Source of the DNA: Bryum argenteum
Taxonomy: Eukaryota; Streptophyta; Bryopsida; Bryales; Bryaceae
NCBI GenBank assembly: GCA_037043015.1
Contig: CM073327.1
Span: forward strand, 7,236,727-7,300,726
Length of the DNA stretch: 64,000 nucleotides
Direction: 5' to 3'
Shown: positions 1 to 64,000 of the stretch, in pieces
How the letters are laid out: the number at the start of each line of letters is the position of its first letter
How positions within the stretch are numbered: position 1 is the stretch's first letter
The notes under the pieces: generated by a model
The model's input: only the letters and a program-made list of their open reading frames with translations
What the model was told of the DNA's origin: nothing
Databases searched by the model: none
Translations under genes and position numbers: made by a program

Positions 1-3000
1 TTGTCTGCAGAGCAATACTCAACATTTGTGACAGCCCCAGAGTGACATGCCAAGACGGTATCACACGCGCCGCTATTGACAGACCAAACACGTGCTGACC
101 AATCATCACTGCCGGTCACGATTGTGTTCTCTACCATTCTTAATGATCTGCAACACGATCACTCAGGTTATATGTTGCCCCCATGAACAACTGATGTCCA
201 CTACTGTATACAAAAGTGTAAGCCATCCGAGACAAGTATTCACCTGATCCAGCTCGAGTGTCCCGTCAGCCTGTGCATTTGCTTCCCTGCACGAACATCC
301 CAGATATATCCAACACTGTTTTCTCCACTAGTCAGCACAAAATATGTTGAGGAAGTGTTCTAATAATCAGCAATCACGTACTTCCAAGCTATTATCGTGA
401 ACAAGAAAAGACTTCTGATTCACTATCATATATGGAATTGATAATTCTAAATTTTCTTCAATTTCCTAGTATGATATCCAGAACTCAAAGCTTTGTAACA
501 CACGAAGTAGTGGAAAAGGCATACCCTTCTACACCTGCACCAGCAAGAAGGCCGGTATTATCATCGTAATCCATACATAATATAGGACTTGAACATTTTC
601 CCACAGTTGCAACACATGAGTCGTTGCGTATGTCCCACATCTTGACACTGCCATCATGGGATGCTGATAGAATACGCTCTTGTTTCAGCATACGCACAAT
701 ATTAACCTGAAAAACATAGAGCAGATACCACACAGAAGCGAGTAAAAGCGTTTAGTGCGGAGGGTTGTACGCAGTACAAACACAACAACGCACCATCAAG
801 TGCAAGCAATCACCATTATAAGGAAAATAATCTGGCATGTAGTCAGTAGCTAGTTGACTCCGTAGCAGAAGCTGCTTAGTACTAATAGAGCAACTTAATT
901 CAAGGCTAACAGAGTCTTTAGAGATAGATAAGAGCTCCACGTCAAATGAGAATTGACAGGGGTCCAAGGACCTGTAACACCTTAACTTATGCAGCTAAAT
1001 TACCTTCCCTTCGTGACCTTTTAATTCTTGCTGGAGTTGCTTGGAATTCTTGTCCCACACCAAGACACGATTATCGTCGGAGCCAGAAACCACACGAATC
1101 TTATCCGAGCTGATGGCTCGAATGGGCCTGTTTCAATAGAAATATACAACCACAACATTATAAAAAAAACGGCACCACTTATGCTGTGCACTATACAATC
1201 TGCTGCTTCAGAAGTAGGCCACAAATTTAAAACATGAATTCCTAACTGCATTACGCTCTTCCTTTCAAAGACATTAAAGCCCCGATGACTGCCAATACAA
1301 CTCCATCTCAGATTGAATGCCTACTGCATGCACCAAGAGAGAATAGAAAAACAGAAAACTGCTTTTTGTTCGTAAAACTAGTCAAGCGTCGAGGAGACCA
1401 ACCTCGTGTGACCAATAAAGGTAGCTTGCAATTCTGATCCTCGGAGGCGTGGATTCCAAATTTTGATCTGTGGTGTGAATTAAAACGAGAAAAACATCAG
1501 TACACTGTCAGAAACAAGCTTCAGATCCAACTGTTTTCAGATGGAATTTAAAGTACACTATCAAATTTCTTACTTGCTTCTACGGAGGGTTATGAAGAAC
1601 CATACCGTGCAGTCAGCCGAACCACTAATGAAGTACCCAGTATCTTCATAATCTCCATACAAATCTCCCATTTCTTGTCTAGTGCCAGCATGTAGGGCTG
1701 TTACAGCTGCTTTATGACCCCGCAGCAACCTTACTCCCGATGACCCTCTTTTTGTACCTGTTCCGGAGCTTGGCTCTGGAGCAGATGCTTGCATGTTTCT
1801 GCTGCTGTCACTTCGTTCTGCAATATATTGAAGATTGATAACTAAGAGCTCTACAAGGTGAAAAACTAATATTTAACTGACAGTTTTGTTGGGGTGGTTG
1901 AGTTTGCTTTAGGATATTTCAGGTGTAATTGGTACCATGTCTGGTCACTTCAGGTAATTATGGTCTGGATGAATACTAAGACCATCAGTCGATTACATTC
2001 AAGTACACAGCCAAATTCATAGCAGCAACGAGCAGAAGAAAGTTATCGACGCAGCAAACCACTCCACCAGTCACTGAAGGAAGTTTAATATTGTTAATAA
2101 GCCAGACTTAAGAACTGCCACCGCATCATAAGAAACATACCTAGGGCAGGTTGGTTGCCTCGAGTGCGACCACCACCACCAGACTGATTAATAGCATTTT
2201 TATCTCGACTGAACATACTTTGCACCCAACTCCTGCCAGCGCCAGTCGTCTCCGATGAAGGCTGATTGCTCTCGTCATCGGCGCTCTGGTCTATATTCTG
2301 CTGCTGTTGTTGAGTGTGCATCTGCATCGCTTGTTCAGGTAGAAGCCCCCAGTAGCCCTCTCCAGCATAGCGCATGAGGGCTAACAAACCCCTCAATCCG
2401 ATCTGCACAAACACAAAAAAGTCACATGTTAAAGAAACCGGCGATACTTCTATCCCGTTATTTCAGTCAAAGACACAACTCTAGCAGATCTCACTTGAGC
2501 GAAACAACAGTTATTTTCATGGTTGATGCTGTCAACAGGTTTTAGATACTTTGAGTCTTAGAGGAAATATTGGGGCACCTACCAGATTATTCACACCAGG
2601 ACTGTCGTTCTTCGCAATTGCCTCCAAAATTGTCCATGCCATCAAGTCACGCATACCTAGACCAGCCTTTACATCCAACCCGAAGCACATCTTCCAGTTA
2701 TTTTCAAGAAACGACTGAGTGGATTATATTGGTGCCTTTTATGAAGGCCGAGTCAGAATCCATAAGGAATAATGATTATCACTGTCCTGGACTCTGTAAA
2801 AATCAACATCAGCTATGACATATATTAAATTCGCCTAGATTCCCATGGGGAGCAGAGGAATAAGTGAATCTGCAGCAATCCATAATCTCTTCTACAAGAG
2901 TAACGCAGGTTCAATGATAGGTTCAGGCGTACCATATGCTTTGCCAACACTACAAGGTGTTCAGTCACCAAAGATGAATAAGGGCCACTCCTGGTACACC

Positions 3001-6000
3001 ACGAAAGTAAGCCACTCATCAGAAGAATTCAAGCCTCTTTACACCTAGAATCTGAAGCCCTCCAAGATTCTAGTTTGTACACTTATGTCGGTCATTCGAA
3101 GTAGCAAACGACTCAGGTATAAACAAAACCCTCCGCAACCTTGAACATGTTCACAGTTGACAAATCTTATGGCATAGCGAACAAAGCGTAGGAACCTACT
3201 TGCTTTCTGAGTCCATGTTCATGAGGTGCTCGAAGTATCCCTCCCAGAATCTGCAAAATCAATTTGAGTTAGTTGCAATTTGAAACACGGACAAAACGAT
3301 TGAGGACACAAGAAGTAACGTCCTTTCTCAGTGAGTGGGTGGTTCCGAGGCAAAAACTAGGATCATAGACCTACCGAATATCTTCCCACACAGGTAATGC
3401 ACCAAGGTGGCGTTGAAGATAGTCAGTCACACTAGCGTGGTCCTTGCGGTAAATTTCTGAGGCAATTTCTAACATGTCCCGGATTGTCGTCATATCATTA
3501 CGAGAGGTGGCTCTGCTTATAGTTATCTTCATCTGCAGAGCAACCGAGTGGAATGAGGAAAAAGTCACAAACAAGCTCTACATCACGATGCAAGGTCACT
3601 AATACCAGCCGGGATTGACTTGGATTACGCAATATTGTGCTTTAACAAAAAATAAAGTCATAACAAGATTGAAATTCCAGACTGACATAAAATGCTACCT
3701 CTCAAAGATCTAAGTGTAATCACATGACGTTTAAGGGATAAGGTTCCGTACCAGCTCTTTCACTGCATTGAATTGCAAGTCTGTCAGCTCGCACGCCGAG
3801 CCCTGTACCCAGGAAGTAGATCAGCAAGAGATAGAAGCTGTTACAAGTGTCTCTTCTTAACAAGCTATCAACGATAAGTAACAAGATGGAGACGAACACA
3901 ATCATTTCAATGACTCAAGAAGGTCAAGAAACAGCTCCAGCAATTTATAACCTAAGTCAACAATACACAACCCAGGGGTGCAATCGGAAGTACCACTGCC
4001 ATTTGCGTGGATTTGCGTCTAACCAGAAGTCTTTGGGGGTCAGAGCTACTTACGGAATGGATGTGTTCTCGTAGACATTCCACAAAGCTGCTACCTCCAA
4101 TGCCCTCTGCATCTGACTCAATCAAAGCTGTGTGCCAACAGATGCCATTAGTCAAGGATTAGCACGGTAAGTTCAACTTCTATCAAAACAATATAGGCTG
4201 TCTCGATTCTTCTCACTTGAGTTCTCACGAATCCACTTCATGAAGATTGAACTAAGAGATTTCTTAGTCTTCAGACAATTTAACATCCCAAGAAATGAGG
4301 CCATCAGACTCATTTTACATGATATACATCTGAAGATTAGATGTCGTTCGTACCTAGAATAGTACCATACACCGCAGACGATAGAGGATCCTCATTGGGA
4401 CCAAGCTCAACAAGTCGTCTCCATAAACCCTGACAACAAATTGCACAAATATCATTAGAGTTTGATACTTTTATCAAATTTAAAGAAGCAATTATGGGTG
4501 CATTGCAGAGAATAGAGAGGTACTTTCAGCAATCAGGAAACAAGATACAAATGATGGAAACAGTTCTGAGCAAACTAACCTGAAGTTTGACCTTGATATC
4601 AAGAACCATGAGGTCTCGCTCAGCCTGCAAGGAAAATATACGGACATGTAATTATCAGTGCCGGCACGCTAGCCACACATAGTAGCCTCCATCACTACCA
4701 TACTGAAACTAGGAGAAAGAAGCAAATATCTAGATATTAATATAAGCCTTAAGTTGGGTTGAAAACAAGAGCTAATAGCGCCCTACTCGACCACGATCTA
4801 TTCTCACAATCGAATCTTTTAAGGTCATAACAAGAAACTCACCGCTCGCTCTTGTGGACTCAGATTCTCTGCCTTTCCTCCCGCTCCAGAAGAGCTGCAA
4901 ATACACGTGGGTAAGATTGAAATCTTGTTCAGAATCTTCTTTTTTCTACCAGCTTACAACCCCAGGACTCTTGGCAAGTAATGTGAACATTTCCATTCAT
5001 ATCATAGAAGTCCTGGTTGTCTATGAGAAGCTCCCACAACCGACCAATTCAAGTCATCAACTGAAGCCTTGAATCGAACCATCTGATGACTGATACAAGA
5101 ATCGAATCCTTGAGGAGTAAAATGTGGTTAATAACACATCCTCAATTGATGTCACAGCCAAGAAGCGACTGTCGAGGATGTGTAGGAGCTCACGCGAAAA
5201 TAAAATAACTTACCTTAATCTCCCCTGTTCAACAGCAGCGGCTAATATTTGCTTCCGCTTGTCATCTTGAGCAGGTGTCCTCAGGAATGCTGGAAAACGA
5301 TCATAACAGTGTCTTGACCTGGAAACTGTTAACGGATACATTAGAATCTGGCAGTAGGGGCATTGGTACTAAGTCTTTAAAACAGTAGATAAGAACAGAA
5401 TTGGCGACTTCTTTTTGTAGTTCCTCAGATGATAAGTGTAGATACTTGCAGATTAAGGTACATAGTATGCCCAGAGTCCGCTTACATGCTGCTTAGCTTT
5501 GAAGCACACTCCTCGTTGAGCATGCTCAGCGTTTGTTTCTAGCGAAGATTTTACAGCAAGCAGTGAAAGCAGGACAATGAATATTGCTAAGATTATCCTG
5601 GCAACACAAAGACTATCATTTTTTGAGAAAAGACTGATGATTAGATATGTTAAGTACCTGGCACTTGTCCGTCTGAATCCGGGACAGTAAGGATTTGCGG
5701 TTCGTTTGCTTTTGCAGGCAGAACAGAGTAACGATCCTCACCACGACTAGTGGCTGCCTGGAGCTTGTCCACCAGATTTGGTCCAAAAGCTTTGCTGCCA
5801 TAACCTGATTCTATAAACGAAATGAAACCTTGGGAGCTCAGCCACTCCGTGACCTACAGCAACACAGGCAAGCGGCATTCATTATCAAACAAATCGCGCA
5901 CGGATACCATTGAAGAGCAAAGAGAAACAGACGCATTTGTTCGGACGATTTCAATCTGCAGCAAAACTAGCTACAACTATCGAGGGTAATCACTCTGCTT

Positions 6001-9000
6001 GTTAGGTTTGATTGTACATACCATAGGCTCCTCCGAACAGCCCATGATCCGGGATCTCTTCCTAAGAAAAGCAACAGAATTGAAGGGGTTGGCTGTACCA
6101 ACAGAAGAATCCTGTACACACGAGTTTGCACAAGCACACAATTACTGTCAGAAGATACTTTATGAAAATTGGGGGTCAGTAGGCAAGCGAAAGGCAGTCC
6201 CTCCAAAGGGTGAATCAACATAGTAAAGAAACATGACTTACCACAAAGTCGCGGTAACCACTCAACACTGATGCAAAAAACTGCAGAAAGGTAAGCCTGA
6301 AAACACCCAGTTCATGTTAGTGACGTAATGCATGATATGGCACAGCATTCCAACAACACCACGTTCAATCAACACACGTATGACCATTATCGAGAAAAAT
6401 CAGTACCAATCCTAGAAAGTCTTAAATAGCATCAAGGAGCTTACAAAGCTATTCTAGCTGAACGACATACCTCAACTCGACATCATGATCCTTGCACCAT
6501 GGCTTCGAAAAACGACGAAGGAAAGTGGTGCTTGATTGCACAAGATCCAAACGAGCAAGATTTGGATGTATCAGCTGCAACAACGCCTTCCGAAGTTGTT
6601 TCCCTTCTACTTCAGGCAACACCGGTAGATCATCAGGATTGTCCTTGTCACCTACTATGTTGTTGTCCAGGTCCACCACTGTCACCTAAAACGATCAACC
6701 ATCTTAGCTTAAGATTCGTGCGGAAATTTGCTGGTATAGATACTTCTGGCCAACCTGACTGTTAAGTAGAACAAGTGGACTGCAGTACCTCTTAGACCGC
6801 ACTATCAATGAGTCATGTACACATCTGATTCCTATTCAAAATAAGAAGAGGGATAATACCAGAAGCAGTGCTATTCAGCTAAGAAGTGAAAATGAAATTT
6901 AAACGAATTCTGCATGAGTCATTTAAGATAGTAAGCACAAATATACGGACAACATTGACGAGTAAAGCTATTTAATGTCCTTATCAATTAGAAAATGGAA
7001 CAAGTTGCTCATTGAAATTTCTGGAAACTGCCAATACGGAAACTTACTCCATCTAAGCTCGAGAATGAGATATCAACACTCGAATGAAGGCCCATAAGAT
7101 ATGGAGTAGGCGCATCAATGTACTCCACCCCCGCGATAAATAAAACTGGAATGTACACATGCTGCCCAAAAAATAACGCAGAAACTTTCAAGAATTAGAA
7201 AATAAATATGTTCATAAGTACAAGACTCTCCGATATGACCCTAACTAAACACTCCTATGCAGAAGCTCTTCCACTTCAAGTAGAACGTCTACAAAATGGA
7301 TTGCTGACAAGCACACTCCAGTAAACTTCGTAAAGGCCGAGACAACCCTGCATATAGATTATTACGAAGGCATACCGAACTAGTTGCACCGGAAACCCAA
7401 TCCATAAATACAATAAAGATCGATAAAGTCTCAGACAACTCACCTGCCACTGGATAGGATAAATCAAATGACGAATGGATTCAGCAACAATTGTCAGCAG
7501 CGAGTATCTGTAGAATAGCCACGGCAGCTAGTCAAGCAATAACCAAGTGCAACAAGCTTGAAGTGAGATCTACAAGTCCCCCGTATCGAATTTATAAGTT
7601 AGTATACGTGAATGACCACAAGCATAATTTCTGATGGACACAGGCTGCATTCACACCGATATCATATAGTAGGTTCGAAATAAGATCGAGCGATACTCCA
7701 AACTTAAGAAATCCTAAAAGGCTTCGATACCCTACTTGTTTGCACGCAAGAGAACACGTCGTTCCAGAAGTACAGCTGTGAAGAGCCGTATCAAATTGTC
7801 GATGTCTAAGGCCTGCACTAAAGGCTCGAAGGACATCTGAACCAACAAAAGCACTAACGTCAGAAGGCAACTGCAGCGAAATGATTTTAAACAAAAAACC
7901 AGAAAATAGATGCAAATAATCAGTATATGAGGATAATGATATAGTTGACCAACATCTGCATGAGGTAGCCCGTCCTTTGGTGGGGCTTCGACTGCCAGCT
8001 GATAGGCATCCACAGAGAACAATATCTGGCCCATCCCTGGAATCGGAAGAGGCACAGACATAACGACGTGCGCAATGATGTCCCACATAGGCTTGCTGCA
8101 TCCAGACAAGCAAAGGAAGTTAGAAGCTCAACAAACACCCTTTCTGTATGACAGAGGAAACTTACTACGTTCCCTAAAACCTGAACAAGCTTCATGAATT
8201 CCTAACTTCTTGAAAAATACGAAGCACAACACAAAGTTTCCAATGTCTATGATACAGCCCCCTGATGGTAACAGTGTTCACATTCGACAGCATTAACTAA
8301 CTGATACGAACCGTCGGTGATTTCACTTAGCCGCTCAGCTTTCTCAAAAGAACCACTTCTGAGAACCAGTTCTGAAAAAGTTATTGAAACATCTTTTTTA
8401 TATGAAACAAGAATCTATAACGTACAATAATAGGGCGTGGCCATGAATCAGCTACCTGCAACCCGAAGCTGAAAAGCAGCAGCGATATATCTCCTCGAGT
8501 GCATCTCGAAACAAGTCAAAGCATGGAGAGTGGGAGAGGAAACAGATGCATTTATCCACATAGGAATTTGCAGGAATATTGTAGGCTTGAGCGACATCGT
8601 CATCCACAGGATCACGAAAAGCAATGCAGCTCAGATATATTTTCGAACCGTCTCCCTCTGCAACAGAGAGATAAAACTCTGGTGTCAACATTGGCTTGTG
8701 TTCGCAAGTACTTCAGCCTACGCTACTCAAACAACTGGGAACTGGTATAATGTCAGGTACGATCAAAGCACATTCTCCATTGACTAGATCTCCACAAGTC
8801 AATTAGTAGCATGCCATCCACCAACTACATTGTACTTGTGAGCTTAAGTTTCTCGCAAACAACCGTACTTGGGTCTAATTGCTGCTATAGATAACAAGTA
8901 GAATTGCAGCTTTATCAAGCACTCCTTGAACGTTCCACAATGATCAGAATGGCCAAACCCCCAGAACATCATTTTCGTCACACAAAATTGAGGGAAGCGG

Positions 9001-9524
9001 GGGCGACATGTACCAGTGAGTACAATAGGGTAGCTGCGAGGAATGCTGCTAGGATCCTGTGAGCTTGGTCCTTCCGAATATAGTTGTACTCCGCCAGGCA
9101 ACACACACTGTGATAGGACACGACAACAGAGGCATGATGATGAGCCCAATGCAATTGTGCAAACCATGAATCTAATACAAAAGCCTTGTCTCGAAAGAAG
9201 ATTAATGCTTCGTTCCTTGCTTTAACTCAGTATGTTTTCGTTCAGGTGAAAATTGAAAATGTGCACATCGATTTATCTAGTTGGGAACCTAATACTTAAG
9301 TATAAGGAGAGACAAGAAATGGGAGAGGGCAGGAGCAGACTGACCAAGGGGAGCTGAGGAGGGGGATCGGGGCAATCGGCAATTTCCGAGGGGGGATATT
9401 GATCGAGGAGGGCAGGTTGGTAGTAAACAGAAGATCCGAAGTAGCCGTGATCCGGAGGACTGTCGGTAGTCTGCAAATCAGGACCTAAGCCACAGACCAG
9501 AAAATACTCCAGTAACCGGCCCAT
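1..9524 (-). CDS. SCD1: SCD1 homologue: DENN-domain and WD40-repeat protein, C-terminus off the left edge
   Basis: In Arabidopsis SCD1 acts with SCD2 in cytokinesis, post-Golgi exocytosis and clathrin-mediated endocytosis; its DENN module is linked to RAB GTPase activation. I read 27 exons, highest coordinate first: 9524-9345, 9107-9014, 8657-8456, 8095-7954, 7836-7736, 7507-7444, 7161-7048, 6685-6471, 6296-6242, 5853-5658, 5289-5214, 4894-4843, 4624-4580, 4429-4354, 4127-4054, 3802-3752, 3532-3375, 3250-3200, 2990-2933, 2666-2583, 2402-2141, 1817-1606, 1467-1403, 1127-1004, 706-533, 359-244, 147-edge. Phases agree across all junctions. About 1060 codons are visible; the Arabidopsis protein has roughly 1190, so the last WD40 part is missing. 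The start MGRLLEYFLVCGLGP matches the family N-terminus. The DENN part covers about residues 1-400, with IPRSYPIVLT, GSKIYLSCIAFRDPV and YIDAPTPYLMGLHS. The middle holds GAGRSWVQSMFSRD. WD40 blades begin near residue 800 (RLLRGHKAAVTALH). The exon starting at 359 adds about ten residues not seen in Arabidopsis, so that acceptor is the least certain. Confidence 0.95.
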
Positions 9525-12500
9525 GACTCCAGTAGTGACTTACGGTAACCAACCTTGATGCTAGTCCATCACAGGTCGGGGCCAATTAATCCGCAAGCAC
9601 AGTGAGGAGGTCGATGCTGGCGACTTCTAGGGCTAGGAGCGAGGAAGCTGCATCGCTAACTGCAACATTTCTGAGCTAAGTTTAGTATCGGCTCACCAAA
9701 GTGATAACATGATCCATCAAAGGAGAACAATCTCATCGAGCAAGCAAATAACAATCACTACCGTTTGTAAATCCCGAGAGAATTATATACCGACTCGCTT
9801 GCAAACAATGGCTACTCGTTACGAACCTCGTACTCGAACATCCAAATTACTCCTATAATCTTGCAGCACTTGTGTGCATTTTCAGAAACAGGACTCACAT
9901 CCTCACTAGCACAAAAGCTAGCACATAAACCTACGGGAGATTCAACACATAAAATTGGTGCCCGCAATGACTTGATTCTTGAAAAGTAGAACTGTCATCT
10001 TGCAACTCCTCAAACCAAATTAGATTGTACGAAGAGAAGCCAGTTCTGATGAATCTGAATAAGGATTTCGATCAAAATCTGCGTGTAAAACCCTAAATCT
10101 AAGAAGTCCACAACTTCGCAAAAAACTCATGATGAACAAATAATCTCAGGACACTCAGCTTAGCTAACTCAGGCTAACAAACAGATTATAGAAGGCGAAC
10201 AGACTGAAAACACGATCGGTCGCCTCAGCCGTCATTTCTTAGCTCATATTCAAGTGTTCTCAATACTATCATAGCGCTTATGTCCTACATTTATCCACAG
10301 CCTCCTTTAAACACAAGATCTTGCCGGAGCTTACCGACTCGCCACGCGATTGCCCGAAAATGATTCGCATTCAGCGCCCCTCACTGCTCAAGGGATGAAA
10401 GATTAAGTGCTAAATATTCTGGCATTGCAAAAGATCGATTGCAATGGCGATCGACAGCAATCAACTCACGGAATCCAGAAGTCGAAAAAAACAGGGTTTC
10501 GAGCAAGCGAGACGACGAAGTTGGGTGGATGAAGAAATATAAGTGTGATGCAACCATGTCGGTTTTTCATCCCAGCTATTCTGATGAGGTGCCGACAATG
10601 TCCGCAAAGAACCGGCAGCTAAGTCAAAGTATTTTCACTCGAAAATGTTTTTTAATTGTCATCCATGTAAACAAACGTGAGTTATTTAAATTAAGTTATA
10701 AATTTGTACTATTATGCCCGCGGCGTTGCCACGGATGTATAGTCAAATTTTGTATACATAAATAAGTTACTGTAAGAAAAATAAAAAGTTTCTATAATTA
10801 GGTCATTTTTTGTAATTTCCAGTGATTTGGAGGTCATCAATACTTCAAAATTCAATATCTCGCGACCCATTGACTTGTTTTACGTTCCAATTGCTTTCCA
10901 CAACTCTACAAAAACCCCACTTCTCATGCAGCCTCATCCGACCAGCAATCCCCCATATTTAAGCATTTTGAGTTTCGAGCATGTTGTTTTTAAGTGGAAC
11001 TCCAAAAGAATTACGGAATGCATATTTTATAACACATCTAAGTTTTTCTCGATACCTTTAGGGGTTTAAACAAGTCCATTCATTCTTGTTTGTTGACTTG
11101 CTAGTATTCATATATAGTAAAACGGTTACGAAAATGTTGAATATAATCATGTGCTTAATATTCACCAACCAACCATTTGCACTAAAGCTTGTGCAACTAT
11201 TACATGAAGAGCTCATCTCACAGTTCTTGACCTCGTTGTACGGGTACCTCAAAGTCCTTTGGAGATACCATGTCTGGAATCTTTAAGGCTAGGTAGGAAT
11301 TAGCATAGTGTTCATCTCAAGAAGGGTTAGTAGTCTCGCCATAGGTGTGATGACCTCCACACATATATATGAGTATAAGCCGAATGTATAGATTATTTAG
11401 GCTCCCCTTCAACCTTGACCCGGCCGAATGTCAAAAATTGACATTTTGGGTGACCACAACAACTTTGAAGAGTCATATCTTCTTCCTCCGGAGTCCGTCC
11501 TGGATGAAATCACCTTGGTTATGTCTTAAATCAATTCTGCTTTGTGAGGTAAAGATTGCAGGCTCATAAAATGAATAGTGAATAAGTGGCATACATTTTG
11601 GTGAAGGCACCCCTTGTTTTTGAGTTTTCAAACATGGGGCATGTTTTGCCATTGGGAGGCAATCATGGAAAATCAAAAGGATGTTTTCATGGTTTTTTTT
11701 TTTACATGATCATGAGTGGTAACAACTTTCTGGTAGGAAGATCTTTGATACAGATATTTTTGGTATTGAATGTGCAACAATGTTTCTATCTTGAAAAAGT
11801 GAGTAAATGGATAATTTTTGAGGTGCTATATCTCCTTCATCCACCTTTGGATTTTGACTTTATTTTTTGGGATGGATTTCAATTGGACTTTAGTTGTAGG
11901 GGTAAAAACCTCAACAATTTTTAAAATATATCGAAGAGAAGGAATAGATTCGAGCGCAAAGGGTTGAAATTTGGACTATTTTTCCTTTGTAAAAGTTTTA
12001 GCAGTCTTCATCATTGCAAGGTCATTATTTGCGCAAAGAAATGTTTCTCATGGCATTTTTTTGTTAAAGGGCATTATTGAGATGAAAGTAAATAAATTTG
12101 TAGTTGTTGATTTTTTCATTGCAACAAGTATATTGATAGCATTTTCACTTCAAAGTGAAACTATTGAGATTTTTTGATGTTCTTTGAGTACTGATATGTT
12201 ACATTCTTGCAATCTATGAGGCCTCATGACTTAAAATTTGATCCACATGATGTACAATATATCTACTACAAATGTACAATTTTAATCTGAATAACTTACT
12301 TTCATTTCCATCTATGACACTATTTTTAAGAATGTGTCCTTTTCTCTACCAATGTGTCAAACCATTCACCGGTTAAATTAAGTTGAAGTTTCTCCTCATC
12401 GGACGGTCACATTCTAATTAAGTTATCAACGGCCAAAGATTTCGGTAGAACCCGATCCCATGGAAAGTGTTCTAAGCGAGTGATTGAAAGTTGTGGCCCA

Positions 12501-12849
12501 TGAAATCGACCGTGTTGCCATTGTGTGGCAATTTCTCATGCGAATTTCGAAGAAAGGTGACTGGAGTATCAAGGTAAGTCGTTGATGATTGAACATTCAT
12601 TCATTTCCGGAAACGTTCAATGGCTGTCTACGAGCAATTTCAATATTGTTTGTCGCTTGATTTGGCCTACTTTTGTGATAAAGTGAATCTTTAGTATTTA
12701 AGACGAGAGAGTCCTGTTGTCGGATTGCTGAAAATGTGGACAGAGTAGTGGCGTGGTGATCACATTTTGTGTTGGAGGATATCCCTTTGCAGGAGGAACT
12801 AGAATTGCAGCAATGCTGAGGAATTGAAGAGCAGTGAAGATTTTCGCTC
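9525..12849. promoter_or_regulatory. Divergent intergenic region between SCD1 and the helicase gene
   Basis: This 3.3-kb AT-rich stretch separates the start codons of two genes transcribed away from each other, so it should hold both promoters and both 5' leaders. I see no convincing coding exon: the short open frames around 10.4-12.2 kb lack recognisable protein features. A SINE remnant lies at about 11234-11340. No clear TATA box could be assigned to either gene by eye. Confidence 0.55.
11234..11340 (+). mobile_element. SINE remnant, body region only
   Basis: The stretch beginning GTTGTACGGGTACCTCAAAG aligns with the reverse complement of the complete SINE at 44549-44910 over about 105 bases, including GGTACCTCAAAG, a diverged ATGTC segment and TCTTTAAGGC. 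The tRNA-like head is not recognisable here, so this is a 5'-truncated or decayed copy in plus orientation. Confidence 0.6.
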
Positions 12850-15800
12850 ATGGCGCTCTTGCTATCGAGGAGTTTGATAGGAGCAGCCTCTTTTCAGGAC
12901 AGCGGAATAGGTTTTTGTCCCTGTCTGCATCGAGGAAGTGCACTTCTGGCAAGAAGATCATCACGAAATGGCGAGAATTCTCGAAACGCAACTCTGTCCA
13001 TTCAGTGTCGCGGCAGGGAGCTGCCAGAGGGCGCTACAAGGCAACGCGGTCAAAAGCAAGAACTGCGTCGTAATGCTCTTCAACTCTATCGGACCCGATT
13101 TGCCGCGGCGCTCACAGCCGAACTGGTATATGCTCGTCGCCGAAATTACTGTTATGAAACTGCTTGCTTAGACTACTAGCTCGATTTGAATGATCAAGAG
13201 CTGGCTAGTCATACAGCAAAGTCTTAAGGCAGGAATTTAACGAGATGTTCCAATTCATGTTTTCATATTCATATCTTAGTTCCACAATCTGCGAATTTTC
13301 CGCTTTAAAAGGCTCTATTCTTAAGCTGTAAATACATAGAAACAGATATAGAAGCGTCCAGCGTAATTCCTAAGTTACTACTCTAATGGAAGGAAGGAAT
13401 CGATTGCTTCACTGCACTTCCAACAACTCTGAATTTAGGAGATGTTTCAGCTTGCAATTGCAAAAGTGGATATGACAAGCTCTGTAATTAATGGCATAGT
13501 GCATTCTTGAACTAGGAGAACATAGTCCATATGGAGTTCAATGGTTCAAATTAAGTGAACGGTACTCTGGATTGTGCAGGGATTGATGATATTGTGAGGT
13601 CCGTCAGACGATTGTGCTTGTTTTAAAGACGGATCATATTCTTGTAAAATTGCTTTAATATGTTTGGCAACTTCGTGTGTCAAATGGATCTTTTGTGCAT
13701 CCAGAAAGTAAGTACTGTGTGGAAACGTGAATTTCTCCAATTTTGATCCTAGCTCTCCTCTGCTTTTGCTCTGCATTAACAGTATGCGTGTGTTTGTTAG
13801 GAAGAGGAACTGGAGGCGATGAAAAAAAGATTGAAACAATGGTCGAAACAGCGGCTGCAGACTGAAGGATTTGCATTGTTTGATCTTACAGTTCGTCCAG
13901 ACGGTCGTCTATATAGGTATCTGTTACACTTTTATGGATGGCGTTTGGGTGGCATTAATGATTTTTTCAAAACAGCAATCTGGTCATCTAGAGTTTCAGA
14001 GCAATTGATCCCCTCTTGATCATTTTGTATTTTTTGAGCTCTTATAGTTGAGAAGCACTTCAGCTCCCATTCATTCAATTATGTGCTTCTGAATGTTACA
14101 GGGATCTGATATTTCGGTTTTCTAGTCCTCAAGAGAGAGGCGGTCTTTTACCTTCTCAACATCAATTTAGTCAGGTAGCGTTCCGGCTCAAATATGTTTG
14201 ATTCGGATATTTATGTTGTTCGGAGCTCGAAGTTGATCAAATATCTTATTTAAAATTCCGTGGAGATGATTCTTGGTGGATTGGATGCAGGGGGACATGG
14301 TTGTTATCAGTAGAAAGAATCCGCTTGATGATGAGGACACTGTTATAGAGGGGGTGGTGATGGAGAGAGCTCGCAGGTAACCGTCACCTCCTTTATTTCA
14401 ATGACTAGTTACCTTGTTTCGCTTTTAGATTCTGGTGCATATGGTTAATTAGCTGTAGAAAAACACACAGATTACGTCTCTGTTGTTTCGTGCGTCCATT
14501 AAATGTGTCACGCAATTGAATTGTACCCTGATTGAATACATGTAGTATAGAGCCTTTCTGTTTTTCATGAATAAATATATCGTCCTGTGGGGCAGGTTTT
14601 TGAAGGTCGCAATACCATCATATCAGTCGAAAGGTCTAAATGTGTCGTTAAAGTGGCGCCTCGATCTGTCGGCAAATCGTGTTTCTTATGAACGGTGTAT
14701 GCTAGCAATCGATTGCTTTGCCTCTCCTGAGCTTCGACAGGGCCTTAAGGGGACTCTCCCTCTGCCCACCCCGCCTGCTGCTTCCTCAAACGGCTCAAAA
14801 AACTCTACCAAATCAGAAAAAACCATTACGGTCGGAGAGGGAATTATGGCTGTGAGAGGTTTGATCATGGGAGTTGAGGAAACAAAGGCAAGACTTGGTG
14901 AAGATGCTGCTCTCGAGAGTTTGCCTTCTGAAACCTACATCAATCAAGAGAATTTGACCGTGGCCAAGAGCCCTCCTTCTCGGATAAGTGGAAAGATGTT
15001 TGGTTCGCACAAGGGCAGTGTAAGGGCCTTAGTGCAAACGATGGAGAATGAAATAAATAACAGTCAGAAATCTGCCATTGAAGCAGCTCTGAATCGAAGA
15101 CTCACTCTTTGGCAAGGGCCACCAGGCACAGGGAAAACTCGAACTCTAGTAAGACTCATTACCGCGTTCTGTCGTAGCAAGCAAGGTCAAGTTCTCGCTT
15201 GTGCTGATAGGTATGCACGGTTGACTTGGTTATGGCGGATTACTTAACTTCTTTTTCTGTTTTGCTACTTTTTAATGTTCTTGTTTCTCGAAATTTGGAA
15301 CTAGATGCTATGTTTTTCGTCTAAAGGCCAAGGCACTCGAGGAACAAACCGTTTAGTTTCTTTCTGAAACTTGTGTTAGTAGTAAATTATCAAGACAAAG
15401 CAGCAGAAATTTTCTGCATCATCAGCTGTATTTTTTAGTCACGAGGCATGTGCTTCATCGCTTGATGAACCTACATTGCAGCAATGTGGCAGTTGACAAC
15501 CTCTTGGAAGGCTTGCTGGATCAAGGTTTACGTGTTGTTCGAGTTGGTCAACCTGTTAAGGTGGTTGTTTCTGTCAACCCCTTGCTTAGCTCCTATCTTA
15601 CACCCTCACGAACTCGAGTCACAATTAGTCAGTTGATGAGCCTGATCGTACAATCGGCTGCCTTTGACCAAGTTTCCCTCCATTGAATGTATGGCATGTA
15701 TGGCAGGTTAAGGAGATCCTCCGAGATGCAACACTTGATGCACAGCTTCTGAAACATCCTCTGATGCTCAAAGCTGCGGCATCTAGACAAGCCGCCATAT

Positions 15801-18104
15801 GGCAGAGACAGGAGACAAGGCATATCAATAACAGTAAGAAACGTATCTCAAGTGCCAAACAAGCGACGTCTATGTGGCAGGATTCTGTCGATTTGGAATC
15901 TCAGGCTATCAAAGACATTCTGGACAAGTATGCCTTCTTTTTATTTGAATTGATATTGATTCCGGTCAATGCTTGGAAGTTGTCTCTTCTGCTTCATTCA
16001 GTTCAAAGTTTGATTTATCCCTTCAGAATGTTGATGTTTGATGATACACAGTAACTTTTACCATGTAGGGCGGACGTTGTTACAGCTACATGCGTGGGAT
16101 CTGGTGACGATGTATTGGAGGATAGGCGGTTTCGACTGTGTATCATTGATGAAGCTACGCAAGTACGTCGCAAGTGCATGCGCATATAACTCCTTTGCAT
16201 ATTTTAGAAGCTATCGTTGAGATATCAGTTACCTTCTTCCAGATATCCAATGTGAGATTGAGATAGCGAAGATCACCAAGAGGTCTTCAGCAGTAATTTC
16301 TCTTTTGCTGACATTGTCTCTTATAAATTGGATGGCAGTCATTATTCACTGATCTGGTGACTGATTTTGGATGTAACAGGCTACAGAGCCATCTTGTTTG
16401 ATTCCATTGATGTGGAGTGGAGCTGATACAGTGGTGTTGGTTGGAGATCCTGCTCAACTTCCTCCCACTGTTATCTCGCAACAGGCTGTTGAGGTTGTTT
16501 TCGAGTTACCAAATTCCACGAAACAGTAACCAATAAATAACACTGCACTTCGTTATGCTTAAACAACGTCGAAATGCTGGCCAGGATCAATCGTATTATT
16601 TTCCAAAATATTCGAGTTGGTACTTGGTCTCTCACAGTTACCTATATTCCGTCGGGTGCCATTTGGGGAGGTCAGGGTGGCTTAGCGGTGAGCTTATTCG
16701 AGCATATTCAGCAGTGCGGTGTTACTCCTCACTTGCTCGATACACAATACAGGTGCACCCTGGACCTTGAGATCTTCAGGTGTAGTGTCCAATATATATT
16801 TATATTTGCAATTAACACTGTCAGGGCAGGAGGTCCGGTGGATGGAAAAGACTACGGAACATTATTTCTCTCTGCCTCTTACATCTGTACTCAAGCATCT
16901 GTGATTATTCATAGCCTGAATAGGATGTCTTCACTCTTTCAATTTAAAAAGAAATTACTTGGTACTTAGGTTCCACACTTTACCACGCAGGTTTTTGATC
17001 TCATCTTTTCAAAGTGAAGCCCATTCCGCAAGGGTTAGTCTGTTCTACTTCTACCACCGGTAAGGAGGTGCTAATATAATGTCATCGATCTCATTGCAGA
17101 ATGCACCCCGCAGTGGCAGCTTGGCCATCTCGCACCTTTTATGAGAATCGGCTTGTATCTCAACCTTCACCATCTGATAGACCTGCACCAAAAGGGTGAG
17201 ATACTTGTAGAATCATTCAGTTACATATCGACGTTGATCAATGCAGTTATGGAAAAACATTCCTTCGAGTGCAGGTCATTCGATAATATGTGTGGTTTTA
17301 CAGACTGCGTTGGCCCAATCCTTCGAAACCTCTCCTCTTCGTAGACTCCGTCGACGGCGAGGAGGAGACAACTGCAGAAGGCTACTCTTGGCGAAACCGT
17401 CAAGAAGCAAGTATAGTTATGGACATCGTTAAACAACTGCTCAGTGACCCTGACATCTCAGGGGACATTGGCGTCATATCACCATATGCTGCTCAGGTAT
17501 GCCCCACTTCGTGCTGTCAATAATTCTCTTGTTACAGTTAAGTCAGCATTAGTATCGACTTCTTTGTTAATACTTCGAGTCATATGGCAGCACTCCAAAG
17601 AGGCGCATATGTCGAAAGCTCACATCTCCAAGCTCAGACTTACCTTGTTGACGTTCCACAGGTGCGATTGCTACGAGACTTGCTACTTGTCGTAGAAAAG
17701 CAAGACCCTGATAAATATATCAATGTAGAAGTTGCAACTGTGGACGGCTTTCAAGGTCGAGAAAAGGAGGTACCAACCATACTGCTTCCAAGTTTTGTCA
17801 TTGCAGAGATTAGAAATAGGCTCTGAGCACGCAGAACATCGTTTAAACTGCTTGCATTCTGATTTCTTATGACAAATGACAGGTGATTGTGTTTAGCACT
17901 GTCCGTTGTAATGAGGAAAGACGGCTTGGATTCGTGACTGATCCGAGGCGTATGAACGTTGCCTTCACTCGTGCAAAACGTGGTTTGGTTGTTGTGGGCA
18001 GCAGCGCCACATTATCATCAAACAAATATTGGGCTTCTTGGTTGAAGTACATGAAAGATCAGAATTTAGCAGTTGACAGTGGTAGTTCCTTTGTAACCAA
18101 GTAG
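12850..18104 (+). CDS. Superfamily 1 (UPF1/IGHMBP2-like) RNA/DNA helicase, probably organelle-targeted
   Basis: Fourteen exons: 12850-13125, 13801-13916, 14102-14174, 14291-14376, 14596-15210, 15482-15560, 15707-15927, 16069-16162, 16380-16493, 16676-16752, 17100-17195, 17304-17496, 17662-17769, 17883-18104. All phases agree and give 789 residues. SF1B motifs are complete: Walker A GPPGTGKT (about 358-365), DEATQ (about 516-520), LVGDPAQLPPTV, LLDTQYRMHP, VATVDGFQGREKEV and RRMNVAFTRAKR. The upstream block MKKRLKQWSKQRLQTEGFAL and VISRKNPLDDEDTVIEG match the plant relative At5g35970 better than cytosolic IGHMBP2. The first roughly 50 residues (MALLLSRSLIGAASF, rich in Ser and Arg, poor in acidic residues) look like a plastid or mitochondrial transit peptide. 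The ATG at 12850 is chosen because its frame joins exon 2 in phase. The exact substrate is unknown. Confidence 0.93.
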
Positions 18105-18228
18105 TTATAGCGCAGTCTGAAGGCTAATGTTTCGTCTGGTGGAAATGTATTGGACGTGCTACGACTTAATTCTTCAAGGGATCAACATAGGTCATCTAAG
18201 GTAACATGCTCAGAAACCAAGCACATTT

Positions 18229-18362
18229 CGTTTGAGCAAGTTCCTCGTGGAGTGGTAGAAGCAATTTCTTTGGGAGAATGTGCAAACATTGCGAGCGTTT
18301 GAGCAAGTTCCTCGTGGAGTGGTGAAAGCAATTCCTTTGGGAGAATGTGCAAACATTGCGAG
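18229..18362 (+). repeat. Two-copy 67-bp tandem duplication in the helicase 3' flank
   Basis: Units 18229-18295 and 18296-18362 both begin CGTTTGAGCAAGTTCCTCGT and both contain GGGAGAATGTGCAAACATTG. They differ at only a few positions, so the duplication is fairly recent. It starts about 125 bases after the stop codon. Confidence 0.85.
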
Positions 18363-19007
18363 AGCAGTGATGAAGGATTCAAACTCTTTCAACTTTTCTT
18401 TGTTGAATTATTAACTTTGGAAAGTTATGTTACAGGTGTCTCTTAATTCGATCAAGTTGAAGAAAAAATATCTTTGAGGTTTGGTTTTGGAGTTTTGGGA
18501 TCTGGGGTCAAGTTCAGGACCTTTGCAATGTGGGGTTTCTCAAGGACAGGGTCTCATCACATCACGTAGAAATGAACATAAAAATATTGAGCAATATTGT
18601 TTGGGAGGGTAATTTTTTTTTTTTAATTTAAATACCTTGAATCGGAAACCTAACACCCAAACCAAACCTCGAAACTAAACTCCAGTTACCCGGATGTGGT
18701 GAGACCCTGACCGCAGGGTAGGTGGGTAACCGGGTAATGACCTCATCCAGGTGTTCTAGAAACTGCAGTCTACTACAATTCAAGTATGGACAACTGTGAA
18801 GGTCATTAAAGCCATTGCCCTTGATGACTCGACATTTGATATGCACTTTGTTGCTTATAATTCCCGACACTTGGGAACTCAAATACAGTAGGGTAAGTAC
18901 ACCTAAATCTGGATGGCCCCATAACCGGACACCCCATAATGAAGATTTCCTTGAATTTCCTTAGTGCATTCCCACCCATGGAAAAGTGAACTGTAAACTA
19001 GATGTAC

Positions 19008-19068
19008 AGTAGTTCAGTTCAGGGCGGAAATGCCCCACCAACTGGTAAAACCCCTGAACTGAACTACT
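19008..19068. repeat. Perfect 17-bp inverted repeat (hairpin)
   Basis: AGTAGTTCAGTTCAGGG at 19008-19024 is the exact reverse complement of 19052-19068, with a 27-base loop. A related phrase, TTCAGTTCAGGGTGCCC, lies near 19374. It may be the core of a small foldback element; no target duplication was found. Confidence 0.75.
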
Positions 19069-20144
19069 ATTCATCCATATTTCTCAGTGTGACCTGCAAA
19101 AGCGAGCCCTTTTGCAGGGAAGAAGGCTTACTTGAACTACAAATAAGACAAAATTGATATTGCTCTGGAGGAAACTACGGGGCTTGGTTTTTGCCCTGCA
19201 GGGTGAATTAGTCCTTCCGTATACATGACATGTACATGACCACATCATATAACAAAATTTTGCTTCAACCTCCTTTTTCACCCACCACAACTCAATCATG
19301 AGTTCATGGGTGGGGCTCCTCCTCTGCCCTCACTATTCAGAGTGATGGATTTCAGTAGATGCGTATGCTGGATTCAGTTCAGGGTGCCCTATGGGTGGGC
19401 ATGCCCTTAGAGTTTATGTTATTGCCAAAACAACAAATCATTTTAATCTCTAAAGGAGAGTGAAGCCCAAAACGAAACGAGACACCCCATAATGAAGATA
19501 AAATAAAATATTCATCAATGACTTTAAATTATTGGCTTCTAATAGTAAAAAATACCTCATGTTTGAAATCCTCCCAAAAATATCTGCCTTCACTAAAATA
19601 CATCCCATAAAATCATTGTATGGGCCTACAATGTTTTACCACACAAAATAGACTTGATTTGAGACACAACCCAAAGAAAGAATTTATGGCCCTCCAAAGT
19701 TTGTGCCCCTCATCCAAAATGTCATTTTTGACATAGGGTTAAAGGATATAGCTCTAAGACACTCTTTGAGTAAACATGAACCAATGATACAAAAAAATCC
19801 ATCAAATACCTAGATTTTAGATATGTAAGAACCCCCCAAATCTAGTACGATACTAGATTCACATGAACACTACTCTAAATCCCAAGCATCCACAATCACA
19901 ATATCCTCCAAAATAAAAAAGTGCCAAAATCCCCACCAAAATATCTACTAAATGCTTTTGAGTGAAAAGAAGAAGACCTACGGTCCCTTTTTGAGGCCGA
20001 CGTGGACTTATGCAAGCCCCACACTAATTGTCTTCGGAAGTTTCCAGTCCCTTTCAGTTCCTACCTGTCTGATAAGAATTCCACCTCACTAGAATTCCTT
20101 CGGTACTTTCCGTCCCACGCAAGTACAACACCTTTTCCATATCA

Positions 20145-20440
20145 TTAACCCTTAAATGCCCAAGGAAGCCACAGGGGCTTTTTTTCCAACAAAATTTGCT
20201 TTGTAGCTCTCACTGTACTAAACTTTTTACTTATATTTTGATGACAAATTGGTCACCTTCTTATGATGCATTCAGAAAGTAAAATTTTACAATATGAGTG
20301 CTTTTGTGCTTTGAAAGGATTGTGGTAGGTAGGTTGGGGTTGTACATAACCTTGTAGGAGGTTGCAAGCTCATCATTGATTGGTTCATTCATGATGCTCA
20401 AGTTCCAAAAGATGTTGTGATCGAATTTTGGGTTGCTCGT
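20145..20440 (+). mobile_element. Left part of a TTAA-type MITE-like element
   Basis: It opens with TTAA followed by CCCTTAAATGCCCAAGG, close to the terminal repeats of the complete TTAA elements at 35912-36136 and 63292-63718. The next 285 bases are shared in direct orientation with 25075-25370, including GATTGTGGTAGGTAGGTTGG. The right terminus is not visible, so the element appears truncated. Confidence 0.6.
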
Positions 20441-21000
20441 TTCGGCTACCCTTGAAATGGTAGGTATCTCTATTGTGCAATGTATATTCATTTGATGTTG
20501 CATTTTCACTTTTCTCTAAAGTTGTGGTGCTTGCTCAGAATTAGCTTCCCAAAATAAGTGCCCATTTTTCTTTAAAGGCCCGGATCTTTTAATTTTTATA
20601 TTTAAGAACTCGAAGCTTTTTAGTATAACTTCTTGTACAAGATCATACTACTTTTTTTCCCCTCCATAATATCTCATAAGAAATTCAATAATTCACTCGT
20701 CGACATAAAATAAAGTTGAAGCTTCCTACCCCCTTTGACCTCTACGGGCTAAATACTATATATTCACTCTCCAAGTGTATATTAATCAAATTAGAGACTA
20801 AATAAATTCTTATTATCCCCCTATTCAATTTGGTGAAAGAAAAATTTATTACAAAAAGAAGAAATATACTAACCCTCAAAATGAAAGCTTAAGCGATTCA
20901 ACTTCATTCCAATAAAATTTTCATGAAGGGGAATTTTACTAAATTTCTAATACTATAAAAATAAAGTAAAAGTAAAAGTAAAATTATACACATAATAAAA
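20441..21000. other. AT-rich intergenic DNA upstream of the NTF2-like gene
   Basis: No open frame or repeat could be supported here. It probably contains distal promoter sequence of the gene that follows. Confidence 0.4.
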
Positions 21001-21007
21001 GCTCCAG

Positions 21008-21015
21008 TATATATA
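21008..21015 (+). promoter_or_regulatory. Candidate TATA box of the NTF2-like gene
   Basis: TATATATA in a local GC-richer context, about 280 bases before the open frame. A second candidate (CTATAAGG) lies at about 21159. Which one is used cannot be told from sequence. Confidence 0.35.
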
Positions 21016-21288
21016 CATAGACCCGATTGCATCAAGCTCGGATATAGATCCCTGATACAACACCACCGCCTTCAAACGCGTAACGACCCACCCACGGTAA
21101 CCCATCACCGCGTAACAACCTCCTCGGTGGTTGACAAGGTACCTTCCGGCAGTTTTGCCTATAAGGTGTTCCTCTCTCCCGTCGTTTGGAGACTCCGAGA
21201 CCTTCACGCCCTTGGCTGATCTCTCATTTCTTTATTACAATCTCGTGTCCGTGCTTCTTCGATCTTTGTCGTCCGTCGTCACCGATTT

Positions 21289-21852
21289 GTGAGGATTTTG
21301 CTCGGTTCGGAAAAGCTGGCAGAAAGTGAAGAGGAGGGAGGATCAGCGCTGGAGCATGCCAACGAGGGGCTGGTACGCGAGCTCTACACGGCGCTAGCGT
21401 CGGGCGATGCATCGAGAGTGGGCGAATTAGTGGACGAGGATTTGGAGTGGTGGTTCTATGGACCACGGCGCGAGCAGCACATGATGCGCTTGCTCACTGG
21501 TGTTACTTCGTGTGACACCTTCGCCTTCCAGCTGACGAGCATTCGCGGCATAGGCAACAGGGTTTTCGTGGAAGGAGAGGCTCCAAAAGCGAGCTCGAAA
21601 CGAGGAGCCGGAGCCGGCGCCGGTTCTGCTTCCGGTTCTACTGTCTACTGGGTGCATATATGGACGCTTAAGGAGAATCGCATCACGCAACTGCGCGAGT
21701 ATTTCAACACCGCCATCCTGGTGACCGATCTCAAGCCTACTACTCCTACCCCGCACGAGATCCAGCACCATCCGTGCGTCCCGCTCTGGCAGAACCACCT
21801 GTGGAAGTCTAAAGAAGGCCGGGAGCTTCCAGGCCTCATCCTGGCGATCTGA
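21289..21852 (+). CDS. Wound-induced protein 1 (WUN1)-like NTF2-fold protein, start codon not found
   Basis: The frame to the stop at 21850-21852 carries the plant WUN1/SnoaL-like hallmarks in order: ELYTALASGDASRVGELV, DLEWWFYGP, MMRLLTG, VYWVHIWTLKENRITQLREY, FNTAILVTD, and the C-terminal PGLILAI that ends this family. Members are small single-domain proteins of the NTF2-like cone fold, often stress- or wound-responsive; their biochemical role is not settled. The annotated left end is only the limit of confident reading: the frame stays open back to about 21220 but contains no ATG before 21481, which would remove the WWF core. The true start is therefore probably in an upstream exon, with a pyrimidine-rich acceptor region near 21245-21295. 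A glycine/alanine/serine-rich insert lies between the two halves of the fold. Confidence 0.85.
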   Translation: MRILLGSEKLAESEEEGGSALEHANEGLVRELYTALASGDASRVGELVDEDLEWWFYGPRREQHMMRLLTGVTSCDTFAFQLTSIRGIGNRVFVEGEAPKASSKRGAGAGAGSASGSTVYWVHIWTLKENRITQLREYFNTAILVTDLKPTTPTPHEIQHHPCVPLWQNHLWKSKEGRELPGLILAI

Positions 21853-22029
21853 TCATTATCATCGCTGGTTTCGTACATCGTCATTAAGATGTAGATCCTC
21901 ATGGCTCCTCGTCCTGGTCGCCTATATAGATAAATAATTGGATCATATACACCTACCTACCTTTTTTGGATTTTGCTTGAAAATTAGGGTTCCACATCAC
22001 CGGACATACATACCTTGTTTGAAGCTATG

Positions 22030-22540
22030 GCTTCTCTTAGTACTTTCGACTTTGTATTGTTGTTTAACTACATGCTTAATAAATCATATATGCATGAACA
22101 CTTCGTCGTCCTCGTTGCCTTGAAAGCTGAGATTGCTTTTCAGGTAATTCTTGCATTGACCGTTGTTCGGGTCCTTTTTCTGTACCTGTTCTTTGGGTAT
22201 GGCTTTTCGACTATATTGTTGTTTATCTACAGGATTGATGAATCATAAGAATACTGTGTCGTCCTGTCCATCGTCCTGTCCATCTTGAGTCTATCGCCTC
22301 GACTATAACTGTTGCTTCGAAAGCTGCGATCGCTTTTCAGGTATTGCTTCCATTGACCACTGTTCGGTTCCTCTAGTGTACCGTACTTAGCTATGACTTC
22401 CTTTTCTTTTCGACTATGTATTGTTGTTAGAGGTTTAATAAATCATTTATGTACGAACAGACTGTCTACCGAGTCTATCTCGTTTTGATCGTTGATCATG
22501 ACTGTTACAAAAACGACATTGCAAAGAATGGTCGAAAAGA
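22030..22540 (+). repeat. Three degenerate tandem copies (about 170 bp) downstream of the NTF2-like gene
   Basis: Copies start near 22040, 22203 and 22406. Each carries a TTTCGACT...TATTGTTGTT phrase, then TAATAAATCAT or TGATGAATCAT. The first two also have GAAAGCTG(A/C)GAT(C/T)GCTTTTCAGGTA followed by a CATTGACC(G/A)..GTTCGG phrase. Divergence is high, so this is an old local duplication. Confidence 0.6.
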
Positions 22541-23050
22541 GGACTTCTGAGAATTCGGAAGCTTTACGCAGGTAGTCCTCAACATTGACTAATGTTGTCC
22601 ATCTTGTTCGGTTTCTTTTCCGTGCAAATAACTTGCCATGCGGGGCACATGTTGTGTGTACTCCAAACGTTGAGGGAATGTTGGAGCACCATGATTCCTT
22701 CCAACATTCCTCGGAGGGTCCCGCCCTGTAGAATCTTTCGAGGAATCTGTCGGATTATTCAATGTAATTGTTTGAGGTATCTGTCGGACTAATCAATGTG
22801 AATAACCACAGTTCGTAACATGTGATCACATGCCGGGAATCCTCTCTCGAGGTATGGCCAGACCAGTTAGTGCATGACATTGATGGTGGTCCAGACGAAC
22901 TTTCTTTCGATTGAGAGGTATGAGATTAGCATGAATCTGGAGGTCGGGTTGGGTGGTACAGAGGCATCCGGGAATTAGTGCACGGATATTCGATTGTTGT
23001 GGAAAAAGCTCGGTGACTGGAAGTCTACAGTTGCTGTATCACTCACTTTG
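22541..23050. other. Intergenic region with a short internal duplication
   Basis: Two imperfect copies of a phrase containing AATCTGTCGGATTATTCAAT and TATCTGTCGGACTAATCAAT lie at about 22740-22800. I see no gene. Confidence 0.4.
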
Positions 23051-23054
23051 ACTA

Positions 23055-23495
23055 AGGTAGGAGTGGTGAAAACCGTCTGAATTTCAGCTTTGCATACTTG
23101 GAATAGTGGTGTAAAATTTTAATTATTTTTCCATGGTCTGCAAAGCTAGTGCAAATCCATCCCAAAAAAAAAAACATTTTTTGAGCAATCCTATAATATC
23201 CTATGAATTTTTGAATCTCGAGTCTTAGGAGTCCCACTACCCAAACATAGAGTGCTGGCTTTTTTGCAAGGTTGTATTCCGAAAATTGTGGATTGAATGT
23301 CCCAAAATGAATTAAAATAGGTTCAGGAACTGACATAGGAGTTGTCTAAAACCGTTCAGCATGCATGGTGGGAGCTAAAAACAGTGGATGATTCTCAAAA
23401 CCTGTCCGTTTACCATGAACGGACGGTTTTACATACCCTACCCATAAACCTACTGTGCGGTTTTTGGGGCTGGACGGTTTTCACGACTCCTACCT
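23055..23495. mobile_element. MITE with 23-bp terminal inverted repeats and TA target duplication
   Basis: The left end AGGTAGGAGTGGTGAAAACC matches the reverse complement of the right end (AGGTAGGAGTCGTGAAAACC) with one mismatch, extending to 23 bases. Both ends are flanked by TA (23053-23054 and 23496-23497). The 441-bp element has no transposase frame. The TA duplication suggests a Tc1/mariner-type non-autonomous element. Confidence 0.75.
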
Positions 23496-23497
23496 TA

Positions 23498-25070
23498 TTC
23501 AGTGGAACTGTTGCAGGTGGGTGGGGGCGCTTTTGGGAGGGGCGCCCACTTCTAGTTGTTGGTGAGTCACGGTTTGGGTGCCGGACGGTTTTCCTGATAT
23601 TGTGGCTTCCTGAGTTTTGCATGGGAACTTTATGATATATTGGTTCAGTGGCACTCCTGTGCTGCTCCTCCCTTTTTGTGGAAAGTGCAGGTTACCATGA
23701 AGGAGGCTTTTTGTGTCATTGAAAGCTTGTGGTGGTTCATGGTGATTTGATGTACGTGTGAAGTAGCTTTTTGGACTCTTGTCAGCATGAGAACTTCGGT
23801 TGAACAATTTTGTGGAAGTTTCTTATTTCTTGGAATTGTTGTTGGCAATCATGTTGCCACCAATTCTATACGTATACTATGCCTTATCAATCCATCATAA
23901 ACTTGTACTTTATCAACCCCAAAAGTTCTAACTCAAAAGGACCTTATTTCTCACATTGAAGATGATTATTCTCAATAAGCCCTCCAAGTTTGACCACACG
24001 TACCTTATGGAGTTTATAAGTTGGGTCTCTTTTTGAGATGGAATATCATCAACTCATATACCGTACTTGCACTTTCTTCATACAAAAGTAATTAGCTTTA
24101 CGAAAAATAATTTCCCTAGAATTTTGATAGAGATATTTCTCGACGACATATTAATCCCTTAAGTCATAATTGACTGCATTGTGGTCAAATTGGTTGAGTA
24201 AGATTTGCAATATTTGTCGGAATAGAAACTTTGACTCAATATATCTCAAGATCCGTGTAGTGAAATTTGATAAAAATTGATGAGCAGACTAATAAAAACA
24301 AAATCCTACGGTTTAAATTTCCCAAAATCAAGATTATTGTTTTTATTATTTGTTTAACGGATTTGAAATATGACTGTCTTGAGGAGCATTGTAGAGCTTC
24401 TCCTTGAGGGGTTAATTCATAAGAAGCTAAATTAGGTGCAAGTCCCTTCACTTGGCATGAATGAAAGCACGATAAGTATGGACTGCAACCATTTCATGAC
24501 ACTGCGAAAAACAAGCTGTATGATCCACAAGCTCAAATAAGTGAACTTTCACGTACAGAAGCTTTTCACAAGCCGGAAGTGGAAATAGTGAGTGGCACTC
24601 CTGAAATTGGAAGCTATTAAAAATTTATGGTAGAGCATCCAAAAATGGCGCAGTGCTGAAAATGGAGCCCTAGTAATCTTCACTGTTACTTACATAATAG
24701 CTTCTCCATACAATAGTACCATGTACACACTGCAAAGATTATCAAGATTACTTACTGTAGTAGAGTCGAAAAATGATGATTCCACTTGCTCTAGTTTTCT
24801 TCTAATTTTCCCCATGCACAAAAATTGCTTGCACCGGCAACATTCCTGTAGATTTTCTGTGCTGAAAATTGCGCCATTATAGGACACCTTCCCATATGCA
24901 TGGAGGCACACCAAATTCCTCTCAACTTTGGCTTTTTCTCTTCTCCTTTTGACATTTGTTCCCTAGTAAAGTGGCCAATTATTATATATATTAAAGAAAA
25001 ATAAATAAAAATAAATCACTGCACAATACATGATAGCCCGTGGATTAGTTCTGTTGAGATAGTCATCTCC
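23498..25070. other. AT-rich intergenic DNA, no gene seen
   Basis: Short open frames on both strands show no recognisable domain, coherent splice structure or homology to other parts of the window. Confidence 0.45.
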
Positions 25071-25074
25071 CGTT

Positions 25075-25391
25075 CCAAGGAAGCCCGAGCGGCTCTTTTC
25101 CAACATAATATGCTCTGTAGCTCTCACTGTATTCAACTTTTCACTTATATTTTGATGTCAAACTGGTCACCTTCAAAAAAGTGAAATTTTACAATTCTGA
25201 TCACTATGAGTGATTTTGTGCTTTGAAAGGATTGTGGTAGGTAGGTTGGGGTTGTACTTAACCTTCTAGGAGGTTGCAAGCTCATCATTAATTGATTCAT
25301 AAAGTTCAAAAAGTGCACTACTCATGACCAAAAAGATGTTGTGATCCAATTTTAGGCTGCCCGTGTCAGACCCCATGGGCGTTTAGGGGGG
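25075..25391 (+). mobile_element. Right part of a TTAA-type MITE-like element, sister of the copy at 20145
   Basis: It shares about 285 bases with 20155-20440 (for example CTTTGAAAGGATTGTGGTAG). It ends with GGGCGTTTAGGGG, whose reverse complement CCCCTAAACGCCC is the terminal sequence of the complete element at 63292. The left terminus is missing, so the two copies are truncated at opposite ends. Confidence 0.55.
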
Positions 25392-26610
25392 TCAATAGTA
25401 CCCCCACAAAAGGTGCTCCTATATGAAGTTTGCTTGGTTAGCGAGAACGTTACCTTTTTTCTACCACAAAAACTATATGTTACCTTATTTCTACCACAAA
25501 AAACTAAATGTTACCTTATCCCCTTAAGATCCACGATGTTTTGGGAGCTTGAAATCTCAACACTGACCACTATGTACTAATGGGGGTGCGTCCAATATTT
25601 TTGGAAATTTTTGATGATTTCAACCGTAGGATCTTGAAGTAGACTACCATTGGTAGTAGTGTGAAAATTTTCGACTGTTGGATCATCAGCAGATGTGAGA
25701 TCGTAAGGTTTGAAGTTGACTGTAAATTTTTTTTGGCCTTGACGGTAAAAGCCGAATCGGTGGCCGTGGTCGTTTAGGGGTTATTTCTACCACAAAAAAC
25801 TAAATTTCACCCCCGAAGTTTCACCTCAATTTCTCCGTCGTACAAACTCTCATGTGCAAGATTGGACCATCATGTCCAAGATTGAAGGGATACGCCATGG
25901 CAGTGGATCTTTGAAGTCAGTCGCATGTGAGCGAGAGTACGAGTGGTGGAGGAGGCCCCACACTGTCCCGCATGCGCATGTACCAGAAAAAAACAGACGC
26001 AAGGGGCCGTCACACCGGGCACCCATTGCCATCAAGGACCTCTCAAACCGTTTCCGGGCCTCACATGTTGCCTTCATCCTCCATGGACCATCACAAACAC
26101 CATCTCTCCTTCCCATCCGAGTAGTCGCACCCGAATTCCCTTTCCACGCATGCGAAATTCATGTCAAGAATGATGTGTGTTGGTGTATTTGACCATTATT
26201 GCCGAAAGTTGTACACTCGACTTGACTTTTGGATGTACACCCGTTTGTGATGTTGAAATTTTAACCTCTAAAAATTCGTCTAACGTGAAACGGGTTTTGA
26301 GGGTTTCCATAGGAACAAAATTTAGCCAACTTTGACTGTTATAATCTTAAATGAAGAAGAAGTAGTGGCATGCAAGTATACAGTATGTCAAAAAATCCCA
26401 GAGATGAATCTTCTAAGTGAATTCTCGAATTGAGCTTTTTTGGTCTTGAAGTAGAAGGAGGTCATTTTTTGTGATTTGGGCAATCTTGTACCAAGGAGTT
26501 AATAGGAGTATTGTGGAGGGAGAGGAACTATGAACATGTTTCCTGTAAATAGAGTGTTTGTTTGACTTATTCTTGAATTTGTGTATGTAGATCTTGATAA
26601 CAATGGTGGG
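25392..26610. other. Intergenic region with short tandem repeats
   Basis: A roughly 31-bp phrase containing GTTACCTTATTTCTACCACA is tandemly repeated at about 25445-25520, and part recurs near 25780. A further phrase TCGTTTAGGGGTTA near 25770 resembles a TTAA-element end. The open frames at 25.85-26.2 kb have no recognisable product. Confidence 0.4.
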
Positions 26611-26615
26611 ACTAC

Positions 26616-27910
26616 TGTCGCAACCCTTGCTAGCTCACCTTAGCTTACACCAACTTTTTCCCAACTCTAGCAAGTGTCACGAGCGCTAACTCTGCACATC
26701 CCCCACATGCACAAAGTTAGCTCCCCATACCAACCACCAAGCTCACCGCTTGGTTATCAATCCCTCCTACTCATACAACCGGGACTCAACCCCTTCGTAG
26801 GTAGCCAATGGTTAGGTGCGAACTTCCACTTATGTCCAAGGCCCAACTTGGTGGCACTCCCATACCACGCGGCCTAACCGCACTTGGTGGTGTCTCCTCA
26901 CCACCGCCCATGTCCACCATGGTGACCCCAAGGCCACCAAGTAATCACAACGCCGGTGGTGAGACACCACCCCACATCGGTAGCACTCATGGTCCTCATT
27001 TTGCCTATATGAGTCCCCGTGGTGAAGCCCCAACACTAGCTCCCCCACCGGGACTCACCTTGTCCTTGTGAGCCACCGTGGTGAAGCCCCAACACTAGCT
27101 CCACCCACCGTGCCTCATTTTGCACTTTGAGTCCCCATGGTGGAGCCCCAACACTAGCTCCACCCATTGGGACTCACCTTGGCTTGGGAGTCCCCATGGT
27201 GAGGCCCCAACACTAGCCACACCACTCGGGACTCCCACCTTGGTCACCACCAAGGCACCATGGGAGTGGGGAGGGAGACCAGCCCTCCCCATAGTATACT
27301 CTGTGGGATTCGGCAGCCCCCTGGTCCTAGGTGAAGGGCTGGACCCTCACACCTCTAAAGTTTGGAAGACCACCCAATCTCCCAATGCCTTAGCCGCTGG
27401 AAGGCCCCGGGAGACTTCCCGAACCTTCCAGGGCTCGTATCTACCTCGTCCCGCATCCAAACGCGACGAGCGACAACTCTATCGACATCTACTCGTCAAG
27501 TAGATGCCGATAGACACCTTACTTGCCTCATTCCGACAAGTATTGAGGGAGTTATGCCCCTCTGAAGATTCGGGAGTCCCGGACCAGCTTCCCAGTCCAG
27601 CACTGTCCCTGGACAGCACTCCCTTTAGTCCCACTGAATCTTCCAACTCCCATAACTTTTAGCTCACACCTCCAAATGAGGTGCTCCTTAGCATCCCGGA
27701 ATCGTGGCAACATGAGCTCCCATAATCTCATGTCCATTCCCTCGTGGCTCCTAGTCTCCGTGGGTGAGGCGTCTCCAACGCCCGGGTCCTCTCCCACACT
27801 AGGCCCACTTAGGTTCCCTTCACCTTGGCACCCCAAGGCCCGGGCGTCACTCCGGTGTCCCCCTTGGGCCCTTGGTGTTGCGGGCACTCCTCAAGGAGAG
27901 GTGCGCGACA
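26616..27910. mobile_element. GC-rich solo LTR with perfect 5-bp target duplication
   Basis: The element begins TGTCGCAACCC and ends GTGCGCGACA, giving the short inverted ends TGTCGC/GCGACA typical of LTRs. It is flanked by ACTAC at 26611-26615 and again at 27911-27915. No internal retrotransposon region or second LTR is adjacent, so this is a solo LTR left by recombination. It is 1295 bp and much more GC-rich than its surroundings. The exact duplication suggests a fairly young insertion. Superfamily (copia or gypsy) cannot be assigned. Confidence 0.85.
27015..27230 (+). repeat. Minisatellite of about 60 bp, four copies, inside the solo LTR
   Basis: The phrase CCCCAACACTAGC recurs at about 27028, 27086, 27147 and 27206, each preceded by a GTGGTGAAGC-like phrase (GTGGTGAAGC, GTGGTGAAGC, ATGGTGGAGC, ATGGTGAGGC). 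Open frames across it are most likely a by-product of GC richness. Confidence 0.75.
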
Positions 27911-27944
27911 ACTACTAACCCCTCTTGTATTGAAAATTAGATAT

Positions 27945-28107
27945 ACTAATTCCTACCTAGCCATTAGTGCATAAGAGATAATCGACACGTCAACTCTATA
28001 ATGGGGTTTGAGGTACCCATAAAATGAGGTTTAAGGAACGCCCACCTTAGTTGAGTGAACTAAAATGGTGAGTGCCATGTCGGTATGAGAAATGGAACTC
28101 ATAAGGT
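27945..28107 (-). mobile_element. SINE fragment, minus orientation
   Basis: Similar in the same orientation to 44.69-44.85 kb: a diverged CCTAG...ACTAGTGC phrase, then TTTGAGGTACCCA, CTTAGTTGAGTGAACTA, TGGTGAGTGCCATG and GGAACTCAT. The B-box region is decayed and the A-box head is lost. It starts about 30 bases after the solo LTR target duplication. Confidence 0.6.
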
Positions 28108-29673
28108 TTGCATTGGAACAAGGCTTATGATACCATCAAAGGAGTATCATACTATCATATGCAATAGAAAAAACATTAAGATTTTATTAGTTGTGCTTTA
28201 AGTTTGGCACATTTTGATAACCAAATTCCTAATTTTTGTAAATTCGTGCTCAACTCCACTTCCTTCATTAATAACCTCTACATTGTTGATGGAATCATGT
28301 TATGTAGGAAGGATTCTTCTTCACATGTACAATAGAAATGTTTTAGAGAAAAATGATTGATTGTCAAATTTCAACTCTTTGCTGATTACAAATGGACTGG
28401 AACACAGAGAGAGACCATAGGAGTGAAAATACATAACTCTTTTGGGAGTGTAAAAGAAAAGCCCTACCTTTTGACTTGCGTAAAATATGGTACAAGTGGC
28501 AATGCATTTAGAAGCCAAATACTACTTTACCCACGAATTTATGCGAGGCACACCATGTAATATGATGCAAACAACTTATGAATAATTGGTGTAGGTGAAC
28601 TTTCAAGCTTGTGTATCTACCGTAGTTAATTTTGTCCTTGTGATCACTTCATCACAAGCTAATGATGTCTCATGTTGTGGTTAGAATTTCATTGTATTTA
28701 ATGAATGAAGTGTACAAGTACCTTCACGAGTGCATTCCTTGCAGAAGACCAGGACTAGAGTTGTTAGATTTCAACTCAATTTCAATGCTCAGACTGAGTA
28801 CCAGCTGGACCCCGTGTTTCTGATGAGCCTCAGTAATTTCTTTCTGCTTTCATCCTGTGGAGGCAAGTGAGAACAAGTACTTTGGCTTCTGAGTAATCTT
28901 GCTTTTTGATGGGGTTGCCTGTGCCTGCATCACATACGGTAATGCCTCATCAAATTACTTATCAACAGACTTTTTTTTAGACTGATGTTGTACCTCTCCC
29001 ACAAGCTGTCTCCATCTCAGGAATTCTTCTGAACGCAAGTATGTGAAGTCAAGAAGTCTACATGCATTGCACGTCAGAGATAAAAACCTGTAAAAATTGT
29101 CACAAAATCGCATGAGTGGAGGGCAAAGGTGTGAGTTGATCTCGATAAATAGATAAACAGCCAATTTTAAATGAACATTCTTCATCTCGTTGAATCCTTA
29201 CATTGCTTTCAACCTTAAGAACCGAAGCGAATACGTGGTAACTCCTTGTATATTCAAGCATGCAATATCCCACGTCTGAAAATTTCTTTCCAATTCCTGC
29301 CAAGTCCTGCCTCGAAGAATCATCTTACAGAGCTTCTTGTCTGTTCCATAAAGGTAGCAGATTACAGAAACAATGATGCATCCACTTCGTAAGATCCATA
29401 CTAAGACGAAGTTGTGAAGAAGCCTCAAGCTAGACCTCTTTATTTCAAGAGATTCTTTGGTACAACAATCATCTAGCATCCATCTATCTAGATACTGATG
29501 ACATTATTCAATTTCTAAAGTTCAATGACAGGGAGGGCCCCCACCTTATTCTGAAACCCACACTAAGTAGATAGCGTCGAATTCAACCCAGCAATGGCGC
29601 TCTTGAGCTCACATGCCCAATTCCAGACGCTCACCAAGTGTAAGAAGGCTATGTCTGAAGAATGAAGTAGGAT
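28108..29673. other. Intergenic region 3' of HSCB
   Basis: No convincing gene. Minus-strand open frames at 28955-29480 contain protein-like phrases (for example YLRSEEFLRWRQLVGEV), but they are in different frames without clear splice junctions and lie beyond the HSCB stop. They could be a decayed gene fragment or chance. Confidence 0.4.
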
Positions 29674-31736
29674 TCACTGCTTCCTGGTGATTTCTTCAAT
29701 TATCTTGTGATAATATGTCATGCGTTGCACGAGAGGCACAGCCTTCGTGATATCTGCACTCTCAAACACCCCTTTCAAAGAATTCTCGCACTCCAGCATT
29801 TTCTTCTTGTTCTGCAATGATCCACAAAGCACCGTCTTAGCTGAATTACTAGAACACAGCCACTTCGAATCTAACCATCAAATGAGTACCGAGGTTCGTT
29901 GCAGATATAATAAGGACTCCTACTTTAGTTAGATGAGTTACAGAGTGGAATCCTCTGCTTGCTGAATGCCAGGGTGAATGAATGCATTCCTGGTGCATTG
30001 AACTTCAACAACTCGTACTCTTTATCATATTTACTTAAGTGCATTGATAGCCTCTCGAAAATGTGAACAGCATTCACCCGAAAGCAAATAGTGAAAATCA
30101 TTCAAAGTGGTCGAAAGGCACAGCGAATGGGATCAATACAAATAGGAAAGAGGACATGGAGGTGAAGAAGCATACCTCCTCTTTTATTTTGACAAGCTTG
30201 GCGGCATCAGTTGCTTCCTCGACTTCTTCCCGTAGCTCCATAATCTGTACATTTATGAAAATGATTAAGCATCTTCCAAGCCGACAACAAGTGGTCTCTG
30301 TTATTGCGTTTACGAATTATGCACACAGATAGATTAAATTCGCGCCACCATGAACTGGCTCTTGAGGCTAGCTTCTTCTCATATCCAGATACAACCTCCA
30401 CTTCTTGTTTTTCACATACTGTCCTTATCTTAACGACCTTCAAACTGCCTAATGAGAAAATTAGGGAGGTCAACCCACCTGTGAAAAATCAAAGCTCTAA
30501 AAAGGATTATCAAATTCGTACTCAGCAGAAGATGAAGAAAGTACCTCCATGAGCAGAGCAGGGTCATGAATTGTGCCTTCTTCATCAACATCCACACCGT
30601 TCAATTTCAACTGTACAGCAGAAACGAACATTACGAAACATTACGAAACATTACGAAACATTACGAATCAATACTTCTAATTACAGGCTCTTGTAACTGC
30701 CAAGAATCGATATTCACAATCGTCCAGACCACTAGACCTGCCAGAATACTGATTATCTAAAGCCAGCATCAGAGATTGAAGTTCTGGAGAGCGATAATCA
30801 ACCTTGTACTCAGAACATGGTTCTCAAGATTTGAAAGAGTTGCTATGAACCTCACCATGTACTGAGCACGAGATAAGGGATTCAAGAGAGTGTAGTAGGC
30901 TTTGATCACTTGAGCTGACTGATCTGCAGCGTAGCCTTGTTCCCTCTGCACTATTGGCGAAAAAAAATCAGTGTTAAGGACCACACAGAGTCCTCATGTT
31001 TACTAATCCGAAGACTCTCCTCAGCTTACGTCTTTCTTCTCTTTTGACCGACACACGCAATTTTCTCCACTGATATAACCTAGAGTGATAGATTCTAAAG
31101 AAGTAAAAAATGATCAAATTCATGGCATCATTGATTGAAGAATATTTCCATTCTATCATTTATGAAGGAATGACAACAACCTCTGATTTGCCACTTGACA
31201 GATCAGGATGCAAAAATTTCTGCAGTTGCTTGTATTTCTTTTCAAGAACCTTGGGATCCTGTACATAGCTTCTGTCCCTGCAACAAATTGAATCAACTCT
31301 ATCAATTCCACAGCTGAGAATCAATAAATTCAACCTAATCTTTGCGAGAAGAAATGAGAGAGACTTACACAGAGAGGAGTTGGAAGAAGTCAACATCAAG
31401 ATCCAATGGTTGAAGAGCTCGACACGAAGAGCAGACAAAAAATGGAAAATCGGAGCTGTTTTTCTCACACGACCAGCACTTCGCGTCCACTTGCTTTTGC
31501 TGCTGCTGTACACTCGAGCTCGAAAACCTCCTCACAGTTGACTCTAAACCCCAAACCCTCGCAAAACACTCGCTATCGAATTTTCCCGCGACTGCTGCCT
31601 GTGACCTAGGAACAGAGTCTATGGTGCGCGATACAATTGGAGAGGAAAGTGCTCCGCGTACAATTTCGCAGAATTTGGAGGACGAAGAAAGGATGTGTGA
31701 TTGCAAAAGAAGAGAACGCAACGATCTCAATCCCAT
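29674..31736 (-). CDS. HSCB: HSCB, J-domain co-chaperone for iron-sulfur cluster assembly
   Basis: Six exons: 31736-31369, 31277-31181, 30945-30856, 30610-30545, 30244-30176, 29811-29674; phases agree and give 275 residues. HSCB brings the ISU/ISCU scaffold to an HSP70 so that its Fe-S cluster can be passed on, chiefly in mitochondria. Residues 1 to about 75 are Ser/Arg-rich and look like a mitochondrial presequence (MGLRSLRSLLLQSHILSS). Next is the eukaryotic HSCB cysteine module CWSC...CSSC, then the J domain with KFLHPDL (the HPD triad) and YAADQSAQVIKAYYTLLNPL. The C-terminal ISCU-binding helices contain LKLNGVDVDEE, ALLMEIMELREEVEE and QRMTYYHKIIEEI. Order and length match plant HSCB. 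The gene is complete and appears functional. Confidence 0.96.
30625..30668 (+). repeat. 10-bp minisatellite in an HSCB intron
   Basis: About four copies of TTACGAAACA lie between HSCB exons 3 and 4. Confidence 0.8.
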
Positions 31737-33599
31737 TTTGTGATCCTGCTCTTGAAAACCTTTTCCTGATATGAATGTTTCTACGATTTCTTGTTACGGA
31801 TTCAAGGTTGAATTGATGCTACAGATTCAATAAAAGAATTTCGGAGATTGGACTCTCCGCATTTCATTGCCAAATTAGTTCGGAGAGAACCACCGGCAGG
31901 AAGAACAGAAACGGACAGGGGACGAAAAGATCTACGGTGTCGATTAGTTGGCTGTTGATCGGACGGCAGTAGAGTGTCCGATTGGTCAATTGGACCCTGT
32001 AATATCATTAGAATAGAAACTCAAATATAGTAAGGTGTTCAATAATGATATAAAGAATGTAACATTTGAATCATAGTTTAACGTTGAAAAATTTAATAAA
32101 GAAACAAGAGCTCCTCACTTTGTCAAAATTACGCAGTTGATGTCACCAAAAAAACACTCATAAGAAAGTGATAAGTTAGTTATCTAGTTGTTCACATCAA
32201 GTAGAACTCGTGATTCACATATCTTTTTTATACAAATGCCGAAATCTTATTCATTATTACTAAAGTGTACGGCCATCATGTTGTCTTCTGGGAAATCGAC
32301 TCTTAAACCCTAAAAATTCAGGAAAATCGATTCGGCATTCTCTAGTTTTGGTCAGGTTCGTTTAGAGTGAAAATGAAAATTTGGGGCCAATTTTTTTGTG
32401 GAGGTTAGGAATAGGGTAAAGTAGGAATGGTAAAAATTTTACTCCTAGATTCAATTTTTTGACTTGTGTGGAGCAATTTGAAGTTTTGAAATCCAAAACG
32501 GGCAGAACGGGCTGGGTTCTAAGCCAACGAGGGACAAGGGTGCAAAGTGGGCAGCAAAGACGGTCAGGAAGGGAAATGAAGCTCGGGCAAGGGGTTTAGA
32601 GGGGGGATTACGACAAACCCATAATTCTAATGAATTTGATGTCTGAAAATTCAATTTAGTTGGACCCCATGCATGCTCCACGTGGGCGGTCAAGCCATGG
32701 GTCCCTTTGAACAAGGCAATTACCTTAAAATCAAGCCGCACCACTGCCATCAATTAAATGCTCATTCCTTATCCAGCCACTTTTGGCAGAACAATTATGA
32801 ACTTTTGTATAATGGCCTAACATGTGTAAGGGGAGACCCAATTTCCCTTTCTTGCCCGTCTCAATTTACAAGGGATTTTACATTTCTTTTGCTTAGAAAT
32901 TCATAAGAATTCGAGATTTCACATTTAAAAAAAAATAATTTTACAAAAAAAAAAACAAAATACTATATACACATATGTTCACCGTTTGAATTTAGAGGTA
33001 CCCGTATATTTTTGGTACTATGCTCATTTTCACCAAACCTAAGATTTCCCTTGCTTTTATACCTCCACCACCAAAACAATTTAGATGAAGGTTCTAGAAG
33101 CATATGTGGCCAAAAACATTTTGCATGCATGTTCCCAACTTGGTTTGCTACATGGAAAAAAATGAGGGAAAAATGTTTGGAATAATAATCATCAAGTTGC
33201 CCTTGGCACCATTTAGACAATGCCTCTCGGGCACTGGCAAAAAAAATGTGTTGGACAAACTTTGATCGTTATGATCTCATAAATGACAAACATCCACTTG
33301 TTGAAATTTTGACGAGTCCTTTGTATACGGGTTAGTTACAAGATCCTACGGTTCAAAGTCTGAAAAAAAAAAAAAAAGTTTCTTCATTTCCCCATTTCCC
33401 AACGGAGGTCAAAAATGGTAGTTTTTGGTTTTGGAGGTCGAGGAAACGCTTGGATTTTTAGGGGTTAATCCTAGGCCAAAATTGCCTTGCACTAGTCTAG
33501 ACGTGTAGCAGTGTTTCTAGTGCTTTGATATCGTATTTGAATACGTCCTTTGCCATGGCCACATGAGTTCAAAGCCGGAGTGTGGAATGGAATACCACG
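31737..33599. promoter_or_regulatory. HSCB upstream region and AT-rich intergenic DNA
   Basis: The first few hundred bases should contain the HSCB promoter (minus direction). The rest has A-runs (about 32926-32956 and 33363-33378) and no supported gene. A GGGGTTAA phrase near 33465 resembles TTAA-element ends but has no partner. Confidence 0.4.
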
Positions 33600-34784
33600 G
33601 TCTAATAGAAGAGTCACTAATCTTGTTATTGTAGGCCAACCCTAGTTCATCCGAAAGCGAGGATGAGTGAGTGAGTCGAGGAGGACATACTCCTACATTG
33701 CAGTAGCTTAATTGTAAAATATTGCCCTCTGACCCCATTCATAGGTCAAAAACCAGTTTAGAGTGTGATGTTATCGAATTTCTGATAATATCACAAAAAC
33801 AATTGCTACTACATAGGAGTTGAGGATGTGCGTCATATTAAGAAACGTGTCATTTTACAGGCATAAATATTTCTAAACATTCTAAAATATGCCTCTAAAA
33901 TGGCACGTTTTAGAAAGCGGCCAAAATGGCACATGAGGGCTTAAGTTTGGCAAAACGGTACAAGGAAGACCGCTATTTTAACAAAATTGAGGTTTAGGAC
34001 TAAGTGTTCCTTTTCAAGTAAGTATACATTTTATATAAAGAAAATATAAGTAGGAACTTCGGAATTTTCTTGACTTTTTAGGGTGCCGGTAAGGCCAAAG
34101 AGGAGGATGTGTTTCTTTTTTAAAAAACTAAATAAATAAATAATAATAATAATAATTTTTAAAACATCACATGGGAAAAATTATAGAAACTTTCTCTATG
34201 CTGCCAAAAGGAAAATTAGTTAGAATTTTTATTTAAATTATTCATTAAAAATCTTGTAAGTACTTTTTGGAAAGTTCTGGACAAGGTGGGGATTTGAGAC
34301 GCGGTTAGGGATATAGTTTGGGAGAAGGACAGGCCGTCAATGGGGGATGGGGTTCGTGACACATTTAGGGTTTGGAAAGAGTAAAAAAACAAGTTTCAAG
34401 ATAGAAACAAAGATGTTTCTCGAGAGAAGGATGCAAACATAGATAAGGAAGGAGTTCCCGCCAGAGTTTGAAACATGGAAGAAGACAGAGAGATAGAGAT
34501 ATCAACGTGATTTGGGCTATAGACTGTAGTAGGAACTACAAATTCTAATTATCATTTAGGGTGCGACAACGCCGCGGGGTCATACAAGTTCATTATTCTT
34601 TTTCTCTCTCTTGGTTGTAAGACGACTTCTCGGTAAGATTTAGCTTTTTGGGTGGAACTTGTAAATCCTTCATATTGATGCATTGACAAGGTCTACCTAG
34701 CTTGAATAAGAATTGCAAAGTGATTGCAAAATGATTGATGTGCATTTTTCTGAATAAATATGTGTGACGTATCTTTCGACGAAA

Positions 34785-34870
34785 TGGAAAATGATCGTAG
34801 CCAAACTGTGCGCAAGGAGACCTTGTAGGAGGCGCCAATTCACGCTACGGATCTTCCTAGTACAAGAGTC
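34785..34870 (+). pseudogene. Extra decayed copy of exon 1 of the amplicon gene
   Basis: The reading beginning ATGGAAAATGATCGTAGC resembles exon 1 of copies B and C but meets a stop after about 15 codons, and similarity ends near 34855. It is the first half of a local duplication (34.44-34.87 kb versus 34.96-35.47 kb). Confidence 0.65.
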
Positions 34871-35216
34871 CCTTGCTGTCGGGGTGAGTACTTACATGTT
34901 CTGTGTCTAAGGCTCTAAGCGGAGAGGCAAAAGACAAGGGAAGAGAATCCGACCGAGGAGATTGTGGCTTTTGAAAAAGGGAAGAAGACGGGGAGATAAA
35001 GATATACACGTGATTTCGACTAGAGACTGTAATAGGAACTACAAATTCTAATTACCATTTACCCTGTGACAATGCCGCAGGGTATTCAAGTTCATTATCC
35101 ATTTTCTCTTTCTTGGTTGTAAGACAACTTCTCAGTAAGATTTTGCTTTTTGGATGGAACTTATAAATTCTTCATGTTAATGCATTGACAAGGTCTACCT
35201 AGCTCGAATAAGAATT

Positions 35217-35282
35217 GCAAAGTGATTGCAAAGTGATTGCAAAGTGATTGCAAAGTGATTGCAAAGTGATTGCAAAGTGATT
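35217..35282 (+). repeat. 11-bp tandem repeat, six copies
   Basis: GCAAAGTGATT occurs six times in a row. The same place has about two copies in the neighbouring duplicate (34.72 kb) and in A' (43.24 kb), so it expanded only in this copy. Confidence 0.9.
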
Positions 35283-35329
35283 GATGTGTATTTTCTGAAT
35301 AAATAGGTGTGACGTATCTTTCACTCGAG

Positions 35330-35470
35330 ATGGGAAACGATCGTAGCAAACCTCTGCACAAGGAGACCGTGGAGGAGACGCCAATTCATGCTACGGATCT
35401 TCCTCAAGAACATGGTCTTTGTATCGAATGAGCAAGCACAGCCGCATGGAATCACGTTGAAGAGGCGGTA
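35330..35470 (+). pseudogene. Exon 1 of amplicon gene copy A, frame-shifted
   Basis: The ATG at 35330 opens a frame like exon 1 of B and C through HATDLPQ. One extra base then shifts the frame, which ends within about eight codons. Exons 2 and 3 of this copy (36645-37243) remain open, so copy A would need another first exon or is inactive. Confidence 0.65.
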
Positions 35471-35911
35471 CGGTCACTACTCACGCTAGAACTTCTTGCT
35501 TTTTGTTGATCACCAATGATTTGTTATCTAGGTTTAAAGTTTTCTTCTCCTTGCATTAGTAGCTTGTTTATTGGGGATTTTAGTCATCATTGTTTTGGAA
35601 AGTCCGAAGTCTATACGAAACAACACTAGTCTAGCATATAGATATATCAATGATGTTAACCCTAAAATCGAATGGCTTCAAAAGTACGAAAACCCCATAA
35701 CTCCTTTCATTTTAAGTAATTAAGGTGCAACGTTCTAGTTTGTTGATATTGTTTGAGGTTTATAATTGTAACATCTTGTACATAACTTGTACGTATATAT
35801 GTACACTACCTGATAATCTTGAGATTTCTACCTCCTTGATGTGACATGAAAATTGTCCAGTTCATAACTTGTGTAATTACTATGTCCAGTTGACATGTAA
35901 ATTTTGCTTAA

Positions 35912-36136
35912 CCCTTAAAGGTCCCTTGGGGATAGTATGTACGGTGGCGTATAATTGAGATTTGCTACCAACAAGAAACTCTATATTGTGATCTTAAAAG
36001 CTTAGTAGAACCGCATGGATTTATATGTCAACTTGTTCTTTGAACTCAAATCTATTAAAGGTGTGCACTCATTCCAATACAAACAAAATACGCTGTATTC
36101 TAGCAACCAAAATATGGTTGTTCAGACCTTTAAGGG
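35912..36136. mobile_element. TTAA-target MITE (piggyBac-like), 225 bp
   Basis: Perfect 12-bp inverted ends CCCTTAAAGGTC/GACCTTTAAGGG are flanked by TTAA (35908-35911 and 36137-36140). Units A' (near 43997) and B (near 50206) keep the empty site TTTTGCTTAATACTA, so the insertion is directly shown. TTAA duplication plus CCC-starting ends is the signature of piggyBac-type elements. No transposase frame. Confidence 0.9.
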
Positions 36137-36644
36137 TTAACAATACTATGGTGAGTAAAATTATGAATATTTCTTGCTATGGCCTGTAGAATACATCTAC
36201 GCTTACATTGAAAGAATAGCCTCCTCAAGTAACAAATCAAATCTCAAGGGAGTGTAGAAAGTAATGGCCCCAACCTGCCTAACTTTAGAATGATGTAACT
36301 TTCTCCAAAATGATCCGAATTTGAAAATACAAAGTGCCATAGAATCATAAGAATGCCCCAAGAATGTTCACTTCGACTTAGAATTATAAAAAATGATGAA
36401 ACATAGAAATATTCATTTCATGAAGTTCACATGTGTAGCCCAACACTTTCTATACTTCCTTGCCATTTTATTTCCGTCGTTATATAATATAGCGAAAGCT
36501 TTTAATGAGTAAAGCACATGCGAGCAACGTTAAATAGACCTGAAATGGGCTCCATTCAGCTTTATGGGTTTAATGTTTGGGTTGTATACGTAGTACTACT
36601 AAGATCATGACGATTCTATCACTCTTATTTGGAGCTTGATACAG

Positions 36645-37243
36645 GCACCTGCAGCCGCTTACATCAATCCTCATGTCGAGATACCAGATGCCTACATCGA
36701 TCCACACATCACCTTGAATGCGGAAGAGTCAAGTGGTATACAATCCAGTGACCAACACTTGAGTGCCATAGGCTCAAGCAAGCAGCGGATTGGAGGCTCA
36801 ACATTCATCCGCCACGAAAACCTCTTTCCAGAGTATGAGTTCACTCCCGAAGAACAACAAGAGCTTTCGAGGATTCTCGAAGGCCTGAGGGGGGGCTCAG
36901 AACAGGTACGATTCATCACCGAATGTCATATGACTTAATGGTTAAGTGCACGATCTGAATCATACTAACGAGGAATGTGCAGGTTACACCGGGGTTTGTG
37001 TATGGGGTGATTCCAGGTCCTCGTGTTCGTGCCGAGGATATTTTCGTGGAGCCAACAAAGGATAATACCGTTCCCAGAGTGCCATTGAGCGATTCCGATC
37101 CGGAGGAGTCGTCAAGTGGACCGGAAAGTGGTGAGGACGATGAGGAATGGGATCCTACAAAAGGGAAGAAACGGGAGTCTTCGGGGCAGGTGAAGTCCAA
37201 GTCTGGTAAAAGAAAGTACCCCAAGGGAGCTAAGAAGGAGTAA
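36645..37243 (+). CDS. Amplicon gene copy A, exons 2 and 3 (unrecognised protein)
   Basis: Exon 2 is 36645-36905 and exon 3 is 36983-37243, both open, joined by a 77-bp intron with a textbook TACTAAC branch site. The encoded part is about 173 residues: DAYIDPHITL, FPEYEFTPEEQQELSRILEG, FVYGVIPGPRVRAE, an acidic Ser/Glu/Asp stretch, DEEWDPTKGKKR and a lysine-rich end YPKGAKKE. Exon length differences from B and C are multiples of three (+9 and -3). No known domain was recognised. The acidic middle and basic tail suggest a nuclear or nucleic-acid-associated protein, but this is inference. Exon 1 of this copy is damaged. Confidence 0.6.
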
Positions 37244-38370
37244 ACACCTGGAGGAGCATGACATTGCAGTACCTGGAAGTATGTTGTTCTTCATTTGAGA
37301 GAGAATGTGAGTGAAGAGACACCTGAGTGGAATGTTAAGACTTAGTTGGGTCATGTGTGAATTGTTGCTCTCATTTGCACATAGTAGGATGTTTTATTCT
37401 GCTTAGTTATGAGTTGATGTCTAAAGTTACTTGTCTTTGTGGAGCTTAGAACCCAAAGTCGTGATGCTCTACCACTTGCACATGTGGGGACATGGAATAT
37501 GTTCACACTTTTTACACGAATTTTTGACTGTTGGATGTCTGGACACTATTTTATTATGCGATCATAGTGTTCGAAGTTGATGTAGAACATTTTTTAAGCT
37601 CTTTAATAGACATAGTTCAGCATTGTGCAAAGGGGACTTCATGATTGTTACCTCAAACATTTCAAATGAATGATGTTTTCCATGTAGACAACCAAGTTGA
37701 GAATGCCTATGCGAAATCTTAGAGACCCATCACACTTTCTGAACGAGCACAAGGAACTTAGCTACATATCCAACAATATTAGTTTGAGGAAAAAATATAA
37801 TTTTATGCAAATATTTTCTAACCAAATAATTTCTTTTATAAAATGTGACATACTTACATTCATTGTGATGCATTGCACAAAGTTCAGCTTTGAAGTAAAC
37901 ACTAAATATGGAATTAGTATAATTTCTCAAATGTATAATGCCCTTTTTGGAATCATGCAAAATATTTCTAAAACATTTCAAAATAGTTTTGAAATAGTAT
38001 TCAAATACACGAAGTAATTGTATTGGGACTTTGGTATCTCTCCTCAATGCTCTTTTTTTATATAATTTGAGTGCAAATTTTTTTTTGGTGTAAGGAATCA
38101 ATATACATGTCTACTATTTGACATGTAGAGCATAGTCTTACAATACATGCTACTAGCCTTCCATTACACTTATAACATTATATGTTGTGCACGTCTATCC
38201 AAATTTGTTGAAACAATACCGTTCTCATTCTCAAGTGACAAACTAAAAAAGATTGTAATAGAGTGCTTGAAAAGAGTATGTCGTTTCCATTCTCAAGTGC
38301 CAAATCAGAGAAAAGTATGATAAAGGTGGTACACAACAAAAGGATGCATTTCTTATTCTCAGGACAAACT

Positions 38371-39099
38371 CAAAAGAAAATACATTAGAATAAAATACAA
38401 TAGAGAACTTACAGAGCATAATTATAATTTGAAAGTGATTTTCAAATTTGAACATATTGCATCAATAGGAAGAGGATGGGTTTGATGCAATACCAAGAGC
38501 TCACCAACGGTGACAATAAGCAGTACTTCCTACGGCGAGTGAGGGCATAGACCGGTGAGTGAGGGCATAGAAGCAAGTTTGGCAAACAAGGACAGAGAAG
38601 GAAATTTGGTAGGTGGGTGGGCTTGCCGCAAGCTTTGCTGTACCGCCTGTGTGGCTACAAGGTAGTAGTTGGCTTGGTAGAGGAAGCCCTAGTCGAAGTC
38701 CTAGACCAAGCTGGCTTCTCACCTTCTGCTCGTGTTGTTTTTGCTCTAGTTATGTCATAACTCAGTCACTAATATATCATATTGTAGTCATTTTCACAAA
38801 TAGGAGTTATACATTGGGTTTTCTCATCTTACTTTCCAATAATAAAGTTCTTTGATGATTTGTATATTGGTTCTACGTTGTAGTAATTGTGTAGTAGTCA
38901 TGTTGTAAGGACCTACATACAAGGACACATACAACTTTTGGAAGCACTTTAAAATAAATTGGAGGTGGAGCCTGGGTTCTAAACTAAAAAAGAAGCATGG
39001 AATGACAAGTGGAAGGGCGATTTATGTAGTAGAAACCTCATAAGTTTCTACATCATACATTACACGAGATTAATAAACTTCAAGTCACTAAACTCCTTG
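38371..39099. other. Spacer between units A and A'
   Basis: AT-rich DNA with a two-copy 16-bp repeat (GTGAGTGAGGGCATAG) at about 38536-38572. No gene is supported. Confidence 0.4.
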
Positions 39100-39532
39100 T
39101 GCCATTTTGCCAAAGCCTTGATGTGCCATCTTGGTTGTGTTCTAAAACACGCCATTTTATAAATGTATAATTGAACTCTGGTTCACAAATATTTTTGCGT
39201 GTAAAAAGGCACGTTTTTTAATATCACAAATGTCCTTTGTAGCCAATTTCTGTAATATCACCAAAAATTCCGTAATATCACACTTTTAATAGTTTTTGAC
39301 CTTTGAGCACGATCAAAGAGCAATATTTTTTAATAGCCGTTTAGAAATTTTTCTGTCGAAAGTCAAATATTTTTGACCGGTCATTCAAGAACATTGTTGT
39401 TCTTGAACGGCAATTGAGGAACATTTTCCCTTTGATGTCATAAATAGACAAAACCAATGATATTTCTTCATTTTAAACATTCCAAAATGCGACATTTTAC
39501 CATATCAACGCCATTTTAACGGAATTGAGGTT
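39100..39532 (-). mobile_element. MITE-family copy (AACCTCAATTCCG ends), inverted, left end unclear
   Basis: It ends with CCATTTTAACGGAATTGAGG, the reverse complement of the left end of the complete element at 46935-47368, and shares internal phrases such as AATATCACC, GGTTTTTGACCTTTG-like text and GTTGTTCTTGAACGGC. The other terminus is decayed. Confidence 0.6.
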
Positions 39533-39946
39533 ATAGACAGTGCCAACCGTGGTTCTATTGAAAGCGAGGCGCACAAAGGAGTAAGTCGAGGAGGACATAC
39601 TCCTACCTTGCACCAAGCTGTTTGTAGAATATTGCCCTCTGACCCCATTCATTGGTCAAAAACCATTTAAAAGTGTGATATTATGGGATTTCTAATAATA
39701 TCATAGAAAGCAATTGCTATTACGGAGGAGTTGTGGAAGTGCGTCATATTAAAAAATGGGTTATTCTACAAGCATAAATATTTCTAAACATTCCAAAATA
39801 TGCCTATACAAAATATGCACGTTCTATAACATGGCCAAAATGGCACATGAGGGCTTTGGCAAAATGGTACAATTGTACAAGAAATACGGTCATTTTAGAA
39901 AAATTGAGGTTTAGGACTAAGTTTTCCGTTTCAAGTAGATATTTCA

Positions 39947-39952
39947 TATACA

Positions 39953-40026
<74 letters not shown>
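39947..40026. repeat. TA microsatellite
   Basis: Nearly pure TA with a few CA interruptions, following the MITE-family piece that opens unit A'. Unit B has a matching array at 45373-45434. Confidence 0.95.
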
Positions 40027-40032
<6 letters not shown>

Positions 40033-40919
40033 GAATGTTGATTGCCTTCAAATTAGGAATTCAATGTAAATGCCTAATAGATGGAGAGCATATGTAGCAA
40101 ACACTCATTTGTAAATTGCTCAGTTTTGAAAATTATTACCTAGATTTTTCTACACATGATTTCAGACATATTTTACATATTATTGACCTTGCATTACACT
40201 TATACCATCACTTATACTTCTGCACATCTTTCCAATTTTGTTGAAACAATACCGTTCGGAATCTCAAGTAATGAATTGGAACATTCTCAACCATATTTTT
40301 ATTTCATCAAATCCGACTATTCATATCTTAATCTAACAACCAAGTGTTATTTTAAATATCTCAACACAAAGGATTATTTACTTAACTTTGCACTTTTCTC
40401 AATTTGATAAAAAATTCAACACAATCTTGAATGGATTTGCTAAAATCACAAATATACTCAACTCTTAACAAAATTTCTACAATTTCAGCTTCAACCCCAT
40501 GTGCGTAGTTGAAACTGAGACATTTAATTTTCATATGAATTTAAGTACACTTCCATATTTCAATCATTCTAAAGAATTTTTTTGAGTATTAATAAAATTT
40601 TATATATCTATCCTAAGGGTACTACCTTTAATGCATTGCCAAGTTAATGAACTACAAGACATCACTCGTAGTGACATCTTAGAGTTAACCAAATCAAAGT
40701 GATGAGTCGGAATGGAGTATTACCTTTGATGCACTTCCTTGGTGCAACCTGTAATATTCTATTCACACAAGAAAATGAAAATCAACCACCCCAATGTGGA
40801 CGCTAACTCTTGTCGTACAATATTCCCCATAAGTAAGGTCCATGTCGCCCCGACGGACTAGCTCTTTATACGGTACTTTAAAAAAGAAAATCCCATGTTT
40901 ATTATTTTTGTATATGTCC

Positions 40920-40922
<3 letters not shown>

Positions 40923-40991
<69 letters not shown>
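40923..40991. repeat. TA microsatellite
   Basis: About 34 uninterrupted TA units. At the homologous place unit B has T-runs with single A interruptions (46168-46203), and unit C has AT units plus an A-run (62962-63010). Confidence 0.95.
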
Positions 40992-40994
<3 letters not shown>

Positions 40995-42467
40995 TAAAAA
41001 ATAATAATTATGCATAGTCCAAAAAATATAAGAAGAAGGTAGGTAGGTAGGTTGGGAGGTTGATACGTTGGTGGGTACGAAGGATTGCCGAACGAATACC
41101 CAATTCTTTTATCTATAAAGATAATATTCATCCATCCAATAATTAGTACATCTCTTCAAAGTATATAACTCTTCGAGAATTTTTTATTTATATTTAAAGT
41201 CAGATATACTACTACAATACAATATTTGGCGATTTCAATTCATAATTTCTTTGAATTTTCATCAAGTTCTAAATTAATTCTTAGTGTTTTAGGAAATTTT
41301 GAAGTAAATTGATTTCTTGTCAAATCTCACGTCTCCATGATCGCGTGAGGTATCATAAATTATGACGAAGGGGAATCTCTAAATCAAATGTCCATAAGTT
41401 AATTTGTCTTTTCTCACTTAAATTGCACAAATTGTTTATATACTTAAGGTACATGGTTTGTTTTGTTTTGGATGACAACAAGATCTTGAGAAGTGGCTCG
41501 GGAGGTGTCGATGAAAGTCCATATCTTTGTTGTTTCACGGGCACTACTTGGATTGTAAATCCAATGTGGAACTAGTATTTGGACCGGGACTTGCATTAGG
41601 AGTTCTAGATGTGTTGAGGTGCTCGTATCAGGACTCGCATGGGGACACTCAGCCACGCCAGGATACTAAGGGACCTGTGCTGGGAAAAAGCGAGACCTAG
41701 GCCGGAAAGTGCTGCAAAACTTGTACTAGGACTTGAAGTAGAACTCGTATTGCGACCAACGTTGTCTTATCAGACAAAATTCCTATTCATTTGTCAGTCA
41801 CAATTTAGATGAGATGTACATTTGATACATTGACGCCGTCTTAGATGTACATCTCACCAAAATTGTGTTTGAGAAATGAGACGGAATTTTGTCTGATAAG
41901 ACAACCCTAACCGGGAGTCGGGGACTAGTTGTGGGACTTGTATTGGGACTCGTAGCACAACTCAAAGTGGTCATGCATGGCAACTCTCGGGTGAAAATTT
42001 GGCAGAGGAGAACGGTCTAGGAGCATAGAAATTTTCTTGACTTTTTGAGGTGCGGGTAAGGCCAAAGAAGAGGGTCTCTGTTTCGTTTTGTTTTGATTAT
42101 TTTGTTTCTTATTTCTTTTAACCCGTCTGCAATTAGAGGGGAAAAATTATAATAAGTTTCTCTCTGCTGCACTAAGGGAAAATTAGATGAAATTCGTTTC
42201 TTGATTTTTTTCTTTGAACCCAGTTATGGAATTTTGTGGGTAATTTTTGGAAAGTTCGAGACAAGGTAAAGGTGGTTTGGGGGTTGGGGTTCCCACAAGT
42301 ATAGGGTTTGAAAAGAGTAAATAACAAGTTTCCAAATAGAAAAGAAGATATTGCTCATATGAAGTATGCAAACATGGATAAGGAAGGAGTTCGGGTTAGA
42401 GATTGAGATAGAGGCAAAGACGGGGAAACAAAGATATCAACATGATTTGGGCTAGAGATTGTGATAG

Positions 42468-43053
42468 TGTTAACGGAATATTTGTAGCATATTTGCTAGG
42501 CTATTTTTAGACTAATCTCTACCCGGCATGTATAAACCCGGTAGTCGATACCCGGTAGGGTCAGTAGGTTGGATATTTATTTGTCAAGATTAGAGTCTTA
42601 GACTCGTTTTAGACATCCGACCAGTCGCTGACTAGGCCCATACCGGCTGACCTCTTTTGATCGGCTGGATCTGTCAATCAAATCCAACGACCATATGTAT
42701 CACTCTGCACTATGTGAGAGTTGTTGCTAGTTAATCTACTCTTTTCTGCTGATAACCAAAGAGTCTTGCACGGTCTTCTTCTATGTTCTTTTGCTGTGTA
42801 AATGTTTGAATAGACTAGCCGACTTCTCTCTCTAGGGTCTCTGATATGTTTGTTAGAATCGCTTGTTTTCTCTTCCTTTTGTGTTTGACAGATCTGGCGT
42901 AGAGGTGTTCGGTAACCCTAGTCTCTCACTTGCTTGTAAAGTAAACGGCTGCCTCTTCTTGTTAGTTGCAATTTCTATGATCCGACCTGATTGCGACTAG
43001 TAGGAAAACTAACCTATACACGTTAGGGTAAGTTTCTAGAAAACCCATTAACA
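42468..43053. mobile_element. Solo LTR in unit A'
   Basis: A 586-bp element beginning TGTTAACGG and ending CCCATTAACA, flanked by GATAG on the left and GATAC on the right (a 5-bp target duplication with one change). Unit A keeps the uninterrupted sequence (AATAGGAACTACAAATTC, about 35031). No internal retrotransposon region is attached. The same insertion is in units B and C, so it predates their duplication and is older than the B/C split. Confidence 0.85.
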
Positions 43054-43307
43054 GATACGAACTACAAATTCAAATTTTGATATTGGATGCAACAACACCG
43101 GAGGGTCATACAAGTTCATTATTTTGTTACTCTCTCTTGGACGTAAAACAACTTTTAGGTGAAATTTTGCTTTTTGTCTGTAACTTGTAAGTCCTTCATG
43201 TTGATGCATTGACAAGGTCTACCTAGCTTGCGTAAGAATTGGAAAGTGATTGCAAAGTGATTGATGTTGATTTTCTTGAATAATAGGTGTGGCGTATCTT
43301 TCACAAA

Positions 43308-45003
43308 ATGGAAAACAATCGTGGCAAAGCTGTGCACAAGGAGACCTTGGAGGAGGCGCCAATTCATGCTACGGATCTTCCTCAAGACATGGCCTCTATA
43401 TCGAATGAGCAAGCACAACCGCATGGAATCATCAACGTTGTAGACGCGGTTAGTACGGTCACTACTCACGCTAGAACTTCTTGCTTTTTGTTGATCACTA
43501 ATGATTTGTTATTTAGGTTTGAAGTTTTCCCTTCCTTGCATTAGTCGCTTGTTTATTGGGGATTCTAGTCATCATTGGTTTGGAAAGTGAGGAGTTTATA
43601 CGTAACAACTCTAGTCTAGCTTATCGATATCAATGATGTTAACCCTAAAATCGAATGGCTTCAAAAGTACTAAAACTCCATAACTCCTTTCATTTTCAGT
43701 GACGAAGGTGCAAATTTCTAGTTTGTTGATATTGTTTGAGGTCTATAATTGTAGGATCTTGTAGATAACTTGTATGTTCATAAATGTACACTACCTCATC
43801 ATCTTGAGAAGTCCACCTGCTTGATGTGACATGAATATTGTCCAGTTCATAACATGTACTTGAAATGATTGTATCAACTTCTGTTCGCTGAATTCTTATG
43901 CTACTATTTTCAAGCTCACCAAATACAAGTCTTTGAAACTTAGAAATTCATCTTTCACGAGAAATTATGTAAATACTATGGTCAACATGAAACTTTTGCT
44001 TAATACTACCATGGTGAATAAAATTCAGAATATTTCTTGCTATAATGTGTAGAATACATATACTTAGTACACTTACATCTCTCATTGTATGAATTACCTC
44101 CTCAAGTAACAAATCAAAAGTCAAGGGAGTGTAGAAAGTACTGACCCAACATGCCTAACTTTAGGATGATGTAATTTTCTCCAAAATGATTAGAAATTAC
44201 AAAGTGCCTTAGAATCATAAGAATGGCCAAGAAAGTTCATTTTGACTTAAAATTATCAAAAATGATTGAAACATAGAGATATTCATTTCTTGAAGTTGGC
44301 ATGTTTAGCCTAACACTTTCTTTACTTCCTTGCCATCTTCATTCGTTATGTAATAGAAAAATCTTACAATGAGAATTGTACGTGTAAATGTGTTCTAAAC
44401 GTCATGGCAAGAGGAATTCAGAGATTCAGTCACCATGGTAATGCTATACAAAATTTACATTTTGAATATTTATAGAATTACCATAAAGGATGTATATCTA
44501 AGTTTGAGAGAGTCTTCACTCTTAGTTGAAGCTTGATAATATTGTCTGTTGTAGATAGATAGAAACTCCGGTCCCTTTCTAAGGGGCCGGCGTGAATGAA
44601 GTGTCTGTTCGTAATGCTATTATTCCGATGGCCACCGGACAAGGGGAAATTGGAACAATACTACTTCCCCCTCTCGAGGGTGGACACTATAACTACGCTA
44701 GTTTCTAGCCTAGTTACTAGTGCCTTGAAGATACTTGACATAGTACCTCCGCTAAGGGCTTTGAGGTACCCACACAACAAGGTCAAAAGACCCCCCACAA
44801 TAGTTGGGTGGACTATAGTGGTGAGCACCACGCCGGCATGGGGAATAGAACCCACGACCTCCTCATCGGGGGCCTAAGCCCTAACCACCAAGCCAAGGCT
44901 TGTGGTGCCTTTGTCTGATGTACTATTCAGGTACCAGCCAATCCTCATGTCGAGATACCGGATGCCTACATCGATCCGCACATCACCTTGACTGCGGAAG
45001 AAT
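43308..45003 (+). pseudogene. Amplicon gene copy A', truncated after the start of exon 2
   Basis: Exon 1 (43308-43448, 47 codons: MENNRGKAVHKETLEEAPIH and onward) is open and ends at a GT donor. Exon 2 starts at 44931 (VPANPHVEIPDAYIDPH) but is lost after about 24 codons, where similarity switches to the opening segment of unit B. Exon 3 is absent. A SINE lies in the first intron just before exon 2. Confidence 0.75.
44549..44910 (-). mobile_element. Complete tRNA-derived SINE with 7-bp target duplication
   Basis: On the minus strand the head reads like a tRNA gene: A box TGGCTTGGTGG and B box GGTTCTATTCC about 40 bases apart. The body follows, then a tail of TCTA repeats. It is flanked by TTGTCTG at 44542-44548 and 44911-44917. 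Units B and C have no insertion here, so it arrived after unit A' separated. Two decayed relatives lie at 11234-11340 and 27945-28107. The internal Pol III boxes show it is a SINE, not a tRNA gene. Confidence 0.88.
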
Positions 45004-45370
45004 ACCAAAAGCCAGGCGCAAAAATGAGTGAGTTGAGGACATAATATACTCCTACCTTGCAGTAGCTGTTTCTAAATTAAATATTACCTTCTTACCCATT
45101 CATAGGTCAAAAAACATTTAAAAGTGTGATATTATGGAAGGTTTGATAATATCATAGAACCAATTGCTACAACAGTGGAGTTAAGGATGTGTGTTATAAT
45201 GGAAAACGTTTCATACTATAGGTAAATATTTCTAAACCTTCCAAAATTTGCTTGTAAAATGGCACGTTTTAGAACGCAACCAAAATGGCACATGAGGGTT
45301 TTGGCAATATGGTACAACTGTACAAGGAATACTGCGACTTTAATGAAACTGAGGTTTAGGACTAAGTGTT

Positions 45371-45372
<2 letters not shown>

Positions 45373-45434
<62 letters not shown>
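45373..45434. repeat. TA microsatellite
   Basis: About 31 uninterrupted TA units in the opening segment of unit B, homologous to 39947-40026. Confidence 0.95.
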
Positions 45435-45438
<4 letters not shown>

Positions 45439-46934
45439 CTAAACGTTCAATACCTTCAATGTAAGAATTCAATATAAATGTCTAATAGATGGAAGGCATG
45501 AGTAGCAAACACTCATTTGTAAATTGCTTTGCTTTGAAAATTATTACCTAAAATTTTATACATATGATTCTACACATAATTTACATATATCAACCTTGCA
45601 TTATATTTATAGCATCCCTTATACTTTTGCACATCTATCCAGTTTTGTTGAAACAATACCGTTTTGATTCTCAAGTAATAAATTGGAAGATTCTCAACAA
45701 TATTTTCATTCATGAGATCCGACTATTCATATCTTAATCTAACAACCAAGTGTTATTCTAAGAAACTCAACATAAACTAATAAAAGTGGATCATTTTATT
45801 AACTTTGCACTTTTCTCAATTTGATAAAAAAACTCAAAACAATCTTGAATGAATATGTTGAAATCACAAAAATACTCAACTCTTAACAAAATTGCTACAA
45901 CTTCGGTTCCAACCCCAACTGCAACTTGAGGCTAAGACATATTACTTTCATATGAATTTAAGCACACTTTCATATTTCAATCATTCTAAAGAATTTTTTT
46001 TGAATATTAATAAATTTTAATAGATCTATCCTAAGGGTACTACTTTTAATGCATTGCAAAGTTAATGGACTACAAGACATCACTCGTAGTGACATCTTAG
46101 AGTTTACCAAATCAAAGGGATGAGTCGGAATGGAGTATTACCTTTGATGCACTTCCTTGGTGCAACGTGTAATTTTTTTATTTTTTTATTTTTTTATTTT
46201 TTAAAAATTATTTATTTATGTCTAAGAAATAATAATTATGCATAGTCCAAAAAATATAAGAAGAAGGTAGGTAGGTAGGTTGGGAGTTTGATACGTTGGT
46301 GGGTACGAAGGGTTGCTGAATGAATACCCAATTCTTTTATATATAGAGATAATATTCATTCATTCAATAATTAGTACATCTCTTCAAAGTATATAACTCT
46401 TCGAGAATTTTTGATTAATAATTAAAGTCAGATATACTACTACAATACAATATTTGGCGATTTCAATTCATAATTTCTTTTAATTTTCAACACGTTCTAA
46501 AATAATTCTTAGTGTTTTAGGAAATTTTGAAGTAAATTGATTTCTTGTCAAATCTCACGTCTCCATGATCGCGTGAGGTATCATAAATTATGACGAAGGG
46601 GAACCCCTAAATCAAATGTCCATAAGTTAATTTGTCTTTTCTCACTTAAAGTGCACAAATTGTTTATATACTTAAGGTACATGGTTTGTTTTGTTTAGGT
46701 TGACAACAAGGTCTTGAGAAGTGGCTCGGAAGGTGTCGATGAAAGTCCATATCTTTGTTGTTTCACGGGCACTACTTGGATTGTAAATCCAATGTGGAAC
46801 TAGTATTTGGACCGGGACTTGCATTAGGAGTTCTAGATGTGTTGAGGAGCTCGTATCAGGACTCGTATAGGGACACTCAGCCACGCTGGGATACTAAGGG
46901 ACTTGTGCTGGAATGTGCTTCAAAACTTGTACTA

Positions 46935-47368
46935 AACCTCAATTCCGTTAAAATGGAGTTATTCTGCTAAAATGGCGCTTTTTGGGGTGCTTAAAATGAA
47001 AAAATGATGTTAATTTTCGTCGCGTTTTGAAGTTTCATATGCATGATAGGGTAAATATTTCTGAACGGCCGTTCAAAAACAACAATGTTTCTAAAGGGCC
47101 GTTCAGAAAAATTGCCCTTTTACTGTGTCCGAAGGTCAAAAACCTTTAAAACTGTGTGATATTATGGATATTTTGGTGATATTACGGAAATTTTGGTGAT
47201 ATTACGGAGTACATGTGTGATATTAATAAACATGTCATTTTATAGGCATAAATACTTCTGAACTTCACTTCAAAAATATGGTTGTAAACTGGCACGTTTG
47301 CACAATATGGCACTTTAGCTCTGCTGGAATGGCACATAGAATAGTGCCATTTTAACGGAATTGATGTT
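46935..47368. mobile_element. Complete 434-bp MITE (AACCTCAATTCCG ends)
   Basis: Left end AACCTCAATTCCGTTAAAAT; the right end read in reverse is AACATCAATTCCGTTAAAAT. It is flanked by ACTA on both sides (46931-46934 and 47369-47372). Unit A' has the empty site CTTGTACTAGGACTTG near 41716. The interior carries repeated (T)GGTGATATTACGGA phrases and no coding frame. Unit C has it at the same site (ending at 62242). Superfamily not assigned. Confidence 0.85.
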
Positions 47369-47497
47369 ACTAGGACTTGAAGCGGAACTCGTATTGCAAC
47401 CAACGTTGTCTTATCAGACAAAATTCCTATTTATTTGTCAGTCACAATTTAGATGAAAATGATGTACATTTGATACATTGATGTCGTCTTAGATGTA

Positions 47498-48340
47498 CAG
47501 TAGGGTCCAACATGGAATGACGTTTTTGATTTTGTAGGGAACAAAAGCTCCTTCATGCATATGTGGCATTCAAATTCTCTACAAGTGTATACATTGGGAT
47601 GTGACAAGTGTGCACAACTAAATTTGGATGTTCTTGATTTTTTGAGAAGAATTTTTATTTAGGTGTTGTATCATATGGACAATTTCATACTAAAAGATCA
47701 CTATCCACCCTTTTAAGCATGAACATTCCAAACACGCTCTTGAATTGCTCTCGCAATTACACATGTCGGTAGATTGTGAGTAAATTTTTTGTGTAAGCTT
47801 TTAGAGCTTGAATTTTGGCACACTAGTCATTAACATGTAGCTTATCTTGTGACAAAGATTTCAAGGGAAATGGGCCATTTTTTAGCCATTGGGAGGGTGT
47901 CACAGTTGGTTGGAGTGGAGTTGATTTCTACAAGCATACCGCAAAATAACACATGTTGGTAGATTGGGAATATCTTCTTTTTCACTAATATTTTGGACTT
48001 CAGATTTTTACCATATATTTCTAACACAAATTGTGTTCTACTACGAAAAAAAATCAAAGTAAGGAAAAATAATCTCAATTTCTTGGGAGGATGTCAAAGT
48101 TGGCATGAGTGAAAAATAATTTACAGCTACCTATCTTGGTAGATTTTGTATAACTTTTTTTGGTGTATTTTTTGGATTTGAGACTTGGTAGGCATACTAA
48201 CAACTTGATTTCAAGTCTATGGCAAAATTTTCAAGGTGAAATAACAATTTTTTGAGCTCTCTAGAGGCTTCCAAAGTAGGCAGACTTGATTATTTTCCCA
48301 CTACATAACCAAAAACGCCATTCCATGTTCGACCCTACTA
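47498..48340. mobile_element. Mariner-like non-autonomous element in unit B only
   Basis: It starts CAGTAGGGTCCAACATGG and ends, read in reverse, TAGTAGGGTCGAACATGG. The inverted repeats extend about 29 bases with a few mismatches. A TA on each side (47496-47497, 48341-48342) replaces the empty site GATGTACATCTC seen in unit A' (near 41826). TA target and CAGT-like ends fit Tc1/mariner. No full transposase frame is visible in 843 bp. Confidence 0.82.
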
Positions 48341-48724
48341 TACATCTCATCAAATTTGTGTTTGACAAATGAGTAGGGATTTTGTCTATTAAGACAACCC
48401 TAACCGGAAGTCCGGAACTACTTGTGGGACTTGTATTGGGACTCGTAGCACAACTCGAAGTGGTCATGCATGGCATCTCTCGGGTGGAATTTGTGAGTAG
48501 TTTTTGGAAAGTTCTGTACAAGGTGAAGGTGGTTAAGGGGTTGGGGTTCCCACACGTTTAGGGTTTGGGAAGAGTAAATAACAAGTTTCCAGATAGAAAA
48601 GAAGATATTGCCTAAGAGAAGTACACAAACATAGATAAGGAAGGAGTTCCAGTTAGAGTTTGAGATAGAGGCAAAGACGAGGAAATAAAGATATCAACGT
48701 GATTTGGGCTAGAGATTGTGATAG

Positions 48725-49440
48725 TGTTAACGGAATATTCGTAGCATATTTGCTAGGCTATTTACAAACTAATCTATACCCGGCATGTATAGACTCGGTA
48801 GTCGATACCCGGTAGGGTGAGTAGGTCGGATATTTATTTGGCAAAACTAGAGCCCTAGACATGTTTTAGACATCCGGTGAGTCGCTGACTAGGCCCATGT
48901 CGGCTGACCTCTTTTGATCGGCTGGATCTGGCTGTCAGCGGCACCTAACAACTATATGTATCACTCTCCAGCCTCCACTATGTAAGAGTTGAATCTACTC
49001 TTTTCGGCTGGTAACACGAGAGTCTTGCACGATCTTCTACTCTGTTCTGTTGCTGTGTATGTTTGAATAAACTAGCCGACTTCTTTCTCTAGGGTCCCTG
49101 ATATGTTTGTTAGATTCGCTTGTTTTCTCTTCCTTTTGTGTTTGACACATCCGGCGTAAAGGTCTCTGTTCTTTTGCTGTGTATGTTTGAATAGACTAGC
49201 CGACTTCTTTCTCTAGGGTCTAGAGCTGATATGTTTGTTAGAATTGCTTGTTTTCTCTTCCTTTTGTGTTTGACAGATCCGACGTAAAAGTGTCTGGTAA
49301 CCCTAGTATCTGACTTGCTTGTAGAGTATACGGCTCCCTCTTCTTGTTAGTTGCAATTTCTATGATCCGACCTGATTGCGACTAGTAGGAAAACTAACCT
49401 AGACACGTTAGGGTAAGTTTCTAGAAAAACCCCATTAACA
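48725..49440. mobile_element. Solo LTR in unit B, with internal duplication
   Basis: Same insertion as 42468-43053: begins TGTTAACGG, ends CCATTAACA, preceded by GATAG. At 716 bp it is longer because a segment of about 130 bp (containing TGTGTATGTTTGAATA and CTAGCCGACTTCTTTCTCTA) is tandemly duplicated. The unit C copy shares this duplication. Confidence 0.85.
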
Positions 49441-49511
49441 TGTACGAACAACAAATTCTAATTACATTTTTGGATGCGACAACGCCGCAGATGTAACGTA
49501 TTTTTCACAAA

Positions 49512-51354
49512 ATGGAAAACGATCGTGGCAAAGCTGTGCTCAAGGAGACCTTGGAGGAGGCGCCAATTCATGCTACGGATCATCCTCAAGACATGGCCTT
49601 TGTATCGAATGAGCAAGCACATTTCCATGGAAGCACTAACGTTGTACAAGCGGTACGGTCACTACTCATTCTAGAGCTTCTTGCCTTTTCATTACTTTTT
49701 GTTGATCACCAATAATTTGTTATCTAGGTTTGAAGTTTTTCCCTCCTTGCATTAGTCGCTTGTTTATTGGGGATTCTAGTCATCATCGTTTTGGAAAGTC
49801 CGGAGTCTATACGAAACAACACTAGTCTAGCTGTTCGATATCAATGATGTTAACCCTAAAATCGAATGGCTTCAAAAGTACTAAAACCCCATAACTCCTT
49901 TCATTTTAAGTAACTATGGTGCAACTTTCTAGTTTGTTGATATTGTTTGAGGTCTATAATTGTAGGATCTCGTATATAACTTGTACGTACATATATGTAC
50001 ACTACCTCATCATCTTGGGAAGTCCACCTCCTTGATGTGACATGAAAATTGTCCAGTTCATAACCTGTACTTGAAATGATTGTATCAACTTTTGTTCATT
50101 AAATTCTTATGTTACTAAGTATCCTCAAGTATACCAAATAGAGGTCTTAGAAATTCATCTTTCACGAGAAATTATGTAAATACTATAGTCAACATGAAAA
50201 TTTTGCTTAATACTACCATGGTGAGTAAAATTCTCAATATTTCTTGCTTTAACGTGTAGAATACATCTAGTACACTTACATCTCTCATTGAATGAATTAC
50301 CTCCTCAAGTAACAAATCAAATGTCAAGGGAGTGTTGAAAGTATTGACCCAACATGCCTAACTTTAGAATGATGTAAATTTCTCCAAAATGATTAGAAAT
50401 TACAAAGTACCTTAGAATCATAAGAATGGTCAAGGAAGTTCATTTTGACTTAAAATTATCAAAAATGATGAAACATAGAGATATTCATCTCATGAAGTTG
50501 GCATGTTTAGCCCAACACTTTCTTTACTTCCTTGCCATTTCCATTTGTTATGTAATTGAGAAATCTTACAATGAGAATTGTACGTGTAAGTGTAAATGTG
50601 TTCTACACGTCGTGGCAAGAGAAATTTGGAGATCCACGCACCATGGTAATACTATACAAAATTTACATTTTGAGTGTTTACAGAATTACCATAAAAGATT
50701 TGAGAGAGTCGTCACTCTTAATTGAAGCTTGATAATTATTATTGTTTGATGTACTATTCAGGTACCAGCCAATCCTCATGTCGAGCTACCAGATGCCTAC
50801 ATCGATCCGCATATCACATTGAACAAGGAAGAGTTCAGTGGTATACAATCCAGTGGCCAACACTCAAGTGGCATAGGCTCAAGCAAGCAGCCGCAGAGTG
50901 AAGGCTCAACATTCATCCGCCATGAAAACCCCTTTCCAGAGTATGAGTTCACTCCCGAAGAGCAACAAGAGCTTTCGAGGATTCTCGAAGGTCTGAGGGG
51001 GGGCTCAGAACAGGTACGATTCATCACCGAATGCCATATGACGTAATGGTTAAGTGCACGATCTGAATCATACTAACGAGGAATGTGCAGGTTACACCGG
51101 GGTTTGTGTATGGGGTGATTCCAGGTCCTCGTGTTCGTGCCGAGCATATTTTCGTGGAGCCAACAAAGGATAATACCGTTCCCAGAGTGCCATTGAGCGA
51201 ATCCGACCCGGACGAGTCGTCAAGTGAACCGGAACCGGACGAGCACGAGGACGAGGAATGGGATCCTACGAAAGGGAAGAAACGGAAGTCTTCTGGGAAG
51301 GCGAAGTCCAAGTCTGGTAAGAAGAAGTACCCCAAGGGAGCTAAGAAGGAGTAA
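49512..51354 (+). CDS. Amplicon gene copy B: unrecognised 218-residue acidic/basic protein, intact
   Basis: Exons 49512-49652, 50762-51013 and 51091-51354, all phase 0, give 218 residues. Introns are GT-AG; the second is 77 bp and contains TACTAAC before the acceptor. The protein has a polar N-terminus (MENDRGKAVLKETLEEAPIH), a Ser/Gly-rich stretch, a helical-looking block FPEYEFTPEEQQELSRILEG, the motif FVYGVIPGPRVRAEHIF, an acidic run (SESDPDESSSEPEPDE), EEWDPTKGKKRK and a lysine-rich tail ending YPKGAKKE. No signal peptide, membrane segment or known domain is evident. A nuclear, chromatin- or RNA-associated role is conceivable from charge layout only. The twin copy C is on the opposite strand. 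Confidence 0.75.
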
Positions 51355-51960
51355 ACACCTGGAGGAGCATGACATCTTGCAGGAGCATGACATCGCAGTA
51401 CCTGGAAGTATGTTGTTCCTCATTTGAGAGAGAATGTGAGTGAAGAGACACCTGAGTGGAATGTCAAGACTTGGGTGTGTGAATCGTTGCACTGATTTGC
51501 ACAAAGTAGGATGTTTTATTCTACTAAGTTGTGAGTTAATGTTTGAAGTTCATTGTCTTTGTGGAGCTCAAAACTCAAAGCTGTGATTTTCTACCACTTG
51601 CACAAGTGGGGACATGGAATACATGTTCATAGTTTGTTTTAGAGTTTTTGTAGTTTTGTTTCTAGTTTCATGATGAATGTTGAATGCGTGGCTGCTATGT
51701 TATTTACTTATGGCATAGTCATACTATACATGCTACCGGCCTTGCATTACACTTACAACACCATACATACTTTGGCACGTCTATCCAAATTTGTTCAGAA
51801 AATACCGTTCTCATTATTAAGTGACAAACTAAAAAAATTACGGAGTTTACAGAGTGCTTGACATGAGTATGTCGTTTCCATTCTCAAGTAGCACATTAGA
51901 GGAAATTATGATAAGAGTGGTACACAACGAAAGGATACATTTCTTATTCTCATCGCCCAA

Positions 51961-52340
51961 CTCGGCCTAACGTGTTAAACTTCATTTACATAAAATAATG
52001 TTGATTCATGCCACTGACAGAATATCTATTATCTGGTGATATGCAACTGCTTTAGCAGGACACACACAAAGCTTGGAACCCCAGATTTGTCAAATTTCTC
52101 AAATCAATGCCGCATGTGCCATTTCTACGTTTCAAATGAATCTCTCCCATAGCTCCCACATGGGTCCCTTCCTCTGCTCATTTAAGTACACAAATGAGGG
52201 TGTACAGGAGTTAGTGCGGCCATTTTGCTGTGTCGAAGATTTGCAGGAGCTCCAGAGCAATGAGCGCTGCAGCTCCATGTGTGAAGTTTAAATGGTTTCG
52301 GTATCGTGTACTGCTGTTTAGGCCGGTCATTGTTTTGCTG
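51961..52340. other. Left part of the inverted-repeat spacer
   Basis: Region between the 3' end of unit B and the stop codon of the CTFxPxIN gene; probably holds that gene's 3' untranslated region. No other feature seen. Confidence 0.4.
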
Positions 52341-55300
52341 TTAAACATCAAACATAGTGCGAGTAAGAGAGCTTGAAATCCAATTTGGCGTAAACGATAA
52401 AGCAGGTTCAGCTGAAGAACATGAATGAAGGATGCATGTGTTTGAAATTACTTCCGAGAAGAAGACTTTCTTCTCCCATTTTTCCTGTTCAATTTTCATT
52501 TGTTTGGCCAAACGCTGAAGCTCGAGATGTCGTTGAACTCCTTTGATTTGGTCTCCACTTGACCCCACTTCTTTAGGTGGCCATGGATTTATTGTGGGTG
52601 TGAAGGTGCACTCTTGCAGCTCTTCAATTTCTTTCATTACTCGTTCCCTGTATTCTTGCTTTTTCCTCTCCTACATATACGTTCATACTTAGTCCTCGCT
52701 AAATGGCAAGTAGCCGAGCATGGGAATACCTATGAACAAAGGAAAACGTACTTTGTAATTATAAGAACGAGATGAATATTGCACACCTCTTTGATTCTTC
52801 TACGTTGTTCGAGGAAAGCTTCGTCAGGTGGGAAACTTGTACTGCTCAACTACTCACACAAAAGCCAACAATAGCTTAGATTACAATATTCATGGAGACT
52901 CTTATCATTGTTCAACAATAGCTTAGATTACAATATTCATGAAGTCTCTCATCATTGTTTGTAAGCTTATTTTGTAGGTAGATTACATGGATTGTTCAAG
53001 CAAATTGAATCACAACAATCTCAATGACGTAGAAGTTACTAAACTACTAAACTGTTGCACGTACCTCTGGACGGAACGTGCAAGTTCTTTGAAATTCCTC
53101 TTGCGCTAATACTCTCATATGATCCTTGTGTTGCTTGGCTCTTTGGTCCTGTTAAGTTTTTGTTTTGAAACTTTGAAGTAAATTTAAAGTACGTCTTAGT
53201 AAAACAAAACAAGTTACAAAAAAAAAGTACAAGGATTGTATGAGAATAGTTCAAAGTACCAGATGAAGTGTTTCAATTGATGGGGGTCGTCCCACGAGTC
53301 GTGAGGTTTCATCAATATGAGGATGAAATGTGAATTGGGAGTAGTAATTATCCTGCAAAAGCCACAAAACGCCAGGCACCCTCAGCAACATTCGTGTAAC
53401 AGGAAACATCTATCTTCTCCTCAGTCTTAGATTTTCAATCATAGCAATAGGTATTCGACCATAGTGAAATATTTGGTACATGTATTTGTTGTTGAATGAA
53501 TTGGCGGTGATGATTGTCGCCATTTGAGAGCCTTTCGCACATTTCAGATTTGTTTTCATCAATTCTAAACAGTGGTGAACAACGCAGAATAGAATGTGCG
53601 TTCCCTCGCTCCGGCTGGAACGTCATCTCAGAAGCAAGCTCCTGCTGCTTCAACCTCTGTTGGCAGGAAACCACCCCTGAGAGACTCGGAAGAAATAGGA
53701 ATACCATATGAAAGGGTAATTGCTTTAGCACATTCCATTCACTGTGGAAATAGACTCTGCTGCTCCTTAGAAAATGTACAAAAACTTACCCAGCTGACAA
53801 GTAGACTCCTCAAACCTGCATCAAAACTTACAAGTATACGTTTAATTGGTATCCCGGTAAGCTTCATCCTTAAAAAAAACTGTGAAGATGCTTGATACCT
53901 TTCGCTGCTCTACCCTGTTATGGAACTGCTGTTGACGTGTGAGAAAGTCACACCCCTCAAGCGCAGTTCCAGCCAAGATCTGGTCCGTGTTAGCATTTAT
54001 CTCTGGGACAAATGTGCATACAATGGCCGCTTTTGATGTTTCAGATGCTTTTGCCTGGAAGTCAAGACTGACTCTAGCTTCATAAACACTGAAGGACCTA
54101 CCATATAGTCAAACGATTCGCAGAAAATCAAATATTGGCTACTTATTTGCCGCTGCTGTTGCTGTTACTATTTATAATTCAAACCATACCAACACAGCAT
54201 TCCATGACGAGAATTACCCGAGGATCTGAAACATCCGTCCAGCAGTTGGAGGAATTTTGTGGGCTAGTTTTGCCTGACACGTCCTTCATGTCGAGAGTGA
54301 GTGGAGATTTTGCCCTCTGTACCACTTCAACATTACAAACTTCTGTTAGATTTCAAAGCTTAAAACTATTATGTTTAACTGCTGAAAACAACATGAATTC
54401 TACCAGGCTGCGCGTCTTGACAGAGTATGACGGGCAGTTCCATACCTTTTTAAGGATTCGCACTGAATTTGGATTCAATTCGGGTTTGAAGGTAACCCCT
54501 TGATCCTTCGCTTCTTGTTCTTGTACTTTTTTGATCATCTTCTCTTTTTGTTCCTGAGATGCTCAAAGATGCTCAAGGTCACTCACTTCGCACAATCATA
54601 GGAATTTCACGCACAACATCAGGATGAACTCTGCAGCAAATTTTGCCTCCGCATCGAACTACGAACAGTTGAATATAGTAGTGAGAGAAGTCAGTGGTGC
54701 ATTTTGCAGTGGAGGCTCTGTTTGGAAGTGATATGCCAAGACTTTGTTGTGAATTTCTGACGTGCGACTCTTGAATCTCAACTTCGTTCCGTACTAGTTT
54801 CGAATAACATACTGGGCACTACTTAGAAAAGTTAAGTAGATGAAGCGCTCACTCGGATGCAATCAAGTCGCTTCTCGATGGGCCTATATCCCTCCATATC
54901 AGAGTGCTTTGAGGGATTTATGTTGGGGCGAAAGGAGCACATGTCTCGCTCCTCTTTTTCTCGTAATTTTGTAGCCTGCAGGTGATGCCAATCTCCACTC
55001 AGAATGATTTCTAAATTAACAAAAGCACATCCTGGTCTCTTGTGCAAGTTTTGAAAAAGTTCAAGAGGAATGCCCTGACTCTAAACGTACACGTTTACTA
55101 GAGTTGATTCGCTCCTGGACGTCACCAAGGCGCTCGACAAAAGGTGAGAAGCAATTGTATCCAGCCTCTGTCTTCCTCCCTCCTTTGGCCTTCAAGATTG
55201 AAAGAAACAATTCAGCAATAGAAGGAACGTGAAGGTACATCCTCTGGAGTGAGCATTGAGCACAGAGTACTTAGTCCTAGCCCTACCTTTGACGAGTATT

Positions 55301-57499
55301 CAGATGTCGTCCTTGATTCTGGGGAAGATCTACTCTGGTTCACTTGGTACATTCTCTGGACAGCTACAATCTTGGGTATTTGTAAATGCATCTTACTTTT
55401 CTGTATGCAGAAAAGATTAGACCTCACCGAATCGATAGTCTCATCTTCAACAACAAACATACAAGTTGCAGATCTTAGAATTTTCCAGACTGACATCCTC
55501 TATGAACAAGATAATACCTTCAAGGGAGCTTCGTTTCGCTTCACCTCTGGAGTACTCTGAAGTTCTCGAATAGCCGCCACGGTCTTCGGCGTAGACAGAC
55601 GCTCCACAGTGGCCTGTACCACTATGAAGAATCTGGTCACTACATTCATTTTTGGACATGCAATTCCAATATATGTTAAGTTGAAACCATGATCACATCA
55701 AAGACAATGGGAAAAGAATTCTTAAATACTATGGTTACCGCCTTCATTGATTGCCGCCTCGGTGCTTTCACCTTCTGCTTGCAATTCGGTTCCTACCCGT
55801 GCACATCCCTTCTTCAGTACTTCGCTCAAATTTAGGTTGCAGTGTAAAAAGTTTTTCAGAAGCTGTTTCAAGCAGTGAGGTAGTACCACAAATTTGAAGC
55901 TGCAGTTCCATTCCCTTTGAGAATTTGCATCGGCTTTCCTGTAATTTGTCGGTAGTCCAGTCTGCCATTGAAATGCGTCACAACCGTAACCAGGATGAAT
56001 ACTATTTCACATACTTCCAAAGAATGTTGACCATTAGTCCTGATATGAAATCAATAGTAGCTTACAGGTTTCGATTCTGCAGCATTCTTATTTGCCTGCG
56101 ATGGAAGGGTTTCGGGCTCCATCACGGTTGGCTCTGAGGCCGAGCTTGAGCAGGAAGAATGCTTTCCTGCTTGAGAATTAAATAAAAAAAAGGTCACAGT
56201 AGATCCTCACCTTTACGAACCAATACACACTGAGACTAGTGAGGGAAGTACACCATGAACATCTCAATCAAGGCAGAACACAATATTCTGGTCACCTTCT
56301 GCCGAGGAGCTTGCATCCTCATCAAGCATGTTTTGCGACCGCTTTGGAACATTGATTTTGATCTCGCGTGGTGTAGGGGATCGCTTTTCATCTGCTCCCA
56401 AACTCTCCTCTTGTCCATGCCCTAACTGGTCACAGCAGAATCATGTTACAAAGACACTCCATCGCAGCCAGCAGCTTAGGGTTTGAGAACACTCACTTCT
56501 GTATGGAAGAATGAGTCTAGTTCCTGTAGCTTGTGCTTGTTCTGCCTTTCCTTCGACAACGAATCCGTGACAGCGCTTTCGGCCGAGTCTCCACCATCCG
56601 AACTTGCCCTATTCTGACATCCTTCAAAAGCAGCATCCTCTCAGAGATTGAACTGCCAAATTCACCATAAGACTTGTAAACTCATCTGCAAGCTCAATAC
56701 CTCAGATGCCGCTTCCGAAAATTGGCACGAACAACGTAATTCTCGCTCTGGCCAATCCGTAGACTGGCTCTTGTTGATTCGTCTCCCGTTTGACGTTCTA
56801 AATTTCGCCCCCTCGCCTTCATCATTGTCCGTGCTGTAAATTCCGTCGTTGTGCAAAGAGTAGGATTGCCATGAGCTCGCCTGCACCAACAACAATAATC
56901 TCTCACATGCTGCGGTACCATTCTTATAGCAGAAATAACAACCTTAATCGGCTGTTCATTACAAAAAAAACGAAGGTGAATGCTGTAGTAGAAAGTGAGC
57001 GAAAGAAGGATACTACTATTAATATATTACATAGCTTATAACAAGAATGAGCAGCTGTGGATTGGCAACAGGGAATAGCGCATTCACATGATATCTTCAC
57101 TTTAAAATGAGATTGATACTCACTGGCGATGATGAAAGATCTCTGGAGTTGCTAAGCAATCCCATGTTCTTGTTCCACTCAGGCTCCAACGCTGCCATCA
57201 AATTATTGATGTTCGAAGTCACGTAGGCACGCGCTTTCTTCAATTTCTCGTTACTGGTCTCGTATATTGCTGCAACAACAACGATTCACGATTAAATAAA
57301 CCAAATTGATAAATGAATTAAGAATCATCAATGTCGAGGTGTAGGGACCTTCTGATTCTCCAATGGTTGTGGGAACTCTGGAGAGAAGAGCTTCGCAACG
57401 CTTGATGCTGCCTTCAATGCCAGACTCCAGGCTTTGACTGTCACACTCCATGTCGTCCCCCGAAACTGCATCTGGTGTTCCCGACACCACCATTTTCAT
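52341..57499 (-). CDS. CTFxPxIN-repeat protein, candidate sperm/flagellar protein (843 residues)
   Basis: Nineteen exons, all in phase: 57499-57349, 57269-57124, 56880-56701, 56637-56497, 56425-56296, 56166-56066, 55938-55772, 55632-55518, 55355-55287, 55189-55091, 54975-54853, 54553-54446, 54316-54218, 54054-53899, 53656-53480, 53352-53260, 53148-53065, 52849-52787, 52670-52341. The N-terminal third is Ser/Glu-rich and poorly structured. The C-terminal half repeats a charged helical stretch followed by [CVMF][TS]FxPxIN: CSFRPNIN, VTFKPELN, CTFVPEIN, MTFQPERG, FTFHPHID, CTFRPEL, CTFTPTIN. Linkers such as YRPIEKRLD and SPFVERLGDVQERI recur. I associate this layout with proteins of motile cilia and flagella in protists; the assignment is by pattern only. 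The start is ATG 57499 (57493 is an alternative). The gene sits alone between two inverted amplicon arms. Confidence 0.85.
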
Positions 57500-58329
57500 C
57501 ACTGAATTGCTCAATTCAAGATCAAAGTGTGCCGATTTGTGGACGATCTACGATTGGGCCATTCTATTATCCAAACCTGTCGGATTCATGCGTGTACACC
57601 AGCTACAATCTTCAATGACCAGGAACATTGTTATGGTTTCTTTGGGTAATTTTGAATTTTGAATCTGCCCTGAAAGTTGTGGTCGCTATACTTGAAGGTG
57701 TAATGCGCGGCAACGGGACCTTCTCCGTCCTGGGACAACGACAGTTATTTACCGGTTCAGCCGGTGCGGCTATCTACCGACCACATGAATTAGTTGAACC
57801 CACGAGCTGCAGCATACTCTTTGATCTTTTAGTGTGGTCTACTTGAGATTTATTTTTTTTATTTTATTTTATTTTTTAATCGCACTCAAGCGTGCAGCCC
57901 ATGGCGGGGGTGCATCAGGTGGTGAGGCGCATGCAACATCAAGTATTTGGAATTTTTTGGAATATTTTGTGTCTTCAAAGTGATACTCTCTCTACCATCT
58001 GTATTGTTGGATAATCTGGGTCAAGGGTTTTGTAGTTGTTGATAGTCAACAAGTTTCAGATTCCGTGGTAGATTGCTTCCGTGGTAGGAGCGCTAAACTG
58101 CGTGATGAGGTCCGGTGATGAGGTCAGGTTGCGAACCGTGATGAGGTCCGGTGATGAGGTCAGGTTGCTTCGCGAATTGGGGTTTGTGTTCTCATTTTCA
58201 CGTGTTTACACTATTCGTGTCCTCGACAAGGACGGTGCGGGATTTGTTACATGGGGAGTTAAGGTGATTATGAGGTAGATGGAAGGCAAATCTCGCTTAG
58301 TGATCCATTTCTCAAACTTCAGTGTTTAC
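57500..58329. promoter_or_regulatory. Upstream region of the CTFxPxIN gene
   Basis: This probably holds the promoter (minus direction). No TATA box was assigned. It contains a two-copy 38-bp tandem repeat at 58101-58168 and is the right part of the inverted-repeat spacer. Confidence 0.4.
58101..58168 (+). repeat. Two-copy tandem repeat of about 38 bp
   Basis: GATGAGGTCCGGTGATGAGG followed by TCAGGTTGC occurs twice in a row. Confidence 0.8.
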
Positions 58330-58737
58330 TTCAAAGCTCAACTTTTGTGCAATGCATCACAATAAATGTTGTTGGCATAGTGGTGAGGCACCCATGCAAT
58401 CAACATTCATCATGACACTTGAAAAAAAACTATAAAAACTCTAAAAAAAAATTGTGAACATATATTCCATGTCCCCACTTCTGCAAGTGGTAGAAAATCA
58501 CAGCTCTGGGTTACAAGCTCCACAAAGACAAGAAACTTCAAGCATCAACTCATGACTAAGCAAAATAAAACTTCCTACTTTGTGCTTATGTGAACAACAA
58601 TTCACACAATCATGACCCAAGTCTTAACCGATTCCACCAGGCTTCTCTCCACTCACATTCTCTCTCAAATGAGGAACAACATACTTCCAGGTACTGCGAT
58701 GTCATGCTCCTGCAGGATGTCATGCTCCTCCAGGTGT

Positions 58738-60583
58738 TTACTCCTTCTTAGCTCCCTTGGGGTACTTCTTCTTACCAGACTTGGACTTCGCCTTCCCAGA
58801 AGACTTCCGTTTCTTCCCTTTCGTAGGATCCCATTCCTCGTCCTCGTGCTCGTCCGGTTCCGGTTCACTTGACGACTCGTCCGGGTCGGATTCGCTCAAT
58901 GGCACTCTGGGAACGGTATTATCCTTTGTTGGCTCCACGAAAATATGCTCGGCACGAACACGAGGACCTGGAATCACCCCATACACAAACCCCGGTGTAA
59001 CCTGCACATTCCTCGTTAGTATGATTCAGATCGTGCACTTAACCATTAAGTCATATGGCATTCGGTGATGAATCGTACCTGTTCTGAGCCCCCCCTCAGA
59101 CCTTCGAGAATCCTCGAAAGCTCTTGTTGCTCTTCGGGAGTGAACTCATACTCTGGAAAGGGGTTTTCATGGCGGATGAATGTTGAGCCTTCACTCTGCG
59201 GCTGCTTGCTTGAGCCTATGCCACTTGAGTGTTGGCCACTGGATTGTATACCACTGAACTCTTCCTTGTTCAATGTGATATGCGGATCGATGTAGGCATC
59301 TGGTAGCTCGACATGAGGATTGGCTGGTACCTGAATAGTACATCAAACAATAATAATTATCAAGCTTCAATTAAGAGTGACGACTCTCTCAAATCTTTTA
59401 TGGTAATTCTGTAAACACTCAAAATGTAAATTTTGTATAGTATTACCATGGTGCGTGGATCTCCAAATTTCTCTTGCCACGACGTGTAGAACACATTTAC
59501 ACTTACACGTACAATTCTCATTGTAAGATTTCTCAATTACATAACAAATGGAAATGGCAAGGAAGTAAAGAAAGTGTTGGGCTAAACATGCCAACTTCAT
59601 GAGATGAATATCTCTATGTTTCATCATTTTTGATAATTTTAAGTCAAAATGAACTTCCTTGACCATTCTTATGATTCTAAGGTACTTTGTAATTTCTAAT
59701 CATTTTGGAGAAATTTACATCATTCTAAAGTTAGGCATGTTGGGTCAATACTTTCAACACTCCCTTGACATTTGATTTGTTACTTGAGGAGGTAATTCAT
59801 TCAATGAGAGATGTAAGTGTACTAGATGTATTCTACACGTTAAAGCAAGAAATATTGAGAATTTTACTCACCATGGTAGTATTAAGCAAAATTTTCATGT
59901 TGACTATAGTATTTACATAATTTCTCGTGAAAGATGAATTTCTAAGACCTCTATTTGGTATACTTGAGGATACTTAGTAGCATAAGAATTTAATGAACAA
60001 AAGTTGATACAATCATTTCAAGTACATGTTATGAACTGGACAATATTCATGTCACATCAAGCAGGTGGACTTCTCAAGATGATGAGGTAGTGTACATTTA
60101 TGAACATACAAGTTATATACGAGATCCTACAATTATAGACCTCAAACAATATCAACAAACTAGAAAGTTGCACCATAGTTACTTAAAATGAAAGGAGTTA
60201 TGGGGTTTTAGTACTTTAATTTGAAGCCATTCGATTTTAGGGTTAACATCATTGATATCGAAAAGCTAGACTAGTGTTGTTTCGTATAGACTCCAGACTT
60301 TCCAAAACGATGATGACTAGAATCCCCAATAAACAAGCGACTAATGCAAGGAGGAAAAAACTTCAAACCTAAATAACAAATCATTGGTGATCAACAAAAA
60401 GTAATGAAAAGCAAGAAGTTCTAGAATGAGTAGTGACCGTACCGCTTGTACAACGTTAGTGCTTCCATGGAAATGTGCTTGCTCATTCGATACAAAGGCC
60501 ATGTTTTGAGGAAGATCCGTAGCATGAATTGGCGCCTCCTCCAAGGTCTCCTCAAGCACAGCTTTGCCACGATCGTTTTCCAT
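58738..60583 (-). CDS. Amplicon gene copy C: unrecognised 218-residue protein, intact
   Basis: Exons 60583-60443, 59330-59079 and 59001-58738, all phase 0, encode 218 residues. The part from exons 2 and 3 is identical to copy B (checked over exon 2 from the ITLN block and all of exon 3 by conceptual translation). Exon 1 differs at a few residues (VLEETLEE, DLPQNMAF). Splice sites, the TACTAAC branch site and stop match copy B. Two intact copies facing each other across a 6.4-6.6 kb spacer is the arrangement in which gene conversion keeps arms alike. No known domain recognised; see copy B for layout. Confidence 0.75.
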
Positions 60584-60655
60584 TTTGTGGAAGATACGTC
60601 ATACCTGCGGTGTTGTCGCATCCAAAAATGTAATTAGAATTTGTTGTTTGTACAT

Positions 60656-61359
60656 GTTAATGGGTTTTTCTAGAAACTTACCCTAACGTGTCTAGGTTAG
60701 TTTTCCTACTAGTCGCAATCAGGTCGGATCATAAAAATTGCAACTAACAAGAAGAGGGAGCCGTATACTCTACAAGCAAGTGAGAGACTAGGGTTACCAG
60801 ACACCTTTACGTCGGATCTGTCAAACACAAAAGGAAGAGAAAACAAGCGATTCTAACAAACATATCAGAGACCCTAGAGAAAAAAGTCGGCTAGTCTATT
60901 CAAACATACACAGCAAAAGAACAGAGACCTTTACGACGGATGTGTCAAACACAAAAGGAAGAGAGAACAAGCAAATCTAACAAACGTATCAGGGACCCTA
61001 GAGAAAGAAGTCGGCTAGTTTACTCAAACATACACAGCAACAGAACAGAGCGTGCAAGACTCTCAGGGTTACCAGCAGAAAAGAGTAGAAACAACTCTCA
61101 CATAGTGGAGATTGGAGAGTGATACATATAGTTGTTGGGTGTGGCGGACTGCCCCGATCTGGCCAATCAAAAGAGGTCAGCGGACATGGGCCTAGTCAGC
61201 GACTCACCGGATGTCTAAAACGAGACTGGGACTCTAATTTTTCCAAATAAATATCCGACCTACTCACCCTACCGGGTATCGACTACAAGATCTATACATG
61301 CCAGGTATAGATTAGTCTAATAATATCCTAGCAAATATGCTACAAATATTCCATTAACA
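60656..61359. mobile_element. Solo LTR in unit C
   Basis: Reverse-oriented counterpart of 48725-49440: on the plus strand it begins TGTTAATGGG and ends CCATTAACA, followed by CTATC (the GATAG duplication in reverse). At 704 bp it keeps the internal duplication of the unit B copy (two CCTTTACG.CGGAT.TGTCAA phrases at about 60802 and 60928). Confidence 0.85.
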
Positions 61360-61727
61360 CTATCACAATCTCTAGCCCAAATCACATTGATATCTTTATT
61401 TCCCCGTCTTTGCCTCTATCTCAAACTCTAACTCGAACTCCTTCCTTATCTATGTTTTCATACTTCTCTCAAGCAATATCTTCTTTTCTATCTGGAAACT
61501 TGTTATTTACTCTTCTCAAACCCTAAATGTGTGGGAACCCCAACCCCTTAACCACCTTCACCTTGTCCAAAACTTTCCAAAAACTACGCACAAATTTCCA
61601 TACCTGGGTTCGATGAAAAAATTCAAGAAAAAAATTTCAACTAATTTTCCCTTAGTGCAGCAGAGAGAAACTTATTCTATTTTTTCCCCTCTAATTGCGA
61701 GACGGGTTAATAGAAATAAATAAATAC

Positions 61728-62242
<515 letters not shown>

Positions 62243-62961
62243 CGTACAAGTTTTGCAGCACATTCCAGCACAAGTCCCTTAGTATCCTAGCGTCGCTGAG
62301 TGTCCCTATACGAGTCCTGATTCGAGCACCTCAACGCATCTCGAACTCCTAATGCAAGTCCCGGTCCAAATACTAGTTCCACATTGGATTTACAATCCAA
62401 GTAGTGCCCGTGAAACAACAAAGATATGGACTTTCATCGACACCCTCCAAGCCATTTCTCAAGATCTTGTTGTCATCCAAAACAAAACAAACCATGTACC
62501 TTAAGTATATAGACAATTTGTGCACTTTAAGTGAGAAAAGACAAATTAACTTATGGACTTGATTTAGAGATTCCCCTTCGTCATAATTTATGATACCTCA
62601 CGCAATCATGGACAGGTGAGATTTGACAAGAAATCAATTTACTTCAAAATTTTCCAGAACACTAAGAATTATTTTAGAACTTGTTGACAATTCAAAGAAA
62701 TCATGAATTGAAACTGCCAAATATTGTATTGTAGTAGTATATCTGACTTTAATTATAAATAAAAAATTCTCGAAGAGTTATATACTTTGAAGAGATGTAC
62801 TAATTATTGGATGGATGAATATTATCTCTATATATAAAAGAATCAATTGGGTATCCGTTCGGCAATCCTCTGTACCCACCAACGTACCAACCTCCCAACC
62901 TACCTACCTACCTTCTTCTTATATTTTTTGGACTATGCATAATTATTATTTTTTAGACATA

Positions 62962-62977
62962 AATATATATATATATA

Positions 62978-63010
<33 letters not shown>
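62962..63010. repeat. AT microsatellite followed by a 25-base A-run
   Basis: AT units at 62962-62984, then uninterrupted A at 62986-63010; homologous to the TA array at 40923-40991. Confidence 0.9.
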
Positions 63011-63291
63011 CCGGACATATATAAAAGTAATAAACATGGGATTTTCTTTTTTAAAGTACCATATAAAGAGCTACCCCGTCGAGGCGACGGGGACCTTACT
63101 CACGGGGAATATTGCAATACAGGAGTTAGCGTCGACATTGGGGTGGTTGAATTTCATTTTCTTGTGTGAATAGAATATTATAGGTTGTACCAAGGAAGTG
63201 TGCATCAAAGGTAATACTCCATTTGAACTCATCACTTTGATTTTGTTGGTTCCTAAAATGTTACCATGCGTGATGTCTCGTAGTTCATTAA

Positions 63292-63718
63292 CCCCTAAAC
63301 GCCCAAGGGGGGGTAAAGCTCCTAACAATTGGTAATAATGCTGATTTTTTCAAAACTGTGTAAAAACAAATAAAAGATGAAAATGGAAAATCCAACCGTA
63401 GGATCTTCTTTGGAGCATGGCAATTAGTATGACCTCCAAGGTTGCATGCCATTTGGAGGTATGGATTTCAAGATCCATGCAAAAAAGGGGTGAAGATCAC
63501 ACCACAAAACTTTCATGAAAAATCTCTTTCGCCCACTCTTACAAATTGAGGATCAAGGTTTTTACTATTTATCCAAGGAGGGAGTAGAGTAAACCTACCG
63601 AGGAGTTGAGCAAAAAAAACGGCGGATGAAAAGTCGATGGGATGAAAGCGGGGTTGTGCACCAAAGACGGAGCCTCACATCCAGAATGTCGAAAAACGAC
63701 ACTGTGGGCGCTTAAGGG
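63292..63718. mobile_element. TTAA-target MITE (piggyBac-like), 427 bp
   Basis: Ends CCCCTAAACGCCCA and, in reverse, CCCTTAAGCGCCCA are flanked by TTAA at 63288-63291 and 63719-63722. Units A' (40634) and B (about 46061) retain the empty site AGTTAATG. It shares terminal sequence with 20145 and 25391. No transposase frame was seen. Confidence 0.88.
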
Positions 63719-64000
63719 TTAACTTGGCAATGCATTAAAAGTAGTACCCTTAGGATAGATATATTAGAATTTATTAATATTCAAAAAATTCTTTAGGATT
63801 TTTAAAATATGAAAGTGTGCTTAAATTCATATGAAAGTAAAATGTCTTAGTCTCAAGTACTGCAGCTCAGGACTGGGGTTGGAACCGAAGTTGTAGCAAT
63901 TTTGTTAAGAGTTGAGTATTTTTGTGATTTCAACATATTCATTCAAGATTGTTTTGAGTTTTTTGATCACATTGAGAAAAGTGCAAAGTTAATAAAATGA

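Follow-up and report, generated by a model that had tools for sequence, protein, structure and literature searches.

A putative host gene family encoding a protein without a recognised domain, present in several copies in Bryum argenteum

The DNA analysed here (the window) is a stretch of 64,000 nucleotides from Bryum argenteum (assembly GCA_037043015.1, contig CM073327.1, positions 7,236,727 to 7,300,726) and holds several copies of a gene for a 218-residue protein. The earlier note had proposed an unrecognised multi-copy coding family, and both the copies and the profile and sequence searches, which returned no domain, agree with that proposal. The reading preferred here, considered somewhat probable as a whole, is a host gene family that has undergone tandem, inverted, and dispersed duplication and is mostly decaying, with a product that would act as a disordered nuclear adaptor. 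Its family part (host gene family, paralogues, and partial coding history) is held to be very probable; the nuclear-adaptor part is a guess and rather doubtful.

Gene models and copies in the window

Copies A (49512-51354, plus strand) and D (58738-60583, minus strand) consist of three exons each and encode 218 amino acids with no internal stop, so the two intact copies reported earlier were recovered as exact models. Their introns are in phase 0 with GT-AG sites, and the TACTAAC branch site that had been reported lies in intron 2. The two coding sequences differ by three nonsynonymous changes and one synonymous change. When the bases of the coding sequence were shuffled, the frame stayed open in 0 of 20,000 shuffles.

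49512..49652, plus strand: copy A exon 1, 47 codons
49653..50761, plus strand: copy A intron 1, GT-AG
50762..51013, plus strand: copy A exon 2, 84 codons
51014..51090, plus strand: copy A intron 2, 77 bases, with TACTAAC
51091..51354, plus strand: copy A exon 3, with acidic stretch and lysine-rich tail, includes stop
60443..60583, minus strand: copy D exon 1
59079..59330, minus strand: copy D exon 2
58738..59001, minus strand: copy D exon 3, includes stop

The remaining copies are incomplete. Copies C (exons 2 and 3 open, exon 1 broken) and B (exon 1 open, 44931-44991 being all that was recovered of exon 2) were found as previously described. The count of four copies was confirmed, but their span was corrected from 31 kb to about 26 kb, including a relic absent from the earlier list. 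By self-alignment, A, B, and D sit in blocks that share kilobases of flank, the block ends being taken from the self-alignment alone.

35330..35467, plus strand: copy C exon 1, reading frame broken by 1-base and 4-base indels against A
36645..36905, plus strand: copy C exon 2, open
36983..37243, plus strand: copy C exon 3, open, includes stop
43308..43448, plus strand: copy B exon 1, open
44931..44991, plus strand: copy B exon 2, truncated fragment
34784..34858, plus strand: solo exon 1 relic
45791..51695, no strand assigned: segmental-duplication block with A and D, recurring inverted and in pieces at 64000-58388

Family beyond the window

Broken copies were found on contig C7 around the window and at 7.41 and 5.03 Mb, and a divergent second subfamily was found on contigs C10, C2, and C1. 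The C10 locus L034 gave an apparently intact model of 297 amino acids in five exons, every exon a multiple of three, and C10 paralogues retain protein blocks (tblastn). At the DNA level the two subfamilies resembled each other only within exons 2 and 3, in short stretches (41-57 bases, 72-84% alike); exon 1 showed no similarity above chance. Three short blocks are conserved: YIDPHxTLxxEExSGI, FTPxxxxELxxIL, and GxIxGPxVRAExIFVxP. Most copies examined are broken, the apparent exceptions being the window copies A and D and the C10 locus L034.

The family occurs as copies and fragments on C7, C10, C2, and C1, four contigs in all, and the cut points vary from fragment to fragment (e.g. L057 and L060). 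These could also be the relics of a transposable element whose remaining components have disappeared or gone unrecognised, the family then encoding its accessory protein; plant DNA transposons do include unknown acidic/basic proteins. This origin is judged improbable. C7-type exon 2-3 matches were few (at least a handful of places), A, B, and D lie within the blocks of common flank, and the introns are kept, so the copies are not mRNA-derived. A Pfam scan of 10 window-unit ORFs (at least 75 aa) and 7 L032-unit ORFs (at least 80 aa) found no transposase, integrase, or reverse transcriptase domain; the best match in repeated-unit ORFs was 8xMP (E 0.007, below its cut-off), and in a further set of 9 ORFs only 1 lay within a repeated unit. 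The match to a transposon-encoded protein that the earlier note had named as counter-evidence was therefore absent from the domain searches of repeated-unit ORFs.

Sequence divergence and selection

Between A and C the divergence was 8.8% in exon 2 and 7.7% in exon 3. Intron 2, 77 bases long, differed by 2.6% (2 changes), two segments of intron 1 by 7.9% and 14.8%, and the 3' flank by 10.3%. The statement that exons and short intron are similarly conserved thus has to be split. Indels between A and C in exons 2-3 were of 12, 3, and 3 bases, all three of them multiples of three compared with 3 of 12 in noncoding sequence; the exon length differences in threes that had been noted between A and B/C hold there, and exon 1 of copy C has the indels of 1 and 4 bases. 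When exons 2-3 of A/C were pooled with exons 1-3 of L034/L061, 6 of 6 indels were multiples of three, versus 6 of 24 in the corresponding noncoding sequence.

The dN/dS of A/C was 0.37, and 12 noncoding control frames gave 0.35-1.39 by the same method. The value is thus below the ratio near 1 that had been proposed as refuting, yet it sits at the edge of the controls rather than outside them, and selection from A/C dN/dS alone was downgraded. Synonymous changes between A and C amounted to 18.3 of 43 against a simulated mean of 10.7 (p = 0.0026). Other comparisons of copy A gave a dN/dS of 0.39 with L034 (bootstrap 0.19-0.64) and, for exon 1 with copy B, 1.82 from few changes.

Between A and D a single base differs across 50113-51376, whereas the 5' flank differs by 6.5%, the 3' flank by 13%, and exon 1 together with the initial 460 bases of intron 1 by about 3%. 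Identity of exons 2-3 is no proof of selection, because the near-identical tract takes in half of intron 1, and it was rejected as a selection signal; exons 2-3 of D may be a recent copy of those of A, or the reverse. The earlier caution that selection is unproven was right for the window copies, given the A/C overlap with controls and the A/D tract, and by themselves these copies would give a weak indication of a coding history.

In the second subfamily, 16 pairs, not independent of each other, were compared without intron 3, and in 8 of them the exons were significantly less diverged than the introns (p < 0.05). L034 showed only in-frame indels against L061, L062, and L058 in exons 1-3. Over exons and introns 1-3, comparison of L034 with L061 gave 80 differences in 447 exonic bases and 116 in 385 intronic bases (p = 4e-5), and comparison with L058 gave 84 in 447 and 115 in 364 (p = 3e-5); dropping intron 3 left p = 0.001 and 0.006, respectively. 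In the other 8 pairs the exons were not significantly more conserved, and in L061/L060 and L058/L060 they were less conserved than the introns, not significantly. Out-of-frame exon gaps were found in L059 and L060. Exon 3 dN/dS lay between 0.29 and 0.94, the bootstrap ranges including 1, and the value for L032/L034 was 0.53 (0.30-1.06). Because of the exon/intron divergence in half of the pairs and the in-frame indels of L034, a protein-coding history is supported in part of the family, not uniformly.

These data also bear on whether a former coding gene survives now only as pseudogenes, with A and D open by chance. Such a dying family would account for the prevalence of broken copies, the overlap of A/C dN/dS with the controls, and the mostly nonsynonymous A/D changes. 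It fits less well with two fully open copies with GT-AG sites (exons 2-3 of D may be a recent copy), with the in-frame A/C indels of exons 2-3, and with the simulated synonymous excess, and is considered unlikely.

Protein character and homology searches

The protein is probably largely disordered: its hydropathy is low, its composition is of the disorder type, and its charges are segregated. That of copy A has no cysteine and one tryptophan. Pfam-A returned no family for A at E up to 10 and none for L034; in alignment A1, 2 of the 10 members matched AcrF31 (best E 0.21), which was attributed to chance. No PDB chain sequence matched A or L034 at E up to 10, and the best profile matches in PDB were a designed protein (E 0.24) and ring protein 7qoj (E 1.9). 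The reported lack of a recognised domain therefore stands in the Pfam, PDB sequence, and profile searches, none of which gave an accepted match.

A viral or prokaryotic origin was rejected, no homologue being found in phages (tblastn, E up to 0.01), viral contigs, or prokaryote genomes; of 12 viral-contig and 37 prokaryote stretches with a peptide pattern, in a search covering close relatives only, tblastn confirmed none. Rfam and tRNA scans of the window gave no match, and a bacterial-type promoter scan was uninformative for a plant. A literature search by general terms, the sequence itself not being searchable in text, found no description of the family.

LEA-type proteins are hydrophilic and disordered, and resemble the product in hydrophilic, disorder-type composition and in the missing cysteine of copy A, but differ in that A has no Pfam match and has one tryptophan. 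Nucleoplasmin- and HMG-type chromatin proteins are acidic/basic and nuclear; the acidic stretch adjoining a lysine-rich tail is alike, whereas A and L034 are without Pfam or PDB match.

The window family is most likely a lineage-restricted (orphan) plant gene family, and restriction to a narrow plant lineage is presumed. Orphan (species-specific) genes are common in moss according to PMC4301180, so the surprise is moderate; there, 12% of cold-responsive genes of Physcomitrella patens lack a Viridiplantae orthologue, reportedly like the whole genome. Those genes are likewise protein-coding plant genes without recognised relatives, but the description there is of expression classes, not of the window family.

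Proposed function and significance

In the preferred reading, a host family would spread through tandem, inverted, and dispersed duplication while most copies decay. The lysine-rich tail could direct nuclear entry, the acidic and basic stretches might contact chromatin proteins and nucleic acid, and the three conserved blocks could be docking sites for partners of an adaptor. A further reading, thought improbable, is a new plant family of three linear motifs with no folded domain, whose clusters undergo amplification, birth and death, and sequence exchange between inverted copies as in genetic conflict. Chromatin or silencing versus mobile elements is one example of such conflict.

If transcribed, the family would add a plant protein family without known domains, and it would illustrate in a compact setting how a cluster amplifies, decays, and probably exchanges sequence between inverted copies. 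Of practical value, the three motifs can be searched for in other bryophyte proteomes.

Intron 1 fold-back element

50157..50699, no strand assigned: fold-back element in intron 1 of copy A, an imperfect palindrome with arms about 66% alike and a strong predicted RNA hairpin

A long-hairpin small-RNA locus, in which the exons would merely carry this palindrome as the functional product, is very improbable. The hairpin is strong as predicted (543 bases, -168 kcal/mol, z -13.1) and recurs in B and L037 (z -7.4 and -12.4, respectively); it has matches at 6 loci, every one of them within the C7 cluster, and L036 and L038 on that contig hold weaker pieces. Broken pairs, however, numbered 14, 14, 13, and 14 against null means of 14.7, 15.2, 15.1, and 14.7 in four comparisons of three copies. 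A functional hairpin was rejected, since pairing among these three copies gave no sign of conservation. Double changes showed a nominal excess in 1 of the 4 comparisons (2, p = 0.04).

Gene copies in the window

The gene family is real and of an ordinary kind. The genome holding the window comprises 258.8 Mb in 25 contigs, and the window, a piece of contig C7, carries the following members of the first subfamily:

49512-51354, plus strand, copy A
58738-60583, minus strand, copy D
about 35330-37243, plus strand, copy C
43308-44991, plus strand, copy B
34784-34858, additional solo exon 1

The gene models proposed for A and D in the earlier note proved base-exact, each with three exons, GT-AG introns and an uninterrupted frame of 218 aa; likewise upheld were the open exons 2 and 3 of C, whose exon 1 carries indels of 1 and 4 bases, and the truncation of B, of which exon 1 and a piece of exon 2 remain. 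Between the coding sequences of A and D four bases differ, three of them nonsynonymous and one synonymous, all confined to exon 1. A single difference was found across 50113-51376, but the 5' and 3' flanks have diverged by 6.5% and 13%; for exon 1 and the initial 460 bases of intron 1 the figure is about 3%. Because the near-identical tract takes in half of intron 1, it is best read as recent exchange between copies rather than selection. The blocks surrounding A are repeated directly at B and inverted at D, so the copies move together with kilobases of flank.

Inverted blocks around A and D, with identity by self-alignment
48488-51695 vs 61596-58388, 95%
46173-47305 vs 63008-61839, 88%
45791-46065 vs 64000-63719, 92%

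Intron 1 of A contains an imperfect palindrome of 543 bases (50157-50699; predicted fold -168 kcal/mol, z -13), which is also predicted to fold strongly in two further copies. Searching the genome located it at 6 loci, all within the C7 cluster, with weaker pieces in loci L036 and L038, likewise on C7. Comparison of three copies gave no excess of pairing conservation over chance, and the best interpretation of the palindrome is an old fold-back insertion that has travelled with the copies.

Copy B has an insertion at 44554-44910, between intron 1 and what remains of exon 2. On the minus strand this insertion has A- and B-box-like words and presumably resembles a tRNA-derived SINE. A 70% match to it lies at 27946-28101.

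Genome-wide family and second subfamily

Genome searches, whose counts are lower bounds, returned at least 26 protein-level matches to A at E up to 1 (28 candidates scored), at least 22 on C7 and at least 4 weak ones on C10. Exon 3 DNA was found in at least 5 places, with C7 the contig for all those listed. Exon 1 is commoner than exons 2 and 3: L037, which lies to the right of the window, has more matches to it, L038 has fragments of it and L036 has one. At the same limit of E 1, a search with the C10 copy L032 gave at least 18 matches (32 candidates), at least 16 on C10 and at least 1 each on C2 and C1.

The second subfamily, on C10, C2 and C1, is reached from A by tblastn at L032 (E 8e-11), L034 (6e-6) and L033 (1e-5). 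Between subfamilies, DNA similarity in exons 2 and 3 takes the form of short stretches (41-57 bases, 72-84% alike, best E 3e-8), which correspond to the protein blocks; exon 1 DNA gave nothing better than E 0.5. From an alignment of nine copies and GT-AG sites, a putative five-exon model was drawn for L034 (C10, 3.788 Mb), with probable exons of 138, 99, 222, 333 and 102 bases encoding 297 aa. The window subfamily gene stops ahead of this last exon, which matched strongly at three places on C10 and weakly at two adjoining ones (E 0.06, 0.07) at 3.771 Mb. L032 is without exon 1 and has a stop inside exon 2, and L059 has frame damage and stops. Exon 1 of L060 is preceded, on the minus strand, by a long run of tandem AACAATGTTCCCC-like units.

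Tests for coding constraint

Twelve noncoding control frames gave dN/dS of 0.35 to 1.39, and therefore the A/C value is by itself not decisive. In simulation, the A/C synonymous excess had p 0.0026, and absence of a stop occurred in 19%.

dN/dS between copies (range in brackets)
A/C: 0.37 (0.20-0.69)
A/L034: 0.39 (0.19-0.64)
A/L032: 0.39
C/L032: 0.37
L032/L034: 0.53 (0.30-1.06)
A/L058: 0.29 (0.17-0.78)
Exon 3 alone, each range taking in 1: L058/L034 0.73; L058/L032 0.73; L061/L032 0.78; L057/L058 0.94; L057/L061 0.37; L058/L061 0.29

Sixteen second-subfamily pairs, which have branches in common and are not independent, were compared for exon and intron divergence, using introns 1 and 2 alone where exons 4-5 were broken or missing. 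Exons were more conserved (p<0.05) in eight: L061/L058, L062/L058, L034/L061, L034/L062, L034/L058, L032/L061, L059/L061 and L059/L058. Over exons and introns 1-3, L034 and L061 differ at 80/447 exonic and 116/385 intronic positions (p 4e-5), and L034 and L058 at 84/447 and 115/364 (p 3e-5). The threshold was not reached by L032/L058 (0.052), L034/L032, L034/L059, L032/L059, L061/L062, L034/L060, L061/L060 or L058/L060, the last two having exons more diverged than introns. The simplest reading is that constraint would have acted on older branches, with several recent copies decaying freely.

Within exons, L034 shows indels of 9, 12 and 21 bases relative to L061, L062 and L058; in L059 and L060 there are exon gaps that break the frame. 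Pooled indels were multiples of three in 6/6 coding cases (A/C exons 2-3 and L034/L061 exons 1-3, with C's damaged exon 1 and the broken exons 4-5 omitted) and 6/24 noncoding cases.

Protein properties and other features

The A protein (24 kDa, pI 5.3) is cysteine-free, its mean hydropathy falls under the disorder boundary, and its net charge is -6 over residues 151-180 and +4 over residues 181-210; conserved blocks are visible in a ten-fragment alignment. As the earlier note held, no domain is recognised: searches with A and L034 found neither a Pfam match nor a PDB relative. Phage, viral and prokaryotic searches returned no relatives, and Pfam scans of 10 window-unit and 7 L032-unit ORFs detected no transposase, integrase or RT domains; a separate scan covered nine window ORFs, just one from a repeated unit. 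A lineage-restricted host gene family encoding a disordered protein, possibly a nuclear adaptor, is modestly favoured as the best explanation, with confidence slightly reduced because the exon/intron contrast appeared in just half of the pairs; the adaptor role is a guess from composition. One Physcomitrella study reports 12% of cold-responsive genes as having no Viridiplantae orthologue (PMC4301180).

Further ORFs in the window were as follows:

52341-55080, minus strand, between A and D, ORFs with repeated C-x-F-x-P-x-I-N words, which we take to resemble those of some cilia-related proteins; one has a sub-threshold DUF7465 match
21289-21849, ORF, Wound-induced protein WI12 / SnoaL-like
14567-15244, ORF with an AAA_11 helicase-type match
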